From positions 1,860,001 to 1,924,000 of the forward strand of contig NZ_CP038492.1 in the NCBI RefSeq assembly GCF_004751985.1: a stretch of 64,000 nucleotides of DNA, written 5' to 3'. This DNA is from Rhodophyticola sp. CCM32. GTDB taxonomy: Bacteria; Pseudomonadota; Alphaproteobacteria; Rhodobacterales; Rhodobacteraceae. The notes beneath the pieces are model-generated. The model saw only the letters and a program-made list of their open reading frames with translations, did not search any database and was not told where the DNA came from. Below, piece by piece: positions 1 to 64,000 of this stretch. Both the position numbers and the translations under genes were made by a program. How positions within the stretch are numbered: the stretch's first letter is position 1; each line of letters begins with the position of its first letter.

Positions 1-492
1 GCCTGGTCGGCCCTGCATATTGAACGCACCCTGGGCGGGCGCGCCGCCGAAGGGGCATTTGGCCCGGCGATTCTGGGTCTGACCATGGCAATTGGCCGGT
101 TCTCGGGGCAAGCGGTGTCAGAGCAGTTTTCGGAACAGATGGTGATTGTTTTCGGCACCGTCATGGCCAGCCTTGGCGCGATGATCGCAGCAACCGCAAC
201 AAGCCCGGCACTGGCCTATCTGGGATTTGGCACCATGGGGCTGGGCATCTCGGTTGTCGGGCCCATGGGGCTGGCGCTTCTGGGCCGCTCCGTCGCGCCG
301 GAACAGCGCACGGCGGCAATCTCGCGCGGGGCGGTTATCGGGTTTGCGGGATTTGTTCTTGCGCCTGCGGTGATGGGCCTGATCTCAGGCGCATTCGGTC
401 TGCGCATCGCCTTTGTTATGGTCGGGCTTCTGGCCCTTGGCACACCGCTTCTGACCCTGCTGCTGAAGAAGCAGGCGGGGCAGACCGGGTAA
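1..492 (+). CDS. MFS transporter, C-terminal part (cut by window edge)
   Basis: The reading frame is already open at base 1 and runs to a TAA at 490-492, so about 163 C-terminal residues of a longer membrane protein are visible. The visible part contains four to five hydrophobic stretches separated by short loops. One loop (around residue 100) has the RSVAPEQRTAAISRG pattern typical of the cytoplasmic loop between helices 10 and 11 of major facilitator permeases, and the chain ends in a short basic tail (LLKKQAGQTG). The substrate cannot be told from this half. The next gene is convergent, only 52 bases away. Confident that it is an MFS-type permease; no subfamily assigned. Confidence 0.75.
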   Translation, partial: AWSALHIERTLGGRAAEGAFGPAILGLTMAIGRFSGQAVSEQFSEQMVIVFGTVMASLGAMIAATATSPALAYLGFGTMGLGISVVGPMGLALLGRSVAPEQRTAAISRGAVIGFAGFVLAPAVMGLISGAFGLRIAFVMVGLLALGTPLLTLLLKKQAGQTG

Positions 493-544
493 CCGGTTTC
501 TGGCCGACCTGTTCACCGCACCGGCCCGTCAAAAGCCGGGCGCC

Positions 545-1711
545 CTACACCCATTCCCCTTCAAAATCCTTCGGCACAAGCAGATTATGCCGCCCCAGAT
601 TGGCGGCCTCCCGCTCCCCACAGAGCGCCATGGTCACATCCAGTTCATTCTGGATGATCTCCAAAGCCCTGGTCACCCCGGCCTGCCCCATCGCGCCCAG
701 ACCATTGACAAAAGCGCGCCCGATATAGGTGCCGCTTGCCCCCATCGCGAGCGCTTTAAGCACGTCCTGACCCGAGCGGATACCACTGTCGAGATGCACC
801 TCAACCCTGTCGCCCACGGCCTCCATGATCGACGGCAAGACCCGGATCGAACTCAGCGCCCCGTCAAGCTGGCGCCCGCCATGGTTTGAGACCACAATCG
901 CATCGGCCCCGGCATCCACGGCCAGTTTCGCATCCTCGGCATCCAGAATGCCCTTGATGATCACCTTGCCGCCCCACATTTTGCGCAATTGTTTGATCCG
1001 CTCCCAGTCAAGCGAAGGGTCAAACGATTCTGCCGTCCAGGCCCCAAGCGAGGAGGCATCGCTGACCCCGGCGGCATGGCCGACGATATTGCCGAACCCC
1101 CGCCGCCGGGTTTGCAGCATCTCCAGCCCCCAGGGGATTTTGGTGGCCAGATTGGCGATGGATTTCAGCGTGAGTTTCGGTGGCGCGCTGAGACCGTTTT
1201 TCAGATCACGATGGCGTTGCCCCAGAACCTGCAGATCAACGGTGATCACAATCGCCGAACATTGCGCCGCCCTGGCCCGATCAAACAGCCGCTGCATGAA
1301 CGCATCGTCTTTCAGCGTATAAACCTGAAACCAGAACGGTTTTGACGTATGCGCCGCCACATCCTCGATCGAACAGATCGACATGGTGCTGAGTGTGAAG
1401 GGAACGCCAAAGGCCTCGGCCGCACGGGCGGCCTTGATCTCTCCATCGGCGCATTGCATCCCGGTCAGCCCCACAGGGGCCAGCGCCACGGGCATCGCCA
1501 CATCCTCACCGATCATCCGGCCCTTGGTGGAGCGCCCGGCCATATCCACCGCCACCCGCTGCCGGAGGCGGATCAGATCGAAATCGCTGCTGTTGTCGCG
1601 AAAAGTCTGTTCGGTCCAACTGCCCGATTCCGCGTAGTCATAGAACATCTTCGGCGTGCGGCGCTTATGCAGACGGCGCAGGTCTTCGATCTCGGTGATG
1701 ACGGGCATCAT
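545..1711 (-). CDS. FMN-dependent alpha-hydroxy-acid dehydrogenase (L-lactate dehydrogenase / LldD-like)
   Basis: A 388-residue protein of the (S)-2-hydroxy-acid oxidase family, TIM-barrel enzymes that use FMN to oxidise L-lactate, glycolate, mandelate or similar acids to 2-oxo acids, often passing electrons to the respiratory chain. The family active-site motif SNHGGRQLD is at residues 275-283 (catalytic His277), preceded by the FMN-binding Lys253 in VIIKGI. The phosphate-binding end of the barrel is seen as DSGIRSGQD and GASGTYIGRAF. Length fits the family (350-400 residues). LldD is the most likely close relative, but lactate specificity cannot be proven by eye. It is a single gene with its own upstream region, where a GntR/FadR-like palindrome lies. 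Confidence 0.85.
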   Translation of the reverse strand: MMPVITEIEDLRRLHKRRTPKMFYDYAESGSWTEQTFRDNSSDFDLIRLRQRVAVDMAGRSTKGRMIGEDVAMPVALAPVGLTGMQCADGEIKAARAAEAFGVPFTLSTMSICSIEDVAAHTSKPFWFQVYTLKDDAFMQRLFDRARAAQCSAIVITVDLQVLGQRHRDLKNGLSAPPKLTLKSIANLATKIPWGLEMLQTRRRGFGNIVGHAAGVSDASSLGAWTAESFDPSLDWERIKQLRKMWGGKVIIKGILDAEDAKLAVDAGADAIVVSNHGGRQLDGALSSIRVLPSIMEAVGDRVEVHLDSGIRSGQDVLKALAMGASGTYIGRAFVNGLGAMGQAGVTRALEIIQNELDVTMALCGEREAANLGRHNLLVPKDFEGEWV

Positions 1712-1730
1712 CTCCCCCCTTTGGCACGCA

Positions 1731-1751
1731 TTGGTCAGGTTGGATTACCAA
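1731..1751. promoter_or_regulatory. Candidate GntR/FadR-type operator upstream of the hydroxy-acid dehydrogenase
   Basis: A TTGG-ATTA-CCAA palindrome at 1740-1751, preceded by an extra TTGGT half at 1731, lies 20-40 bases upstream of the dehydrogenase start. FadR/LldR-type regulators are known to bind TGGT...ACCA-type palindromes in front of lactate genes. No such regulator gene lies in the window, so assignment is by pattern only. Confidence 0.3.
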
Positions 1752-1848
1752 TACAAAAGATTTCATGCAATGCAGCAGAACAGTCGTGGAATGGCTGCCG
1801 GTCAAAGGTCCGATCACTCTTTTGATCTGGTGCTGAAGCGCTGGCCTG

Positions 1849-1985
1849 AAATTCTGTACCACATATATATTGCGCAGATGGCAGAGCCCGAACCGAGGGG
1901 CAGGAAGCGAAGCGCCCGCGCCCTTTGGGGGCGGTACGGGCGCTGCCGCCGGACGGGACGGAGGGTGTGGGGTGGTTCAGAAGCT
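1849..1985 (+). repeat. Dispersed intergenic repeat, copy A
   Basis: About 137 bases in the 385-base gap between the dehydrogenase and the membrane protein gene. It begins AAATTCTG, continues through CACATATATATTGCGCAGA and a GAGGGGCAGGAAGCGAAGCG block, and then a GC-rich hairpin-prone part. Copies of the same order occur at 50113-50225 (+), 55301-55441 (-) and, truncated, 53831-53865 (-). None is coding. The rest of this gap (1986-2096) shows nothing recognisable. Confidence 0.7.
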
Positions 1986-2096
1986 CAATCCGAAACGATA
2001 GGCGGCCCGTTTCCGTTTCACCGCAAAACCTGGCTATGCTGCGCATCCATGGCATCGCTGACCTGAGAACAAGGAAGGCGCGGCTGAGCCATGATT

Positions 2097-2810
2097 TCAG
2101 TCTGTGATCGCGCCTTCGAAACGTTCATATGCCATCGAAAGTGCGACTGCCGTCAGCAATGTCGGGATGAACCCAACCAATCTGAGAATGACATCAATCA
2201 GAAAGATCAGCCAAATCGGTTGTATCTCGGTGTCAAGCAGTGCCGGCCACATCGTTGCAAGCCCAATCATGGCAACAAACAGCAGTATTGTAGTAAGAAA
2301 CCCTCCCGCCATTAGCCGCCCAAATGTTGCCCAATAGGTTCGCTTGCCGCGCCGAGCAGCTGCGGAAAAGCTCGCGTCCCCATGAACGGCCGCTGCCGGA
2401 AGCATCGTGCCGAAGCCAGCCGCCCAGAATTGGAAGAAAAGCCCCGTAGTAAGGAGCGCCATCAAAATCGCGGTTTCAGACCTGCCATCGTCGACTGCTC
2501 TGAAAACAACGAAAACCACCAAAATGAAGATCATTACAGATGGTGCAATCAGGATCACGCTCCGCCAGGCAAACTGCCCGAACGGCCATTTTCCGATATC
2601 CGGCGCGTTATTCTTTTTAACGCCCCAGAGGTTAACGTCTTCGCCCAAAAGAACCGACCGGTGAAAGATCAACGCCAGAAGCCAATATACGACCAAATTC
2701 GCACCCGAGGAATCCTGTCCGACAAGAAGCACTACAGCTTCCCAGATCACGGCCATGAGTGTCAGGAATGGAAAAAGGTGACGGAAAATGCGAGCCGCGC
2801 GCGGGTACAT
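2097..2810 (-). CDS. Hypothetical multi-pass membrane protein
   Basis: A 237-residue protein with about five to six hydrophobic segments (roughly residues 10-30, 40-55, 80-105, 117-140, 168-190 and 200-225) and no soluble domain. No family is recognised. It starts 20 bases after the trpA stop on the same strand, with an AGGAG about nine bases before the ATG, so it is probably co-transcribed with trpA. That proximity gives no clue to its job; a link to tryptophan synthesis is not implied. The product ends in a charged tail (AYERFEGAITD). Confidence 0.6.
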   Translation of the reverse strand: MYPRAARIFRHLFPFLTLMAVIWEAVVLLVGQDSSGANLVVYWLLALIFHRSVLLGEDVNLWGVKKNNAPDIGKWPFGQFAWRSVILIAPSVMIFILVVFVVFRAVDDGRSETAILMALLTTGLFFQFWAAGFGTMLPAAAVHGDASFSAAARRGKRTYWATFGRLMAGGFLTTILLFVAMIGLATMWPALLDTEIQPIWLIFLIDVILRLVGFIPTLLTAVALSMAYERFEGAITD

Positions 2811-2830
2811 GTCTGGATACTCCTATCGTT

Positions 2831-3622
2831 TCACGCGCGATGCGCGCCATCAGCCAGTGTTTTGACAAAGGCCAGAACCCCGGACACCGGTTTGCCCGCA
2901 GCAATTTCAGATACGATGGCAGAGCCGACAACCGCCCCATCGGCCACCGCGGCAATGGATTGCGAGGCGGCAGGCGTCTTGATGCCAAAGCCCACGATCA
3001 CCGGCAGATCGGTCTGCGCCTTGATCCGCGCCACTTCGGGGGCGACATCTTTCGCCTCGGCCTCGGCCGCGCCGGTGATACCGGTGATCGAAACGTAATA
3101 GACAAAACCCGACGTGTTCTGCAGCACTTTGGGCAGGCGGGCATCATCGGTTGTGGGCGTGGCCAGACGGATGAAGTTCAGACCGGCGCGCTGCGCGGGC
3201 AGGCACAGTTCCTCATCTTCCTCGGGTGGCAGATCAACCACGATCAGCCCGTCGATCCCCGCCGCTTTGGCATCGGCCAGAAACCGGTCAACCCCGCGAC
3301 TGTAGATCGGGTTGTAATAGCCCATCATCACAATCGGTGTCCGGTCATCGGTTTTGCGCAGCTCACGGGCCATTTGCAGGGTTTTTTCCAGCGTCTGCCC
3401 CGCCTCAAGCGCCCGTTGCCCGGCCAGCTGGATCGTCGGGCCATCGGCCATCGGGTCGGTAAAAGGCAAACCAAGTTCGATGATATCGACACCCGCGCCG
3501 GGCAGGCCCCTGATCACCTCAAGCGAGGTGTCATAATCAGGGTCCCCGGCCATGACATAGGCGACAAAGGCCTTTTTCCCTTCGGCCGCCAGCCGCGCAA
3601 ATGTATCGTCGATCCGTGTCAT
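2831..3622 (-). CDS. trpA: Tryptophan synthase alpha chain
   Basis: A 263-residue TIM-barrel subunit that cleaves indole-3-glycerol phosphate to indole and glyceraldehyde 3-phosphate and channels indole to TrpB in the alpha2-beta2 complex. The two catalytic acids are at the positions known from Salmonella TrpA: Glu49 in [10 protein letters not shown] and Asp60 in DPMADGP. The mobile loop ([10 protein letters not shown]) and the phosphate-binding GFGIKTP and GSAIV are present. I chose the ATG at 3622 ([11 protein letters not shown]), with AAGGA about eight bases upstream; the frame is open a further 48 bases, but that stretch lacks family similarity. trpB is not in the window, unlike the usual trpFBA order, so the gene seems detached. 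Confidence 0.95.
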
Positions 3623-3737
3623 GGGCCGTCCTTGTAAGATCTCTTCGCGCGGGTTTGGGCCATGTGGCACAGGAAATCAATGGGCACCGGAAAACGCGCG
3701 TTTTCCAGACGGATTTCCGGGGGAAATCCGGGCGCGC

Positions 3738-4151
3738 TCAGGCTGGTTCCTGCTCGGTCGAGATCATCCAGTTGGTCCCGAACCGGTCTTTCAGAGTGCC
3801 AAAGCCCGCCGTCCAGAAGGTCGCGGCATAGGGCATGCGCACATCCCCGCCTTCGGCCAGTTTTTCAAACGCAGCCCGGCCTTCATCGGCAGTGGGAAAG
3901 GCCATATGGATCGAACTGCCCTGCATCGGCATCGCATCACCAAACATGTCATCCGAGGCGAACAGCGCCCCGCCCCCCTCGAACTGGAGGCCCGTATGCA
4001 TCACCCAGTCTTCCTTGCCGGGCGGCACCTCGAAATCCGGCGCATCACCGGGCTTCATCATCATATCAAGCGTTCCGCCGAACACGTCGGCATAGAATGT
4101 CATCGCCTCGCGGCAGGTGCCCTGGAAGGTCAGATAGGGGATGGGGGTCAT
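3738..4151 (-). CDS. VOC / PhnB-like glyoxalase-fold protein
   Basis: A 137-residue protein of the vicinal oxygen chelate superfamily, PhnB-like subgroup. It begins with the characteristic PYLTFQGTCREAMTFYADVFGG motif and ends with DRFGTNWMIS, the usual final beta strand (family pattern D-x-F-G-x-x-W). Proteins of this type pair two beta-alpha-beta-beta-beta units, but many members, including PhnB-like ones, have no known substrate. The start at 4151 (MTPIPYL) follows an AGAGG; six further in-frame residues upstream are unlikely to be translated. It sits alone between trpA and the MATE exporter on the same strand. Function unknown. Confidence 0.75.
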   Translation of the reverse strand: MTPIPYLTFQGTCREAMTFYADVFGGTLDMMMKPGDAPDFEVPPGKEDWVMHTGLQFEGGGALFASDDMFGDAMPMQGSSIHMAFPTADEGRAAFEKLAEGGDVRMPYAATFWTAGFGTLKDRFGTNWMISTEQEPA

Positions 4152-4205
4152 GGGAAAACCTCTTTGCATATGGTCCTGATGCAGATGACCCTAGCACATA
4201 TCACC

Positions 4206-5555
4206 TCAACGCGCCGCTGTAAGCCGCCAGAACCGGACCGAAAGCAGGATCGCGGCCAATGCGATACCCAGGCCATACCCGGCCCAGACCCCGATTGCGC
4301 CATAGCCCATGGGAAAGCCGATAACATAGGCCGCAGGCAGTGCAAGCGGCCAGTAACTGATCAATGTCATCGCCGTCGGCACCCGGTTGTCCGACATGCC
4401 GCGCAGCGCGCCAAGCGTGCTTGACTGGACCCCATCGGCAACCTGGACCAGGGCTGCCACGATGAAAAGACCCACGGCCAGATCGACCACGGCCAGATCC
4501 CGGGTCAAAGCCTCTGACATGGTGCGCGCGCCGAAGATATACAGTGCTGTGATGGCCAGCATCCAAAGCGTCACGATCCAAAGCGCAGCGCTGAGAATCG
4601 GACGCAAACGGTCACGCTCTGACCCGCCGATGGCCAGACCAATACGGATCGACACCGCGCTCGCCATGCCAAGCGGGATCACATAGAAGACACCGCCAAT
4701 CGCATTGACCACCTGATTGGCGGCCAGTTCCACCGCACCGAACCAGCCCAGTATGATCCCGAGAAACGCATAGGCCGCGCCCTCGCCCGCATAGCCGATA
4801 CAGATCGGCAGCCCCTCACGATACAGCATCCTGATCCGCCCCCAGCTGATCGGGACCCGTTGCCGGTAAGGCGCAAGATCAGATGCCCGGTGCCAGAACA
4901 GCCAGGCCACCAGAAGCGTGGCACTGCTGGACAGAACGCTGGCAATGCCCGCCCCCACCAACCCCATGCCAACCCCATGGATCAGCCCGTAATTCAGCGG
5001 CACATTCACCACCACCCCAAGATAGGAAATCGCCACACCGGTCCAGGGCCGGCCGATTGTATCGAACAGCGTCTTGAAGGCGAAGAACATCAGGATCGGC
5101 ACCAGCCAGATCGCCATGCTGATCCAGTAGGGCATCAGGATGGCAATCACTTCGGGCGGCTGGTTGAGCCAGCGCAGAAGCGGGAAGGCCAGAACCATCA
5201 CCAGCCCCGCGCCCGCCCCGCCAATCGCGCAAAGCGCCAGCCCATGGCGAAGATGGGCCGAAACCTCGCCCGCATCATCCGCGCCATGGGCCTGTGCGAT
5301 CTCGACCCCGATCACGGTCACAAGCCCCCAAAGCCCCGATATCAGGATGATCAGAAAGGCCGTGGTGATCCCGGCAGCGGCCAGCGGCACGGTGCCCAGG
5401 GGCGCAATCATGACCGTATCGACCACACCGATCAGCGTGGCCGCCGCAAAGGCGATCATCAATGGCATCGACAGGCGCAGCAGCGGCATCACCTCGGCAC
5501 GGGTGCTGGCGCCCGACGGCACGGGGCCGGGGTCTGTGTAATCTGGAACCGACAT
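4206..5555 (-). CDS. MATE family multidrug/Na+ efflux transporter (NorM-type)
   Basis: A 449-residue inner-membrane protein with about twelve hydrophobic segments in two homologous halves, the size and layout of the multidrug and toxic compound extrusion family. It starts EVMPLLRLSMPLMIAFAAATLIGVVDTVMI, the usual first helix (pattern P-x-x-x-x-x-x-x-x-D-T-x-M), and the second half has the matching EGLPICIGYAGEGAAYAF helix. MATE pumps exchange cationic drugs or other amphiphiles for Na+ or H+. The N-terminal 20 residues are proline-rich and cytosolic. The region upstream (5556-5715) holds no gene. Confidence 0.9.
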   Translation of the reverse strand: MSVPDYTDPGPVPSGASTRAEVMPLLRLSMPLMIAFAAATLIGVVDTVMIAPLGTVPLAAAGITTAFLIILISGLWGLVTVIGVEIAQAHGADDAGEVSAHLRHGLALCAIGGAGAGLVMVLAFPLLRWLNQPPEVIAILMPYWISMAIWLVPILMFFAFKTLFDTIGRPWTGVAISYLGVVVNVPLNYGLIHGVGMGLVGAGIASVLSSSATLLVAWLFWHRASDLAPYRQRVPISWGRIRMLYREGLPICIGYAGEGAAYAFLGIILGWFGAVELAANQVVNAIGGVFYVIPLGMASAVSIRIGLAIGGSERDRLRPILSAALWIVTLWMLAITALYIFGARTMSEALTRDLAVVDLAVGLFIVAALVQVADGVQSSTLGALRGMSDNRVPTAMTLISYWPLALPAAYVIGFPMGYGAIGVWAGYGLGIALAAILLSVRFWRLTAAR

Positions 5556-5715
5556 GGGTCTGACATGTTGCGCATCCGGCGGGCGCCCGGTCTGCGCGAA
5601 ATGGCGTCTCCTCAGCCACGCGAGGGCAGCCCGTCGGGGCCTGCGCGCGCGACACTACCTTGGGCAACACCCAAGTCAAGACGGAGATCGGCTTGACGGG
5701 CAGGCCCCTGCCAGT

Positions 5716-5987
5716 CTCGGGCCTGTTGACGTTCATCTTTGGCCACTGGCGCGAGACCCGTTTTGCCGCTGGCGCGTTGAATTGAACACAGCGATGTGGG
5801 CCATCAGAAGGGCAATTCGGCAATGTCAGAGGCAAAATGGGCCGCGTCCCGAAGGGAGTGCGCCAAAATTGCCCATTTCTGCGTTAAGATCGCTTGCATT
5901 AGCGGGCTAGTTCTGCGCGATCTTGCCTGGAACTGAGCAATTTTGGACTGAAACCAGTGGTCAAATATGAACGTCAACAGGCCCGAG
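5716..5987. repeat. 272-bp element bounded by 34-bp inverted repeats, MITE-like
   Basis: The 471-base gap between the MATE gene and ychF contains two 34-base arms, 5716-5749 and 5954-5987, that are inverted copies of each other with two mismatches (the outer 21 bases, CTCGGGCCTGTTGACGTTCA plus one, are identical). Inside are smaller nested inverted pairs: AAGATCGC with GCGATCTT near 5886 and 5918, and a CCAAAATTGC / GCAATTTTGG pair. No ORF of its own is evident and no clear target duplication was found outside the arms. The right arm ends 39 bases before the ychF start. It may be a non-autonomous mobile element or a long regulatory hairpin. Confidence 0.6.
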
Positions 5988-6026
5988 ATGCCCGACGATA
6001 TCCACTTGCAAGATACGGGGCCGGTC

Positions 6027-7124
6027 ATGGGATTTAAAATGGGCATTGTCGGGTTGCCGAATGTGGGCAAATCCACGCTGTTTAATGCGCTGACCCGGAC
6101 AGCGGCGGCGCAGGCAGCGAATTTCCCGTTCTGCACGATCGAACCGAATGTGGGGGATGTGGCCGTACCCGATACGCGGCTTGACCAGCTGGCGGCGATT
6201 GCAGGGTCAAAACAGATCATCCCGACGCGGATCACCTTCGTGGATATCGCGGGTCTCGTGAAAGGCGCCAGCAAGGGGGAAGGTCTGGGCAACCAGTTCC
6301 TTGCCAATATCCGCGAGGTTGACGCCATCGCCCATGTACTGCGCTGTTTTGAAGATGGCGACGTGACCCATGTGGAGGGCCGGATCGACCCGATTGCGGA
6401 TGCCGAGACCATTGAAACCGAACTGATGCTGGCCGATCTGGAAAGCATCGAAAAGCGCTTGCAGAACATCACCCGCAAAGTGCGCGGCGGTGACAAGGAC
6501 GCGGTGCAGCAGGAACGCCTGATGAAGGCGGCGCTGGAGATGCTGGAGGCGGGCAAACCGGCCCGCATGGTGGATGTGGATACCGAAGACGCCAAAGCCT
6601 GGGCCGCGTTGCAATTGCTGACCACAAAGCCGATCCTCTATGTCTGCAATGTGGAGGAGGACGCCGCGGCAGAGGGCAATGCCCAATCGGCCAAAGTGGC
6701 CGCGATGGCGGTAGAACAAGGGGCGGCCCATGTGGTGATTTCCGCGCAGATCGAGGAGGAGATCAGCCAGCTCGACATGGAGGAAGCCCAGATGTTCCTA
6801 AGCGAAATGGGGCTTGAGGAGGCCGGGCTGGACCGGTTGATCCGCGCCGGTTATGCGCTGCTGGACCTGGAAACCTATTTCACTGTCGGCCCGAAAGAGG
6901 CCCGCGCCTGGACGATCACGGCGGGCACTTCGGCCCCCAGGGCCGCCGGGGTCATCCATGGCGATTTCGAGAAAGGCTTCATCCGCGCCGAAACCATCGC
7001 CTTTGAGGATTTCGTGACCCTTGGCGGGGAACAACCGGCCAAGGATGCGGGCAAAATGCGGGCGGAAGGCAAAGGCTATACCGTCAAAGACGGAGATGTA
7101 CTGCATTTCCTGTTCAACACCTGA
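6027..7124 (+). CDS. ychF: Redox/translation-associated Obg-like GTPase/ATPase YchF
   Basis: A 365-residue protein, the usual YchF length. It starts MGFKMGIVGLPNVGKSTLFNA: the P-loop GLPNVGKST at residues 9-17 is the Walker A, FVDIAGLVKGASKGEGLGN supplies the G2/G3 regions, and a NVEED stretch replaces the canonical NKxD, as expected for this ATP-preferring Obg relative. A coiled-coil region (about residues 125-200) and the C-terminal TGS domain (ARAWTITAGTSAPRAAGVIHGDFEKGFIRAE) follow. YchF binds ribosomes and is linked to stress responses. I prefer the ATG at 6027: the frame is open to 5967, but those 20 codons come from the right arm of the inverted repeat and are not part of the family. 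Confidence 0.95.
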   Translation: MGFKMGIVGLPNVGKSTLFNALTRTAAAQAANFPFCTIEPNVGDVAVPDTRLDQLAAIAGSKQIIPTRITFVDIAGLVKGASKGEGLGNQFLANIREVDAIAHVLRCFEDGDVTHVEGRIDPIADAETIETELMLADLESIEKRLQNITRKVRGGDKDAVQQERLMKAALEMLEAGKPARMVDVDTEDAKAWAALQLLTTKPILYVCNVEEDAAAEGNAQSAKVAAMAVEQGAAHVVISAQIEEEISQLDMEEAQMFLSEMGLEEAGLDRLIRAGYALLDLETYFTVGPKEARAWTITAGTSAPRAAGVIHGDFEKGFIRAETIAFEDFVTLGGEQPAKDAGKMRAEGKGYTVKDGDVLHFLFNT

Positions 7125-7166
7125 AACGCGCAAGGCCTAGGGTCAGGCCCCCTTAAATCCATGCCT

Positions 7167-7194
7167 TTCAGCCTGCGGCCAAAAGGCGGCTGAA
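7167..7194. terminator. Hairpin between convergent genes, likely terminator
   Basis: TTCAGCC (7167-7173) pairs with GGCTGAA (7188-7194), with an inner GCC/GGC pair around an AAAA loop. It lies 43 bases after the ychF stop and 16 bases before the stop of the convergent gene, so it could serve both. There is no strong T run on either side, which makes a classic intrinsic terminator uncertain. Confidence 0.4.
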
Positions 7195-7209
7195 CCGGCG
7201 ACAGGGCGG

Positions 7210-7653
7210 TCAGTTCCGCCAGACAGCATCCCCAAATTCAAGATACACCGTGCCACCACCCCCGGTCAGAAGCGGCAGATTGGTTGGCCGGCAGGTTGCA
7301 TTATCCTGCGACAGGCGTCGTGCAGAGCGGACGCGAGTGAAAAAGCGCGCATCCACCTCGACACGCTGATTACTCATCACCAGTACCGTATCACGCAGCA
7401 TGTCATTGATCGTGCCGCGCAGCCGACTGTCGCGCAGATATCCCGACCCGCACAGCGCCATCCGCCCTTCCACCGGGACCAGATACCAGCGGTATTGATA
7501 AACCCGGCCAACCCCGCCGGTGAAATTGACCTCGCCATCAATGAATTCAGCGGTCATGGGTATCTGAAATTCCTGTGCCTCAACCGGTTTTGGAGCAACC
7601 CATAACCCTGCCAGAAATATCAGCGCCGGCAAAACAGATGTGATGATCTTCAT
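7210..7653 (-). CDS. Secreted hypothetical protein (cell-envelope)
   Basis: A 147-residue protein with an N-terminal Sec signal peptide (basic MKIITS, hydrophobic VLPALIFLAGLWVA, likely cut near VEAQ-EF at residue 26-27). The mature part is about 120 residues, predicted mostly beta, with two cysteines (in MALCGSGY and NATCRPTNL) that could form a disulphide. No family recognised. It is a single gene with an AT-rich upstream region carrying a pair of AATATTAAC direct repeats, which suggests regulated expression. Function unknown. Confidence 0.65.
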   Translation of the reverse strand: MKIITSVLPALIFLAGLWVAPKPVEAQEFQIPMTAEFIDGEVNFTGGVGRVYQYRWYLVPVEGRMALCGSGYLRDSRLRGTINDMLRDTVLVMSNQRVEVDARFFTRVRSARRLSQDNATCRPTNLPLLTGGGGTVYLEFGDAVWRN

Positions 7654-7689
7654 AGGCCGTTCCTTCCGGGTTTCATAAGACAGGTACGT

Positions 7690-7718
7690 AATATTAACGA
7701 TTCAATTGCAATATTAAC
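7690..7718. promoter_or_regulatory. Direct repeats AATATTAAC spaced 20 bp, upstream of the secreted protein gene
   Basis: AATATTAAC occurs at 7690-7698 and again at 7710-7718, exactly two helical turns apart, in a short AT-rich stretch 37-65 bases upstream of the secreted protein start. This fits a pair of regulator half-sites or an upstream promoter element. The rest of the 227-base gap shows nothing recognisable. Confidence 0.3.
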
Positions 7719-7880
7719 TATTTATTTACCTGATCTTTGGAAACCGGATTGATCTGAGTCAATAGGCTCTTTTCCTTTGCATTTTGTGCCATGTAAGACG
7801 TGAACCGGAAAGCTGGCATGTTACCCGCAGCGATGCCCCTGAGATCAGGGCTAAGGGTCAGGATCTAAGGGGCCTGGACC

Positions 7881-9044
7881 CTATGCTGCGGGCATCCGTT
7901 TCTCGACAATTTCCGCCCACCAGGAACAGCCCGCCGGGATCGCTTCGTCATTGAAGTTGTATTTCGGGTGGTGAACATCCGCCGTGTCTCCATTGCCGAC
8001 CAGAATATAGGCCCCGGGGCGCGCGTTCAGCATGAAGGCGAAATCCTCGCCCCCCATGACCTGCGGTGCATCATCGCAACCGCCCGAAACCGAAGCGGCG
8101 ACCTCGGCGGCGAAGGCTGTCTGTTCCTCGGAATTTACCATCACCGGATAGCCGCGCCGGTAATCAACCTCGGCCCGGCCACCCAGCATCGCCGCTGTGC
8201 CTTCGGCAATCTCTTTCAGCCGTGCCTCGGCCATATCCTGAACGTCCGGGTCCATGGTCCGCACGGTGCCGCGCAGATGCACGGTTTCGGGGATCACATT
8301 ATGCGCCAGCGATCCGGTCTCGAACGCGGTGACGGACACGACAAGCTGTTTGACCGGGTCCAGATTGCGGCTGACAATGGATTGCAGGGCCAGCACCACA
8401 TGGGCGCCCATAACCGTGGTGTCCACGGTTTCATTGGGTTTGGCCGCATGGCCGCCCTTGCCCGTCAGATAGATATCGAACTGGTCAGCGGCAGCAAAAA
8501 ACGCGCCCGGGCGGATCGCGAAAGACCCTACCGGTTTGCCCGGCCAGTTGTGCATTCCGTATACCTCGTCGATCCTGAACTGCTCCATCATCCCGTCATC
8601 GACCATTTCCTTGCCGCCACCGCCGCCTTCTTCGGCGGGTTGGAAAATCACCGCAACGGTGCCGTCGAAATTCCGCGTCTCCGCCAGATATTTCGCCGCC
8701 CCCAGCAACATCGCCGTATGCCCGTCATGGCCGCAGGCATGCATCGCACCCGGGGTTTTGGAGGCATAGTCCAGCCCCGTATCCTCAAGGATCGGCAGCG
8801 CATCCATATCGGCGCGCAAGCCGATGGTTTTGCCGGATTTGTTGGTTTTCCCCTTGATCAGCCCCACCACACCGGTGCGGCCCAACCCGGTCACCACCTC
8901 GTCACAGCCAAAGGCTTTCAGCTTTTCCTCGACCAGGGCCGAGGTCCTGTGTGTCTCGAACAGGATTTCGGGGTTTTCATGTATATCGCGGCGCCATTCG
9001 GTGATCTCGGGCAGCAATTCGGCAAAACGGTTCTTCACGGGCAT
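7881..9044 (-). CDS. M20 family amidohydrolase (hippurate hydrolase / N-acyl amino acid amidase-like), paralogue 3
   Basis: A 387-residue zinc hydrolase of the M20D group, which cleaves N-acyl amino acids such as hippurate, N-acetyl amino acids or indole-acetyl conjugates. The metal site is complete: HACGHDGHTAML (around residue 100) with its Cys/His ligands, PAEEGGGGGKEM with catalytic Glu-Glu, a MHNWPG histidine and the C-terminal GGEDFAFML. The dimerisation lid domain lies in between. It is the last of three similar genes on the minus strand (7881-11417). An AGGAGA precedes the ATG. The gap to the next paralogue is only 21 bases, so the three are one transcription unit following argE. Confidence 0.88.
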   Translation of the reverse strand: MPVKNRFAELLPEITEWRRDIHENPEILFETHRTSALVEEKLKAFGCDEVVTGLGRTGVVGLIKGKTNKSGKTIGLRADMDALPILEDTGLDYASKTPGAMHACGHDGHTAMLLGAAKYLAETRNFDGTVAVIFQPAEEGGGGGKEMVDDGMMEQFRIDEVYGMHNWPGKPVGSFAIRPGAFFAAADQFDIYLTGKGGHAAKPNETVDTTVMGAHVVLALQSIVSRNLDPVKQLVVSVTAFETGSLAHNVIPETVHLRGTVRTMDPDVQDMAEARLKEIAEGTAAMLGGRAEVDYRRGYPVMVNSEEQTAFAAEVAASVSGGCDDAPQVMGGEDFAFMLNARPGAYILVGNGDTADVHHPKYNFNDEAIPAGCSWWAEIVEKRMPAA

Positions 9045-9065
9045 CTTACATCTCTCCTGTTGGGG

Positions 9066-10232
9066 TCAGGCCGCCGGCATCCGGCGTTCGACCAATTCGG
9101 CAAAGAAGCTGCACCCGTAGGGGATCGCTTCATCGTTGAAATTGTATTCCGGGTGATGGCATTGGGCGCTGTCGCCATTGCCAAGGAACAGATAGGCACC
9201 GGGGCGTTCTTCCAGCATATAGGAAAAATCTTCGGATGGCATGATCGGGTTCGCGGTGGCGTCGACTTTCATGCCAACGGCGCGCGCGGCCTCGGCGGCA
9301 TATTCCACCGATGTCGCATCATTCACCGTGACCGGATATCCGGGCGTCCAGATCACCTCGGCCTTTGCACCGAAGGCGGCGGCGGTATCTTCGGCCACAC
9401 GGCGCACACGTTCTTCGGCCAGCGCCCGCGCCTCCGGTTCCAGGCACCGCACTGTCCCTTCCATCCGCGCCTTGTCGGGGATGATGTTCGAGGCGTTCGA
9501 ATCGGTCTCAAACACGCCCACGGTCAGCACAACACGGCCCAGCGGGTCGATATTGCGTGATACGATTGTATGGAGCGTCACCACAATCTGCGCCGCGGCC
9601 AGGGTGGTATCGACCGCTTTATGCGGCTCGGCAGCATGGCCGCCCTTGCCCGTGACGATGATCTCGAACTCGTCCGAGGAGGCCTGAAGCGGCCCCGGGC
9701 AGGTCATGATCTCCCCCACCGGAATGCCCGGCCCGTTATGGACGCCGTAAACCTCATCAATACCCCAGCGGTCCATCAGCCCGTCATCAATCATCGCCTT
9801 CGCCCCGGCCCCGCCTTCCTCTGCCGGTTGGAAGATCAGCACCAGGGTGCCATCGAAATTCCGCGTCTCGGCCATGTATTTCGCGGCCCCCAGCAGCATC
9901 GCCGTATGCCCGTCATGGCCGCAGGCATGCATCTTGCCGGGGGTTTTCGAGGCATAATCCAGCCCGGTCTGTTCATGGATCGGCAAAGCGTCCATATCGG
10001 CGCGCAGCCCGACCACCCGGCCCGAGCCATTGGCCTTGCCCTTGATGACACCGACAACACCGGTGCGCCCGATGCCTTCGACCACCTCGTCGCAGCCGAA
10101 GGCGCGCAACCTGTCCGCCACCAGCCCGGCAGTGCGGTGGACCTCATACATCAGTTCGGGGTTTTCATGCATATCCCGCCGCCACTCGGTGATTTCCGGC
10201 AGCAATTCCGCGAAACGATTCTTGATCGGCAT
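9066..10232 (-). CDS. M20 family amidohydrolase, paralogue 2
   Basis: A 388-residue M20D amidohydrolase closely similar in length and sequence to its two neighbours: the same N-terminus (MPIKNRFAELLPEITEWRRD), the same HACGHDGHTAML metal motif, PAEEGGAGAKAM and a C-terminal H-P-E-Y-N-F-N-D-E-A-I-P block. It differs in the substrate-binding lid, for example SEDFSYML where paralogue 3 has GEDFAFML and HNGPGIPVG instead of HNWPGKPVG, so the three may cover different N-acyl substrates. Only 12 bases separate it from the upstream paralogue. Probable cytosolic enzyme that releases an amino acid and a carboxylic acid after uptake by the adjacent ABC transporter. Confidence 0.88.
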   Translation of the reverse strand: MPIKNRFAELLPEITEWRRDMHENPELMYEVHRTAGLVADRLRAFGCDEVVEGIGRTGVVGVIKGKANGSGRVVGLRADMDALPIHEQTGLDYASKTPGKMHACGHDGHTAMLLGAAKYMAETRNFDGTLVLIFQPAEEGGAGAKAMIDDGLMDRWGIDEVYGVHNGPGIPVGEIMTCPGPLQASSDEFEIIVTGKGGHAAEPHKAVDTTLAAAQIVVTLHTIVSRNIDPLGRVVLTVGVFETDSNASNIIPDKARMEGTVRCLEPEARALAEERVRRVAEDTAAAFGAKAEVIWTPGYPVTVNDATSVEYAAEAARAVGMKVDATANPIMPSEDFSYMLEERPGAYLFLGNGDSAQCHHPEYNFNDEAIPYGCSFFAELVERRMPAA

Positions 10233-10244
10233 AATCAGCTCTCC

Positions 10245-11417
10245 TCAGGCAGCGGGCATCCGGCGTTCAACCAGTTCCGCAAAGAAACTGCACCCGTAGG
10301 GGATCGCCTCGTCGTTGAAGTTGTATTCCGGGTGATGCACCTTGGCGCTGTCACCATTACCGACATTGATGAATGCCCCCGGGCGGGCCAGCAGCATATA
10401 GCTGAAATCCTCGGCCCCCATACGCGGCGGGCGCCCGTAATGGACCCGCCCCTCCCCGGCGATACTCTCGGCAATCCCGGCGGCGATCCGGGCGTTTTCC
10501 TCGTGGTTCACGGTGACGGGATAGCCCCGTTCATAGGTGATATCCGCAGTGCAGCCATAAGCCGATGCGGTGGACTGCAGGATCTCGACCACCCGGGTTT
10601 CGGCCATATCGCGAATGCTTTCATCCAGGGTCCGCACCGTCCCGCGCAACAGAACCGAAGCGGGGATCACATTATACGCCCCGGAACTTGTCTTGATGGT
10701 GCAGACCGAAACCACGACCTGTTTCAGCGGATCGACATTGCGGCTGGCCACGGTTTGCAGCGCCATCACCGAGGCACAGGCCGCAGGCGCCGGATCAATG
10801 CAGTTATGGGGCTGGGCCGCATGGCCGCCCTTGCCCACGATCTGCACCTCGAACTCATCCGCCGCCGCCATGATCGGCCCGGGAGAAACGCCGAACTCGC
10901 CCACGGGCAGACCCGGTTCATTATGCATGCCATAGACTTCCCTGATGCCGAACCGGTCCATCATCCCGTCATCGACCATCGCCTTGCCACCCGCGCCGCC
11001 TTCTTCGGCAGGCTGGAAAATGACACAGACCGTACCATCAAAATTCCGCGTCTCTGTCAGGTATTTCGCGGCCCCCAGCAACATCGCCGTATGCCCGTCA
11101 TGGCCGCAGGCATGCATCTTGCCTTCGGTGCCCGAGGCATAATCCAGCCCGGTTTCCTCGCTCATCGGCAGCGCATCCATATCGGCACGCAGGCCCACAC
11201 AGCGCCCGGCAGTGTCACTTTTGCCCCGGATCACACCGACAATGCCCGATCTGCCAATGCCGGTGACCACCTCGTCACAGCCAAAAGCCTTCAGTTGCGC
11301 CTCGACCAGGGCGGTGGTCTTCGGCAGATCATATTGCAATTCGGGGTTGGCATGTATCTCACGACGCCAGGCGGTGATTTCATCGTGCAGTTCTGCAAGT
11401 CGGTTCTTGACCGGCAT
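10245..11417 (-). CDS. M20 family amidohydrolase, paralogue 1
   Basis: A 390-residue M20D amidohydrolase, the first of the tandem trio. The metal motif HACGHDGHTAML, the PAEEGGAGGKAM catalytic pair and the AEDFSYMLLARPGAF end are all present. It has the distinctive HNEPGLPVGEFG where paralogue 3 has HNWPG, again pointing to divergence of the binding pocket. It starts 3 bases after the argE-like gene stops, with a GGAGTGACCC Shine-Dalgarno region overlapping that gene's end, so translation is probably coupled. Known members include hippurate hydrolase and N-acetyl-diaminopimelate deacetylase; which applies cannot be told from sequence. Confidence 0.88.
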   Translation of the reverse strand: MPVKNRLAELHDEITAWRREIHANPELQYDLPKTTALVEAQLKAFGCDEVVTGIGRSGIVGVIRGKSDTAGRCVGLRADMDALPMSEETGLDYASGTEGKMHACGHDGHTAMLLGAAKYLTETRNFDGTVCVIFQPAEEGGAGGKAMVDDGMMDRFGIREVYGMHNEPGLPVGEFGVSPGPIMAAADEFEVQIVGKGGHAAQPHNCIDPAPAACASVMALQTVASRNVDPLKQVVVSVCTIKTSSGAYNVIPASVLLRGTVRTLDESIRDMAETRVVEILQSTASAYGCTADITYERGYPVTVNHEENARIAAGIAESIAGEGRVHYGRPPRMGAEDFSYMLLARPGAFINVGNGDSAKVHHPEYNFNDEAIPYGCSFFAELVERRMPAA

Positions 11418-11420
11418 GGG

Positions 11421-12581
11421 TCACTCCTCTGTCAGATTATCCAGCAGACGCGCCATGAAACGCTCCCCCTGCTGGAACTGGTCAATGGTTATGAACTCAT
11501 TTGGCTGATGGGCCTGTTCGATATTGCCGGGGCCGCAGACCACCGCCGAGTAGCCACCGGCCTGAAACTGCCCGGCCTCGGTGCCGAAACTGACCGCATG
11601 GGTCGCATTATCGCCGGTCAGCAGGCGCACCATCTGTTCAGCCGCCCCATCCTGTTCGGGGCGCAGGCCCGGGACGTCCCATTTCGGATCGGCGCGGATA
11701 AAGCAGTCCGGCTGGGTTTTTTGCATCTCGGCCTCAAGCGCCCGCACTTCCGTCAGATACCGATCGGCCCAATCCTTCGGATCTTCTGTCGGAAGGCATC
11801 GGAACGACATCACATAGGTACAATCCTTGGCGGTGATGTTATGGGCGGTTCCGCCCTCGATCATGCCGACATGGATGGTCGTGTAAGGCGGATCAAACGG
11901 GCTGTCAGGGTCGGCCTTGGCCTTGTTTTCAGCGTTCATCCGGTTGGCCCAGTCGATAAGCTTGATCCCTTCCATGATCGCGGACACACCCCGGTAATGC
12001 AGTGAGGAATGCACCTCGAAGCCGCGAATATGCATGTCAAAGCCGGAGCCGCCCTTATGGCCGGTCACAGTGCGCATGCTGGTTGGCTCCCCGATGATTG
12101 CAAGCGCGGCTTTCGGCATGTGGGCCTGCATCGCGGCAATCATCGGCGGCGCCCCGGCACAGCCGATTTCCTCATCCCGGCTGAGACAGATTTGCAGCGG
12201 CCGGCGCAGACCCCGTTCCAAAGCCGGTGCAACCATGCTCAGCGCCAGCGCATCAAACCCTTTCATGTCGCAGGTGCCGCGCCCGTAAAGCTTGCCGTCT
12301 TTCTCCACCACTTGGAACGGATCGGTGTCCCAGGCCTGACCATCAACCGGAACAACATCCGTATGACCTGATAAAATCACACCCCCCTCAACCTCGGGAC
12401 CGATATGGGCGTATAGGGAGGCTTTGGTGCCTTCGATGTTGTAATCGCGGTTACAGGTGACCCCCAAATCGTTCAGATATCCCTCCACCCAATCGACAAG
12501 TTCCAGATTTGAATCCCGGCTGACCGTTGGAAAAGATACAAGCTTTTCAAGTAGGTCTCGCGCAGAGAGGGCGGTAGACAT
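11421..12581 (-). CDS. argE: Acetylornithine deacetylase
   Basis: A 386-residue M20A peptidase-family deacetylase that removes the acetyl group from N2-acetylornithine in arginine synthesis. It shows the M20A signatures SGHTDVVPVDGQAW (first metal His and Asp), GRGTCDMKGFDAL (bridging Asp), SRDEEIGCAGAP (catalytic Glu and metal Glu) and GEPTSM. The start at 12581 (MSTALSARDLL) follows AAGGAG by six to seven bases; six in-frame codons further upstream are unlikely. The gene leads the M20 trio, suggesting that here it may serve catabolism of N-acyl amino acids as well as arginine synthesis. It is divergent from the dpp operon across a 226-base gap in which no clear motif was seen. Confidence 0.88.
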   Translation of the reverse strand: MSTALSARDLLEKLVSFPTVSRDSNLELVDWVEGYLNDLGVTCNRDYNIEGTKASLYAHIGPEVEGGVILSGHTDVVPVDGQAWDTDPFQVVEKDGKLYGRGTCDMKGFDALALSMVAPALERGLRRPLQICLSRDEEIGCAGAPPMIAAMQAHMPKAALAIIGEPTSMRTVTGHKGGSGFDMHIRGFEVHSSLHYRGVSAIMEGIKLIDWANRMNAENKAKADPDSPFDPPYTTIHVGMIEGGTAHNITAKDCTYVMSFRCLPTEDPKDWADRYLTEVRALEAEMQKTQPDCFIRADPKWDVPGLRPEQDGAAEQMVRLLTGDNATHAVSFGTEAGQFQAGGYSAVVCGPGNIEQAHQPNEFITIDQFQQGERFMARLLDNLTEE

Positions 12582-12807
12582 AAGGTACTCCTTTAACATG
12601 AACCCGGCAGAACCTGTTCCTTCCCCGCCGTGTCGTCAAGCCCACAAGGCGGTAAGTGCCTAAGTCTTGTGCATCCGCCCAGACCATACGCAAGGGCACC
12701 CGGATTGCCGCTTGCGGGATGCGAATTTCCTGTTACCGTCACAGCCAACGATTGCACCCGCCCAGCAGAGGCCGGGGCGTTAACCAACCGGTGAGGAGCG
12801 TTACACC

Positions 12808-13815
12808 ATGCCCGATGGGGGTCTGGCTTCTGTCCTTGATGTCAAGGACCTCAAAACTGTATTCCGAACCCGGCGCGGTGAAATCCACGCGGTGAATGAT
12901 GTGAGCTTTCACCTCGAACCGGGGGAGCTTCTGGGCGTGGTGGGCGAAAGCGGATCGGGCAAATCGGTGACGATGATGTCGCTGATCGGCCTGCTGCCGA
13001 CACCTCCTGCCGAGGTTCGTAACGGCCGGGTGATGTTTGAAGGCCAGGATCTTCTGACATGTACCGAGAAACAGCTGCGCGCCGTTCGCGGGGCCCGGAT
13101 CGGTTTCGTGTTTCAGGACCCGATGACATCGCTGAACCCGGTGTTCAATGTCGGCTACCAGATAACCGAACCCCTTAGAAAACATATGGGGCTGAATAAA
13201 TCCCAGGCCCGAAGCCGCGCGGTCGAATTGCTGGAACTGGTGGGCATTCCCGATGCGGCCCGGCGACTGGCCGATTATCCGCATCAGTTTTCCGGCGGTA
13301 TGCGCCAGCGGGTGATGATTGCGATCGCCCTGGCCTGCGACCCCAAGGTTCTGATCGCCGATGAACCCACAACCGCGCTTGACGTCACGATCCAGGCGCA
13401 GATTCTGGAACTGGTCAAGGAACTGCGCCAGAAGCTTGGCATGGCGATTGTCTGGATCACCCATGATCTGGGCGTGATCGCCGGGATCGCCGATCGGGTG
13501 ATGGTGATGTATGGCGGTCAGGTCGTGGAACAGGGACCGGTGCGGGAGCTGTTCGCAAACCCGCAGCACCCTTATACAAGAATGCTTCTGGAAACCGTGC
13601 CCTCGGTCACCGGAGACCGGGCTGAACGGTTGCAGGTCATCGAGGGCCAGCCGCCGATGCTGGCCGCGCAGCCAAACAGCTGCCCGTTTCACGCGCGATG
13701 CCCGCTGGCCTTTGATCGTTGCCTGAAACAGAACCCATGGCGCACCCCTGTCGGCCCCGATCATGACGCGGCCTGTTTCTGGGATGTGGATACAGGCAGG
13801 CCCCGCGATGTTTGA
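12808..13815 (+). CDS. Peptide ABC transporter ATP-binding protein (DppD-type)
   Basis: A 335-residue cytoplasmic ATPase of the oligopeptide/dipeptide importer family. Walker A is GESGSGKS (about residue 50), the signature is FSGGMRQRV, Walker B is [12 protein letters not shown], and the family-specific C-terminal extension carries the cysteine cluster [14 protein letters not shown] that in DppD/OppD holds an iron-sulphur cluster. The strong GAGGAG precedes the ATG. Its end overlaps the next ATPase by eight bases. First gene of a six-gene operon: ATPase, ATPase, binding protein, LysE, permease, permease. Confidence 0.92.
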
Positions 13816-14845
13816 TGCCAGCGCCAACAGGAAGCTTGTCGAGATCGACGGACTGAAAATGTATTTCCCGATCCATTCGGGATTGCTGCGCCGCCACACG
13901 GGCGATGTGAAAGCCGTCGATGGCGTGAGTTTCGACATTTTCGAGGGGGAAACCCTGGGTCTGGTCGGCGAATCGGGTTGCGGGAAATCCACCTGTGGCC
14001 GGGCCATCCTGCGATTGTATGAACCGACGGACGGCTCGATTGTCATCGACGGGGAAGAGATTGCCGATGCGGGGTATGATAAACTGCGCCGGATGCGGCC
14101 CACCATGCAGATGGTGTTTCAGGACCCTCAGGCCAGTCTCAACCCGCGGATGACCGTGGCCGCGATCATCGGCGAACCGTTAAGCGAACATTCCGGCAAA
14201 TCCAAAGCCGATCAGCTGGAACGGATTTACGAGTTGATGGATGCGGTCGGTCTGAACCGTGATTTTGCCAATCGCTATCCGCATGAGTTTTCAGGCGGCC
14301 AGCGCCAGCGCATCGGCATCGCCCGGGCCCTTGCGCTCAACCCGAAATTCATCGTCTGTGACGAACCGATTGCGGCGCTGGACGTGTCGATCCAGGCGCA
14401 GGTTGTCAATCTTCTGGAAGATTTGCAGAAACAACTGGGCCTGACCTATCTGTTCATCTCTCACGATCTTTCCATGGTGCGCCATATCGCAGACCGGGTG
14501 GCGGTGATGTATCTGGGCAAAGTGGTTGAACTGGCCCCCCGTGAGGGCCTGTATGCAGACCCAATGCACCCCTATACCAAAGCGCTGCTTTCCGCCGTGC
14601 CGGAGCCTGACCCGGTTGCCCATGACACGGCCAACCGTACCATTCTGCAAGGTGATGTTCCCAGTCCGGCGAACCCGCCGCAGGGCTGCAATTTCTGCAC
14701 CCGCTGCCCGTCAGCCACAGATATCTGCCACAGGATCGACCCCGAATTTCGTGAGGTGCAGCCCGGCCGCTATGCGGCCTGCCACCTTCTCAATGACACC
14801 AAGACGACCGCTGATCAAACAGCGGCGCCCGAGGCACAAGAATGA
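13808..14845 (+). CDS. Peptide ABC transporter ATP-binding protein (DppF-type)
   Basis: A 345-residue partner ATPase of the same importer. Walker A GESGCGKS, signature FSGGQRQRI, Walker [13 protein letters not shown] and the C-terminal cysteine motif [14 protein letters not shown] are all present. I placed the start at the ATG 13808, which overlaps the end of the preceding gene (GATGTTTGA), as is usual for coupled DppD/DppF pairs; the frame extends 45 bases further up, but only inside the upstream gene. DppD and DppF form the heterodimer that drives the two permeases encoded downstream. Confidence 0.92.
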
Positions 14846-14867
14846 GCAATCCAACTAGGAGAGAGAC

Positions 14868-16574
14868 ATGAACTCGAAGACATTATTACTAGGGGCAGCG
14901 GCCGCGTTTGCACTGTCCCCCATGGCCGCGATGGCGGAACGTGGCGCGTCCGGCCATCTCAACATCATCTACTGGCAGGCCCCGTCGACGCTGAACCCGT
15001 ATCTGTCGGGCGGCACGAAGGAAGTTGAATCCGCATCGCTGGTGCTTGAATCCTTCGCGCGTTTTGACGACACGGGCACCATGGTGCCCTGGCTGGCCAG
15101 TGAGATTCCGACGGTTGAAAACGGCGGTGTGTCCGAGGATCTGACCCAGATCACCTGGACAATTGCCGATGGCATCACCTGGTCCGATGGCACGCCCCTG
15201 ACCGCGGCAGATGCCGTGTTCACCTGGGAATACTGCACCCATCCCGAAGGCGGCTGCGCGCAGGTGTCCTATTTCGACGGTGTGGAAAGTGTCGTGGCCG
15301 TGGATGACATGACCGTTCAGGTCAATTTCTCGGCGCCCAAACCGTTCCCGTATACAGCCTTTGTGGGTGCGGAATCGCCGCTTATCCAGGCCGCGCAATT
15401 CGCCGAGTGCCTGGGCGCCCGTGCGCCGGAATGCACCGATGCCAATTTTGGCCCGATCGGCACAGGCCCGTTTGTGGTCACCGATTTCCGGCCCAATGAC
15501 GTGATCGAATTCGCGGCAAACGAGAACTTCCGTTTTGCCGATCGTCCGCATTTCGGCACCGTGACCTTCAAAGGCGGCGGTGACGCGGCGGCGGCGGCCC
15601 GTTCGGTTCTGGAAACCGCCGAGTTCGACTATGCTTGGAACCTGCAGATCGACCCGACGATTCTGGCCGAGATGGAAGCCCAGGGCAACGGCACGGTTGT
15701 GACCGCGTTCGGCACAAGTGTTGAACGTATCCATGTCAACCAGACCAATCCCGATCCGGCGCTTGGCGACCTGCGTTCGACCCTTGCGGGCGGCGCGCAT
15801 CCGTTCCTGACCGATCCGGTGATCGGCCAGGCCATGTCGATGGCGATTGACCGGGCGCTGCTGGTTGAGGTTGGTTATGGGGCCGGTGGTCAGCCCACCT
15901 GCAACGTTCTGCCCGCGCCTGAGCTTTATGCATCCACCGCCAATGATGCCTGCCTTGTGCAGGATATTGCCGGGGCCAATGCGCTTCTGGACGAAGCCGG
16001 CTATATGGACACCGATGGTGATGGCATCCGCGAAGCCAATGGCATGCCGATCAGCATGCTCTACCAGACTTCCACCAACGCCGTCCGTCAGGACACCCAG
16101 GCGCTGGTAAAACAGTGGTGGAGCGAGATCGGCATCGACGCCGAGCTGCGCAATGTCGACGCATCGGTCTTCTTCGGTGGTGACCCGGCCAGCCCGGACA
16201 CGTTCCAGAAGTTCTATGCAGACCTTGAGATGTACACCAACAACTTCTCCGGTGTGGACCCCGAGGCCTATATGGCCAGCTGGCTTTGCACGGATATCCC
16301 CAGCCCTGACAGCCAGTGGCAGGGGTCCAACATCCAGCGCTTCTGCTCGGAAGACTATGACGCGCTTGTGGGCGAGATGGCCGTTACAGCCGATCTGGAC
16401 GAACGTGGCCGCCTCGCACGTGAGATGAACGACATGATCATTCAGTCCTACTCGATCATCCCGCTGATCCACCGGGGCGGCGTGTCGGCCCATGCCAACA
16501 CCCTGGAAGGCATCCGCATGTCCGACTGGGACAGCGAATTGTGGAACATCATGGATTGGCATCGCGCCGAGTAA
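14868..16574 (+). CDS. Peptide ABC transporter periplasmic substrate-binding protein
   Basis: A 568-residue solute-binding protein of the SBP_bac_5 (DppA/OppA) family. It has a clear Sec signal peptide (MNSKTLLLGAAAAFALSPMA, probably cut after AMA-ERG near residue 23) and the family opening WQAPSTLNPYLSGG. An acidic Asp-rich motif (DTDGDGIREANG) resembles those of other members. Length is at the upper end for the family. An AGGAGAGAC precedes the ATG. It would capture peptides or amide-linked amino acids in the periplasm. The nearby M20 amidohydrolases suggest N-acylated amino acids or small peptides as cargo, but this is inference. Confidence 0.9.
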   Translation: MNSKTLLLGAAAAFALSPMAAMAERGASGHLNIIYWQAPSTLNPYLSGGTKEVESASLVLESFARFDDTGTMVPWLASEIPTVENGGVSEDLTQITWTIADGITWSDGTPLTAADAVFTWEYCTHPEGGCAQVSYFDGVESVVAVDDMTVQVNFSAPKPFPYTAFVGAESPLIQAAQFAECLGARAPECTDANFGPIGTGPFVVTDFRPNDVIEFAANENFRFADRPHFGTVTFKGGGDAAAAARSVLETAEFDYAWNLQIDPTILAEMEAQGNGTVVTAFGTSVERIHVNQTNPDPALGDLRSTLAGGAHPFLTDPVIGQAMSMAIDRALLVEVGYGAGGQPTCNVLPAPELYASTANDACLVQDIAGANALLDEAGYMDTDGDGIREANGMPISMLYQTSTNAVRQDTQALVKQWWSEIGIDAELRNVDASVFFGGDPASPDTFQKFYADLEMYTNNFSGVDPEAYMASWLCTDIPSPDSQWQGSNIQRFCSEDYDALVGEMAVTADLDERGRLAREMNDMIIQSYSIIPLIHRGGVSAHANTLEGIRMSDWDSELWNIMDWHRAE

Positions 16575-16594
16575 TCCACGGGATCCATGGATTT

Positions 16595-16622
16595 GCGCCG
16601 CCCCGGACATTCGGGGCGGCGC
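16595..16622 (+). terminator. Strong hairpin after the binding-protein gene (attenuator / mRNA stabiliser)
   Basis: GCGCCGCCCCG (16595-16605) and CGGGGCGGCGC (16612-16622) form a perfect 11-bp stem with a six-base loop, 21 bases after the binding-protein stop and inside the operon. No T run follows. Such intercistronic stems after ABC binding-protein genes usually stabilise the upstream message and lower expression of the downstream permeases. Confidence 0.65.
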
Positions 16623-16645
16623 AGCAAGCAAATGGGCCAGCATAT

Positions 16646-17266
16646 ATGAGCATTGAGATGTATCTTGCCTATCTGGCGACGGTGGCGGTGTTCTTTGCGT
16701 CGCCTCCGGGGCCCAGCCAGTTGCTGATGATCTCCAGTTCCATGCGCCATGGTCCGCGCCGCTGCGGCTGGACAATCGCCGGTGATCTTTCTGCAAATTC
16801 CCTGCAAATGCTGGCCGCCGGTTTTGGCCTGGCCACGCTGATTGCTACCACCGACCGGGCATTGGATGTGATCAAATGGGCCGGTGTCGCCTATCTGGTC
16901 TGGATGGGCATCCGCACGTTCCGCGCCGCCCCCACCCCGCCCGGTCAGGCCGCCGCGCTGACCTCTGCCCGACAGCTTTATTTTCAGGGGTTCTTCACCT
17001 CTGCCTCGAACCCCAAGGCGATCTTCTTCTTTGCCGCGCTTTTCCCGCAATTCATCACACCCGAGACCGCGATCTGGCCCCAGCTTCTGATCCTGGGTGC
17101 GACCTATCTGGTTGTCGATGGTGTGATCCTGTTCATCTACGGCGCAACCGCCGCCCAGCTGTTCGCCGGGCTGGCCAGCCGCGGCCGCCTTCTCAACCGT
17201 CTTTCGGGCAGCGCAATGATTGGCGCCGCAGGCCTTCTGGCCCTGCGCGACGCACACGCGCGATGA
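16646..17266 (+). CDS. LysE/RhtB family amino acid exporter
   Basis: A 206-residue membrane protein with five to six transmembrane segments. The start is the ATG at 16646 (MSIEMYLAYLATVAVFFASPPGPSQLLM); the FASPPGPSQL motif is the LysE/RhtB family's signature near the end of helix 1 (usual form P-G-P). Other family marks are DVIKWAGVAYLVWMGI and the central NPKAIFFFAALFPQF. Members export lysine, arginine, homoserine, threonine or other amino acids. It lies between the binding protein and the permeases of a peptide importer, which suggests it bleeds off amino acids produced by intracellular peptide or N-acyl-amino-acid hydrolysis. Confidence 0.88.
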   Translation: MSIEMYLAYLATVAVFFASPPGPSQLLMISSSMRHGPRRCGWTIAGDLSANSLQMLAAGFGLATLIATTDRALDVIKWAGVAYLVWMGIRTFRAAPTPPGQAAALTSARQLYFQGFFTSASNPKAIFFFAALFPQFITPETAIWPQLLILGATYLVVDGVILFIYGATAAQLFAGLASRGRLLNRLSGSAMIGAAGLLALRDAHAR

Positions 17267-17297
17267 CCCGCCCCGTGTCGCAAAGGGACCGAAACAT

Positions 17298-18308
17298 ATG
17301 CTGACCTACACAATCCGACGATTGCTGCTGGCCATCCCTGCGCTTCTGTTCATCAGTTTCATCATCTTTCTGATCGTGAAACTGTCGCCATCGGACCCGA
17401 CGGCAGGCCTGCCGCTGACGATCCCGCCAGAGGTGCGCGAACAGATTCGCGAAAGCCTGGGCGTGAACCAGCCGGTCTTTGTGCAGTATTTCCGCTGGCT
17501 GCAACTGATGGTCTGGAACGAGCCTTTGCACCTTCTGCAGGACTGGACCGGCTGGCAGGTCGCCCCCGAAAGCACCACCCGCATCATCAGCTATCAGACC
17601 CGCAGCCCGGTGATGGAGCTGATCATGCAGCGGATGCCGCAAACCCTGTGGGTTGTCGGTATCAGCTATATCGTCGGCATTATCATCGCCCTGCCCATCG
17701 GGATCATATCAGCCTATCGGCAATACAGCTGGTTCGACCAGCTTGGCACATTCATCTCGATGCTGGGGTTCTCGGTGCCCACCTTCTTCACCGGTGTGCT
17801 GTTCATTGTGATCTTCGCGGTGAACCTGGGCTGGTTTCCATCGGTCTATGACACCACCCATGTGGTCACCGACTGGAGCAGTTTTGTGGTTCAGCTGAAA
17901 CAGATCATCATGCCGGTGATGGTGCTGGGCCTGTTCAACGCCTCACAGATCAGCCGCTTCATGCGCGCCTCGATGCTGGACAATCTGAACCAGGATTATG
18001 TGCGCACCGCACGGGCCAAGGGCCTGACCGAAAAGGTTGTGGTTCTGGTCCATGTGCTGCGCAATTCGCTGATCCCGGTTGTCACTGTTATCGCGCTGAA
18101 CGTGCCCGCCGTGTTCGGCGGCGCGATCATCACTGAACAGGTGTTCAAGGTGAACGGCATCGGTCAGTTGCTGATCATCGCCATCCAGTCTGGCGACGTG
18201 CCGACCGTGCAGACCGTCTCTTTCATTTTCGCCGTGCTGATCGTGTTGTTCAATCTGATCGCCGATGTCCTTTATGGCGTTCTGGACCCGAGGATTCGCT
18301 ATGACTGA
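17298..18308 (+). CDS. Peptide ABC transporter permease (DppB-type)
   Basis: A 336-residue inner-membrane permease with about six transmembrane segments. It begins MLTYTIRRLLLAIPALLFISFIIFLIVKLSPSDP, the classic DppB N-terminus, and contains the EAA loop typical of ABC importers (RTARAKGLTEKVVVLVHVLRNSLIPVVT). The ATG at 17298 was chosen over an upstream frame extension because it fits the family start and has a GGGACCGAAA ribosome site. Its stop overlaps the next gene's start (ATGACTGA). Forms the translocation pore with the DppC-type partner. Confidence 0.92.
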   Translation: MLTYTIRRLLLAIPALLFISFIIFLIVKLSPSDPTAGLPLTIPPEVREQIRESLGVNQPVFVQYFRWLQLMVWNEPLHLLQDWTGWQVAPESTTRIISYQTRSPVMELIMQRMPQTLWVVGISYIVGIIIALPIGIISAYRQYSWFDQLGTFISMLGFSVPTFFTGVLFIVIFAVNLGWFPSVYDTTHVVTDWSSFVVQLKQIIMPVMVLGLFNASQISRFMRASMLDNLNQDYVRTARAKGLTEKVVVLVHVLRNSLIPVVTVIALNVPAVFGGAIITEQVFKVNGIGQLLIIAIQSGDVPTVQTVSFIFAVLIVLFNLIADVLYGVLDPRIRYD

Positions 18309-19245
18309 CACCCCGTCAAATGCCGCCGATACGGCCACAGTTGCCAAAGCTCTGGAAGCTTACCGCCCGCCCCGCAACCAGTGGTGGGATGTCTGGGATC
18401 AGTTCAAGACCCATAAAGGGGCGATGCTGGGCCTTGCCTTCTTCGTCTTCGCGCTTCTCTTCGTCTATGTCGGCCCGCTGATCTGGACCATCGACGCCAC
18501 CTATATTGATATTCGCGCCCGCAATTCCGGCCCGACACTGGCCCATCCCATGGGCACCGACCAATTGGGCCGCGATACCCTGGCGCGGATGATGGTCGGC
18601 GGCCAGACCTCGATTGCCGTGGGTCTGACCGCGATGCTGCTCAGCCTTGTGCTGGGCACGTTGATCGGGGTTGTTGCGGGCTATTTCAAACGCGCCGATG
18701 GCCTATTGATGCGGCTGACAGATCTGTTTCTGGCGCTGCCGCTGCTGCCGCTGCTGCTTGTCATCATCATGCTGTTCCGCGATCAGCTTCGCGCGGCCTT
18801 CGGGCCGGAAGGCGGCATTTTCATCCTGATTGTCTTTGTCATCGGCGTGACCAGCTGGATGCAGACCGCGCGGGTGGTCCGCGGCGACGTTCTGGCCCTG
18901 AAAGAACGGGAATTCGTGCTGGCCGCCAAATCCATCGGCACGCCGTCACACCGGATGATCCTGCGCCATGTGCTGCCCAATGTGATGTCACCGATCATGG
19001 TTTCGGCCACGCTTGGCATCGCCAATGCGATCATCACGGAATCCGCGCTCAGCTTTCTTGGTCTGGGCTTCCCCTCGGATTTTCCGACATGGGGACGATT
19101 GCTGTTCGATGCCACGGACTGGCTGCAACAAAACCCCGAACGGGTGATCTGGCCCGGCCTTGCCATTTCTCTGACGGTGCTGTCGGTGAACTATATCGGC
19201 GATGGCCTGCGTGACGCGCTCGACCCGCGTATCCGGGGCCGGTAA
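18301..19245 (+). CDS. Peptide ABC transporter permease (DppC-type)
   Basis: A 314-residue permease. The cytosolic N-terminus has an RNQWWDVWDQFKTHKGAMLGL segment (OppC N-terminal domain), then six transmembrane segments, with the DppC-typical HPMGTDQLGRDTLARMM and the EAA loop LAAKSIGTPSHRMILRHVLPNV. It ends with the family tail LRDALDPRIRGR. It overlaps the upstream permease by eight bases and closes the operon. No clear terminator follows; the 68 bases to the convergent gene contain only a GC-rich stretch. Confidence 0.92.
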   Translation: MTDTPSNAADTATVAKALEAYRPPRNQWWDVWDQFKTHKGAMLGLAFFVFALLFVYVGPLIWTIDATYIDIRARNSGPTLAHPMGTDQLGRDTLARMMVGGQTSIAVGLTAMLLSLVLGTLIGVVAGYFKRADGLLMRLTDLFLALPLLPLLLVIIMLFRDQLRAAFGPEGGIFILIVFVIGVTSWMQTARVVRGDVLALKEREFVLAAKSIGTPSHRMILRHVLPNVMSPIMVSATLGIANAIITESALSFLGLGFPSDFPTWGRLLFDATDWLQQNPERVIWPGLAISLTVLSVNYIGDGLRDALDPRIRGR

Positions 19246-19313
19246 CGGGCCCATTCACCCGGCTTCTTCTGGTCAAAAATATTCTGGGGGGAGGCGCCGA
19301 AGGCGGCGGCGGG

Positions 19314-20108
19314 CTACGCCCCCTCTTTACCCTTGTCCAGATGATCCTCCCACACCAGTTCCCGGAAATCGAACCCGCCCTCCAGCGTCGGTTTCACAAC
19401 CCGGAAATATGGCGACAGGTCGAAATCGCGCGGCGCGAACAGCGAATGATGCCGGATATGCAGCAGCTCCTGTTCGGCATATTCTGATCCACCCTGACGC
19501 CGTTCCGGCAGGATCGGATAGCGCACGCCCTGATAGGCCTGGGCGATCAGCGAGGAACAGATCGCCCGCGTCGGATCCCCCGAACCGAAGGCCAGCATGC
19601 GGCGGCGCCAGCGTACGGGCACCGGTGGCGTGGGCAGGAAATACCGCGCCAGATCAAAGATATTCCGCATATCATAGCGCAGACCCAGATTGCTTATCAT
19701 GAACTGCACCACCTGATCGCGTTCCGTATCATTCAGACCGACAGGCCGGCAGATGCGGGTATTGAACGTTTCATATTTGCTCAACGGCACCGCAACACAG
19801 CCTTCACCCAGATTGACCTCGACCAGCCGGGGCCGCTCCCGTCTATCTTCAGGCAAAGGCAGCACATCGCCCACATACATCGCCGCATGGGACCAGGTGG
19901 ATTGCGTCAGGTATTTAATCGCATTCGAGATGCGCTCGCCGCCTTCAACCAGAAGCACATCTCCCGGCTGCAAGATCCGGCACAATGTGGGGAAATCCGA
20001 CGGTGTATAGGGTTGATAGCCCGAGCTTGGATCGCGCAGCCTGCGCGCCAGACGGCGGCCAACCCGATCCAGAAAGGTATCTTTGACTGTCGCCAGCTTA
20101 TCGGTCAT
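19314..20108 (-). CDS. NlpC/P60-superfamily (YiiX/YebB-like, permuted papain fold) protein
   Basis: A 264-residue protein with the permuted NlpC/P60 layout: QPGDVLLVEGGERISNAIKYLTQSTWSHAAMYVGD carries the catalytic His (in WSHAAMYVG) and, further on, AICSSLIAQAYQ carries the presumed nucleophile Cys, the reverse of the normal Cys-His order. Proteins of this kind are often annotated lipo-like or cysteine hydrolases; their substrates (peptidoglycan amide or lipid ester) are not established. No signal peptide is visible, so it is probably cytosolic or membrane-attached. I chose the ATG at 20108 (MTDKLATVKDT), eight bases from AGGGG; the frame continues 24 codons upstream. Confidence 0.75.
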   Translation of the reverse strand: MTDKLATVKDTFLDRVGRRLARRLRDPSSGYQPYTPSDFPTLCRILQPGDVLLVEGGERISNAIKYLTQSTWSHAAMYVGDVLPLPEDRRERPRLVEVNLGEGCVAVPLSKYETFNTRICRPVGLNDTERDQVVQFMISNLGLRYDMRNIFDLARYFLPTPPVPVRWRRRMLAFGSGDPTRAICSSLIAQAYQGVRYPILPERRQGGSEYAEQELLHIRHHSLFAPRDFDLSPYFRVVKPTLEGGFDFRELVWEDHLDKGKEGA

Positions 20109-20188
20109 CGCATCAGCCCCTCCTCCCGGCCCATCCTGATCATAAGGATGCAAGGGCCGGGTCTTGTCCACGCCCCTCACCGGGACGT

Positions 20189-20303
20189 TAGAGCAGAAAT
20201 CGTTTAATCTGAATCAAAATTCTCTGCCTCCGGGTCAGCAAGCTGCTGATCTCGAACGCGAATTTCGATGAGCGATGGTGCAGATTAAAACGATTTCGCT
20301 CTA
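20189..20303. mobile_element. TA-flanked miniature inverted-repeat element (MITE), copy 1
   Basis: A 115-base stretch from TA at 20189 to TA at 20302. Its ends are near-perfect inverted repeats (TAGAGC..GAAATCGTTT..AATCTG on each side, one-base indels). Inside are the blocks ATCTGAATCAAAATT, CTGCCTC and TCGAACGCGAATTTCGATG, which recur in the element at 26540-26642. TA flanks and GAGC-type ends match the IS630-type elements in this window, so it was probably moved by such a transposase. Its right TA is the target into which the IS630-type element went. Confidence 0.65.
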
Positions 20304-21254
20304 GATGTGGAACCTCAACAGGTTGTTCGGGTCCAAGCCTAACCGGCTGATTGGTGGTTTCGATTTTAGCGCTGAGTGCGGTCGGTGCCAATTGTAAAGA
20401 TGTGTCCACACGGGCAGGTCTGCGGCGCGGTCGTCTGATGTCTCATAGGCACGGGCATATGCCCACTCACGCAGTGCGGACTGGATGAAGCGTTCAGCTT
20501 TTCCGTTGGTTTTGGGCGTGTAGGGTTTGGTTCGGATATGCCTGATACCAAGTTCAGCGCACGCCGCCTTGAAGGCATGGGATTTGTAACAGGAGCCATT
20601 GTCCGTCATTACTCGCGCCACCGTCACCCCCATGGTCGCATACCAGGCAACGGCCGCCTTCAGATGGGCGATAGCGCTGACCGCCTTCTCGTCGGGATGG
20701 ATATCGGTGAAGGACAGCCGTGACGCATCATCGACGCAGACATGGACGTACTCCCAACCAATCCCGCGGCTGTTGGACTGTCCCGTCCTGTCGCCTGTGA
20801 TGCGGTGGCCTGTGCGTTCGAACTTGCCCAGACGCTTGATATCCAGATGGATCAGTTCGCCGGGATGTTCGCGTTCATAGCGCCGCACGGGTTCGGCGGG
20901 CTCCAGATCTCGCAGACGGCTGAGACCGGCCCGGCGCAGCACACGGCTGACGGTGGCAGGCGACACCCCGGTCTTTGCAGCGATATGCGCCCCGGTCAGG
21001 CGCTGCCGACGCAGAGCAACAATCTGTTCGGCGACATTGTCAGGCGTCGGGTTGCGCAGACAATGCGGGCGCGATGTCCGGTCAAGCAAACCCTCGTGAC
21101 CTTCCCGTTCAAACCTTCGCCACCACTTCGCAGCAGTCTTGGCCGAACAGCCGCAGGCCGCTCCAGCCTCACAAAAGCTCATGCCACCCGATATAAGCCT
21201 GACAAGCCGCTCTCGACCCAAAGGAGCCAGTCTGGCATTCTTGTGTAAGTTCAT
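20301..21254 (-). CDS. IS481 family transposase (copy 1)
   Basis: A 317-residue DDE transposase. An N-terminal helix-turn-helix pair (about residues 1-110; MSFCEAGAACGCSAKTAAKWWRRF and GAHIAAKTGVSPATVSRVLRRAG) is followed by an rve integrase core with D in HLDIKRL, D in MTDNGSCY and E in GKAERFIQS. The start is the ATG of MNLHKNARLAPLG at 21254; 22 codons upstream are open but lie in the terminal repeat. The coding frame runs off the left end of the element: the last codons are in the repeat (RFHI) and the TAG stop (20301-20303) belongs to the TCTAGA target duplication. Confidence 0.93.
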   Translation of the reverse strand: MNLHKNARLAPLGRERLVRLISGGMSFCEAGAACGCSAKTAAKWWRRFEREGHEGLLDRTSRPHCLRNPTPDNVAEQIVALRRQRLTGAHIAAKTGVSPATVSRVLRRAGLSRLRDLEPAEPVRRYEREHPGELIHLDIKRLGKFERTGHRITGDRTGQSNSRGIGWEYVHVCVDDASRLSFTDIHPDEKAVSAIAHLKAAVAWYATMGVTVARVMTDNGSCYKSHAFKAACAELGIRHIRTKPYTPKTNGKAERFIQSALREWAYARAYETSDDRAADLPVWTHLYNWHRPHSALKSKPPISRLGLDPNNLLRFHI

Positions 21255-21337
21255 TCGATCCCTCCGAAAAGTGGTGAAGCTTGGTAACTCCAACCAACTC
21301 GGTTCGGATCGAATGGACAACCTACTGAAAGCTCACA
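20306..21337 (-). mobile_element. IS481-family insertion sequence, copy 1 (1032 bp)
   Basis: The element runs from TGTGGAACCTCAACAGGTTG (left) to the complement of TGTGAGCTTTCAGTAGGTTG (right), which are imperfect terminal inverted repeats starting TGTG. Both sides carry TCTAGA (20300-20305 and 21338-21343), a 6-bp target duplication. A second copy of identical length and, judging by identical ORFs on both strands, identical sequence lies in opposite orientation at 23691-24722. Intact transposase, so possibly active. Confidence 0.88.
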
Positions 21338-22174
21338 TCTAGAGCGTGTTGCAGTCATCCTGATTCAGGATTCCCAGATTGCTCATGATGTGATTCCTTG
21401 TGTGTGAGGCAGATATGGGGTCACAGATGGGCAAGCCACATCCGATAGAGTTACGCGAACGTGTTGTTGCGTTTGTGGATGAAGGACACGGTCACCGTGA
21501 AGCGGCACGACACTTTCGTGTGTCACCCCGGTTTGTGAACGACTTGATCAAACTGCGGCGCGAAACCGGGTCGCTGGCACCACGTCCGCAAGGCAACGGT
21601 GGCGGTCACGGCAAACTGGCGAGCGTAGCTGACTGGATCGAAGCCCGCGTGGCCGGGAAAGGAGAGATCACGCTCGATGAACTGGTCTCGGAGTTGGCCG
21701 AGACGCATGGTATCGACGTGCATCGCGGCCACATCAGGCCTTGAACATGAGGCCACCCGTGCCAGAAACTCTAATCAGAAATGACCCAAAGATTGGGGGC
21801 TAGACAATAGCCCTTCATGGCCAACTATCTGGACAGGCTGGCTTTCATCGACGAGACTTCGGTCAAGACCAACATGGCCAAGACAACCGGATGGGCTCCT
21901 TATGGCCAGCGCTTGGTCGATCACGCACCCTTCGGCCATTGGCGCACCCAGACCTTCATTGGTGCACTGCGCCATGATCGGTTGGACGCCCCATGGGTCA
22001 TCGACGGGGCCATGAACAGCGAGATGTTCACCCTCTACACCGAAACCCAACTGGTGCCGACCCTGCGCGAGGGTGACGTTGTCATTCTTGATAACCTCTC
22101 CAGCCACAAGGCACCTGCCGCCGCTGAAGCTCTGCACAGCATCGGCGCATGGTTCCTGTTCCTGCCGCCATGTA

Positions 22175-22417
22175 TGGTTGGCTCCTGCATGGCAAGGGTT
22201 TTGTAAGCTTCTGGCATCTGGTCGGCTGCGGCCATGTATTCGGCGTCGTTCTGCAGCAAATGTGCTGCGCGCCATGATGAATGTCCGCGTCGGCTGAAGG
22301 CTCCCACTCAATCGAACGCGCTCGGCGGCGCTTCGGATTCATCGGGGTGTTCCTGTTCGCCGTTTCCGTCATTTCGCCATCACCTCACGTTGGCCTTACC
22401 ATTCTTTGAGACCCTTC
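22175..22417 (-). ncRNA. Candidate bridge/seeker guide RNA region of the IS1111-type element
   Basis: The non-coding stretch between the transposase stop and the element's end, read in the transposase direction. IS110-family elements are known to encode a guide RNA that pairs with donor and target DNA, and in the IS1111 group it lies downstream of the gene. A 10-base segment here (GTTCCTGTTC on the plus strand, 22349-22358) is identical to the target flank at 22152-22161, ten bases from the junction. A transcript of the minus strand would pair with that flank. No secondary structure was computed. Confidence 0.4.
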
Positions 22418-23437
22418 TCAGCCGGGTACTTCTCCGACCTGCGGTCTATAGCTCGTTCCGTCACGCAAAAGCGCAAAGATGGTTCTTGCCATGCGCCTCG
22501 CCAAGGCGATCGCAACGACCCTTGTCTCCTTTGTCGCCAGCTTTCGCGACAGCCAGTCGGTGCCCATGTGGCGACTTCTGCGCCGGACCATGATCTGCGC
22601 CATGGCCCCAAGGTAAAGCAGGCGCCGGATATAACGGTTGCCCATCTTCGAGATGCCACCGCTTCGGGGCTTCCCGCCGGTCGAGTGCTGCTTCGGCGTC
22701 AGGCCGAGCCAGGCAGCATAGTCCCGCGCCGAGCCGAAATTGCTGACATCCGGTGTCGTTGCGGCAATCGCGGTTGCGGTCAGCACGCCGACGCCTGGGA
22801 TCGATGCCAGACGGCGGCTCACTTCGTTGTGCCGGTGAACCTCCTTGATCTCGTCGGTCAGCTGCTCGATTCGCGATTGCGTCTCTGCCAGTTGATCGAA
22901 CAACACCCGGAGCGGAAGGCGCGCGGCCTCGGGCAAGGCGTCCAACTCCTCTGCCAGGCTCGCGACGCGCTTTGATCCCTTCGCCGTAACGATACCAAAC
23001 TCAGCCATGTGAGCGCGGATCGCGTTGCCGGTTTGCGTGACCTGACCGACGAGAAAATCCCGCGCCCGGTGCAGGACAAGCGCCGCGGAGTCCGCCTCGC
23101 TCTTCACGGGAACAAACCGCATCGAAGGCCGGGTGACCGCTTCGCAGATTGCCTCCGCATCGGCCGCATCTGTCTTGTTCCGCTTGACGTAGGGCTTCAC
23201 ATAGGACGGCGGCATCAGTCGGACCGCGTGGCCCATCTCTTGTCGTTGTCGTCCCCAGTGATGGGATCCCGAACACGCCTCGATGCCGATCAGGCATGCT
23301 GGGCGCTCTTCGAAGAACGTGAGAAACTGACCTCTCCGCAGCTGACGCCGAACCACAACATTCCCGTCGCAATCAACGCCATGGATCTGTATGACATTCT
23401 TGGCGAGGTCGACGCCGACTGTGCTAACTTCATTCAT
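22418..23437 (-). CDS. IS110 family (IS1111 group) transposase
   Basis: A 339-residue DEDD recombinase. The RuvC-like N-terminal domain starts STVGVDLAKNVIQIHGVD (first Asp at residue 10), continues with LIGIEACSGSHHW (Glu) and NKTDAADAEAI (Asp), and the C-terminal Tnp domain has SIPGVGVLTATAIAATTPD and the GLTPKQHSTGGKPRSGGISKMGNRYIRRLLYLGA block with its conserved serine. The start is at 23437 (MNEVSTVG) after GGAGCCATCC; the open frame upstream lies in the element's end. It is intact, so this element may be able to move if its guide RNA is functional. Confidence 0.92.
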   Translation of the reverse strand: MNEVSTVGVDLAKNVIQIHGVDCDGNVVVRRQLRRGQFLTFFEERPACLIGIEACSGSHHWGRQRQEMGHAVRLMPPSYVKPYVKRNKTDAADAEAICEAVTRPSMRFVPVKSEADSAALVLHRARDFLVGQVTQTGNAIRAHMAEFGIVTAKGSKRVASLAEELDALPEAARLPLRVLFDQLAETQSRIEQLTDEIKEVHRHNEVSRRLASIPGVGVLTATAIAATTPDVSNFGSARDYAAWLGLTPKQHSTGGKPRSGGISKMGNRYIRRLLYLGAMAQIMVRRRSRHMGTDWLSRKLATKETRVVAIALARRMARTIFALLRDGTSYRPQVGEVPG

Positions 23438-23690
23438 GGATGGCTCCTCAAGTTGGGACAATGACACCCCATCATGGCGCATCGCGACGCCGGGAGCAGG
23501 AGCCATCCACACCATCAATTGAGATGGCGTTCTCGAAACTCAAAACCCTGATCCGAAGAGCCGCAGCCAGAACATACGACCAGTTATGGGCCGCCGTCGG
23601 AAAGGTCTGCGACCTCTTCTCAGAAGAAGAGTGCTACAACTACTTCAAGGCCGCAGGCTATGGGGCAGATTGACTGCGACACGCTCTAGA

Positions 23691-24722
23691 TGTGAGCTTT
23701 CAGTAGGTTGTCCATTCGATCCGAACCGAGTTGGTTGGAGTTACCAAGCTTCACCACTTTTCGGAGGGATCGAATGAACTTACACAAGAATGCCAGACTG
23801 GCTCCTTTGGGTCGAGAGCGGCTTGTCAGGCTTATATCGGGTGGCATGAGCTTTTGTGAGGCTGGAGCGGCCTGCGGCTGTTCGGCCAAGACTGCTGCGA
23901 AGTGGTGGCGAAGGTTTGAACGGGAAGGTCACGAGGGTTTGCTTGACCGGACATCGCGCCCGCATTGTCTGCGCAACCCGACGCCTGACAATGTCGCCGA
24001 ACAGATTGTTGCTCTGCGTCGGCAGCGCCTGACCGGGGCGCATATCGCTGCAAAGACCGGGGTGTCGCCTGCCACCGTCAGCCGTGTGCTGCGCCGGGCC
24101 GGTCTCAGCCGTCTGCGAGATCTGGAGCCCGCCGAACCCGTGCGGCGCTATGAACGCGAACATCCCGGCGAACTGATCCATCTGGATATCAAGCGTCTGG
24201 GCAAGTTCGAACGCACAGGCCACCGCATCACAGGCGACAGGACGGGACAGTCCAACAGCCGCGGGATTGGTTGGGAGTACGTCCATGTCTGCGTCGATGA
24301 TGCGTCACGGCTGTCCTTCACCGATATCCATCCCGACGAGAAGGCGGTCAGCGCTATCGCCCATCTGAAGGCGGCCGTTGCCTGGTATGCGACCATGGGG
24401 GTGACGGTGGCGCGAGTAATGACGGACAATGGCTCCTGTTACAAATCCCATGCCTTCAAGGCGGCGTGCGCTGAACTTGGTATCAGGCATATCCGAACCA
24501 AACCCTACACGCCCAAAACCAACGGAAAAGCTGAACGCTTCATCCAGTCCGCACTGCGTGAGTGGGCATATGCCCGTGCCTATGAGACATCAGACGACCG
24601 CGCCGCAGACCTGCCCGTGTGGACACATCTTTACAATTGGCACCGACCGCACTCAGCGCTAAAATCGAAACCACCAATCAGCCGGTTAGGCTTGGACCCG
24701 AACAACCTGTTGAGGTTCCACA
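23691..24722 (+). mobile_element. IS481-family insertion sequence, copy 2 (1032 bp), inverted relative to copy 1
   Basis: Same length and ends as the copy at 20306-21337 (TGTGAGCTTTCAGTAGG at the left, complement of TGTGGAACCTCAACAGG at the right), in the opposite orientation. Flanked by TCTAGA at 23685-23690 and 24723-24728, its own 6-bp target duplication. It sits precisely at the right TA border of the IS630-type element. The 140 bases between it and xseA (24729-24869) contain no gene or motif I can recognise. Confidence 0.88.
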
Positions 24723-24727
24723 TCTAG
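23774..24727 (+). CDS. IS481 family transposase (copy 2)
   Basis: Identical in amino acid sequence to the copy 1 protein (317 residues): two helix-turn-helix motifs, rve core with D-D-E in HLDIKRL, MTDNGSCY and GKAERFIQS. As in copy 1, the frame runs through the terminal repeat and the TAG stop (24725-24727) is supplied by the TCTAGA target duplication outside the element. Identity of the two copies suggests recent transposition or gene conversion. Confidence 0.93.
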   Translation: MNLHKNARLAPLGRERLVRLISGGMSFCEAGAACGCSAKTAAKWWRRFEREGHEGLLDRTSRPHCLRNPTPDNVAEQIVALRRQRLTGAHIAAKTGVSPATVSRVLRRAGLSRLRDLEPAEPVRRYEREHPGELIHLDIKRLGKFERTGHRITGDRTGQSNSRGIGWEYVHVCVDDASRLSFTDIHPDEKAVSAIAHLKAAVAWYATMGVTVARVMTDNGSCYKSHAFKAACAELGIRHIRTKPYTPKTNGKAERFIQSALREWAYARAYETSDDRAADLPVWTHLYNWHRPHSALKSKPPISRLGLDPNNLLRFHI

Positions 24728-24869
24728 ATGCCGCGAGCAGGATGAAATACGCGTGATCAGGCAGAAATGCCCAATAGTCCTTGCCATATGCCGAATTGCG
24801 GATGACGGGAAAAGGCCATTGGCTGATCCAGGGTCAGGCCCATGACCGTTTGGCATAGGGTGTTCTGTC

Positions 24870-26468
24870 CTATTCCTCGCCGAAAAGATTGCCCTGACCG
24901 GATTTGCCCGGACGGGCGGGTGCAGAGCGTTTGGGTGCCGGTTTGCGGCCTGTTCCATCCTTCCGACCGGCCCCGCCTCCCGGCAGAACACCCAGCCGGC
25001 CATCGGCAAATTCGATCTCCAGATGCGCCGCTTTGGCTGCGACGCTGTGGCTGGTGACCAGCGTATCGCCCTCGCGCACAACCGCATAGCCGCGCCTCAA
25101 CGTCTCGGTATAGCCCAGGGTCTGGCGCAACCGTTCCAGCGCGTCCAGACGCTCCCGCCGGGTCTGAACCGATGCCGCAGAGACCCGGGTGAAGCTCTGG
25201 CTGACATCGTCAAACCGGGCGCGCGCCGCTACAATCCGATCGGCCAACCGCTCCGCCTGCAGGCGCCGCATCAGCCCGGCAAGCTCTGACTTTCTGCTGT
25301 GCAGCCCGGCCTCCAGCCGCCGGGGGACAAGACCGGCCCCCGCACGACCCGCCTCGACCCGTTTGATATTCAAACCCTTTTCAAGGGCAGGCCGCAACCG
25401 GCCCGCCATCCGGTCCGCCGCAAGCCGCCGGGTCTGTGTGGCGTTCCGCAAGGCCGGGCCAAGCTGAACCATGGCGCGGTCCAGCCGTTGCCGGGGCGTT
25501 TCCAGCAGCACCTCGATCCGGGGCAGCCCGCGCGCCAGATCGCCAAGCCGCTGTTTTCTGATCGACACGGCCTGCGCCACGCCGCGCGACAGGCGCCCAC
25601 CCTGGGTTTCAACCCAGCCCAGCAGTTCCAGCCGCACCGGCACCGCCATCTCTGCCGCTGCTGTCGGTGTTGGCGCGCGTTTGTCGGCGGCAAAATCAAT
25701 CAATGTCGTATCGGTTTCATGGCCCACCGCCGAGATCAGCGGGATCTCACTTTCCGCCGCCGCCCGGACCACGATTTCCTCATTGAACCCCCAAAGATCC
25801 TCCAGAGAGCCCCCGCCCCGCGCGACGATCACCAGATCAGGCCGGGGCAGCGCGCGCCCGGCGGACATCCCGTTGAACCCCCGGATCGCATTGGCAACCT
25901 CCGGCGCGCATCTGTCCCCCTGCACGGCCACGGGCCAGATCAGAACCTTGCGCGGGAACCGGTCGCGCAGCCGGTGCAGGATATCGCGGATCACCGCGCC
26001 GGAGGGGGAGGTTACAACCCCGATCACCTCGGGCAGATAGGGCAGCGCCTGTTTCCGGTCTTCGTCAAACAGCCCTTCCGCAGCCAGCGCCGCCCGGCGT
26101 TTTTCCAGCATCGCCATCAGGGCACCCACACCTGCGGGGCGGATATCCTCGATCACCAGCTGGTATTTTGACTGCCCGGGAAAGGTCGTGATCCGGCCGG
26201 TGGCGATCACCTCCATCCCCTCTTCGGGCTGATGGGCCAGCCGGGCGGAAACACCTTTCCAGATCACCCCGGCCAGAACACTGCGATCATCCTTCAGATC
26301 CAGATAGATATGGCCGGATCGGGGGCGTGACAACCGCCCGACCTCGCCCCGCACCCGCACATGGGAAAACGCGCCTTCCACCGTGCGTTTCACCGCCCCT
26401 GAGATCTCGGAGACCGAAAACTCCGGGGCGTTGCCTGTGGTCTCGTCCTCGTCGATCAGATCCGACAT
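24870..26468 (-). CDS. xseA: Exodeoxyribonuclease VII large subunit
   Basis: A 532-residue nuclease subunit that degrades single-stranded DNA together with XseB. The N-terminal OB fold (about residues 15-115; PEFSVSEISGAVKRTVEGAFSHVRVRGEVGRLSRPRSGHIYLDLKD) is followed by the catalytic region with VVTSPSGAVIRDILHRLRDRFP, VIVARGGGSLEDLWGFNEE and SAVGHETDTTLIDFAAD, then a long helical arm. The C-terminus has a basic, proline-rich tail ending GNLFGEE. Start at 26468 (MSDLIDEDE); the frame is open to 26633, but those codons run back through the MITE and are not family sequence. Confidence 0.95.
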   Translation of the reverse strand: MSDLIDEDETTGNAPEFSVSEISGAVKRTVEGAFSHVRVRGEVGRLSRPRSGHIYLDLKDDRSVLAGVIWKGVSARLAHQPEEGMEVIATGRITTFPGQSKYQLVIEDIRPAGVGALMAMLEKRRAALAAEGLFDEDRKQALPYLPEVIGVVTSPSGAVIRDILHRLRDRFPRKVLIWPVAVQGDRCAPEVANAIRGFNGMSAGRALPRPDLVIVARGGGSLEDLWGFNEEIVVRAAAESEIPLISAVGHETDTTLIDFAADKRAPTPTAAAEMAVPVRLELLGWVETQGGRLSRGVAQAVSIRKQRLGDLARGLPRIEVLLETPRQRLDRAMVQLGPALRNATQTRRLAADRMAGRLRPALEKGLNIKRVEAGRAGAGLVPRRLEAGLHSRKSELAGLMRRLQAERLADRIVAARARFDDVSQSFTRVSAASVQTRRERLDALERLRQTLGYTETLRRGYAVVREGDTLVTSHSVAAKAAHLEIEFADGRLGVLPGGGAGRKDGTGRKPAPKRSAPARPGKSGQGNLFGEE

Positions 26469-26539
26469 CGCCACCCCTTTGCCTGCCATGGCCCATTGCC
26501 TGTCTCGGCACATTGCTTGTCTTGGTCCGGGCCACAGCT

Positions 26540-26642
26540 TATAGCGGTTTGCGTTTGATCTGAATCGAAAATTGCTGCCTCTCCCCTTCGGGTCGAACGC
26601 GGTTTTCGATGGGGCTGTACCATATAAACGCAAACCGCTTTA
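26540..26642. mobile_element. TA-flanked miniature inverted-repeat element (MITE), copy 2
   Basis: About 100 bases with outer TA on both sides and inverted ends AGCGGTTTGCGTTT (26543-26556) and AAACGCAAACCGCT (26626-26639). The interior shares ATCTGAATCGAAAATT, CTGCCTC and TCGAACGCGGTTTTCGATG with copy 1 at 20189-20303, although the terminal arms differ in sequence. It lies in the 210-base gap between the divergent xseA and purD, so it may separate or supply their promoters. Confidence 0.65.
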
Positions 26643-26678
26643 GAACGCCGGGACTCAAAGGCCAAGGAGACACGCCCA

Positions 26679-27947
26679 ATGAACATCCTGATCCTCGGCG
26701 GCGGCGGGCGTGAACATGCCCTGGCCTGGGCCGTATTGCAGAACCCGAAATGTGACCGGCTGATCGTGGCACCGGGCAATGCGGGCATCGCGCAGATCGC
26801 CCAATGCGCCGATCTGGATGTGGAAAACCCGGGTCTGGTGACCGAATTTGCCTGTGAGGAAGCGATTGATTTCGTGATTGTCGGGCCAGAGGCTCCGCTG
26901 GCCGCAGGGGTCGCCGATGCGCTGACCGATGCGGGTATTCTGACCTTCGGGCCAAGCCAGGCGGCGGCGCAGCTGGAAGCCTCGAAAGCCTTCACCAAAG
27001 AGATATGCGATGCCTGCGGTGCCCCCACCGCCGCCTGGGCTCGGTTCACCGAAGCCGCACCCGCAAAGGCCTATATCCGCAGACAGGGCACGCCTATTGT
27101 CGTCAAGGCAGACGGGCTGGCCGCGGGCAAAGGCGTGATCATCGCGATGGATGAGACAACCGCCTTCGCCGCAATTGACGACATGTTCGGTGGCAGCTTC
27201 GGCGGTGCCGGGGCCGAAGTGGTGATTGAAGAGTTCATGGAGGGCGAAGAAGCCTCGTTCTTCGTGCTTTCAGACGGGAAAACCGCGCTGCCCATGGGCA
27301 CGGCCCAGGACCATAAGCGCGCCTATGACGGGGATGAGGGGCCCAATACCGGCGGCATGGGCGCCTATTCCCCCGCCCCGGTCCTGACCGATGCGGTCGC
27401 CGCCAAAGCCATGGCCGAGATCATCCAGCCCACAATTGACGAGATGGCCCGGCGCGGCACCCCCTATCGCGGTGTGCTTTATGCAGGCTTCATGATCCGG
27501 AACGGGCAGCCCCGGCTGGTTGAATATAATGTCCGCTTTGGCGACCCGGAATGTCAGGTTCTGATGATGCGGCTTGGCGCGCAGGCCCTTGACCTGATGC
27601 TGGCCTGTGCCGAGGACCGCCTGGACAAGATGCAGGTAAGTTGGGCCAATGACCACGCGATGACAGTGGTCATGGCGGCGAACGGCTACCCCGGAGACTA
27701 CGAAAAAGGCAGTGTGATCAACGGGCTGGAGGATATCCCCGAGGACAGTTTCCAGATCGTCTTTCATGCGGGAACCACACGTGCCGAGGGGCAGTTCAGG
27801 GCCGCAGGCGGCCGGGTGCTGAACATCACCGCCCGGGGGGCCAGCCTGGCAGAGGCACGCGACAAAGCCTATGCGATGGCCGGTCAGATCGACTGGCCCG
27901 GCGGGTTTGCCCGGTCCGATATCGGCTGGCGCGCGCTTGGCAGATGA
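26679..27947 (+). CDS. purD: Phosphoribosylamine-glycine ligase
   Basis: A 422-residue ATP-grasp enzyme that joins glycine to 5-phosphoribosylamine in purine synthesis. Family features in order: N-terminal MNILILGGGGREHALAWAV, the IVGPEAPLAAGVAD loop, ATP-grasp lysine regions (PIVVKADGLAAGKGVIIA), the glycine-rich GTAQDHKRAYDGDEGPNTGGMGAYSPAPV signature, and metal-binding VEYNVRFGDPECQ. Full length. AGGAGA lies ten bases before the ATG. Its TGA overlaps the ATG of the following bestrophin-like gene by four bases. Confidence 0.96.
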   Translation: MNILILGGGGREHALAWAVLQNPKCDRLIVAPGNAGIAQIAQCADLDVENPGLVTEFACEEAIDFVIVGPEAPLAAGVADALTDAGILTFGPSQAAAQLEASKAFTKEICDACGAPTAAWARFTEAAPAKAYIRRQGTPIVVKADGLAAGKGVIIAMDETTAFAAIDDMFGGSFGGAGAEVVIEEFMEGEEASFFVLSDGKTALPMGTAQDHKRAYDGDEGPNTGGMGAYSPAPVLTDAVAAKAMAEIIQPTIDEMARRGTPYRGVLYAGFMIRNGQPRLVEYNVRFGDPECQVLMMRLGAQALDLMLACAEDRLDKMQVSWANDHAMTVVMAANGYPGDYEKGSVINGLEDIPEDSFQIVFHAGTTRAEGQFRAAGGRVLNITARGASLAEARDKAYAMAGQIDWPGGFARSDIGWRALGR

Positions 27948-28840
27948 TTATCCGCGACAAACCCACATTTGTGCAGCTTTTCTTCGCGCTTCAGGGCTCT
28001 GTCCTGCCGCGTATCGCGCCGCGCATCCTGATGCTGACCGGTCTTGCCGCCGGGCTGACCTGGGCCGACCGGGCGGCATTTCTGCCCCTTGCCCATCCAA
28101 GTGCGGCCCCTTTCGCCATATTCGGCGTCGCATTGTCGATGTTTCTGGGGTTCCGCAACAACGCCGCCTATGACCGCTGGTGGGAGGGGCGGAAACTCTG
28201 GGGGCAGTTGATTGCCGATCTGCGGGCGCTTGGGCGCGAGAGTGAGGTCTTTATCACCGCGCCGGAACGGCGCATCCGCATTCTGAAAGCTGCGCTGGCT
28301 TTCCTGCATCTGCATCGTGCCAATCTGCGCCATGTGCCGGATGACACCAAGGCGCGCGACCTGACCGGTGAGGATTTCAGCAGTGCCGCGCATCCGCCCT
28401 GCGCAGCGCTGGACAGGGTTGGGACTGAGCTGGCCGCGGCCCGAAACGCGGGGGAAACCGATGGGTTTGGCGCCAGGGCGCTGGCCGAAAGGCTGGGGTC
28501 AATCACCCTCGCACAGGCGGGATGTGAGCGGATTGCAACCACACCCCTGCCATATGTCTATTCCCTGCTGATCTTCCGAACCACCTATCTCTACTGCCTG
28601 CTTCTGCCGCTTGGTCTGGTGGATCAGGCCGGCTGGCTGACACCGGTTTTCGTGGCGGTGGTGGCCTATGTGTTTCTGGGACTGGCCGAGGTGACCGAGG
28701 AACTGTCAGAACCCTTTGGCACCAGCGTCAATGGCCTGCCGCTTGACGCCATGTGCCGTGTGGTCGAAATCAGCCTCGCGCCGCGCCTGGGGCAAGAGGT
28801 GCCCGCCGCCCTGCCGCCAGAGAACTATCACCTCAGCTAG
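27944..28840 (+). CDS. Bestrophin-like (UPF0187/YneE) membrane channel protein
   Basis: A 298-residue bestrophin-family protein, the prokaryotic relatives of Ca2+-activated anion channels; bacterial members conduct small ions as homopentamers. It has the family's beginning MIIRDKPTFVQLFFALQGSVLPRI, a second helix FAIFGVALSMFLGFRNNAAYDRWWEGRKLWG (the FRNNxAYxRWWExR motif is diagnostic) and the C-terminal FGTSVNGLPLDAMCRVVEI. Starts inside the purD stop (ATGA), so translation is coupled. The stop TAG directly abuts the end of an IS5-family remnant, so the extreme C-terminus may have been altered by that insertion. Confidence 0.88.
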   Translation: MIIRDKPTFVQLFFALQGSVLPRIAPRILMLTGLAAGLTWADRAAFLPLAHPSAAPFAIFGVALSMFLGFRNNAAYDRWWEGRKLWGQLIADLRALGRESEVFITAPERRIRILKAALAFLHLHRANLRHVPDDTKARDLTGEDFSSAAHPPCAALDRVGTELAAARNAGETDGFGARALAERLGSITLAQAGCERIATTPLPYVYSLLIFRTTYLYCLLLPLGLVDQAGWLTPVFVAVVAYVFLGLAEVTEELSEPFGTSVNGLPLDAMCRVVEISLAPRLGQEVPAALPPENYHLS

Positions 28841-29304
28841 GGTCTGTGGACATTCATCTTGAGTTGATGATCGCAGAGCATAGGCAGATCATTGCAGCAT
28901 AGGATGCATCAGTCTTGTCCGAGCGCATAGCTATGCGTTTGAATTCTTTCAGTTTCTGGAAGTAGTTTTCGATCAAGTGGCGCCATTTGTACATTTCACT
29001 ATCGATCGCCATTGGCTGCAATCGTTGCGGGCGCTGGGATATGACGATCTTTGCGCCTCGCGCGTTCATGTCGTCGATGATCCAATTGCTGTCGAAGGCT
29101 TTGTCGGCAAGCATCGCACCAAATTCTACACCTTTGATCAATGGCGCGACGCCAACCGTGTCGTAGCGGTTGGCTGGCATCAGGACGAAGCGCACCAGGT
29201 TGCCAAGCGCATCCACCAAAGCCAGAATTTTGGTCCCCTCTCACACATGCAAGCATGTGCTGCCGGGCAATGGTCCAGCCGCCCTTCGATTTACCTACAG
29301 CATG
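28841..29304 (-). mobile_element. IS5-family insertion sequence remnant
   Basis: Starts at GGTCTGTGGACATTC immediately after the bestrophin stop and contains the C-terminal half of an IS5-family (IS427-like) transposase on the minus strand. The N-terminal half and the second end of the element are missing. About 34 extra bases seem to interrupt the frame near 29230-29263. It marks the left border of the lower-G+C island. Confidence 0.65.
28854..29219 (-). pseudogene. IS5 family transposase, C-terminal fragment
   Basis: About 121 residues: VDALGNLVRFVLMPANRYDTVGVAPLI, then LADKAFDSNWIIDDMNARGAKIVI and RHLIENYFQKLKEFKRIAMRSDKTDASYAAMICL. The last part is the family's Y-(2)-R-(3)-E-(6)-K-like region with the third catalytic acid in HLIENYF; the second catalytic Asp is in LADKAFDS. 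The first catalytic Asp is probably the one in LVDALGN. An upstream piece in another frame (GKSKGGWTI near 29270) is the preceding family segment, so the gene is frameshifted and N-terminally truncated. Confidence 0.75.
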
Positions 29305-29390
29305 CTGCCTTAAACCTGAGACATCGCGCATCACAAATACCCTGAGAACGCGAAGCGTGGCAGGGTATTTGTGATTCAAGTTTAAGGCAG
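29305..29390. repeat. Long imperfect inverted repeat (hairpin)
   Basis: The segment 29305-29344 (CTGCCTTAAAC ... ATCACAAATACCCTG) is repeated in inverted form at 29361-29390, with a ten-base interruption in the longer arm and a 16-base loop. The outer 11 and the inner 15 bases of each arm pair. It sits between the IS5 remnant and the IS3 element. It is either a fold-back copy of an IS end or a structured non-coding element. The remaining 70 bases up to the IS3 end show nothing. Confidence 0.5.
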
Positions 29391-29534
29391 GGTGCTTTAG
29401 GTCGTGAACCGAGACGGAGAATTATCGGTGTCGTTGCCGTCGCATGCGTGAACGCTGTTGGGTGGGTAATCCCCCTAAAATTAGTGGTGTTCAAAAGTAG
29501 AATTTTCTCGGCAAGATATCTGAGGAGATTTACG

Positions 29535-29801
29535 ATGAAGAATGGACGTTACAGCGACGCGCAGATCATGGCGATCCTGAAGCAAGCAGATGGCGGCGTG
29601 CCTGTTTCTGAACTGTGCCGCGAACATGGAATGAGCAGCGCAAGCTTCTACAAATGGCGCGCCAAGTTTGGCGGCATGGATGCGTCTTTGATGTCCGAGA
29701 TGAAGGATATGGCGGAGGAGAACCGCCGTCTGAAGCGCATGTATGCTGAGATGAGCATGCAGAATGATCTGCTGAAGGAAGCCCTTGGAAAAAAGCGTTA
29801 A
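29535..29801 (+). CDS. IS3 family transposase OrfA
   Basis: An 88-residue DNA-binding protein: [21 protein letters not shown], a helix-turn-helix ([24 protein letters not shown]) and a leucine-zipper-like C-terminus ([24 protein letters not shown]). GAGGAG precedes the ATG by eight bases. OrfA binds the element's ends; the active transposase is the OrfAB fusion made by frameshifting near its stop codon. Confidence 0.92.
29789..29795 (+). other. Programmed -1 frameshift site (A-AAA-AAG)
   Basis: The heptamer AAAAAAG lies seven bases before the orfA stop. Slipping back one base moves the ribosome into the orfB frame, which is open without a stop from here into OrfB ([16 protein letters not shown]). 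This is the canonical IS3-family signal and yields the OrfAB fusion transposase. Confidence 0.8.
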
Positions 29802-29821
29802 GGCCGTCTCTGCGACGAGAG

Positions 29822-30622
29822 GTGGCCGTGAATGCGGTCGCACGGCACGGTGTCAGCGTGGCGCTGGCTTGCCGCACGTTCCAAATCAGCGAGACGTGCT
29901 ATCGATACAGCCCGGTTCTGAGCGACGAGAACGAAGAGATTGCTGATTGGCTTGAACGTCTGACGGCAAACAAGCGCAACTGGGGCTTTGGCCTGTGCTT
30001 TTTGTATCTGCGCAATGTGCAGGGCTATGGCTGGAACCACAAACGCGTCTACCGGATCTACTGCGAACTGGAGCTGAACTTGCGGATCAAGCCTAAGAAA
30101 CGTTTGAAGCGGGACAAACCTGAACCGTTGGCCGTGCCTGACGTCCCAAACGACACTTGGTCGATGGATTTCATGGCGGATCAACTTGCTGATGGCAGGT
30201 CGATCAGAACATTGAACGTGCTGGATGACTTCAATCGCGAAGGCCTGTGCATTGAGGTCGACTTCTCACTGCCAGCGGAGCGCGTTGTGCGCAGCCTGAA
30301 CCAGATCATTGAATGGCGCGGCCAGCCGCACGCAATTCGCGTCGATAATGGTCCAGAATATATCAGTGGCACGCTCATGACATGGGCCGAGAAACGCAAC
30401 ATCCGGCTTGAATACATCCAGCCAGGCAAACCACAGCAGAACGGCTACATAGAACGTTACAACCGCACTGTTCGTGGCGAGTGGCTCGGACAATACATCT
30501 TTGAAACGATTGAGGAGGCACAAGATAAGGCGACTGAATGGCTCTGGACTTACAACAACGAGCGACCCAACATGGGTATAGGCGGCATAACACCCGCCAT
30601 GAAACTGAAAACAGCCGCGTGA
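29822..30622 (+). CDS. IS3 family transposase OrfB (catalytic part)
   Basis: A 266-residue rve-type integrase domain, translated mainly as the C-terminal part of OrfAB by -1 frameshifting. HTH_21-like segment ([27 protein letters not shown]), then the catalytic triad: D in [11 protein letters not shown] in [10 protein letters not shown], and E in [14 protein letters not shown], 35 residues later as the family demands. Complete, so the element may be active. The ATG given is the first in frame; translation from it alone would lack the DNA-binding part. Confidence 0.92.
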
Positions 30623-30662
30623 ATTCTACGGCTGGACCCCATTAAAAATGGGGGATTACCAT

Positions 30663-32150
30663 GGAACCCGCTTCACCCGTGCATATGTGCAGTCCCCCGT
30701 ATGTGGGCCAAGCCGGATGAGCGCGTATACTGGCCGCTATCCACGCTCGCACGGGTCCACGGCCAACGCCTTTCCTCTGCGTGTCGGGGAAATGACTCTT
30801 GGGGATCATTTGCGCCCGATGGGTCATGATACTGTGCTGATTGGCAAGACCCACATGCGCGCTGATGTCGAAGGCATGGAGCGTTTTGGCGTTTCGCCTG
30901 ATACAATCATAGGCGCGCGCCTTTCGGAGTGTGGCTTTGATACGTTCGAGAGGGATGACGGGTTGCACTATGTTGCGACAGATCCCGCATATAACCAACA
31001 TCTACACGATCAGGGGCATACGGGCGACAATCCGTGGTTAACCGCTGCAAACAGTGTGGCTCCTGAAACGGTGGATGAGACGGGCAACGGTTGGTTGCTC
31101 AAATATTCCGACCGCCCTGCCCTTGTGCCTGAGCCAGATAGCGAAACGCCTTATCTTACGCGCCGGTTTATTGATTTTCTGGATAGCCGCGCAGGTCAGG
31201 ACGGGTGGTTGTGCCACCTGTCGTTCATAAAGCCGCATTGGCCCTACATCGCCCCTGCCTCCTATCACAACATGTATGGACCAGACAGTTGGGTTGCGCC
31301 CACGCGCGACAACGGCGAACGCGCCGACCCCCACCCTGTCTATGGCGCATTTATGAATCAGCGTGTGTCAAAGGCGTTTTCACGAGATGAAGTGCGCGAA
31401 ACGGTGCTGCCTGCATACATGGGCCTGATCAAGCAGATCGATGATCAGATGGGCCTGTTGTTCGCGGAACTGAAGGCGCGCGGTCTTTGGGACAAGACGC
31501 TGATCGTGTTTACCTCTGATCACGGGGATTACCTTGGTGATCACTGGATGGGCGAAAAGGATCTGTTTCACGAACCTTCCGTCAAAGTGCCGTTGATCAT
31601 ACGCGATCCCCGCCCCAATGCCCTGCGCGGACAGATCAGTGATGCGTTGGTTGAGGCGATTGATCTTGCCCCTACATTCGTCGATGCGTTGGGAGGTGAT
31701 CCAGCGTATCAGTGGTTCGAGGGCCGCTCGCTTTTGCCGTTGCTTGAAGGGTCAATGCCCGAGGATTGGCGCGATGTTGCATTCTCTGAATATGACTATT
31801 CGGTCATGGATGCCCGGCGCGAATTGGATCAGGAGATTTCCGATTGTCGCATCGTGATGGCCTGCGATGCCCGTTGGAAGCTGTTTTATTTCGAAGGGTT
31901 CCGACCTATGCTTTTCGATCTGGAAAATGATCCCGACGAATTGCACGATCTGGGAAACGATCCCGCCTATGCGGGCCAATGCGAGCATCTCACAAACGAA
32001 GTTTTCGCGTGGTATCGTCGTGGCCGTCAACGTGTGACTGTGACAGATGCACAAGTCTCGCAGGGGGGTGAAGCAGCTACTGTCGCACAAGGTGTGATTA
32101 TCGGTTTCTGGGACGAGGACGAGCTGCGAGATTTCAAGGATCAAACTTGA
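30663..32150 (+). pseudogene. Sulfatase / phosphonate monoester hydrolase family enzyme, N-terminus removed by IS3
   Basis: About 495 residues of an alkaline-phosphatase-superfamily hydrolase. The formylglycine motif CGPSR (Cys at residue 19 of the open frame) is present, as are HWPYIAPASYHNMY, the metal site SDHGDYLGDHWMGEKDLFHE and a C-terminal region (FYFEGFRPMLFDLENDPDELHDL) typical of phosphonate monoester hydrolases and arylsulfatases. The N-terminal part that normally supplies the first metal ligands (a D-Q/D-x-R strand, about 35 residues) is absent: the frame starts inside the IS3 end (30648) and joins at GTRFTRAY. It is therefore probably inactive. Substrate unknown; choline sulfate or a phosphodiester would suit the context. 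Convergent with the ABC operon, 3 bases apart. Confidence 0.8.
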
Positions 32151-32153
32151 TCC

Positions 32154-33743
32154 TCACTCACCGCTCGACAAGGCCAGTTGTTCGTCCAGCCACCCGCGCC
32201 GCGTTGTCGGCTCGGATGCCAGTAATCGTTTGGTATAGTCCTGTTGCGGATCGGCAAAAACCGCCTCGGTGGTGCCCTGTTCTACGATCCGGCCTTGTTC
32301 CATGATGGCGACAGAATGCGTGAACCGTCGTGTGACACCAAGATTGTGGGTAATGAACAGGATGCTGATCTGACGCTTTTGCTGCAGTCGCCAAAGCAAT
32401 TTTAGGATGCTGTCTTCGACCAAAGCATCAAGCGCCGATGTGACTTCATCGCAAATTAACACTTCCGGTTCGGCGGCAAGGCAGCGCGCGATGCACACGC
32501 GTTGCTTCTGTCCGCCCGAAAGCGCACCTGGCGAGCGATTCAATAAATCATGTGGCAATTCAACTTCATCCAGCAACGCGTGTAGGCGGGCATTCAAAGC
32601 CGCCCCCGAAAGCCCGTGGAATTTCTGCAAAGGTCGGGCCAGGGCCGTGCGGATTGTCTGGCGTGGGTTCAACGCAACGTCCGGCAGTTGGTGAGCAAAC
32701 TGAATGCGGCGGCGCAACGAGTCTGATCGTCTGTCGATATTGCCGTCCAACTCTGCCCCATTCAGCAGGATTTGCCCTGCCCAGGGCGGTAGAAGACCGG
32801 CGATCGAACGTGCCACTGTTGTCTTGCCGCTACCGCTTTCGCCAACAAGGGCGACGATCTCACCCTCGCCGATAATTAGATTGACATCGCTCACTATCTT
32901 GACGGCGCCATACCCAAGATCAAGCGACCGGATTTCAATTATAGCGTTCTGACTTGGCGCAGCGCCGACAAAATCACCAACCTTACGGTGCGCGACAAGA
33001 GCCTTTGTATAGTCGGTTTCGGGCGCGTCGATGATTGCCCGCGTCTTGTTTTGTTCAACGGTCTTGCCGTTGCGCAGAACCAGAATGCGGCTACTGACCT
33101 GCGACACCACAGCCAAATCGTGGCTGACGTAAATCGCGGCACAACCCTGTTCGGCAATAACCTGACGGATCACGCGCAGGACTTCCATTTGTGTCGTAAC
33201 ATCCAGAGCGGTTGTCGGTTCATCAAACACGATAATTTCAGGATCGTTGAGCAATGCCATCGCAATCATCGCGCGCTGGAGCTGCCCCCCCGAGGCCTGA
33301 TGCGGGTACTTGCGACAGAATGCGACTGGATCAGGCAACTGCAACCGATTAAACAGTGCCACCACCAGATCACGACGCTCAGTCTTGGCCATGCTCTTTT
33401 GCAAAGCGCGCAGTTCGGTCACCTGATCCTGCAACCTGTAAAACGGGTTGAACGCAGCAGCGGCGGATTGTGCGACGTAGGCAACCTTGGTTCTGCGCAG
33501 GCCGCGTAAATCGTCAGGGGGCATCGCCATCAGATCATGGCCCAAAAGCTCTACCCTGCCTGATGATACATGGCATCCGGGCCGCAGAAACCCGATAGCG
33601 GCGAGCCCAAGTGTTGACTTGCCAGCCCCGGATTCTCCGATCAAGCCAAGGATTTCTCCCTTTTCGAGGGTCAGGGAAATGTCTGACAGAAGTGCCTTTG
33701 ATCCAGCTTTCAGGGTCAAGTTCTCGATCTTGAGAAAGCTCAT
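32154..33743 (-). CDS. Oligopeptide-type ABC transporter, fused double ATPase
   Basis: A 529-residue protein with two complete ABC domains in one chain, as in GsiA/YejF. Domain 1 (about residues 1-250): [30 protein letters not shown]. Domain 2 (about 265-520): GESGSGKT, LSGGQKQRVC, VLICDEVTSALD. The C-terminal peptide-transporter extension (DPQQDYTKRLLASEP) is present. Note the signature of domain 1 has ASGGQ rather than LSGGQ, a common variant. The start overlaps the end of the upstream permease (ATGA-type, 4 bases). It energises the two permeases of the island's importer. Confidence 0.92.
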   Translation of the reverse strand: MSFLKIENLTLKAGSKALLSDISLTLEKGEILGLIGESGAGKSTLGLAAIGFLRPGCHVSSGRVELLGHDLMAMPPDDLRGLRRTKVAYVAQSAAAAFNPFYRLQDQVTELRALQKSMAKTERRDLVVALFNRLQLPDPVAFCRKYPHQASGGQLQRAMIAMALLNDPEIIVFDEPTTALDVTTQMEVLRVIRQVIAEQGCAAIYVSHDLAVVSQVSSRILVLRNGKTVEQNKTRAIIDAPETDYTKALVAHRKVGDFVGAAPSQNAIIEIRSLDLGYGAVKIVSDVNLIIGEGEIVALVGESGSGKTTVARSIAGLLPPWAGQILLNGAELDGNIDRRSDSLRRRIQFAHQLPDVALNPRQTIRTALARPLQKFHGLSGAALNARLHALLDEVELPHDLLNRSPGALSGGQKQRVCIARCLAAEPEVLICDEVTSALDALVEDSILKLLWRLQQKRQISILFITHNLGVTRRFTHSVAIMEQGRIVEQGTTEAVFADPQQDYTKRLLASEPTTRRGWLDEQLALSSGE

Positions 33744-34558
33744 TGTGCCAGCTCCGCGCGGATCGAATACTTGCGCACCAGCCAGTCCACGATGCCGTTG
33801 GTCGAAATAGCGATGGCCGCGATTGCAACGGCCGGAACCAAAGGCGCGCCGCGTCCGATTGAGATCGCCAGCGCATTTTCACGCACAAGCCCGCCCAGAT
33901 CGGCATCTGGTGGCTGAATTCCCACGCCCAAAAAGCTGAGTGCACTGATAAAAAGGGCGGCAAAGGCAAAGCGCAGGCCGAATTCGGCGATCAATGTCGG
34001 CGCCAGATTGGGCAGGATTTCGCGGAAGATGTACCAAGGCATCTTTTCGCCACGAAGGCGCGCAACCTCGATGAAATCCATGGCCGCGATATCTCCCGCA
34101 GCGGCGCGCAGAATGCGGAAAAACAGAGTCGTTTCCAGCACGATCATTGTACAGACAAGCGTCGTCAGAGACACCCCGGCCACAGCCAGTACAATAAGAG
34201 CAAAGATGATTTGCGGTATCGCCATGACCGCATCGACAGAGCGCCCGATGATCGCGTCAACCCACCCTTTGCGGACAGCAGCCGTGATCGCCAGCGTCAC
34301 CCCTAAAAAACACGCGACCATCGTTACAAAAGATGCAATGCCAATGGTGTAGCGCAGCCCGTAAGCAGTACGGCTGAGCAAGTCTCGCCCCAAGGCGTCG
34401 GCCCCCAGAAGATGATTGGTACTGGGTGGGGCGAAAGGTGCGCTGACCACATCGCTTGGGGAATAAGGCGCAACAAAAGGCGCAAAAACCGCAAGCAACA
34501 CCAGCGTCAGCAACATCCCAGCTGAAAGGATGAAGGACAGCGGGTAGCGCGCCATCAT
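33740..34558 (-). CDS. ABC transporter permease (DppC-type)
   Basis: A 272-residue inner-membrane permease with six hydrophobic segments. It carries the DppC family marks: HLLGADALGRDLLSRTAYGL near residue 50 and the EAA loop EVARLRGEKMPWYIFREILPNLAPT. Overlaps both neighbours by four bases, so binding protein, permeases and ATPase are translationally coupled. Length is slightly short for the family (270-300), but no domain is missing. Confidence 0.92.
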   Translation of the reverse strand: MMARYPLSFILSAGMLLTLVLLAVFAPFVAPYSPSDVVSAPFAPPSTNHLLGADALGRDLLSRTAYGLRYTIGIASFVTMVACFLGVTLAITAAVRKGWVDAIIGRSVDAVMAIPQIIFALIVLAVAGVSLTTLVCTMIVLETTLFFRILRAAAGDIAAMDFIEVARLRGEKMPWYIFREILPNLAPTLIAEFGLRFAFAALFISALSFLGVGIQPPDADLGGLVRENALAISIGRGAPLVPAVAIAAIAISTNGIVDWLVRKYSIRAELAQ

Positions 34559-35523
34559 GATTTTGGCTCCCGAAGACGGGGGTTAACGAGAACCGACAGG
34601 AAATCCGCCAGGAAGTTGAGGAAGATAAAGACGAATGAAAAGCACACACCGCAGGCCTGAACCAGAGGGAGATCACGGTAGGCTACGGCATCGACCATGA
34701 GCTTGCCCATGCCTGCGTAGCTGAACACAGCCTCAATCACGACAATCCCGACCATCAGATAGGCAATTGTGAGCATCGAGATTGACAGGATCGGCGACAG
34801 CGCATTCGGCAAAGCATGTTTCAGGATGATATAGCGCGGCGACAGGCCTTTGATCTCCGCCATGAGGATATAATCCGACGCCATCACACTCAGGATCGCG
34901 GTGCGGGTTAAACGCATGGTGTGGGCGATCGTGACGAACACAAGTGTCGCGACTGGCAGCGCCAGTACATATGCCCAATCGCCCAGTGACGCGCCTGATC
35001 TGATGACCGAAAGGCTGGGAAACCAACCCAGCCGGGTCGAAAATACGTTGATCAGGATGTAGCCTGTCAGGAAGGCAGGAATTGACACAAGCCACATTGA
35101 GACAAATGAAATAACACGATCCAAAAGACTTTCGCGCTTGAGCGCTGCAAGGATGCCCAAAGAAATCGCCAAGGGTAAGGCAATGATAGCGGCAGATAGC
35201 GCAAGGATCATCGAATGCGTCAACCTGGGTAGCAGCACTTCAGCCACGGGGCGATTGGACGAAAAAGAGATACCCATGTCGCCCTGCAACATCCCTGCCA
35301 GCCAATTCCAGTAGCGCAGCGGCAACGGATCGTTCAACCCAAGTTCGGCGCGCAATTCGGACAGGGCCTCAGGCGTGGCATTTTGCCCGAGGATCGATTG
35401 CGCAGCGTCTCCTGGCAAGAGCGCGGTTCCGATAAATACCAGAACCGAAACCAGTAGCAATGAAATCAACCCGCTTCCCCCGCGGGAGATTACAAACGAA
35501 AGAAGCGGGTGTCGCACATTCAA
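34555..35523 (-). CDS. ABC transporter permease (DppB-type)
   Basis: A 322-residue permease with about six transmembrane segments and the DppB hallmarks: an early periplasmic loop (NATPEALSELRAELGLNDPLPLRYWNWL), then SIPAFLTGYILINVFS and the EAA loop LMAEIKGLSPRYIILKHALPNALSPI. The start is uncertain: the frame opens with TTG at 35523, seven bases after the binding-protein stop, and a GTG follows two codons later; neither has a strong ribosome site. Translational coupling to the upstream gene is likely, and that gene appears frameshifted. Confidence 0.9.
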   Translation of the reverse strand: MNVRHPLLSFVISRGGSGLISLLLVSVLVFIGTALLPGDAAQSILGQNATPEALSELRAELGLNDPLPLRYWNWLAGMLQGDMGISFSSNRPVAEVLLPRLTHSMILALSAAIIALPLAISLGILAALKRESLLDRVISFVSMWLVSIPAFLTGYILINVFSTRLGWFPSLSVIRSGASLGDWAYVLALPVATLVFVTIAHTMRLTRTAILSVMASDYILMAEIKGLSPRYIILKHALPNALSPILSISMLTIAYLMVGIVVIEAVFSYAGMGKLMVDAVAYRDLPLVQACGVCFSFVFIFLNFLADFLSVLVNPRLREPKS

Positions 35524-35529
35524 GTCAGG

Positions 35530-37064
35530 CTACTTGAACCAAACATTCTCGGCCGCGCGTATGCTTCCGATTGCAATCGTGCCGGGGACGTAGCCTGCCA
35601 ACTGCGTAGAAATACCTTCCGGAGTGTTTGCAAAGGCCGGGATGATGACGCCACCGCGTTCTTGCAGGACGGCTTGGGCGTTCCCAATAGCAGTCAGGCG
35701 TTCTTCCGCATCACTGGATCCGCGTGCTGTCTGTAGCAGCGCATCAAACTCAGCATCGTTGAAGCCAGTGTCATTTGCCGGAGACCCACCGGAGTAAGCC
35801 AGCGTCATGATCAGGTCGATTGTTGGGCGTCCCCCCAAAGTGTTGAGTGGAAGGGGGTTTGGGCCCAGACATTGCCCCAGTAGCCGTCGGCCGGCTCACG
35901 CTGGACTTGGATATCGATGCCAGCCGCTGCTGCGTGTTCCTTGAACAAGGTCGCACCATCCACAGCCTCTGCCCCTGCAGCATCAGAGGTTTGCAGCACA
36001 ATTGGGCCCGAATGACCCGACTGAGCATAGAGCGCCTGCGCACGATCCGGATCATAGACGGATTGCGGCACATCTGCCGAAAATTCTGCGGCGCTGGGCG
36101 GCACCGGGTTATCGTTGCCAAGGCGCGCGTGGCCACCATAGATACGCTGAATAAAATCTTCTCGGTCGATGGCCAGCTTCAATGCCTGGCGCAACGCCAG
36201 GTTATCGAAAGGTGCCCGGTCAACCATCATGTTAAAGCCTGAAAAGCCGGTGCCGGTCGAGAATTGTATGTCAACTGTTGGCAAGCTTTGCAGCAATGGG
36301 ACGGCGCGCGCATCCAGATTTCCTGCGATATGCACCTGACCGGATTGGATTGCGTTGACCCGTGCAGAAACGTCATTGGCCGCAAGCAACGTCACGGTAT
36401 CGACAAAGGCGCGATCGGTGCGGAAATATCCATCGAACCGCTCAGTTTCGAGGATTTCACCGGGCACAAAATTGGTGATGCGATAGGGGCCGGTGCCCAC
36501 GCCGTCATACGCGGTCGTACCCTCGGGAACGATTGCAAGCGAATAGTTGGAAAGCGATGGCGCAAAGAAGTAGTTCGGTGCTTTGAGCGTAAAGATGACA
36601 CGGTGGTCACCATCTGCCTCCAGCGTATCAATCGCTCCGATGATGGCGCGAGAGTTGGAACGACTGCCTTCGGCACCATGGGACATGATCGAATATATCA
36701 CATCGGCAGAGGTTACGGGCTTGCCATTGTGAAAGGACGCTTCGGGGGCCAAATTGAAGGACCAAACGCGACCCTGCTCGCTTTCTTCCCAGCTCAACGC
36801 CAGTCCGGGCCGAAGTTCGGCATTTGTACCAGAGATTTCGACCAGCGTATTGAAAACCGTCCCGCTGACAACTGCCATGTATGGTGAATTGAACGTGCGC
36901 GGGTCTAGGCTGTTGCCAGTTGACGCGCCATTGATTGCAATAACCAGATCGCCGCCGCGGTTGGCGTCTTGCGCAATGGCACTGTGTGGGGCGAGGCCAA
37001 GCAAGGTCGCTGCCCCCGTGGTAGCCAGCATGCCACGTCGGGTCATTTTGTTGGAAAATGTCAT
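35530..37064 (-). pseudogene. ABC transporter periplasmic peptide/osmolyte-binding protein, frameshifted
   Basis: A DppA-family (SBP_bac_5) binding protein. The first frame (37064 to 35811) codes for 417 residues with a twin-arginine-like leader (MTRRGMLATTGAATLLGLAPHSAIA, likely Tat or Sec exported) and the body through YWGNVWAQTPFHSTLW. It then goes out of frame. The rest (ending VWFK at 35530) is open in another frame from GGRPTIDLIMTLAYSGGSPAN. The two join if one G is added to the run of six Gs read at 35831-35836. So it is either a real pseudogene or a base-calling error; the repaired protein of about 510 residues is full length. The ATG at 37064 follows GGAG. First gene of the importer operon; an operator-like palindrome lies 58 bases upstream. 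Confidence 0.85.
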
Positions 37065-37121
37065 AGCGTCTCCATTTGCTTCCGTTTTTCTGACATTGCT
37101 GTTGGATAGATATTTGCAGCG

Positions 37122-37145
37122 ATCATGTTCATTATTGTACATAAT
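37122..37145. promoter_or_regulatory. 24-bp palindrome, operator site 1 (ABC importer operon)
   Basis: On the plus strand the arms are ATCATGTTCA and TGTACATAAT with a TTAT spacer; 8 of 10 arm positions are self-complementary. Read on the gene's strand it shares ATGTACAATAATG with site 2 at 43234. It lies 58-81 bases upstream of the binding-protein start. Probably bound by the TetR regulator at 43269. Confidence 0.65.
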
Positions 37146-37333
37146 GATTTGCAGGCGATCTTGCGTTTGTCAACAGTTTTGCCGTTTTCACGATGCCTGA
37201 TCGGCCTTCTTGATCAAACCTAAGAGAAAACCCAGAAGACACGCGTCAGAAACGGCCAACATCGAACGCGCCAAGCGAAGCGGAAACGATTTCTTCTTTT
37301 GGATTGGCCGCCCATACCTTCGCGGTCATGCGG

Positions 37334-38335
37334 TCATGCGGTCATCGATGTACCTTTGCGCAATGCCGATGGCGTTATGCCAAATTTGGCGCGAAAGTGA
37401 CGCGAGAAGGAAGATGTTGACCCAAACCCGCTTGCAAGGGCCACTTCCGCGAGGCCAAGCTCGGTCTGTTCACATAATTGATACGCAACATCGAGTTGGA
37501 GATCGCGGTAATATTTGCGCGGCGAGCATCCAAGGTGTTTGGAGAAGACGCGTTCAAGCTGTCTTTGCGATATGTTGTGGGTTCGGGCGATATGTCCAAG
37601 GGCCAGTGGCGCGTCGATGTTCTGGCTCATCTGCCGAACAACGGACCGAAGCATACTTGGAAGATGGCGCAGCCGGTTCTCCAATGCGCCGGGCTGAACG
37701 CTTGTTGCTTGACGTGGGAACGAGACAAGCGTGTGGTCGCAGAACAACTTTGCCGTTTGGGTGCCAAATTCGCTTGCAAGAAAATCGATCATAAAATCCA
37801 GCGTAGCCAGCTCGCCCGCACATGTCGCGACCTTGCCTGCCGAATTGAACAAGGTGTTCGTGACCTGTAGCGAAAGATTGCGCTCGGCAAAGGCAGCCTC
37901 GGATGCCCAATGCACAACACATTCCGCAGCTGGAATTGCATGTTCTTCAGCCATAACCCATGTGGCCGCTCCGATGCTCGCGATCCGTATCCCGTTGCGC
38001 TTGCTGGTGCGGATCAGGCGCCGCAGATCGTCGCGCAGCTCAATCGGGACATCCAGACCACAACATAAGAAAATCATACTTGGACGGTTCAGGGTCGACA
38101 TGCGCGCCAAGAGAGCTGCGACATCGTAATTTCCAGACAGAGCAACACCGGCACGAGGATCGCAATCCTGCCGCTTCAGGTGAAGTGTTGAAACGGCAAT
38201 TTTCGCACCTTCGCATTGTGACTTTAGGAACTCAAAAGGTTCGCAAAGACACCCGACGCTGATCAGTGATGCGCCTTCAACAAGCACAATGCAGTATTCC
38301 GCCCTGCGGTCATCCGGATCGACGTCATATGTCAT
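37334..38335 (-). CDS. GlxA-type AraC family transcriptional regulator (DJ-1/PfpI domain)
   Basis: A 333-residue regulator. The N-terminal DJ-1/PfpI-like domain (about residues 15-190) contains the family segment IRIASIGAATWVMAEEHAIPAAECVVHW; here the usual nucleophile-position Cys is replaced by Ala (GAATW). The C-terminal AraC helix-turn-helix pair (about 225-325) reads LGHIARTHNISQRQLERVFSKHLGCSPRKYYRDLQLDVA and EVALASGFGSTSSFSRHFRAKFGITPSALR. GbdR, CdhR and other regulators of glycine betaine, carnitine and choline catabolism have this architecture, which suits the sarcosine oxidase context. It overlaps the soxG stop by four bases (ATGA), so it is the last gene of the sox operon. Confidence 0.85.
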   Translation of the reverse strand: MTYDVDPDDRRAEYCIVLVEGASLISVGCLCEPFEFLKSQCEGAKIAVSTLHLKRQDCDPRAGVALSGNYDVAALLARMSTLNRPSMIFLCCGLDVPIELRDDLRRLIRTSKRNGIRIASIGAATWVMAEEHAIPAAECVVHWASEAAFAERNLSLQVTNTLFNSAGKVATCAGELATLDFMIDFLASEFGTQTAKLFCDHTLVSFPRQATSVQPGALENRLRHLPSMLRSVVRQMSQNIDAPLALGHIARTHNISQRQLERVFSKHLGCSPRKYYRDLQLDVAYQLCEQTELGLAEVALASGFGSTSSFSRHFRAKFGITPSALRKGTSMTA

Positions 38336-38844
38336 TCCAGGTGATGTGCACAGGACAGCAGGCTTTGTAGCATCGCTTGGCCATGTGCGCGGCCAACATG
38401 AATGCGGAAGCTTTGCGGGTTCTTATAAGGGTACAAAAAGACCCCCATACCAAACAAAAGCCGCGCAACAGATCGCGATGGCACCGCGAGTGACACCTCC
38501 CCTCCCCGTTTCAATAGCTCAAAGGCATTAGGCCCCGAAATATCATACACGCTATAGGCATCTGTCGCATCCGATACCGCCTGCTCCAAATCGTCGTGCC
38601 AGCCGTCTTGGGGCACTTGATCGTGATCCACCAGAAGGACCCGATCACGCCGGATTGCAAGGGCATAGGGATCCTGTGATACCACATCGGGCCATCCCGA
38701 AGCGTCTTTGAACTGTTTTAATATGCGCGGCCCCGAAACGAGCGTTTGACGCTGGATGGGTGCCAGCGCAATCGTCACGCCGACCGCCGTCAGGGGCAAG
38801 GTGGCGTCGTCAATGAAATCCCATTTATGCCGATCATCACGCAT
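38332..38844 (-). CDS. soxG: Sarcosine oxidase gamma subunit
   Basis: A 170-residue protein matching the heterotetrameric sarcosine oxidase gamma chain in length, position and pattern (DAYSVYDISGPNAFELLKRGGEVSL and LLFGMGVFLYPYKNPQSFRIHVGRAHG), which is an aminomethyltransferase-fold fragment. The subunit holds the complex together beside the alpha chain. It overlaps soxA by eight bases upstream and the GlxA regulator by four bases downstream, so the order is soxB, soxD, soxA, soxG, regulator. The sequence is divergent, hence moderate confidence from sequence alone and higher from context. Confidence 0.8.
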   Translation of the reverse strand: MRDDRHKWDFIDDATLPLTAVGVTIALAPIQRQTLVSGPRILKQFKDASGWPDVVSQDPYALAIRRDRVLLVDHDQVPQDGWHDDLEQAVSDATDAYSVYDISGPNAFELLKRGGEVSLAVPSRSVARLLFGMGVFLYPYKNPQSFRIHVGRAHGQAMLQSLLSCAHHLE

Positions 38845-41634
38845 TCAGCTTGCCTCCTTCGGGATCATAAAAGCAGGGCGCACAAACGACTGCTTCGACG
38901 CTTTTGCCAAGATGCCAGGCGCGGATGACCTCGCCGTGCCGTTCCGCGCCGCGCTCCAACAAACCCAAGGCGATGGGCCGGCCAAGCGTCGGGCTGTCAT
39001 AGCTGGACGTGACAATCCCTATTGAGGCAGGTTGTTCACCGCCCGTCACCAAATGAGCTCCCGTCGCCAGAGGTTCGGCATTTTCTTGCACTTCAAGACC
39101 CACAAACTGGCGGCGGTTTGTATCGTTGGCCACATCCGTATGCAGCCCCCGATCCCCAACAAAAGCCGCGGTCTTCTTTTGGCGCGGTAGGTCAAATCCC
39201 AGATCGTGCGGCATGGTTTCACCGTCAGTGTCCTTGCCAATAATCAGGTATCCCTTTTCGGCGCGCAAAATTGACAGGGCTTCAACGCCCAATGGGCCAA
39301 CACCAAGTGGCGCACCAGCCTGACTAATCGCCCGCCATAGATTTGCGACCGCAGAGGGTTTGGTCGATATCTCGAAACTTGTGTCACCCGTGAAACTGAC
39401 CCTCGCAATACGCAATGGCGCGCCTGCGAATTCCGTTTCGCGGAACGTCATATGGCTGAATGCCTCCGCGGACAGGTCGATACCTAAGTTCAATGCCCCA
39501 ACCACTGCGCGGGCTTGTGGTCCTGTGACCGTAACCGTGCTCCAATTCTGACTCATGTCATGGACGAATATTTTGTCGGGGTCATTGCCGTCTTGCCGCC
39601 AGGATTCCAACGCCATGCGCACCCCGTCAACATGCGAAGACGAACACGAGATAACGAAGCGGTTCAGCCCCAATCGGGCGACAACACCGTCATCATAAAC
39701 CGTGCCTTTTTCGGTCAGCATAAAGCCGTACCGGATCGCTCCTGGTTTGAGTGTTTTGATAGTGTTGTAATATATGAAGTTCACGAAGGCTTCGGCGTCC
39801 GGCCCCATAACTTCAATCGAGCCCAGCGGTGACGCGTCCAAGATCCCGCCCGTTGTGCGCGCCATGACCACTTCGTCACGTATATGCTTGGCGGGGTCGC
39901 TCGATCCATACCAACCCGGACGCAGCCAGCCACCATATTCCCCAAGTGCTGCATCCGCGGCGCGATGGATTGGTTCCAGCTCTAAGCGTTTAAGCGGATG
40001 AAAAAGCTGCCCGCGGTGATGCCCATGATAAATCTCAAGCGGAATAGGTACAAAGGGCGGGCGGAAGGTGGTTGTGCCAACCTCTGGAATTGCGCGGCCC
40101 TGAATTGCCGCCATTGCCGCCAAACCGGCCATGTTCGATGTCTTGCCCTGATCAGACGCCATACCCAGCGTCGTGTACCGCTTTAGATGCTCAACCGAGA
40201 CGTAATTCTCCCGCGCAGACAACTCGACATCCTTGAGCGTGACATCGTGTTGGAAATCGATCCATAGACGCCCCTTTCCGCCCGGTTCGGGCCAAAGCGG
40301 CGTGATCGCGTAGGTGTTTGTGACTGGGTCTGGCTTTCGCGCTAAACTGACGGCCCGTGCCTCCTCCAAAGCCGCGTTCAGATCAAATGTGCCATTGGCC
40401 GCGCCAACTGCGAACATTCCGTCCGGTGCCTTACTGGGGACGAAGGCCTGCTTGGCGTCGGACCAATCAAGTTTCCCCCAGCGTGTCGCCATAAATGAAC
40501 AATTGGCGTCAACCCGCCTGAGACAAGCACACTGTCAACCGCGTGGAATTGCCCGGCCACCTCTACACCTTTCAACAGCTTCCGCCCCACGGCGCGCATC
40601 TCTCCCAATGTCGGGTCCAAAACCAGAACCCGCGCGCCTGCGGCCTCCAGTTGGCCAATAATGGGCTCCGCAAAGTTGTTGTTCGACAAGACCGCAATTT
40701 CGCGTCCGGCCAAGACGCCATAGCGGGCCAAAAATTCGCTCGCGCCGGTCAAAGACATCACGCCGGGGCGGTCATTATTGGCAAAGGTGATTGGCCGGTC
40801 CAACGCGCCCGTTGCCATAATCATTCGCCCTGCCCGCATGCGGATCAGGCGTGGTGCCGCGCCAAAGCCATTGTTCTGCACCAATCCGACCAATCTGTGA
40901 TCAAACACACCAAAGGCGGTTGTCGATGCAAGGATGCGCCCCCCTGCAGTTTGGATCGCCGCGATTTGTGCCGCAACCCAATCCTTGGGCGCAGTTCCAT
41001 CAATGCTGCCAGCCGCATACAGTCCACCACCCATCTCTGGGTGGTCATCAACCAGCACTGCGTTTTGTCCACTTTCAGCAGCCGCCCGCGCCGCGACCAG
41101 ACCAGCAGCGCCGCCACCGATCACCAAAACATCGCAAGCCTCATGGACCTGATCGGAGGTGAAATTGTCCAACAACTCCGGGTTCAACGTGCCCAAACCC
41201 GCCATCTTGCGGATCATGGGTTCAAACAAGTGCCAGTCCGGCCACATGAAGGTTTTGTAATAGAATCCAGCACTCAGCCAGCGATGGAACAAATCCAATC
41301 CACCTTTGATGTCAAAAAGCGCCGAAGGAAACGCATTGACCGAACGCGCCGACATACCATCTGCCAAGGGCGTTGTTGTGGCGGGACAATTAGGCAATTC
41401 GCGATTGTTCAACGTGACATTGAAGATGGCATTCGGATCATCAAACCAAGCCCCCCAAACCCCACGAGGCCGGTGGTATTTAAAGCTTCGGCCGACGACA
41501 CGCACACCATTGGCCAGCAAGGCAGAGGCAAGCGTATCCCCTTCAAATCCAGTATAGGATGTGCCGTCGAACGTGAAACCAAGCGCCCTGGAGCGGTCAA
41601 TCAATCCAGCATTTGAAACGCGGTGTGAGGTCAT
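38837..41634 (-). pseudogene. soxA: Sarcosine oxidase alpha subunit, split by a single-base frameshift
   Basis: The large subunit of heterotetrameric sarcosine oxidase, which with SoxB converts sarcosine, O2 and tetrahydrofolate to glycine, H2O2 and methylene-THF. Part 1 (41634 to about 40479) has the 2Fe2S-like N-terminal fold with no clear cluster cysteines, then the NAD-binding VLVIGGGAAGLVAARAA. Part 2 (to 38837) starts at GKLDWSDAKQAFVPSK and has the folate-binding aminomethyltransferase domains (GILDASPLGSIEVMGPDAEAFVNF, and a GcvT C-terminal part). The two join if one G is added to the run of five at 40475-40479 (HAGG to GKLDW). The repaired length, about 930 residues, is close to the family's 960-1000. 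Otherwise intact. Confidence 0.88.
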
Positions 41635-41921
41635 GCGCTGGCTTCCTTTGTCCCGACATCGCGAAAGGATGTGGCACCTATGACAGCCATCGTGACCGAA
41701 TGGCGCTCAAGCAGGAACACCTCTTGGCACGGCAAGTGCATCCAGATTTCGCGCACATGGCCGTGGTCATTGCGTTGCGTGTACAGATACTCCGACCAAT
41801 CCTTTGCCGAAACTTCTGCCTCGGAACCGGCTGTGTCAGGCCGCACTTTTCCTGCCTCACCAGCAAAATGAAATTCACGCTCATCACGGTCGCCACAAAA
41901 GGGGCATGGGAAAAGTTGCAT
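41631..41921 (-). CDS. soxD: Sarcosine oxidase delta subunit
   Basis: A 96-residue zinc-binding subunit. Its N-terminus MQLFPCPFCGDRDEREFHFAGEAG gives the Cys-x2-Cys plus His ligands, and HLPCQEVF gives the last Cys; these four are the known zinc site of SoxD. The family's ending YLYTQRNDHGHVREIWMHLPC is present. Its stop overlaps the soxA start by four bases, and it starts 12 bases after soxB. Confidence 0.93.
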   Translation of the reverse strand: MQLFPCPFCGDRDEREFHFAGEAGKVRPDTAGSEAEVSAKDWSEYLYTQRNDHGHVREIWMHLPCQEVFLLERHSVTMAVIGATSFRDVGTKEASA

Positions 41922-41932
41922 ATCTTCGGTCC

Positions 41933-43186
41933 TTAATGCGCGATGCCGGATGCGGCACCTTCGTCGATGAGCCTGCCAGTGATAAATCTGTCCGGATCAA
42001 ACGGGCGGCTGATGTCGTGGTGCGTGCCGGTGGCCAAAATATGTGCAAATAAGGTGCCACCAGCGGGGATCGCCTTGAACCCACCCGTGCCCCAACCGCA
42101 ATTGACATAAAGCCCCTCCACACCGGACGGCCCAATGATCGGACTACTGTCAGGGGTTACATCTACAATGCCAGCCCAATGCCGCAGCAATTTCACCTTG
42201 GCCAAAGCTGGAGCCATTTCGACCAGACCGCCCAAAACGGCTTCTTGGATCGGCATATTCCCGCGCTGTCCGTAAGACGGGACCCTGTCCAGCCCACCGC
42301 CAATGACAAGCCCGCCTTTGTCGGATTGGCTGAAATAAGTGCCATAGGGCGGACAAAACGCCACCGTGTCGATCACCGGCTTCATCGGCTCAGAGACAAA
42401 CGCCTGAAGCGCAAATGACGTGATCGGCAACGTGTATCCTGCCAGTTTTGCCAGAACAGACGAATGGCCTGCGACCGCTGCACCAACAGCGCCGCCGCGT
42501 ATCTCGCCTTGGGTTGTCGCGACGCCAACACAACGCCCCCCTTCGGTGATCACATCCGTGACTTCGCAGTTTTGAATGATATCGACACCCAACGCATCCG
42601 CTGCACGCGCATACCCCCACGCAACGGCATCATGACGCCCCGTTCCGGCACGTCCCTGCCACACAGCACCGTGGATGGGAAAACGTGCATCGGGACTGAA
42701 GTTCAGGATCGGGGCCAGCTTCTTCACCTGATCCACATCAAGCAAGTCAGCGTCAGCCCCATTCAAACGCATCGCATTGACATTGCGGGCTGCCAATTCC
42801 ATCTCGGGCTCGGAATGCGCCGTAACAACCATGCCGCGCTGAGAAAACATGACATTATAATTCAGCTCGCGCGAAAGCCCTTCGTACAGCTTTACAGACA
42901 GATCATATAACGCTGTGCTTTCGGGGTAGTAGTAGTTGGAACGGATCACTGTTGTGTTGCGTCCGGTGTTGCCGCCGCCAAGCCATCCTTTTTCGATCAC
43001 CGCCACATTGGTCACGCCGTGGTTTTTGACGAGATAATAGGCTGTTGCCAACCCATGCCCGCCGCCGCCAATGATTATAACGTCATAGGTGGCACGCGGT
43101 TTGGGTGACCGCCAAGCCGGACCCCAGCCCTTCTGGCCTCGCAGTCCTTCGCGTAGTAAGTTGAATGCTGAGTAGGTCTTGGTCAT
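41933..43186 (-). CDS. soxB: Sarcosine oxidase beta subunit
   Basis: A 417-residue FAD-dependent subunit of the DAO family; it holds the non-covalent FAD and the covalent FMN shared with SoxA. The N-terminus is the usual KTYSAFNLLREGLRGQKGWGPAWRSP, followed by the dinucleotide motif VIIIGGGGHGLATAYYL and EKGWLGGGNTGRNTTVIRSNY, and the C-terminal PSGVEGLYVNCGWGTGGFKAIPAGG. I chose the ATG at 43186 (MTKTYSAF), after AGGATCGAA; a TTG six codons upstream is possible but less likely. It leads the five-gene sox operon, divergent from the TetR gene with the operator in between. Confidence 0.94.
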   Translation of the reverse strand: MTKTYSAFNLLREGLRGQKGWGPAWRSPKPRATYDVIIIGGGGHGLATAYYLVKNHGVTNVAVIEKGWLGGGNTGRNTTVIRSNYYYPESTALYDLSVKLYEGLSRELNYNVMFSQRGMVVTAHSEPEMELAARNVNAMRLNGADADLLDVDQVKKLAPILNFSPDARFPIHGAVWQGRAGTGRHDAVAWGYARAADALGVDIIQNCEVTDVITEGGRCVGVATTQGEIRGGAVGAAVAGHSSVLAKLAGYTLPITSFALQAFVSEPMKPVIDTVAFCPPYGTYFSQSDKGGLVIGGGLDRVPSYGQRGNMPIQEAVLGGLVEMAPALAKVKLLRHWAGIVDVTPDSSPIIGPSGVEGLYVNCGWGTGGFKAIPAGGTLFAHILATGTHHDISRPFDPDRFITGRLIDEGAASGIAH

Positions 43187-43233
43187 TTCGATCCTGAATG
43201 GCAAATTTCAAGCCTACGTTAGTGGACAACATT

Positions 43234-43257
43234 TTAATGTACAATAATGTACTTAAA
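43234..43257. promoter_or_regulatory. 24-bp palindrome, operator site 2 (between soxB and the TetR gene)
   Basis: Arms TTAATGTACA and TGTACTTAAA around an ATAA spacer, 8 of 10 arm positions complementary. It shares ATGTACAATAATG with site 1. It begins 48 bases from the soxB start and ends 12 bases before the TetR start, so a bound protein would block both divergent genes and the TetR gene would regulate itself. Confidence 0.7.
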
Positions 43258-43268
43258 GGAAGGGCGAG

Positions 43269-43928
43269 ATGGGGACCGAAAAAGAAGCACGGGTACGGGG
43301 CCCTGGCCGCACAACGCGTGAAGACTGGATGCAGATCGCGCTGGATACGCTCATTTCCGACGGCGTAGAGGCTGTTAAAGTCCTTGCTCTTGCAGAGAAA
43401 CTGAAGTGCGCGCGGTCCTCCTTTTATTGGTACTTCAAGAATCGATCTGACTTATTGGACAGCCTTCTTGACCATTGGCAGTCAACCAATACCGACGCCC
43501 TCGTCCGCGCGGCCAACCAACCCGCTGACAGTATCAACTTTGCACTTGGCCATCTGTTTTCCTGCTGGGTGAACGACGGAAAATTTGACACACGCCTTGA
43601 TTTTGCAGTGCGCGACTGGGCCAGACGGTCCGGCACTGTGCGCCGCGCTGTCGATATCTCGGATGCCTCGCGGATTGCGGCGGTGGCGAACATGTTCGAG
43701 CGGTTTGAATACCCGCGAAATGAAGCAGATGTGCGCGCGCGCATCGTCTACTTTACACAGATTGGGTATGACGCGTTGGATCAGCGTGAAAAGATCGAAG
43801 ACCGAGCCGCCCGCAGCCGCGACTACCTGTTTTGCATGACCGGTCAAGAGCCATCTGAAGCGGAGATATGCGCACTCAAAGATCGCACTTTAGGGGACAC
43901 CAGTCACAAAAAAAATGTGCGTGCTTGA
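43269..43928 (+). CDS. TetR family transcriptional regulator
   Basis: A 219-residue regulator with a TetR DNA-binding domain (about residues 15-65): TREDWMQIALDTLISDGVEAVKVLALAEKLKCARSSFYWYFKNRSDLLDSLL, where the K-C-A-R-S-S-F-Y-W-Y-F-K-N recognition helix is typical. The ligand domain (70-219) has no recognisable subfamily. GGAAGG precedes the ATG. It is divergent from soxB, and palindromes of one design lie in front of it, the ABC importer and the dehydrogenase/mttB/dddP-like operon. I infer it represses these three units until a methylated amine or a product binds. The effector is unknown. Confidence 0.9.
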   Translation: MGTEKEARVRGPGRTTREDWMQIALDTLISDGVEAVKVLALAEKLKCARSSFYWYFKNRSDLLDSLLDHWQSTNTDALVRAANQPADSINFALGHLFSCWVNDGKFDTRLDFAVRDWARRSGTVRRAVDISDASRIAAVANMFERFEYPRNEADVRARIVYFTQIGYDALDQREKIEDRAARSRDYLFCMTGQEPSEAEICALKDRTLGDTSHKKNVRA

Positions 43929-43999
43929 TTGGTAGATTGATGACCCGTGCAAAAATTCTACGCTGAAAGCGCCTTATTGAACCAGCAAACCTGACAATG

Positions 44000-44023
44000 A
44001 TTATGGACATAACTGTCCATAAT
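44000..44023. promoter_or_regulatory. 24-bp perfect palindrome, operator site 3 (dehydrogenase/mttB/dddP-like operon)
   Basis: Arms ATTATGGACA and TGTCCATAAT around a TAAC spacer; all ten arm positions pair. Its design (10-4-10) matches sites 1 and 2, and the ATTATG.ACA arm aligns with theirs. It ends 40 bases before the start of the dehydrogenase gene, in the position expected for a repressor operator. Confidence 0.7.
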
Positions 44024-44063
44024 GTGCACCCTGCGCGAAGATGCAAGATTCGAAGGGCGCAAT

Positions 44064-46466
44064 ATGAAATCGACATATCGAGCAGTTGTCATAGGTGGTG
44101 GCGTTGTTGGGGCTTCTGTACTTTACCACCTCGCAAAGTTTGGCTGGTCAGATGTGGTATTGGTTGAACGCGCCGAGCTAACCGCAGGATCAACGTGGCA
44201 CGCGGCGGCCGGGTTTCACACACTGAATGGCGACCCGAATGTCGCCGCCCTTCAGGACTATACCATCAATCTGTACAAAGAGATCGAAGCCGAAAGCGGT
44301 CAGGACGTCGGGCTACACATGACAGGTGGCGTGAACATCGCGACAAATCCCAGCCGCTGGGAACAGCTCAGGGCAAGCTGGGCCACCTTCCAGGCAATTG
44401 GTGTTGAGACCGCAAAATTGATGGGCTCCGAAGAAATCCGTGAGATCACCGGCGGTGTGATCAAAACGGATGATATTCTGGGCGGCCTGTACGATTCCAA
44501 CGAAGGCTACCTTGATCCTTACGGCGCGACCCATGCCTACGCAGGGGCTGCCAAAAAACGCGGCGCGGATGTCATTCTGCGCAACCGCGTTCTTGAGCTC
44601 AACCAGCGCGGCGATGGAAGCTGGGACGTCATCACCGAACAAGGCACCATACACACCGAACATGTTGTGAATGCAGGCGGGCTTTGGGCCAAGCAATGCG
44701 GGTTGATGGCGGGGGTAGATCTGCCGATGACTCCGATGGAGCATCACTACCTGATCACAGACACGGTTGAAGGCCTTAAAAACCTGCCCGGCGAATTGCC
44801 TATTGTCGCTGATCTGGACGGGTTCAGCTATACCCGTCAGGAACGGGACGGGCTGCTGTTGGGCCTGTATGAGCGCAATCCCAAGCACTGGCAGATGGAT
44901 GGCGCGCCTTGGGACTACGGCATGGACCTTATTCCCGAAAACATCGACCGGATCAGCGAAGAACTGGCGATCGGGTTCGAGCGTTTTCCCGAACTTGAGA
45001 ACGTCGGCATCCGCAAATGGGTCAACGGTGCGTTCACTTTTGCGCCTGACGGCAACCCGCTTGTCGGGCCGGTTGGGCCGCGCGGGTATTGGGTGGCTTG
45101 CGGCGTGATGGCCGGTTTCAGTCAAGGCGGCGGTGTCGGCAAATCCTTGGCCGAATGGATAATCCACGGTGCGCCAGAGGCCGATATTTTCGGCATGGAT
45201 GTGGCACGTTTCGGGTTGCACCAATCCAACAAGGAATACATCCGCCAGACAACGGCGCAATTCTACGCGCGCCGCTTTGTGATGACTTACCCTAATGAGC
45301 AACTTCCCGCGGGGCGCACTCTTAAGACAGCGGGCGCGTTCAATGATATGGACGCCGCACATGCGCGCTGGGGCAATGTTTGGGGGCTCGAAGTGCCGCT
45401 CTACTTTGCACCGGATGCCGATTTTTCGGAGCCGGGCACGTTGCGCCGAACTGCAGCCTTCCCGATTGTTGCCGATGAGTGTGCCGCCGTGCAAGATGCT
45501 GCGGGTCTCTTGGATATCTCAGGCTTTTCACGCTACCGGATCACGGGTGCTGGGGCCGAAGCGTGGTTGGACACCTTGCTGGCATGCAAGCTTCCCGCAC
45601 CAGGCAAAGTCAAACTGGCCCCGATGTTGGCCGAAGATGGACGCCTTAAGGGCGACCTGACCTGTTTCAACTGGGGCGATGGCAGCTATTGGCTGATGGG
45701 CAGTTTCTATCTGCGCGAATTCCACATGCGGTGGTTCCGCGACCACATGGGGCCTGACGTTCAGATCGAAGACATTTCAGAGGTTATGAACGGATTCTCG
45801 GTCAACGGGCCAAATGCGCGCAAGATCCTTGAGCAGATCAGCGACACCGACCTGTCTGGCTTGAAGATGATGAATTGCATGACGGCTGATCTTGGCCTGC
45901 ACCGTGTGCGCATCGCCCGCCTGTCCCTGTCAGGGGAAATGGCGTTCGAGATAAATTGTAACGCCAGTGAACATGCGCAATTGCGTAAACTGTTGCTACA
46001 GGCGGGGACTGACTTTGGCCTCAAAGAGGTTGGGTTTAACGCCATGCTGTCGATGCGTCTTGAGAAAAGCATCGGCATCTGGAGCGCCGAATTCACCCAA
46101 GGATACACGCCTGCAATGACCGGTTTGGATCGCTGGATCGCGTGGGACAAGGGCGACTTTATCGGGAAGGAAGCCGCCGCGTCCGCCCCCGCTCCTGCTC
46201 AAATTTTGACAATTCTGGAGATTGAAGTGGATGCCGCTGACAGCACAGGCTTCGAGCCTGTTTGGAGCGACGGCAAGATTGTCGGCATGACCACATCAGG
46301 CGGGTACGGCCACCGGTTGCAACGCAGCTTTGCGCTCGCACTGGTGGACCGCAATCTGACAACCGTCGGGACACCCCTATCCGTTCATGTGATGGGTGAA
46401 GAGCGTCCTGCCAAAGTCATCGAGATGTCGCCCTATGACCCAAGCGGTAAAAGGATGAGGATGTAA
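44064..46466 (+). CDS. Dimethylglycine dehydrogenase / sarcosine dehydrogenase-like flavoprotein (DAO + GcvT)
   Basis: An 800-residue protein with an N-terminal FAD oxidase domain (VVIGGGVVGASVLYHLA, residues 8-24, and a covalent-flavin-type STWHAAAG with His46), a central FAO_M domain, and C-terminal aminomethyltransferase (GcvT) folate-binding domains (AGAEAWLDTLLACKLPAPGKVKLAPMLAEDGRLKGDLTCF; LSLSGEMAFEI). Enzymes of this layout demethylate dimethylglycine or sarcosine, passing formaldehyde to tetrahydrofolate. Start at 44064 (MKSTYRAV); an upstream ATG at 44022 lies inside the palindrome and is not preferred. It leads an operon with the MttB and DddP-like genes, 2 and 41 bases apart. Substrate could be any N-methyl amine. 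Confidence 0.88.
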   Translation: MKSTYRAVVIGGGVVGASVLYHLAKFGWSDVVLVERAELTAGSTWHAAAGFHTLNGDPNVAALQDYTINLYKEIEAESGQDVGLHMTGGVNIATNPSRWEQLRASWATFQAIGVETAKLMGSEEIREITGGVIKTDDILGGLYDSNEGYLDPYGATHAYAGAAKKRGADVILRNRVLELNQRGDGSWDVITEQGTIHTEHVVNAGGLWAKQCGLMAGVDLPMTPMEHHYLITDTVEGLKNLPGELPIVADLDGFSYTRQERDGLLLGLYERNPKHWQMDGAPWDYGMDLIPENIDRISEELAIGFERFPELENVGIRKWVNGAFTFAPDGNPLVGPVGPRGYWVACGVMAGFSQGGGVGKSLAEWIIHGAPEADIFGMDVARFGLHQSNKEYIRQTTAQFYARRFVMTYPNEQLPAGRTLKTAGAFNDMDAAHARWGNVWGLEVPLYFAPDADFSEPGTLRRTAAFPIVADECAAVQDAAGLLDISGFSRYRITGAGAEAWLDTLLACKLPAPGKVKLAPMLAEDGRLKGDLTCFNWGDGSYWLMGSFYLREFHMRWFRDHMGPDVQIEDISEVMNGFSVNGPNARKILEQISDTDLSGLKMMNCMTADLGLHRVRIARLSLSGEMAFEINCNASEHAQLRKLLLQAGTDFGLKEVGFNAMLSMRLEKSIGIWSAEFTQGYTPAMTGLDRWIAWDKGDFIGKEAAASAPAPAQILTILEIEVDAADSTGFEPVWSDGKIVGMTTSGGYGHRLQRSFALALVDRNLTTVGTPLSVHVMGEERPAKVIEMSPYDPSGKRMRM

Positions 46467-46468
46467 TC

Positions 46469-48019
46469 ATGGTAGAAATAGAAGCCAAAGGTCGTCGTGG
46501 CGGGGGCCGTCGCAGACGCGACAATGCCGCGACAAATACAGTTGCACGCCAACCGAACTATCGCCAACTTCGCCATCCCTTTTCGCCACAAACCGTATTC
46601 TCCGAGGATGAGGTTCAGTCGATCCACAACACCGCATTGCGCGTCATTGAAGAGCTTGGCATCAAGGTTCTGCTACCAGAAGCACGCGAAATATTTGCGA
46701 AAGCAGGCGCGCGCGTGGACGACGACGAAATGGTCTTTATCGGGCGTGATGTTGTTGAGGCAGCGATTGAAAGCGCCCCCAGTTCCATCCCCCTTCGCTC
46801 AATCAATCCAGCGCGCCAGCAGATCTACGAAAACGGTGCGATGCTGTTCATGGCAGGTGCGGGTTGTCCGAACGCCACCGATTTTGAGCGCGGCCGCCGC
46901 GCCGGCGACTTGGGGGCTTATGAGGAAACCATAAAGCTGGCCCAACATTTCGACGTTCTGCACATGTTTGGCCCCGCAGTTGAGCCGCAAAATGTGGCAG
47001 CACACCTGCGCCACTACGATATGATGCGCGCGCAGATGGAATTCGGTGATAAGCCGATGTTCGTATATTCGCGTGGCCGTGCTCAGGTTCAACAGAGCTT
47101 TGAGATGATCCAGATTGCACAGAATTTGTCGAGCGATGATTTTGCAGAGGGTGTCTGGGCGTCGTCCGTCATCAACTCCAATTCGCCGCGCATGTTGGAC
47201 AACCCAATGGCGCAAGGGCTGATCGACTTCGCACGTGCAGGCCAGATGACAATCATCACACCCTTCTGTCTGGCGGGCGCAATGGCTCCGGTCACCGTCG
47301 CGGGTGCGCTGACATTACAGCATGCCGAAGCGATGGCAGGTATCACATTGGCCCAACTGGCCAAAAGCGGGGCGCCCATCAGCTATGGCGGGTTCAGTTC
47401 CAACGTCGATATGAAATCAGGCTCACCTGCTTTTGGCACGCCCGAACACATCAAAATGCAGATTGGCGCAGGCCAGTTGGCACGCCATATCAACTTGCCT
47501 TGGCGTTCTGCGTCGGGGGCGGCGTCCAACACGCCTGACATGCAGGCGGCGACGGAAACTAATATGTCCTTGTGGGGCGCTGCAAATGCGAATGCCACCT
47601 TGACCGTACATTCGGCCGGATGGCTCGAAGGCGGGTTAAGCTTTGGGTATGAGAAATTCATCAACGACATTGAAGCGCTGCAAACGCTGGCTGAAATGTG
47701 CACTAAGCCAAGCGGTAGCGACGCTGAAATCGGCTGGGATGCGCTGGCCGATGTACAGCCAGGCGGCCACTTCTTTGCTACGCAACACACAATGGATCGT
47801 TACCAGACCGCGTTTTATTCTCCCTTGGTCGCGGATCTTCAGAACTTTGGCGCGTGGGAAGATGCAGGCAGTCAGACGTCTGCGCAACGCGCAACAGGGA
47901 TATGGAAACAAATCCTTGCCGAGTTCACACCCGCCCCGACGGGAGCAGAAGCGAAGGAGCGCTTGATGCCCTATATTGAGAAGAAAACCGCTGAAGGAGG
48001 GGCCGCCTTGCTTGATTAG
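46469..48019 (+). CDS. Trimethylamine methyltransferase (MttB) family protein, non-pyrrolysine
   Basis: A 516-residue TIM-barrel protein of the MttB superfamily. The first 28 residues are very basic (KGRRGGGRRRRDN); the body starts FSEDEVQSIHNTALRVIEELGIKVL and has the family's GAGCPNATDFERGRRAG, IITPFCLAGAMAPVTVAGAL and EALQTLAEMC segments. It has no in-frame amber codon, so it belongs to the pyrrolysine-free group whose known anaerobic members (such as MtgB) transfer a methyl from glycine betaine to a corrinoid protein. No corrinoid protein gene is in the window, and in Rhodobacteraceae the partner and acceptor are not established. It is co-transcribed with the GcvT-type dehydrogenase, so tetrahydrofolate or a corrinoid may accept the methyl. 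Confidence 0.85.
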   Translation: MVEIEAKGRRGGGRRRRDNAATNTVARQPNYRQLRHPFSPQTVFSEDEVQSIHNTALRVIEELGIKVLLPEAREIFAKAGARVDDDEMVFIGRDVVEAAIESAPSSIPLRSINPARQQIYENGAMLFMAGAGCPNATDFERGRRAGDLGAYEETIKLAQHFDVLHMFGPAVEPQNVAAHLRHYDMMRAQMEFGDKPMFVYSRGRAQVQQSFEMIQIAQNLSSDDFAEGVWASSVINSNSPRMLDNPMAQGLIDFARAGQMTIITPFCLAGAMAPVTVAGALTLQHAEAMAGITLAQLAKSGAPISYGGFSSNVDMKSGSPAFGTPEHIKMQIGAGQLARHINLPWRSASGAASNTPDMQAATETNMSLWGAANANATLTVHSAGWLEGGLSFGYEKFINDIEALQTLAEMCTKPSGSDAEIGWDALADVQPGGHFFATQHTMDRYQTAFYSPLVADLQNFGAWEDAGSQTSAQRATGIWKQILAEFTPAPTGAEAKERLMPYIEKKTAEGGAALLD

Positions 48020-48060
48020 GCAATCCCGGTATTTCGTACCTCCCATAACAAGTAGAACAC

Positions 48061-49332
48061 ATGATGACTTCGGAATTTGATGTTTTCAAAGACGACCGAA
48101 AGTCGACCTATCTAAATTCCGAAGGGTCGGACAAACCATTGATCAGCCCGGTCAGCGATGCAGTGCTTGACCGCGCGCGACGCTATCGTCTTTCCCGTTT
48201 GAGAGAACAGATACAGCACTACGATATCGCAGCACTCCTCCTGTATGATCCCGTCAACATCCGCTACGCGTACGATTGCTCGAACATGCAGGTCTGGACC
48301 CTGCACAATCCCATTCGGTATGCGTTGATCCTGAATGATGGACCCGCTGTTATGTTTGAATTTGCGGGGTGCGAACACGTCAACAAAGAGCTGCCGGGCA
48401 TCGATGAAATACGGGTGGCCACAAGCTGGATGTACCTAACCAAAGGCGACAAGGTCGATCTGTCCGTTGCCAACTGGGCCAATGAAATCAGCGATTTGGT
48501 ACGCACCTATGGTGGTGGAAATCTGCGCATTGCGGCAGACAGGTTGGACGGTGTCGGTGTAAATGCACTTGAGGCTTGTGGATTGTCCTGCCTTCCCGGT
48601 GATGCGCTGACCGAACAGGCGCGCGCGATCAAGTCCCCCGACGAAATTGAATTGATGCGCTGGACCATTCGCGTCTGTGAAGTCGGAATGGCGCGGATTT
48701 ACGAACATTCGCAACCCGGTGTCACAGAACGAGAGCTCTGGGCGCATCTTCACTTTGAAAACGCGCGATCAGGTGGCGATTGGCTTGAGACCAAGCTTTT
48801 GACATGCGGGCCGAACACAAATCCTTGGTATAAGGAATGTAGCGACCGCATGTGCCAAGCAGGTGAAATGATCTCTTTCGACACCGATATGATCGGCCCC
48901 TACGGCTATTGCGCCGACCTTTCGCGGAGTTGGACATGCGGATACACGGAATTTTCGGACATACAGAAAAAGATCTACGGCCGGGCGTTGGACCAGATAA
49001 ATCACAACTTGGATCTACTGAAACCTGGCCTTGCCTTTAAAGAATTCAATGAGGGAAGCTGGCGGATTCCAGATGAAAACGTCGCGTATCGGTATTCTCT
49101 TGCCCTGCACGGCGTTGGGCTTGCTGACGAATGGCCTGCCTTGTGGTTGCACATCGATTGGCAAGACGATCAAACGACAAGCGGTGCCTTTGAACCCGGC
49201 ATGGTCGTTTGCGTGGAAAGCCTGATGGCGGAAAGTGGCAGCGAAAGCGTCAAACTGGAAACTCAGGTCTTGATAACCGCGCACGGTGCCGAACGATTGG
49301 ACAGCTTTCCGTGGGAAAATCCGAGCGCGTGA
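48061..49332 (+). CDS. DddP-like M24 metalloprotein (DMSP lyase / creatinase family)
   Basis: A 423-residue pita-bread-fold (M24) protein. Compared with DddP, the roseobacter DMSP lyase, it shares YDPVNIRYAYDCSNMQVWTLHNP, RTYGGGNLRIA and WLETKLLTCGPNTNPWYKEC. All six metal ligands line up: Asp274 and Asp276 in SFDTD, Asp286 in CADLS, His350 in HGVGL, Glu386 in CVESL and Glu400 in KLETQ. DddP cleaves DMSP to acrylate and dimethyl sulfide; relatives include creatinase and Xaa-Pro peptidases, which act on N-methyl substrates. Given its place after the dehydrogenase and MttB, either DMSP or a betaine/creatine-like compound is possible. Last gene of the operon. Confidence 0.8.
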   Translation: MMTSEFDVFKDDRKSTYLNSEGSDKPLISPVSDAVLDRARRYRLSRLREQIQHYDIAALLLYDPVNIRYAYDCSNMQVWTLHNPIRYALILNDGPAVMFEFAGCEHVNKELPGIDEIRVATSWMYLTKGDKVDLSVANWANEISDLVRTYGGGNLRIAADRLDGVGVNALEACGLSCLPGDALTEQARAIKSPDEIELMRWTIRVCEVGMARIYEHSQPGVTERELWAHLHFENARSGGDWLETKLLTCGPNTNPWYKECSDRMCQAGEMISFDTDMIGPYGYCADLSRSWTCGYTEFSDIQKKIYGRALDQINHNLDLLKPGLAFKEFNEGSWRIPDENVAYRYSLALHGVGLADEWPALWLHIDWQDDQTTSGAFEPGMVVCVESLMAESGSESVKLETQVLITAHGAERLDSFPWENPSA

Positions 49333-49339
49333 TCCGAGA

Positions 49340-49482
49340 TGAAAATTCAGACACTGCATATTGTTCCCGCGTCGCGCGACGGATGTCCTTAACAACCTTC
49401 TCACCGTGGCTTCGCTTGGTACCGGGTTTCTGTCTCATCTCCACACCTTTGTGGTTACGATGTGTCAGAAAACCTCCCTTAT
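49340..49482 (-). mobile_element. IS3-family remnant (left end and start of orfA)
   Basis: On the minus strand this starts with an IS3-type end (GGGAGGTTTTCTGACACATC) and then codes for MEMRQKPGTKRSHGEKVVKDIRR, the opening of a common IS3-family OrfA; after about 30 residues the similarity stops. The rest of the element is missing, and an IS630-type end begins directly at 49483. It marks the right border of the island together with the next two entries. Confidence 0.6.
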
Positions 49483-49484
49483 TA

Positions 49485-50082
49485 GAGCGTCTTGCGCCTG
49501 ATTGGATTCGGGATTCACATTTGGTGTTAACCGTGATTCCTTGTTTTCAAACAACAAGGGCGGTTTTGAGCTACCCCCCGAAATTTGGACACTGACGTAA
49601 GCTATGATTTGCTGTCTGCTGATCTCCGACGAAGAGGAGATCAGAGATGTCGAAACGGAAGAACCACAGCGCTGAGTTCAAGGCGAAAGTTGCGCTTGAA
49701 GCTTTGAAGGGGGAACGCACTGTTGCTGAGCTGTCGAGCCAGTTTGGCGTCCATCCCACGATGATCCACAGTTGGAAGCGGGCGCTGAGCAAGGGGGACG
49801 TGATCATCCTGGACAACCTTTCCAGCCACAAAAGTGCGCGGGCCGCCGAAATGTTGCGCGATGTCGGTGCGTGGTTCTTGTTCTTGCCGCCATACTCGCC
49901 CGATCTCAACCCCATAGAGATGGCTTTCTCAAAGCTCAAAACGCTGATCCGAAAAGCCGCAGCAAGAACATATGACGCGTTATGGAACGCGGTCGGTCAA
50001 GTGTGCGATCTCTTCACGGACGAAGAATGCTTCAACTTCTTCAAAGCCGCAGGATATGAAACCAATTAAACGCAAAACGCTC
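49485..50082 (+). mobile_element. IS630-type element remnant with an IS3 fragment in place of its centre
   Basis: TA-flanked ends GAGCGTCTTGCGCCTGATT (left) and ..AACGCAAAACGCTC (right, to 50082) match the ends of the IS630-type element at 21342-23686. The left 85 bases and the right 290 bases are IS630, but the N-terminal and first catalytic part of the transposase is missing. In its place is an IS3 end and start (about 49572-49788; CCCCCCGAAATTTGGACA then an OrfA beginning). Total length about 600 bases. No longer mobile on its own. Confidence 0.65.
49647..50069 (+). pseudogene. Chimeric ORF: IS3 OrfA N-terminus fused to IS630 transposase C-terminus
   Basis: The 140-codon open frame begins as an IS3 OrfA (MSKRKNHSAEFKAKVALEA, helix-turn-helix to MIHSWKRAL, residues 1-46) and changes within three codons to IS630 transposase (GDVIILDNLSSHKSARAAEML, then YSPDLNPIEMAFSKLKTL) to its C-terminus. 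The join is in frame. The protein would have one DNA-binding domain and half of a DDE core (second Asp and Glu, no first Asp), so it should not be catalytic. A ribosome site (GAAGAGGAGATCAGAG) is kept from the IS3 part. Confidence 0.7.
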
Positions 50083-50112
50083 TAAAAGTCGGATGCTTTA
50101 GGCTCAGGCCCA

Positions 50113-50225
50113 AAATTCTGCAACACATATGCATTACGCAGAGGGCAGCGTCTGAGCCGAGGGGTGGGCGCTGCCCGGCGGGGCCGCCGGGCGGGAAGGG
50201 GGGGGCAGGGTGATACAGAATTACA
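50113..50225 (+). repeat. Dispersed intergenic repeat, copy B
   Basis: Opens AAATTCTGCAACACATATGC, then GCAGAGGGCAGCG, a GAGCCGAGGGG block and a GGGCGCTGCCCGGCGGGGCC hairpin-rich part, ending near TACAGAATT. It lacks the GCAGGAAGCGAAGCG block of copies A and C. It occupies most of the space between the IS debris and the histidine kinase gene. Confidence 0.6.
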
Positions 50226-50250
50226 GGCCGAAGCTATAGACCACCGGTAT

Positions 50251-52932
50251 TCAGGCCGCGTGCGAGGCCCGGCCCGGCAGGCGCACCCGGAAACAGGCCC
50301 CGCCCTGCTCCGGCACATAGACCAGCGCGCCCCCCAGGCGCCCCATGATCTCGCGGCTGATCGCCAGGCCCAGACCGGCGCCGGGGGCCTCGCGCGCGGT
50401 ATCGGCGCGGGCGAATTTCTCGAAAATCAGCGATTGCTGGCGCGGGGCCACGCCGCTGCCATTATCGGCAAATTCCACCTCTGCATATCCCGGCAGACGG
50501 TGAACCGTGATGGTCAGTTCGGGCGCATCCGCGTCGCAGTATTTCTGCACATTCGAGATCAGGTTGATGAACACCTGCGCCAACCGGTCCGCATCGGTCC
50601 AGAGCGGCACGTTCTCCTGATCCGGGTCGCGGCGGATGCTCAGCCCCGCGCCTTCCTTCAGGGCACTGGTCGCATTGATCGCCCGGTCCAGCACATCGCA
50701 GAGCACCGCCTCGCCCTCGTTCAGTGTCACCTGCCCGTCTTCCAGCACCGCCAGATCCAGCAGATCATCCAAAAGCCGGGTCAGCCGCAGGCTTTCATCA
50801 TGGATGATCCGGCTGAACCTTGTGCGCCCCTCCGCATCCAGATCGCGGTTCTGCATCAGAATTTCCGAAAATGCCCGGATCGAGGTCATCGGGGTGCGCA
50901 ATTCATGGCTGATCTGGCTGAGGAACGCGTCTTTCTGCACCGACAATTCGGTCAGTTTCTGGTTCGCTTCGCGCAGGCGGGCGGCGGTGCGGGCCAGTTC
51001 GGTCGATTTCGCCTCCAACTGGCTGGAATATTCCATCATCTGCGCGGTTTCATCGGCCACGGCCAGCAGGTCGCGCACCGAAACACTGGCCCCGCCGGTG
51101 ATCTGGCCTACCATCGCATTGGCCGTGGCCGCCCCCACAGAGCCCGCCAGTTCCCGTTCCAGATGTTCCAGAAAATCGGGCGTCGGTTCAGGCAATTGCG
51201 CCTCACGCCCCTGTGCGGCGGCGGCTTCGCGGAACAGGCGCGCCGCACGGCCCGCGCCCAATATCCGCTGCGCCATGATCAGCAGATCATCCGCCGTGCC
51301 CGCGCTGCCCTTCCAGGCCAGAGGCGTGCGCGAATGTTCATACACATTCACGAATTGTGCGCCCATCAGCCGTTCCATCGGGCTGGGAAAGGTGAAGAGC
51401 GATACCAGCACAAAGGCAATCGTATTGACCCCAAGCGACAGCACCATCGCGGTCAGCAGCGGGTCGGCCCCGTTGAGCCCCAAAGGGGTTTCGGGGCGTA
51501 GCCAGCCAATGCCGAACGGCCCGTTTTCCAGCAGCCCCTGCATCAGCCCGGCGGTGGCCGCATTGGGCATCAGCAACACCCAGCCCCAGATCAGAAACCC
51601 CAGCCCGATGCCCGTCGCCGCCCCCGGGCGCGTTGCCCCGCGCCAGAAAATACCGCCCAGAAGCGCCGGCAACACCTGTGCCACCCCCAGAAAGGCGATC
51701 AACCCGATCGAGGCCAGCGCCTCGGTTCCGCCGGACAGCCGGTAATAGATAAGCCCAAGGGTCAGTACGCCGGCAATGCTCAACCGTCGCGCCATCAGCG
51801 CCACGCGCCGCATATCGCCGGTCATCGGGTTTTCCCCCTTGGTGGCCCGCATCCAGAGCGGCACGATGATATGGTTCGAGACCATGGTGCTGAGCGCCAG
51901 CGCCGCGATGATCACCATCGAGGTGGCCGCCGAAAACCCGCCGAGGAATGCCAGCAGCGCCAGCCCCTCCTGCCCCAGTTCCAAAGGCAGGGTCAGCATG
52001 AACAGATCCGGGTTCGCGCCTGCGGGCATCATCTGCAAGCCCACCACCGCGATCGGGATCACAAACAGGCTCATCAACAGCAGATAAAGCGGGAATGCCC
52101 AACTGGCGGTCGCCAGATGCCGTTCATCGGCATTTTCCACCACCATCACCTGAAACATCCGCGGCAGGCACAGGATTGCCGCCCCGCTCAACACGGTCAG
52201 CCCGACCCATCTGGCGCCATTCGATGTCCAGACCGCCATCGGGCTGTCTTCCAGCCTGACCAGAATATCGCCGGGCCCATCCGCCAGCCCCCAGACGACA
52301 AAGGCGCCCACAGCCAGAAGCGCGCAGAGTTTCACAATCGCCTCAAGCGCGATGGCCGAGACCAGACCGGGGTGGCGTTCATTGACATCCAGTGATCTGG
52401 TGCCGAACACAATTGTGAACAGCGCCAGCCCGCCCGCCACCCAGATCACCGTGCTGCCTGCATCAGGCGCGGCCAGCGGGCCGGAGCGTGCGAAAACCGA
52501 AAAGGACAGGGTGACCGATTGCAGTTGCAGCGCGATATAGGGGGTTGTTCCGATAACGGCGAGCACTGTGACCAGCGCCGCCAGCCCACCGGATTTCCCA
52601 TAACGGCTTGAAATCATGTCAGCAATCGAAGTGATCCGCTGCGCGCGCCCGATCCGCACCATTTTTCTGAGCAACCAGAACCAGCCGATGAACACCAGTG
52701 TCGGCCCCAGATAGATGGTCAGAAACTCCAGGCCTGAGCGTGCCGCCGACCCCACCGCGCCATAAAACGTCCAGGCGGTGGTGTAGATCGACAGGCTCAA
52801 CGTATAGACAAGCGGAGAGCTTAACCACCGCGCCTTGCCTTCCGCCGCGCGTTTTTCTGCCAGAAAAGCCACCCAGAACAGACATGCGACATAGACCACG
52901 CAGACCGCGACCAGCCCGTTAAACGACAGCAT
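50251..52932 (-). CDS. SLC5-type sodium/solute symporter-like sensor histidine kinase (CbrA-like)
   Basis: An 893-residue membrane kinase. Residues 1 to about 560 form an SSSF/SLC5 transporter domain with about 13 hydrophobic segments (ISSRYGKSGGLAALVTVLAVIGTTPYIALQLQS is diagnostic), then a PAS-less linker with a predicted coiled coil (about 620-665), a HisKA domain (ISHELRTPMTSIR, phospho-His676) and a HATPase domain with N box (FINLISNVQKYCD), G1 (FADNGSGV) and G2 (GAGLGLAIS). CbrA of Pseudomonas has this fusion and couples histidine or nutrient uptake to gene control. Downstream in an operon with a single receiver protein and a small membrane protein. Confidence 0.88.
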   Translation of the reverse strand: MLSFNGLVAVCVVYVACLFWVAFLAEKRAAEGKARWLSSPLVYTLSLSIYTTAWTFYGAVGSAARSGLEFLTIYLGPTLVFIGWFWLLRKMVRIGRAQRITSIADMISSRYGKSGGLAALVTVLAVIGTTPYIALQLQSVTLSFSVFARSGPLAAPDAGSTVIWVAGGLALFTIVFGTRSLDVNERHPGLVSAIALEAIVKLCALLAVGAFVVWGLADGPGDILVRLEDSPMAVWTSNGARWVGLTVLSGAAILCLPRMFQVMVVENADERHLATASWAFPLYLLLMSLFVIPIAVVGLQMMPAGANPDLFMLTLPLELGQEGLALLAFLGGFSAATSMVIIAALALSTMVSNHIIVPLWMRATKGENPMTGDMRRVALMARRLSIAGVLTLGLIYYRLSGGTEALASIGLIAFLGVAQVLPALLGGIFWRGATRPGAATGIGLGFLIWGWVLLMPNAATAGLMQGLLENGPFGIGWLRPETPLGLNGADPLLTAMVLSLGVNTIAFVLVSLFTFPSPMERLMGAQFVNVYEHSRTPLAWKGSAGTADDLLIMAQRILGAGRAARLFREAAAAQGREAQLPEPTPDFLEHLERELAGSVGAATANAMVGQITGGASVSVRDLLAVADETAQMMEYSSQLEAKSTELARTAARLREANQKLTELSVQKDAFLSQISHELRTPMTSIRAFSEILMQNRDLDAEGRTRFSRIIHDESLRLTRLLDDLLDLAVLEDGQVTLNEGEAVLCDVLDRAINATSALKEGAGLSIRRDPDQENVPLWTDADRLAQVFINLISNVQKYCDADAPELTITVHRLPGYAEVEFADNGSGVAPRQQSLIFEKFARADTAREAPGAGLGLAISREIMGRLGGALVYVPEQGGACFRVRLPGRASHAA

Positions 52933-52933
52933 C

Positions 52934-53245
52934 CTAACGCCCGCCCGGCAGGTCCGGGTCGCGCGGCGTGTTGCGCTCCAGCGCGGCGGCCAGCATGGCG
53001 GTCACTATGATCAGGGCCAGCCAGACCCCCAGGAAATAGACCAGCCAGCCAGCGGTCGCGCCGCCTTCACCGCTATCCCCGGTCAGAATGAAAACCGGCC
53101 CGAAAAACAGAAACATCCCCAGCACCGGCAGCAGTTTGGCCGCATCCTGCAACCGGTTGCGCCGATAGGTCCGGCGTTCAAGAAATACACGTCTGGCCAT
53201 GGTTTTCCCTGAGCCTTTGGGCGTGTATCTGCTTTTCCGGGTCAT
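52934..53245 (-). CDS. Small membrane protein of the two-component operon
   Basis: A 103-residue protein with a basic N-terminal 35 residues (ARRVFLERRTYRRNRLQDAAK) and two hydrophobic helices (about residues 38-57 and 66-90). No family is recognised. The ATG overlaps the receiver gene's stop by four bases (ATGA), which favours this start; an internal ATG at 53200 (MARRVFLERR) also has a ribosome site (CAGGGA) and cannot be excluded. It ends one base before the kinase gene, so it may be an accessory of the kinase's transporter domain, but that is inference. Confidence 0.6.
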   Translation of the reverse strand: MTRKSRYTPKGSGKTMARRVFLERRTYRRNRLQDAAKLLPVLGMFLFFGPVFILTGDSGEGGATAGWLVYFLGVWLALIIVTAMLAAALERNTPRDPDLPGGR

Positions 53246-53664
53246 GACTGTCGATCCGACGGCCCTGCCCCGTTCATCCCTGAGCCATTCAGACTGCCGG
53301 GCCCGGCCACATGGCGCAAGGTCTCTATCATTTCGTCATTGGAAAACGGCTTGGTCAGATAGGCATTGGCCCCCAGGGCCAGCGCCATGTCACGATCCTT
53401 GGCCTGGCCCTTGGCGGTCAGCATCAGCACCGGCAAATGCACGGTTTCCGCCGTGTTGCGCAGATCGCGCAGAATATCGAGACCGGACCGCCCGGGCAGC
53501 ATCACATCCAGCACCACCACATCGGGCGTCAGCCGCGCCACCGCATCAACCGCGGTTGCACCATTGCCATGGCCATGCACCTCCCACCCGTCGCGGGACA
53601 GGATAAAACTGATAGCTTCCAGAATGTTGGTCTCATCTTCGACCAGCAGAACCCGTGCGCCCAA
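53242..53664 (-). CDS. Single-domain response regulator (receiver only)
   Basis: A 140-residue CheY-like receiver. Phospho-acceptor Asp53 in VVVLDVMLPG, acidic pocket Glu9-Asp10 (LLVEDE), Thr in MLTAKG and Lys105 in YLTKPF. There is no DNA-binding or enzymatic output domain, so it must signal through a protein partner or relay phosphate. It starts with TTG at 53664 after GGAGGAG. First gene of the three-gene operon with the small membrane protein and the SLC5-histidine kinase, its probable phosphodonor. Confidence 0.88.
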   Translation of the reverse strand: MGARVLLVEDETNILEAISFILSRDGWEVHGHGNGATAVDAVARLTPDVVVLDVMLPGRSGLDILRDLRNTAETVHLPVLMLTAKGQAKDRDMALALGANAYLTKPFSNDEMIETLRHVAGPGSLNGSGMNGAGPSDRQS

Positions 53665-53830
53665 ACCGTTCTCCTCCGATGGTCAGGCCCCTGACTGTTT
53701 CAACTCTGCCCGTATTCCGTGCAATGTCAAACGCCTGTTGGTGCGGGTATTTCCGCATCCCTGCTTTCGCGGCTGTGAAGCAGGAAGCAAAACACCGGCC
53801 CAATATCCTACAAAATCCCACAACGCGCCT

Positions 53831-53865
53831 GCCCTCTGCGCAATGTATATGTGGTGCAGAATTTT
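53831..53865 (-). repeat. Dispersed intergenic repeat, truncated copy D
   Basis: Read on the minus strand: AAAATTCTGCACCACATATA, then CATTGCGCAGAGGGC, the first 35 bases of the repeat seen at 1849, 50113 and 55301; the hairpin part is absent. It lies in the 233-base gap between the receiver and XRE genes. The rest of that gap shows nothing I recognise. Confidence 0.6.
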
Positions 53866-53897
53866 GGTCTGGCATGCGAAGCTAAAACCAAACCCCG

Positions 53898-55223
53898 TTA
53901 CCCGATCAGGCTGTCCATCCGGCGCGCGGCGCAGCCATCGCGGGGGCAGACGGCACAGCCCGGGCCAACCGGGTGACCCGCCGCCGCACGGTCATCACCC
54001 TCGTCAAGCGGACGCAGCAGCATCGTGGCGTGCATCACCGGTTCCACACCGAACCCTGCGGGTTTCATCGGCTGGCAGACCGCCCAGGCCTGAAACCGGG
54101 CGCCATTGGGCAGGTCCAGCACCGTGGTTTCCGGCACCATCGGCCGGCTGAGCACATGGTATAGCGGCCAGAGCGGGCACCCGGCCCCGAAACGCGGGAT
54201 CGAGAAAGCGTTGATCCGGCGGCGAAAGATCAGCGCGCCAGCCATATCGCATATGGCCAGCCCAAGCGGCGGCGCGCCTGTGCCCCCCGGCAGGGTCGCC
54301 AGCCGCCGCAACACCAGGGCCACATCCCCGCCAGCCAGCGGCAGCAACGGCTCCGGTTTGAAATCCGCGTCCCGCGCGGCCTGCAGAAACCGGGTCAGGG
54401 GCAGACGTGCCGCATCCTCGGCATAGGCCCGCAGCGAGTGATCCGCCAGAGCATGGGTCGCCGGGTCCTGCATCGCGTCCAGATCGGCCAGAACATCCTC
54501 TATGGCGTCCCCTCCCCGTTCTTCAATTCCGGGGAAATGATGATCCGCCGCATCGAACAGCGCCTCCACGGTTTCCTGCGGGGTTGCGGGCGCATCCTGT
54601 CGCCTGCCCTGATCCTCGAAATAGGCCAGCATGCCGGTGGCCCGGCCCGACAGACGTTCGGCCTCTTCATGCAGGTTGCGGTGGAACCGGGCCCGCCATT
54701 GCGGCTCGATCTCGGGATCGCGCACCAGAATATCGGCGGTGGAGCGGATCGCGGCCACCGTTGACAGCACTTCATGCATTGTCTCGGCCAGCACCGGGTC
54801 ATGGCTCAACCGGTCATGCAGGCCATCCACCAGCACTTCCAGCCCGGCAATCCGTTTGTGCTGCGCCGCGATCAGGCCGGTCCAGCCGGGGAAGCGACCG
54901 GCCAACTCGTCGATCCGGCTGATCTCGGGCCGGGTGCCGAAATGCGACCGGCTGTCCGCCGCAGCACCCTGCAACGCATCGAACAGGGTTGCATCCGCCC
55001 CTTCGCTCAGCGCGGCGGGTTCCACCTCCAGCCGTCTGGCCAGATCGACCAGCAGCTTGCCGCCAATCCGGCGCCGGTTATGTTCGATCAGGTTCAGATA
55101 GCTGGCCGAGATACCCACGGCGCGGGCCAGTTCGGTTTGTTTGAACCCCATGGCCGTGCGCCGCTCGCGGATACGGCTTCCGGTCAGGGCATGACGACGT
55201 TGGGCGGACGCGCGGGGTGTCAT
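53898..55223 (-). CDS. XRE family regulator with DUF2083 domain (ScfR/RamB-like short-chain fatty acyl regulator)
   Basis: A 441-residue transcription regulator. The N-terminal XRE helix-turn-helix (about residues 15-70: RIRERRTAMGFKQTELARAVGISASYLNLIEHNRRRIGGKLLVDLAR) is followed by a helical middle and a C-terminal DUF2083-type zinc ribbon (CAVCPRDGCAARRM, with Cys-x2-Cys and Cys near residues 425-435). Regulators of this type (RamB, PrpR, ScfR) sense acyl-CoA and control acetate, propionate or glyoxylate genes. No target operon is adjacent. It is a single gene on the minus strand, separated by 290 bases from the next. Confidence 0.82.
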   Translation of the reverse strand: MTPRASAQRRHALTGSRIRERRTAMGFKQTELARAVGISASYLNLIEHNRRRIGGKLLVDLARRLEVEPAALSEGADATLFDALQGAAADSRSHFGTRPEISRIDELAGRFPGWTGLIAAQHKRIAGLEVLVDGLHDRLSHDPVLAETMHEVLSTVAAIRSTADILVRDPEIEPQWRARFHRNLHEEAERLSGRATGMLAYFEDQGRRQDAPATPQETVEALFDAADHHFPGIEERGGDAIEDVLADLDAMQDPATHALADHSLRAYAEDAARLPLTRFLQAARDADFKPEPLLPLAGGDVALVLRRLATLPGGTGAPPLGLAICDMAGALIFRRRINAFSIPRFGAGCPLWPLYHVLSRPMVPETTVLDLPNGARFQAWAVCQPMKPAGFGVEPVMHATMLLRPLDEGDDRAAAGHPVGPGCAVCPRDGCAARRMDSLIG

Positions 55224-55300
55224 GGGGCAAGTTTACAGGAAAACCCCTCTCTATCAACAGGCTGGGGCATGATTGACACCATGTGCTAAGGTGTCGGGCT

Positions 55301-55441
55301 GAAATCTTGAACACCCCGCACCCTCCCGCCCGGCGGCACCGCCGGGCAGCGCCCGTACCGCCCCCACGGGGCGGGCGCTTCGCTTCCTGCCCCTCGGTAC
55401 GGGCGCGGCCCTCTGCGCAATGTATATTCGGTGCAGAATTT
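55301..55441 (-). repeat. Dispersed intergenic repeat, copy C
   Basis: About 141 bases, minus strand, best match to copy A: AAATTCTGCACC, CATTGCGCAGAGGG, CCGAGGGGCAGGAAGCGAAG, GGGGCGGTACGGGCGCTGC and a final GGGCGGGAGGGTGCGGGG. Contains the perfect hairpin CCCGGCGG-CA-CCGCCGGG and the pair GCCCGTACCG / CGGTACGGGC. It fills most of the 290-base gap between the XRE gene and the EthD pseudogene. Confidence 0.7.
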
Positions 55442-55513
55442 CACTCCGGCGCTGTATCGCCTCTCGCTGCCTGCTCGAACGCGTTTTCCAACCAATCAGC
55501 ACAGGGCACAGGA

Positions 55514-55822
55514 TCAGGCGATCACCTCACCGATCAATATCTGGGGTGCGGCGTTGTAGTAATTCGGAATATCCGCAAGCACCGGCTTTGCGGCATCCAT
55601 TGCCGCCTCCAGCGCCGCCGCATCGGCGAATGTCGCCATATAGACCGCGTGAAATCCCGGTGGCACATCCGGCCCGGCGGCCAGCCCCTTGCTGGCGGTC
55701 ACAGACTGAATATGCCCGCCCATATATTCATGGGCCATCGGCATATGCGTGTTGGTGTAATACGCGTAATCAAATGTCGTCTAACCCGTGATCGGGTACA
55801 GCACGGTCAGGGTCATGGGCAT
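55514..55822 (-). pseudogene. EthD-family small protein, interrupted by an amber codon
   Basis: The frame starts MPMTLTVLYPITG at 55822 (GGAG upstream), meets a TAG at 55781-55783 (codon 14), and continues without a break as TTFDYAYYTNTHMPMAHEYMGG ... IPNYYNAAPQILIGEVIA to 55514. FDYAYYTNTHMP is the EthD-family opening (Y-x-x-x-H-x-P), so the whole 102-residue protein is evident and the stop is a nonsense change, probably from GAG. A shorter product could start at the internal ATGs (55744). EthD-like proteins are dimeric alpha-beta barrels of mostly unknown role. It ends the pyrimidine operon, after a terminator. Confidence 0.75.
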
Positions 55823-55856
55823 CACAGATATCTCCGGCAGGTGACACAACGAAAAT

Positions 55857-55884
55857 CGCCGCCCCCGAAAGCTCGGGGACGGCG
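55857..55884 (-). terminator. Intrinsic terminator after the binding-protein gene
   Basis: CGCCGCCCCCGA (55857-55868) and TCGGGGACGGCG (55873-55884) form a 12-bp stem with one mismatch and an AAGC loop. Read on the minus strand it is followed by ATTTTCGTTG. It lies 26 bases after the binding-protein stop, so it would end the ABC part of the operon before the EthD-like gene. Confidence 0.7.
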
Positions 55885-55909
55885 CGTCATTGGTCAATGG
55901 CAAAACGCG

Positions 55910-56896
55910 TCAGTCGCTGAGCGCCTGATCCGTGATCATATGGGTCCAGGCGCCTTCAGGTACGGCCGTGATCACCGGGTCCGAGCCACCGGCCAGAAGG
56001 GTTGCCACCGTCCGGTCATAGGCGGCCTCGTCCAGCGCGCCATTCGAGCCTGCGGTCAGCAGCGCCACCTCGCCCATCATCCGGGTCTGATGCTCTTCGG
56101 TCTGGGCGCCGGTCTCGTCATAATCGAGCACGATCATCGCCGCCTCGTCAGGATGCGCTTCGGCCCATTTCCACCCCTCCATCGAGGCCCGCACGAAACG
56201 CACCATCCGGTCGACAAATTCCGGGTCTTCCAGGTTCTCTTCCAGAACCCACATCCCGTCTTCCAGCGTCGCCACGCCCTGATCTTCGTATTTGAAGGTG
56301 ATCAGGTCATCGGGGCTGACGCCTGCATCAATCACCTGCCAATACTCATTATAGGTCATGGTCGAGATGCAATCGGCCTGGCGCTGCAACAGCGGGTCCA
56401 CATTGAAACCCTGCTGCAGAACGGTCACCCCATCCGCGCCACCATCGGTGGAAATGCCCAACTGGCTCATCCAGCTGAGGAACGGGTATTCATTGCCGAA
56501 GAACCAGACACCGATGGTGTGACCGGCCAGATCGGCGGGTTCGGCAATGCCGGCATCGGCCCAGCAGGTCAGCATCAGGCCCGACGAGGCGAAGGGCTGC
56601 GCGATATTGACCACCGGCAGGCCCCGTTCCCGTGCGGCCAGCGCCGAAGGCATCCAGTTCAGCATCACATCGGCACCGCCACCGGCCAGCACCTGCGGCG
56701 GGGCGATATCCGGCCCGCCTGGCTGGATCGTCACATCCAGACCCTCCTCTTCGTAATAGCCGTTTTCAAGCGCCACGTAATAGCCCGCGAACTGCGCCTG
56801 CGTGACCCATTGCAACTGTAGCGTCACCTCATCATTGGCATGCGCCACCCCTGCGGCCAGCCCAAGCGCCAGCGCGGATGTCATCAGTGTTTTCAT
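55910..56896 (-). CDS. ABC transporter substrate-binding protein, NMT1/THI5-like
   Basis: A 328-residue periplasmic protein with a Sec signal peptide (MKTLMTSALALGLAAGVAHA, cut before NDE at residue 21). It has the NMT1/Thi5 fold marks VTLQLQWVTQAQFAGYYVALENGYYEEEGLDVTI and GPDIAPPQVLAGGGADVML. Such proteins bind hydroxymethylpyrimidine-like, taurine-type or pyrimidine ligands. The adjacent dihydropyrimidinase and ureidopropionase suggest a pyrimidine or dihydropyrimidine as ligand (inference). It ends the ABC part of the operon. Confidence 0.88.
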   Translation of the reverse strand: MKTLMTSALALGLAAGVAHANDEVTLQLQWVTQAQFAGYYVALENGYYEEEGLDVTIQPGGPDIAPPQVLAGGGADVMLNWMPSALAARERGLPVVNIAQPFASSGLMLTCWADAGIAEPADLAGHTIGVWFFGNEYPFLSWMSQLGISTDGGADGVTVLQQGFNVDPLLQRQADCISTMTYNEYWQVIDAGVSPDDLITFKYEDQGVATLEDGMWVLEENLEDPEFVDRMVRFVRASMEGWKWAEAHPDEAAMIVLDYDETGAQTEEHQTRMMGEVALLTAGSNGALDEAAYDRTVATLLAGGSDPVITAVPEGAWTHMITDQALSD

Positions 56897-56932
56897 TGTC
56901 TTACCTCCAAGTTGGTTCGTTTTGTATCTCTG

Positions 56933-57844
56933 TTATCTCTGTGACGGGTGCCAGAATGTCAGCTTTTTCTCCGCCAGGGCCATCAGCCCGTAAAACCCCG
57001 AACCGGCCAGCGCCGCCACGGTGATTTCCGCCCAGACCATATCCATGGCCAGGCGTCCCACCTCAATCTTAATCCGAAATCCCATCCCCACCGTGGGAGA
57101 GCCGAAAAACTCCGCCACAATCGCCCCGATCAGCGCAAGGGTTGTGCAGATTTTCAACCCGTTGAAGATGAAGGGCAATGCGGCGGGCAGGCGCAGTTTG
57201 AACAATGTCTGCCAATAGCTGGCCGCATAGGTCCGCATCAGGTCGCGTTGCATCATCTCGGAGGATTTCAACCCCTGCACCGTGTTCACCAGCATCGGGA
57301 AGAAGACCATGATCACCACCACGGCGGCCTTCGACTGCCAGCCGAACCCGTACCACATGACCAGAATCGGCGCTGTGCCCACAATCGGCAGGGCCGCGAT
57401 GAAATTGCCCACGGGCAAAAGCCCCCGTTGCAGGAAATGTGACCGGTCCACGGCCAGGGCCACCGCGAAGGCCGCCGCACAGCCCATCACATAGCCCGAC
57501 ATCGCGCCCTTGACGATGGTCTGAAAAAAGTCGGCCCAAAGCGTATCGGTCGCACCAAGCAATCGCGCCCAGATTGCCGAGGGTGCGGGCAGAATGACCG
57601 GTGAGATCCCGTAAAGCCGCACCGCCAGTTCCCAAAGGACCAGCAGGGTCACCCCGAACAGCACCGGCACCAGAAAACCGGCCCCTGCCCCGCGAGCCCC
57701 GTTGGACAGCCATATATTCACCCCCCAGGCCGCCAGCCAGACGGTCAGGATCAGCCCCAGACCCTGATTGACAAGAAACCCGGCCAGGATCGCCAGTACC
57801 GCGATCACCGGCAGGGCCCGGGGCATGTGCCGGATCGCAGTCAT
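56933..57844 (-). CDS. ABC transporter permease (BPD family, SsuC/ThiX-like), second
   Basis: A 303-residue permease with about seven hydrophobic segments. The N-terminal third has two extra helices (HMPRALPVIAVLAILAGFLVNQGLGLILTVWLAAWGVN), and the rest is the SsuC/TauC-type fold: LPAPSAIWARLLGATDTLWADFFQT, MSGYVMGCAAAF and the EAA-like LMRTYAASYWQTLFKLRLPAALPFIFNGLK. The four-base ATGA overlap with the upstream permease shows coupling. The pair forms the pore for the substrate-binding protein encoded next. Confidence 0.88.
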   Translation of the reverse strand: MTAIRHMPRALPVIAVLAILAGFLVNQGLGLILTVWLAAWGVNIWLSNGARGAGAGFLVPVLFGVTLLVLWELAVRLYGISPVILPAPSAIWARLLGATDTLWADFFQTIVKGAMSGYVMGCAAAFAVALAVDRSHFLQRGLLPVGNFIAALPIVGTAPILVMWYGFGWQSKAAVVVIMVFFPMLVNTVQGLKSSEMMQRDLMRTYAASYWQTLFKLRLPAALPFIFNGLKICTTLALIGAIVAEFFGSPTVGMGFRIKIEVGRLAMDMVWAEITVAALAGSGFYGLMALAEKKLTFWHPSQR

Positions 57845-58803
57845 CGCGCGACCCCCATGCGTTTCAGGGTCAGCCGTTCGATCAGGCCCAGACCACCCAC
57901 CAAGACCGCCGCACAGATCGCCGCCATGAACAGCGCTGACCAGATCTGGATCGTCTGCCCGTAATAGCTGCCGGTCAGCAGGCGTGCACCCAGACCGAAC
58001 CGCGCGCCGGTGGGCAGTTCGGCCACGATCGCCCCCACCAGCGCCGCCGCAATCGCCACTTTCAGCGAGGTAAACAGAAACGGCACCGAGGCCGGCAGCC
58101 GCAGTTTCCAGAAGGTCGCCCCGTTGCCTGCCGAATAGGTGCGCAGCAGGTCCAGATCCATCACCCCCGGGCTGCGCAACCCCTTGACCATGCCGACCAC
58201 CACGGGAAAGAAGCTCAGATAGGCCGAGATCAGCGATTTCGGCAGCAGCCCTTCGATCCCGATCGAGTTCAGCACCACGATCACCATCGGCGCAATCGCC
58301 AGTATCGGAATTGTCTGCGAGGCAATCGCCCAGGGCATCACCGACATGTCCATCGCCCGGTTATGCACGATCCCGACCGCCAGCAGGATGCCAAGCCCGG
58401 TGCCGAACAGGAAGCCAAGCAAGGTGGGCGCCAATGTCTGATAGGCATGGAAATAGAGCGAGCGTGGATTGCCCCGCAATTCCCCCCGCCGCTCGCGGAA
58501 CATCGGCTCCCCCGCTGTGGTGTTCCACAATTCGGCAAAGACCTGATGCGGGGTCGGCAGCACGGGCCGCTCCTGATTCATCGCATCCGCGATCACCTCA
58601 CCGGTGCTGAGGCTGACCCCCGCCCTTTCCGCCTGGTCCAGTGTCCAGGCGCGGTTCATGCCCACGCTTGCCGCATACCAAAGCGCGAGGATACAGGCGA
58701 CCACCACCAGCACGGGCACCCCATAGCGGAGCAGCGCCGCCATACTGCGGCCAAGCGCGCCTTTATCGGCCATGGCCGGGCTGGATTGCGCCGCATCGGT
58801 CAC
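57841..58803 (-). CDS. ABC transporter permease (BPD family, SsuC/ThiX-like), first
   Basis: A 320-residue permease with about six hydrophobic segments, the first near residues 25-45 (GVPVLVVVACILALWYAASVGM). The SsuC-type EAA loop is LLRTYSAGNGATFWKLRLPASVPFLFTSLKVA. An atypical periplasmic insertion of about 55 residues (ERAGVSLSTGEVIADAMNQERPVLPTPHQVFAEL...) follows the first helix. Start is uncertain: I chose GTG at 58803 (GTGACCGATGCG) after GGGGGG; a TTG at 58818 is also in frame. Confidence 0.85.
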   Translation of the reverse strand: MTDAAQSSPAMADKGALGRSMAALLRYGVPVLVVVACILALWYAASVGMNRAWTLDQAERAGVSLSTGEVIADAMNQERPVLPTPHQVFAELWNTTAGEPMFRERRGELRGNPRSLYFHAYQTLAPTLLGFLFGTGLGILLAVGIVHNRAMDMSVMPWAIASQTIPILAIAPMVIVVLNSIGIEGLLPKSLISAYLSFFPVVVGMVKGLRSPGVMDLDLLRTYSAGNGATFWKLRLPASVPFLFTSLKVAIAAALVGAIVAELPTGARFGLGARLLTGSYYGQTIQIWSALFMAAICAAVLVGGLGLIERLTLKRMGVAR

Positions 58804-58863
58804 AACTGCCCCCCGCAAATGGCGCGGGCGCGTACAGGCAATGCCCTGCCATATGCCCGTGTG

Positions 58864-59307
58864 TCACACCTCATCGGCCCGCCACTCCATCTTCACCTCG
58901 CGCACGGTTTCCGGCGGCTCCGGCATGAACCGCTCCACCTCGGTAAACCCTTCGCGAATATAGAATTTCTGCGCCCGCAGATTTGGCTCATGGGTTGTGA
59001 GCCAAAGGTATTTCTGCCCCTGTTTCACCCGATCCATCAGCGCCTTGCCGACCCCGCGGCCGCCATGACGGCAGAACAGAGCACCCACACGGAACCCCAC
59101 CGGATCGAAAGACAAATACGCCTCGATCGGGTCACCCGCGACCCATATTTCCCGGATCGGAAGGGCCTCGCGGATCATGTCTTCCACCACATCCGCAGGA
59201 TGATCCCGGGGCAACCACTCGGTATCGTCAATCCACCAATTGGCCACTGCGGCGCAGGCCGGGATATCCGCCAGACCGGCGCGCCGGATCGGGAGTGTGT
59301 CAGTCAT
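58864..59307 (-). CDS. GNAT family N-acetyltransferase
   Basis: A 147-residue protein of the GNAT fold. The start MTDTLPIRRAGLADIPACAAVANWWIDDTEW and the acetyl-CoA-binding motif FCRHGGRGVGKALMDRVKQ (R/Q-x-x-G-x-G-like) are clear, followed by LRAQKFYIREGFTEVERF, the C-terminal strand pattern. It overlaps the ATPase gene by eight bases (start at 59307; an ATG three bases earlier is possible), so it belongs to the ABC operon. Its acceptor is unknown; an amine or amino acid from pyrimidine or beta-alanine catabolism is conceivable. Confidence 0.82.
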   Translation of the reverse strand: MTDTLPIRRAGLADIPACAAVANWWIDDTEWLPRDHPADVVEDMIREALPIREIWVAGDPIEAYLSFDPVGFRVGALFCRHGGRGVGKALMDRVKQGQKYLWLTTHEPNLRAQKFYIREGFTEVERFMPEPPETVREVKMEWRADEV

Positions 59308-60124
59308 CATAGGCATGCCCGGCCCTGAGCCCTTCGCGCACCCGATGGGCAATCGCCAGAAATTCCGGCGTATCGCGGATATCCAGCGGGCGTTCTTTCG
59401 GCAGGGTGCTGTCGATCACATCGGTGATCCGCCCGGGGCGGGGCGACATCACCACGATCTTGGTGGACAGATACACCGCCTCGGGGATCGAATGGGTCAC
59501 AAAGCCGATGGTCTTTTCGGTCCGCGCCCAAAGCGCCAGCAATTGTTCATTCAGATGGTCGCGCACAATCTCGTCCAGCGCGCCGAAGGGTTCATCCATC
59601 AGCAGCAGATCGGCATCAAAAGCCAAGGCCCGCGCAATGCTGGCCCGTTGCTGCATGCCGCCCGAAAGCTGCCAGGGGAATTTCTTGCCGAACCCTTCCA
59701 GATCAACCAGTTGCAGAACAGTCTTCACACGCTCGGCCTGCTCCGCCGCGCTGAAGCCCATGATCTCCAAAGGCAGTTTGATATTCTTTTCAATTGTCCG
59801 CCAGGGGTAGAGACCGGCGGCCTGAAACACATAGCCATAGGCCCGGTTCTGCCGCGCTTCATCGGGGCTCAACCCGTTGACGGTGATCTCCCCTCCGGTG
59901 GGATGTTCCAGCGCCGCGACCACCCTGAGAAACGTGGTTTTCCCGCAGCCGGACGGCCCGATGAAACTGACAAACTCGCCTTTGTTGATCGTCAGGTTCA
60001 CGTCTTTCAGCGCCTGCACAGGGCCGTCATTGGTCTGGAAGGTCAGATCAAGATTTCGGGCCTCAATCACAGAGGTACGGGCCTCGGGGTCTGACAGGTG
60101 ATACGCGTCTGCCCCCACCCTCAC
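59300..60124 (-). CDS. ABC transporter ATP-binding protein (TauB/SsuB/ThiZ-like)
   Basis: A 274-residue ATPase. Walker A GPSGCGKTT (about residue 57), Q loop YVFQAAGLYPWRT, signature LSGGMQQRASIARAL, Walker B LLLMDEPFGALD and the H-loop VTHSIPEAVYLSTKI. It begins with GTG at 60124 (60124-60122), whose GTGA overlaps the dihydropyrimidinase stop. It has a short extra N-terminal segment (RVGADAYHLSDPEARTS) relative to most members. It drives the permease pair encoded downstream; the GNAT lies between them. Confidence 0.9.
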   Translation of the reverse strand: MRVGADAYHLSDPEARTSVIEARNLDLTFQTNDGPVQALKDVNLTINKGEFVSFIGPSGCGKTTFLRVVAALEHPTGGEITVNGLSPDEARQNRAYGYVFQAAGLYPWRTIEKNIKLPLEIMGFSAAEQAERVKTVLQLVDLEGFGKKFPWQLSGGMQQRASIARALAFDADLLLMDEPFGALDEIVRDHLNEQLLALWARTEKTIGFVTHSIPEAVYLSTKIVVMSPRPGRITDVIDSTLPKERPLDIRDTPEFLAIAHRVREGLRAGHAYDD

Positions 60125-61584
60125 ACCCCGCTCGGAATGTTCATCGGATCGCGCTCGATCTTGCGCGGCGTGGTCAGGGCCTTCCAGCGGCTCAGCGCGG
60201 TCGAGGCGCTGGCATATGGCGTGCGCCGCACGAATTTCCCGCGCCCCGGTTGCGGCTGGCTGTTCTGCCCATAGGCCCAGATCACATCGCCCCGCGACAG
60301 GGTGTAGCGCGGCTGCGCCGTCACCTCCATCCCCTCGAACACGTTGTAATCAATGATGGATTTCTGCGTGTTGACATGCACCGTCTTGGAGATCGTCGGA
60401 TCCCAGACCACCACATCCGCATCCGCCCCCGGCACAATCGCGCCTTTCATCGGGTAGATATTCAGGATTTTGGCGATATTCGACGAGGTCACGGCGACAA
60501 ATTCCTCAGGCGTCAGCCGCCCGGTCTCAACCCCCTTTGTCCACAGCATCGCCATCCGTTCCTCAAGCCCGCCGGTGCCGTTGGGGATGGTGGTGAAATT
60601 GTCCAGCCCCATGCGTTTCTGTTCATCGGTGAAGGCTGCATGATCCGTGGCCACAACCTGCAATGAGCCTGCGGACAAACCGGCCCACAGGCTGTTTTGA
60701 TGGTCTTTCGAGCGGAATGGCGGCGACATCACCCGGCGGGCGGCATATTGCCAGTCCTTGTTGAAATATTCCGTTTCATCCAGCGTCAGATGCTGGATCA
60801 GCGGTTCGCCAAACACACGCATGCCTTTCTGCCGCGCCCGGCGGATCGCTTCATGGGCCTGTTCGCAGGACACATGCACGATATAAAGCGGCGTTCCCGC
60901 TGCATCGGCAATCATGATTGCGCGGTTCGCGGCTTCCCCCTCCACCTCGGGCGGGCGGGAATAGGCATGGCCTTCAGGGCCGGTCACCCCCTCGGCCATG
61001 TATTTGTTCTGCAACTCCTGCACGATATCGCCGTTTTCCGCATGGACCAGCGGCAGCGCCCCCAATTCGGCACAGCGCTTGAAGGAGGCGTACATTTCGT
61101 CATCCTCCACCATCAGCGCGCCCTTATAGGCCATGAAATGCTTGAACGTGTTCACGCCCCGCTCTTTAACGACGGCCTCCATCTCGTTGAAAATGGTCTC
61201 ATTCCATCCGGTGATCGCCATATGGTATGAGATATCGGTGCAGATCTGGTCTTTCGACTTCCGGTCCCAGTCATCCAGCGCGTTCAGCAGGCTGCCATCC
61301 TCACCCGGCAGGCAGAAATCAACCAGCATCGTGGTGCCGCCCGCCGCCGCGGCAAAGGTGCCGGATTCAAAGGTTTCCGCCGCCGTGGTGCCCATGAACG
61401 GCATTTCCAGATGGGTATGGGGGTCGATCCCCCCGGGGATGACATAGGCGCCCTCGGCGTCGATCACCTCATCGCCGGACAGGTTTTCGCCGATCTCGGC
61501 GATGGTCTCCCCCTCGATCAGCACATCGGCCTTCTGCTGACGATCTGCGGTCACCACCGTGCCGCCCTTGATCACCTTGCTCAT
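60121..61584 (-). CDS. hydA: Dihydropyrimidinase / D-hydantoinase
   Basis: A 487-residue amidohydrolase-superfamily enzyme that opens dihydrouracil or dihydrothymine (or 5-substituted hydantoins) to the N-carbamoyl amino acid. Metal ligands: His56 and His58 in GIDPHTHLE, the carboxylated Lys154 in FKHFMAYKGA, then HAENGDIV (about residue 180) and HVSCEQ (about 240), and Asp in VATDHAAF (about 315). The length is that of dihydropyrimidinases. It has an extended C-terminal tail (GKFVRRTPYASAST). Immediately upstream are a lipoprotein and the N-carbamoyl hydrolase, which is the next enzyme. Confidence 0.93.
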   Translation of the reverse strand: MSKVIKGGTVVTADRQQKADVLIEGETIAEIGENLSGDEVIDAEGAYVIPGGIDPHTHLEMPFMGTTAAETFESGTFAAAAGGTTMLVDFCLPGEDGSLLNALDDWDRKSKDQICTDISYHMAITGWNETIFNEMEAVVKERGVNTFKHFMAYKGALMVEDDEMYASFKRCAELGALPLVHAENGDIVQELQNKYMAEGVTGPEGHAYSRPPEVEGEAANRAIMIADAAGTPLYIVHVSCEQAHEAIRRARQKGMRVFGEPLIQHLTLDETEYFNKDWQYAARRVMSPPFRSKDHQNSLWAGLSAGSLQVVATDHAAFTDEQKRMGLDNFTTIPNGTGGLEERMAMLWTKGVETGRLTPEEFVAVTSSNIAKILNIYPMKGAIVPGADADVVVWDPTISKTVHVNTQKSIIDYNVFEGMEVTAQPRYTLSRGDVIWAYGQNSQPQPGRGKFVRRTPYASASTALSRWKALTTPRKIERDPMNIPSGV

Positions 61585-61617
61585 GTCATCTTTCTCCCCG
61601 TTTCAGGTCGGTCTCTC

Positions 61618-61878
61618 TCAGGCCTGGGTGCAGATCCCGCGCCCCTCGGTGGTCAGCAGCGGGATATAGGTGTCTTCCACCGGGCCGCGATGCAGGAACC
61701 AATAGCAATTGTCGTCCTGCAGAACGACATTGGTCAGATCCTGCCCGCGCGGCAGCAGGGCCAGGGTTTCCTCGGAAAATTCCACCGAGGGCGCGTTGGG
61801 GTCGGAAGGCGGGGCCGGTTCGCAGGCGGCCAGGACCAGAACCCCACCCAAAACGATAAATTTCTTCAATATCTTCAC
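61618..61878 (-). CDS. Small lipoprotein (Cys-anchored), pyrimidine operon
   Basis: An 86-residue protein with a lipoprotein signal: a basic start (KILKK), hydrophobic FIVLGGVLVL and the lipobox LAAC, so lipidation would be on Cys19. The mature part is 67 residues with a further Cys pair (DDNCYW and GICTQA). It starts with GTG at 61878, overlapping the stop of the N-carbamoyl hydrolase (GTGA), and ends 34 bases before the dihydropyrimidinase. No family recognised. The short mature chain has little room for an enzyme. Function unknown. Confidence 0.7.
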   Translation of the reverse strand: MKILKKFIVLGGVLVLAACEPAPPSDPNAPSVEFSEETLALLPRGQDLTNVVLQDDNCYWFLHRGPVEDTYIPLLTTEGRGICTQA

Positions 61879-63125
61879 TCCACGATCTGAGCTGTTTCGA
61901 CAACGGCATGGAACAGTACATTGGCCCCCGCCGCGGCCCAATCCGGGCTGATCTCTTCTGCCTCGTTATGGCTGAGCCCGTCAACGCAGGGGCACATGAC
62001 CATCGCGGTCGGCGCCACCTTGTTGATCCAGCAGGCATCATGGCCCGCGCCCGAGATCAGATCACGATGGGAATAGCCCAGACGCAGGGCCGCGTCACGC
62101 ACAGCGGTCACGCAGGTTTCGTCAAACTGTACCGGATCAAACCCGCCCACTTTCTCAAACGCCACCTCAAGGCCCATATCCTTGCAGATTTCCGATGCGC
62201 CCGTTTGCAGCCGTGCCTCCATATCCTCGATCACCGCCAGATCCGGGGACCGGAAATCGACAGTGAAGACCGCCTTGCCCGGGATCACATTGCGCGAGTT
62301 CGGATAGATGTCGATATGCCCCGCAGCGCCCACCGCATCGGGGGCGTGGGACAGGGCAATTTCATCCACAAGCTCCAGCACGCGGGCCATGCCAAGCCCC
62401 GCATTCCGACGCATCGGCATGGGGGTCGAGCCTGTATGGCTGTCCTTGCCGGTGATGGTCACCTGTGTCCAGCTAAGGCCCTGACCATGGGTCACAACGC
62501 CGATATCCTTGCCTTCAGCCTCCAGAATCGGACCCTGTTCGATATGCAACTCAAAAAAGGCATGCATCTTGCGCGCGCCCACCTCTTCCTCACCCTTCCA
62601 GCCGATCCGCTCCAGTTCTGCCCCGAAGCTCTTGCCTTCCGCATCCGCGCGGTCATAGGCCCAATCCTGGGTATGGACCCCGGCAAACACGCCCGAGGCC
62701 AGCATCGCCGGGGCGTAGCGCGTGCCTTCCTCATTGGTCCAGTTGGTCACCACGATCGGGTGTCTGGTCCGGATCCCCAGATCATTGAGGGAGCGGATAA
62801 TCTCCAACCCGCTCAACACGCCAAGAACCCCGTCATATTTGCCGCCCGTGGGCTGGGTATCGAGATGGGAGCCGACATAGACCGGCAGGGCATCCGGGTC
62901 GGTGCCTTCCCGCCGGGCGAACATATTGCCCATCTGGTCCAGCCCCATGGAGCAGCCCGCCGCCTCGCACCAGCCCTGAAACAGGGTGCGGCCCTCCGCA
63001 TCCTCATCGGTCAGGGTCTGGCGGTTGTTGCCACCTGCCACGCCGGGGCCGATTTGGGCCATTTCCATCAGCGAGTCCCACAGGCGCTCCCCATTGATCT
63101 TCATATTTTCGCCGGGTGCCGGCAT
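61875..63125 (-). CDS. Zn-dependent N-carbamoyl amino acid hydrolase (beta-ureidopropionase / hydantoinase-type M20)
   Basis: A 416-residue M20-family amidase that removes the carbamoyl group from N-carbamoyl-beta-alanine or N-carbamoyl amino acids. Family segments: GGNNRQTLTDEDAEGRTLFQGWCEAAG, metal residues in VGSHLDTQPTGGKYDGVLGVLSGLEI (His, Asp), WTNEEGTRYAPAM (Glu-Glu), EQGPILE, and GAGHDACWINKVAPTAMVMCPCVDGLSHNEAE. I chose the ATG at 63125 (MPAPGEN), seven bases from GGGGGA; ATG sites two codons up or seven codons down are possible. It is 41 bases downstream of the aminotransferase gene and feeds it: beta-ureidopropionate to beta-alanine. Confidence 0.9.
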   Translation of the reverse strand: MPAPGENMKINGERLWDSLMEMAQIGPGVAGGNNRQTLTDEDAEGRTLFQGWCEAAGCSMGLDQMGNMFARREGTDPDALPVYVGSHLDTQPTGGKYDGVLGVLSGLEIIRSLNDLGIRTRHPIVVTNWTNEEGTRYAPAMLASGVFAGVHTQDWAYDRADAEGKSFGAELERIGWKGEEEVGARKMHAFFELHIEQGPILEAEGKDIGVVTHGQGLSWTQVTITGKDSHTGSTPMPMRRNAGLGMARVLELVDEIALSHAPDAVGAAGHIDIYPNSRNVIPGKAVFTVDFRSPDLAVIEDMEARLQTGASEICKDMGLEVAFEKVGGFDPVQFDETCVTAVRDAALRLGYSHRDLISGAGHDACWINKVAPTAMVMCPCVDGLSHNEAEEISPDWAAAGANVLFHAVVETAQIVE

Positions 63126-63165
63126 TATCATTCCCCCAAGGTTTTCTGCCTGTTGATCGGCGGGC

Positions 63166-64000
63166 TTAATCCAGATTAATCAGCACATCGCGCAGGGTTC
63201 CGAACAGCTGATCAATATGGGCTTTCTCGACAATCAGCGGCGGGCTCATCGCGATGATATCGCCCGTGGTGCGGATCAGGGCGCCCTTCTCATAGCAGTC
63301 AAGGAAAGCCTGGAAGGCGCGTTTCGTAGGCTCCCCCGCGATCGGCTCCAGCTCCACCGCGCCGATCAGCCCCGCATTGCGGATGTCGATCACATGGGGG
63401 CAATCGCGCAGCGAATGCAGCCCGTCTTCCCAATAGCCCGCCAGATCGGCGGCACGATCAAACAATGCCTCTTCACGATAGGTTTCCAGCGTCGCCAGAC
63501 CGGCGGCGGCGGCCATCGGATTGCCCGAATAGGTATAGCCATGGAACAGTTCGATCATATGGTCCGGCCCGGTCATGAACGCGTCATGGATCTCTTTCGT
63601 GGCCAGCACCGCGCCCATAGGGATCACCCCGTTGGTCAGCCCCTTGGCGCAGGTGATCAGGTCAGGCATGACGCCGAAATATTCCGCCCCGAAAGAGGCG
63701 CCAAGACGCCCGAACCCGGTGATCACCTCATCGAAGATCAGCAGGATGCCATGGGCGGTGCAGATCTCGCGCAGCCGTTCCAGATAGCCCTTGGGCGGCA
63801 TCAGCACACCGGTGGACCCCGCCATCGGTTCCACGATCACGGCAGCCACGGTTTCGGGCCCATGCAGGGCCACGATCCGCTCAAGCTCTTCTGCCAGATG
63901 GGCGCCATGGTCCGGCTGGCCACGGGTAAAGGCGTTCTGATCGGGCAGATGCGTATGCGGCAGATGATCGACCCCGGTCAAAAGCGACCCGAAATATTTG
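63166..64000 (-). CDS. Class III omega-aminotransferase (beta-alanine / pyruvate type), C-terminal part
   Basis: Runs in frame to the window end, so the N-terminus is missing; about 278 residues are visible. It is a PLP enzyme with the class III signature LLIFDEVITGFGRLGASFGAEYFGVMPDLITCAKGLTNG, where the PLP-binding Lys is in CAKGL and the preceding Asp binds the pyridine nitrogen. The C-terminal MSPPLIVEKAHIDQLFGTLRDVL closes the fold. In context it would transaminate beta-alanine (from uracil) or beta-aminoisobutyrate (from thymine) to the semialdehyde. First visible gene of the catabolic operon; more genes are expected to the right. Confidence 0.88.
   Translation of the reverse strand, partial: KYFGSLLTGVDHLPHTHLPDQNAFTRGQPDHGAHLAEELERIVALHGPETVAAVIVEPMAGSTGVLMPPKGYLERLREICTAHGILLIFDEVITGFGRLGASFGAEYFGVMPDLITCAKGLTNGVIPMGAVLATKEIHDAFMTGPDHMIELFHGYTYSGNPMAAAAGLATLETYREEALFDRAADLAGYWEDGLHSLRDCPHVIDIRNAGLIGAVELEPIAGEPTKRAFQAFLDCYEKGALIRTTGDIIAMSPPLIVEKAHIDQLFGTLRDVLINLD

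Follow-up and report, generated by a model that had tools for sequence, protein, structure and literature searches.

GbdR of Pseudomonas is an AraC-type activator of betaine catabolism, and BetI, a member of the TetR family, acts as a repressor. The genes regulated by BetI are those that convert choline to betaine, according to the available text of two papers (PMC4744692, PMC12442346), the first of which also names SPO3400 and SPO3396 for the dimethylglycine and sarcosine steps of glycine betaine breakdown in Ruegeria pomeroyi. Trimethylamine catabolism in R. pomeroyi is controlled by TmaR and TmoR, with TmaR adjoining mgdABCD (PMC13390433, available text). The glycine betaine demethylase of this organism is MtgBCD, with a methyltransferase of family PF06253 (PMC12478193, available text). 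MttB-family methyltransferases can be several per genome in marine bacteria, and the same text notes up to seven PF06253 genes, suggesting diverse methylated substrates (PMC12478193). Among the titles and abstract beginnings covered by a literature search, no description of a TetR regulator for demethylation genes of this kind was found.

The window considered here is the whole analysed stretch of 64,000 nucleotides from Rhodophyticola sp. CCM32, and there is a strong likelihood that it encodes an autoregulated TetR repressor of a betaine-type N-demethylation module, composed of an importer, an MttB-family methyltransferase, a dimethylglycine-dehydrogenase-like enzyme and a sarcosine oxidase. 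The regulator shares with BetI its family and an association with the catabolism of methylated quaternary amines, but the targets of BetI belong to choline oxidation, not demethylation. Searched against NCBIfam at an E-value of 0.001, it gave low-scoring matches to MtrR, TetR and AcrR models, with none to BetI among them (the library may lack a BetI model). GbdR is comparable in its control of betaine and sarcosine genes, but is of the AraC family, and the AraC-family gene of the window scored 153 bits against the GbdR model, below the curated cut-off of 480. TmaR and TmoR are likewise regulators beside methylated-amine catabolism genes, but they are an AraC-type activator and a GntR-type repressor, and the available text describes no palindromic operator for them (PMC13390433). 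MtgBCD has its PF06253 methyltransferase in common with the window module, whereas no regulator is described for it in the available text (PMC12478193). The features of the locus, by position in the window, are as follows.

32154-33743, minus strand: ABC importer ATPase with two ABC domains (PF00005, two stretches)
33740-34558, minus strand: ABC importer permease (PF00528)
34555-35523, minus strand: ABC importer permease (PF00528)
35811-37064, minus strand: ABC importer substrate-binding protein, SBP_bac_5 (PF00496, 222.7 bits)
37122-37145, no strand: predicted operator site 1, ATCATGTTCATTATTGTACATAAT, 5' of the ABC importer
37334-38335, minus strand: GbdR-like regulator of the AraC family, closing the sox unit (PF12833)
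38332-38844, minus strand: gene in the place of soxG (34-48% identical to its positional counterparts in relatives)
38837-40492, minus strand: soxA-like, carboxy-terminal part (TIGR01372 positions 430-995)
40378-41634, minus strand: soxA-like, amino-terminal part (TIGR01372 positions 3-351)
41640-41933, minus strand: soxD-like (PF04267, 81 bits)
41933-43186, minus strand: soxB-like, sarcosine oxidase beta subunit family (TIGR01373, 669 bits, cut-off 529; best solved match 2gag_B)
43234-43257, no strand: predicted operator site 2, TTAATGTACAATAATGTACTTAAA, between the divergent soxB and tetR
43269-43928, plus strand: TetR-family regulator, 219 aa (PF00440, 32.5 bits, cut-off 24)
44000-44023, no strand: predicted operator site 3, ATTATGGACATAACTGTCCATAAT, perfect palindrome 5' of the dehydrogenase/mttB/M24 operon
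44064-46466, plus strand: dimethylglycine-dehydrogenase-like FAD/folate enzyme (PF01266, PF16350, PF01571; best solved match dimethylglycine dehydrogenase 4pab)
46469-48019, plus strand: MttB-family methyltransferase (PF06253, 587.7 bits, positions 2-500 of 500)
48061-49332, plus strand: M24-family enzyme, DddP-like (alignments to 4b28 and 4rzy)

MttB enzymes take a methyl group off a quaternary amine, the dehydrogenase takes one off a tertiary amine and sarcosine oxidase one off a secondary amine; therefore, this gene set can strip a betaine stepwise. The heterotetrameric sarcosine oxidase set comprises a soxB above its model cut-off, a matched soxD, a soxA whose halves sit in two different reading frames and, at the soxG position, a gene without a match in Pfam or NCBIfam. 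Solved relatives of the MttB protein include the glycine betaine methyltransferase 9yce, and its scores against 4yyc, 2qne and 9yce are alike at about 260 bits each. Outside this locus the genome has a 250-codon frame with a single PF02607 domain, a possible corrinoid partner protein for MttB. The M24 enzyme scored 376 bits against the DddP model, below the curated family cut-off of 600; the six DddP metal ligands named in the available text of PMC4108388 are kept in it when placed by eye through their motifs in the 4b28 and 4rzy alignments. Family profiles identify the importer as peptide-type. Glycine betaine as the sole substrate was not adopted, in view of the SPO3400 and SPO3396 assignments in R. 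pomeroyi and of a more distant dehydrogenase paralogue in the own genome that has no MttB or sox matches around it. No link to the homarine pathway was found.

An earlier note on this DNA described three palindromes of 24 bp, each within 82 bases of a start codon. Their positions and letters are exact, and the measured gaps are 11-57 bases: 57 between the importer start at 37064 and site 1, 11 between site 2 and the tetR start at 43269, 47 between site 2 and the soxB start at 43186, and 40 between site 3 and the dehydrogenase start at 44064, which was chosen from the MKS-type starts in relatives. The string ATGTACAATAATG, which was said to be shared by sites 1 and 2 in their proper orientations, does occur there as described, and these are its only two occurrences in the 3.86-Mb genome. 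The proposed design of 10-bp arms and a 4-bp spacer holds in full for site 3, a perfect palindrome as claimed with 10/10 arm pairs, but sites 1 and 2 pair at 8/10 only. The window contains 39 palindromes of 10-4-10 form pairing at least 8/10, sites 1-3 included, of which six have at least nine pairs and one has 10. Because 39 places do at least this well, arm pairing by itself lends no significance to sites 1 and 2, and it was dropped as the main argument. Instead, the distinguishing marks are a common core, TGKACA-N4-TGTMCA, together with placement before start codons and conservation; it is this core, and not the 24-bp palindrome, that would define the operator.

When up to one mismatch is allowed, the 18-base core ATGKACANNNNTGTMCAT occurs at four places in the genome, three of them sites 1-3 and the fourth inside a 645-codon open frame; with up to two mismatches the count is 21, against 5 for a control pattern. 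A relaxed-core scan of the same genome found 2 places, fewer than the 8 of its reversed control, so there it is position, not number, that serves as evidence. A matrix built from the three sites scored them at 34.7-36.5 bits, values that are circular because of its origin, and the next best place in the window at 6.0. As a wide detector this matrix found close relatives and missed many TGGACA-N4-TGTCYA sites; the core pattern was used instead. A promoter scan remained at chance level, with five found and 4.4 expected. Two of the five finds overlap sites 1 and 3.

Of the 295 family genomes searched, 137 contain a relative of the TetR protein at 1e-20; genomes outside these 137 were taken as TetR-negative, and the 18 of them used in the comparison were rechecked at 1e-5. 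The upstream stretches compared were about 390 bp each and belonged to 63 of the 79 dehydrogenase matches listed at 55% identity or more, leaving out the window's own locus L104, L110 (at a contig end) and 14 unfetched stretches. With up to two mismatches, the core lies 5' of the dehydrogenase-like gene in 44/45 TetR-positive genomes, 4/18 TetR-negative genomes and 2/20 distant paralogues; with up to one, in 37/45, 1/18 and 2/20, respectively. Read backwards at two mismatches, it gave 7/45, 2/18 and 0/20, and the Markov control stood at 1.9%. The Fisher value for 44/45 against 4/18 is 1e-9, which overstates independence because the genomes compared are related. At this gene, the core tracks the occurrence of a TetR relative in the same genome. 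The 20 distant paralogues include one from the own genome, and G084, G099, G140 and G186 recur in other sets.

The exceptions bear on this count in different ways. Re-searched at 1e-5, 14 of the 18 TetR-negative genomes were without any match and three had matches at 26-31% identity (best 6.6e-13, at 29%). In G084, which is TetR-negative and has the core, a 72-residue TetR piece of 38% identity adjoins the dehydrogenase-like gene and would explain the core, whereas L109 is TetR-negative yet has a convincing site, which counts against the link to TetR. The core match of L111 is unconvincing, and another two-mismatch place lies at -72. The cores at the distant paralogues L199 and L200, both from TetR-positive genomes, may mark further targets. 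None of the 44 sites departs from AC or TGT, and only one changes the A that comes after AC, whereas the outer flanks, at 0.02-0.18 bits, are free; the sites were chosen by core similarity, which inflates the core positions and leaves the drop at the flanks unaffected. They lie a median of 56 bp from the ATG, and in 35 of the 44 the half-site takes the TGG form seen in site 3.

The genome collection supplied 48 loci of relatives. A site lies between soxB and tetR in L006, L007, L008, L010 and L098; L006, L008 and L010 have soxB, site and TetR, and L007 and L098 have the order soxB, site, TetR, site, dehydrogenase. The L007 contig ends within the dehydrogenase-like gene. The order in L004 is soxB, sites, dehydrogenase, TetR, importer, and in L156 one core stands before a dehydrogenase-soxB-soxA unit, two stand ahead of the importer and another separates the divergent genes for MttB and TetR; a further one-mismatch core inside its MttB gene is probably due to chance. 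The usual order in other genera is site, dehydrogenase, MttB, TetR, followed by sox genes in L021 and L028, and it recurs in L019 without a matched dehydrogenase and in L025 without a matched MttB.

Of 13 close relatives, nine have a core with up to two mismatches within 200 bp 5' of tetR, against 1.8% in the control; the L003 match is doubtful. The core was missing from this interval in L004 and L099, which have a site elsewhere in the module, and in L009 and L097, which have none. No site was found near tetR in relatives at 57-65% TetR identity with other gene settings (L097, L009, L226), nor in L227 at 49%. Importer orthologues of at least 56% identity have the site in 3/3 cases (window, L004 and L156), with a transposase-like frame between site and importer in L004. 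Among 18 importer relatives at 39-42% identity, only L151 has a two-mismatch core, about 210 bp upstream; thus, importers in general do not share such a site, and what bears on site 1 is confined to three orthologues, the window's included. Lack of conservation before the same genes in relatives had been named in advance as evidence against the sites, and the search found the opposite, with the core before dehydrogenase-like, soxB/tetR and importer genes. The link from three transcription units to the adjacent TetR protein is supported by this conservation and by the 44/45 against 4/18 co-occurrence.

In the proposed mechanism, the TetR protein (43269-43928) would bind as a dimer to TGKACA-N4-TGTMCA at three places, with half-sites centred 10 bp apart. 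Four transcripts would be repressed: that of tetR itself, that of the soxBDAG-like unit, which includes the AraC gene, and those of the dehydrogenase/mttB/M24 operon and the importer. A methylated amine, either a betaine-type quaternary amine or a demethylation product, would release it, and uptake and stepwise demethylation would be switched on together. The sites are conserved and co-occur with relatives of the regulator, and binding by the window protein is very likely. Repression, deduced from the TetR family and the positions of the sites near start codons, is only slightly less so. A methylated amine as the ligand class is suggested with reasonable confidence by the gene set. The compound that lifts the repressor would serve as a handle on the substrate, the operator would offer a regulon marker readable from genomes, and the conserved pair of regulator and operator would tie MttB enzymes to the importer and to later demethylation steps.

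The window TetR has the TetR_N helix-turn-helix (PF00440) and a palindromic operator near its own gene, site 2, 11 bases before the start; the recognition-helix stretch RSSFYWYFKNR is conserved. A second TetR protein, 53% identical to it, has its gene at about 43 kb on the chromosome; dehydrogenase/MttB genes of its own precede it, and TGTACATTTCTGTCTA lies upstream. Because this paralogue comes with a similar operator, cross-talk between the two modules is possible. It is accordingly conceivable, if rather unlikely, that the paralogue is the main binder of site 3, or that both repressors share sites in a joint regulon, a reading that overlaps with the main one and does not exclude it. The recognition helices of both proteins hold RSSFYWYF, and the prevalence among relatives of the TGG half-site form seen in site 3 would also fit. 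Against this, site 3 belongs to a set of 16 sites from window-type modules that have AT-rich outer arms, the gene adjoining it is the window tetR and not the paralogue, and L007 and L098 have sites at the same two places. An improbable alternative takes the palindromes as sites of the AraC/GbdR-like regulator, whose gene closes the sox unit and which would act as an activator. The AraC query matches in only 1/41 relative loci of one set and 2/8 of another (L096, L156, 26-29% identity), whereas the core is found in most modules and its presence tracks that of TetR. Chance palindromes in AT-rich intergenic DNA are scarcely credible, even with 39 places in the window that match sites 1 and 2 in palindromy, given a common core near-unique in the genome and 44/45 against 1.9% in the control for the site-3 class (site 1 has three orthologues only).

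The predicted operator is common to a broad group of TetR proteins. In the helix alignment, which includes several loci twice under different ids, RSSFYW(Y/F)F is found in all relatives outside Bacillota, and Bacillota relatives have KSSFYWYFKNR or KTSFYWYFKNR, with KGSFYWYFKNK in L050. L009 and L097 have P for A just before the helix, other neighbours and no site. The pattern TGTACG-N4-CGTACA, with up to two mismatches, lies within 200 bp before the gene start in 14/15 Bacillota loci and is exact in seven (Markov control 0.6%, read backwards 0/15), a count that argues against chance but is not an independent prediction because these loci had also supplied the pattern. It is tentatively proposed, with somewhat less than even confidence, that in one regulator lineage with one operator code each paralogue is paired with an orphan MttB or another betaine demethylase, and that each repressor senses its neighbour's substrate and so reports it. 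The code would be TGKACA-N4-TGTMCA in Alphaproteobacteria and TGTACG-N4-CGTACA in Bacillota, and the two own-genome paralogues would share the operator logic.

Six annotated plasmid regions were also inspected, and 4/6 have a core with up to one mismatch at the module or tetR. No core was found by tetR in Ruegeria sp. TM1040, nor in Sulfitobacter sp. S190, where the TetR is 63% identical and stands by an acyl-CoA dehydrogenase gene. Cultivated organisms with core matches at a tetR relative or a related module are available: Leisingera thetidis has two exact cores before a row of FAD oxidoreductase, MttB-family and TetR genes, and Gemmobacter fulvus has one exact core 5' of MttB-family and TetR genes. 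Two near-matches lie between a TetR gene and a divergent flavin oxidoreductase gene in Sinorhizobium meliloti (pSymB) and Rhizobium etli (p42f), the TetR being 39% identical and beside flavin oxidoreductase and ABC-transporter genes. TGKACA-N4-TGTMCA is also present in L031 and L032, labelled as Gammaproteobacteria and Acidimicrobiales MAGs.

Copies of the core TGKACA-N4-TGTMCA, the predicted operator of the window's TetR-family protein, are also encountered upstream of other genes. Two of the distant dehydrogenase paralogues (L199 and L200) carry the core upstream with one mismatch, and these genes are possible further targets. On the rhizobial plasmids pSymB of Sinorhizobium meliloti and p42f of Rhizobium etli (regions L228 and L231), two near-copies of the core are located upstream of 6971, in the interval that separates a TetR gene from a divergently oriented flavin oxidoreductase gene. 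The core is likewise carried by the stretch (L186) upstream of a dehydrogenase-like gene in G084, a TetR-negative genome, and this gene is adjoined by a 72-residue piece resembling the end of the TetR protein (G084:C62:58842-59057), which is perhaps a diverged or broken regulator.

Within the window, one gene of the module does not form a single open frame:
38837-41634, soxA, in two overlapping frames, from alignment to its relative at locus L098.
Residues 1-389 of this 931-residue relative align to one frame and residues 387-931 to another, placing the frame junction near 40470. The split is attributable to either an assembly error or decay. Elsewhere in the CCM32 genome, a dehydrogenase paralogue (C1:39030-41431) and an MttB gene (C1:1131200-1132695) likewise come in two pieces, those of the paralogue in two frames; together, these two split genes hint at scattered indels in the CCM32 assembly, or at decay.

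Integrase-like and transposase-like pieces are found at window positions 29822-30622 and 49647-50069, close to either end of the module, which, being so flanked, is possibly an island. At L004, a frame judged by eye to be transposase-like (13567-14769) intervenes between the site at 14982 and the importer gene downstream of it, and may isolate the importer from its putative operator.

The M24 enzyme of the module (window 48061-49332) possesses the metal ligands of DddP, the DMSP lyase family, with a score under the family cut-off (376 against 600 bits), and a gene 70% identical to it is contained in the similar module at L102. At L225, a frame judged by eye to be homocysteine methyltransferase-like (5350-8449) lies near the sole B12-binding_2 match of the CCM32 genome, an arrangement resembling that of a split methionine synthase.
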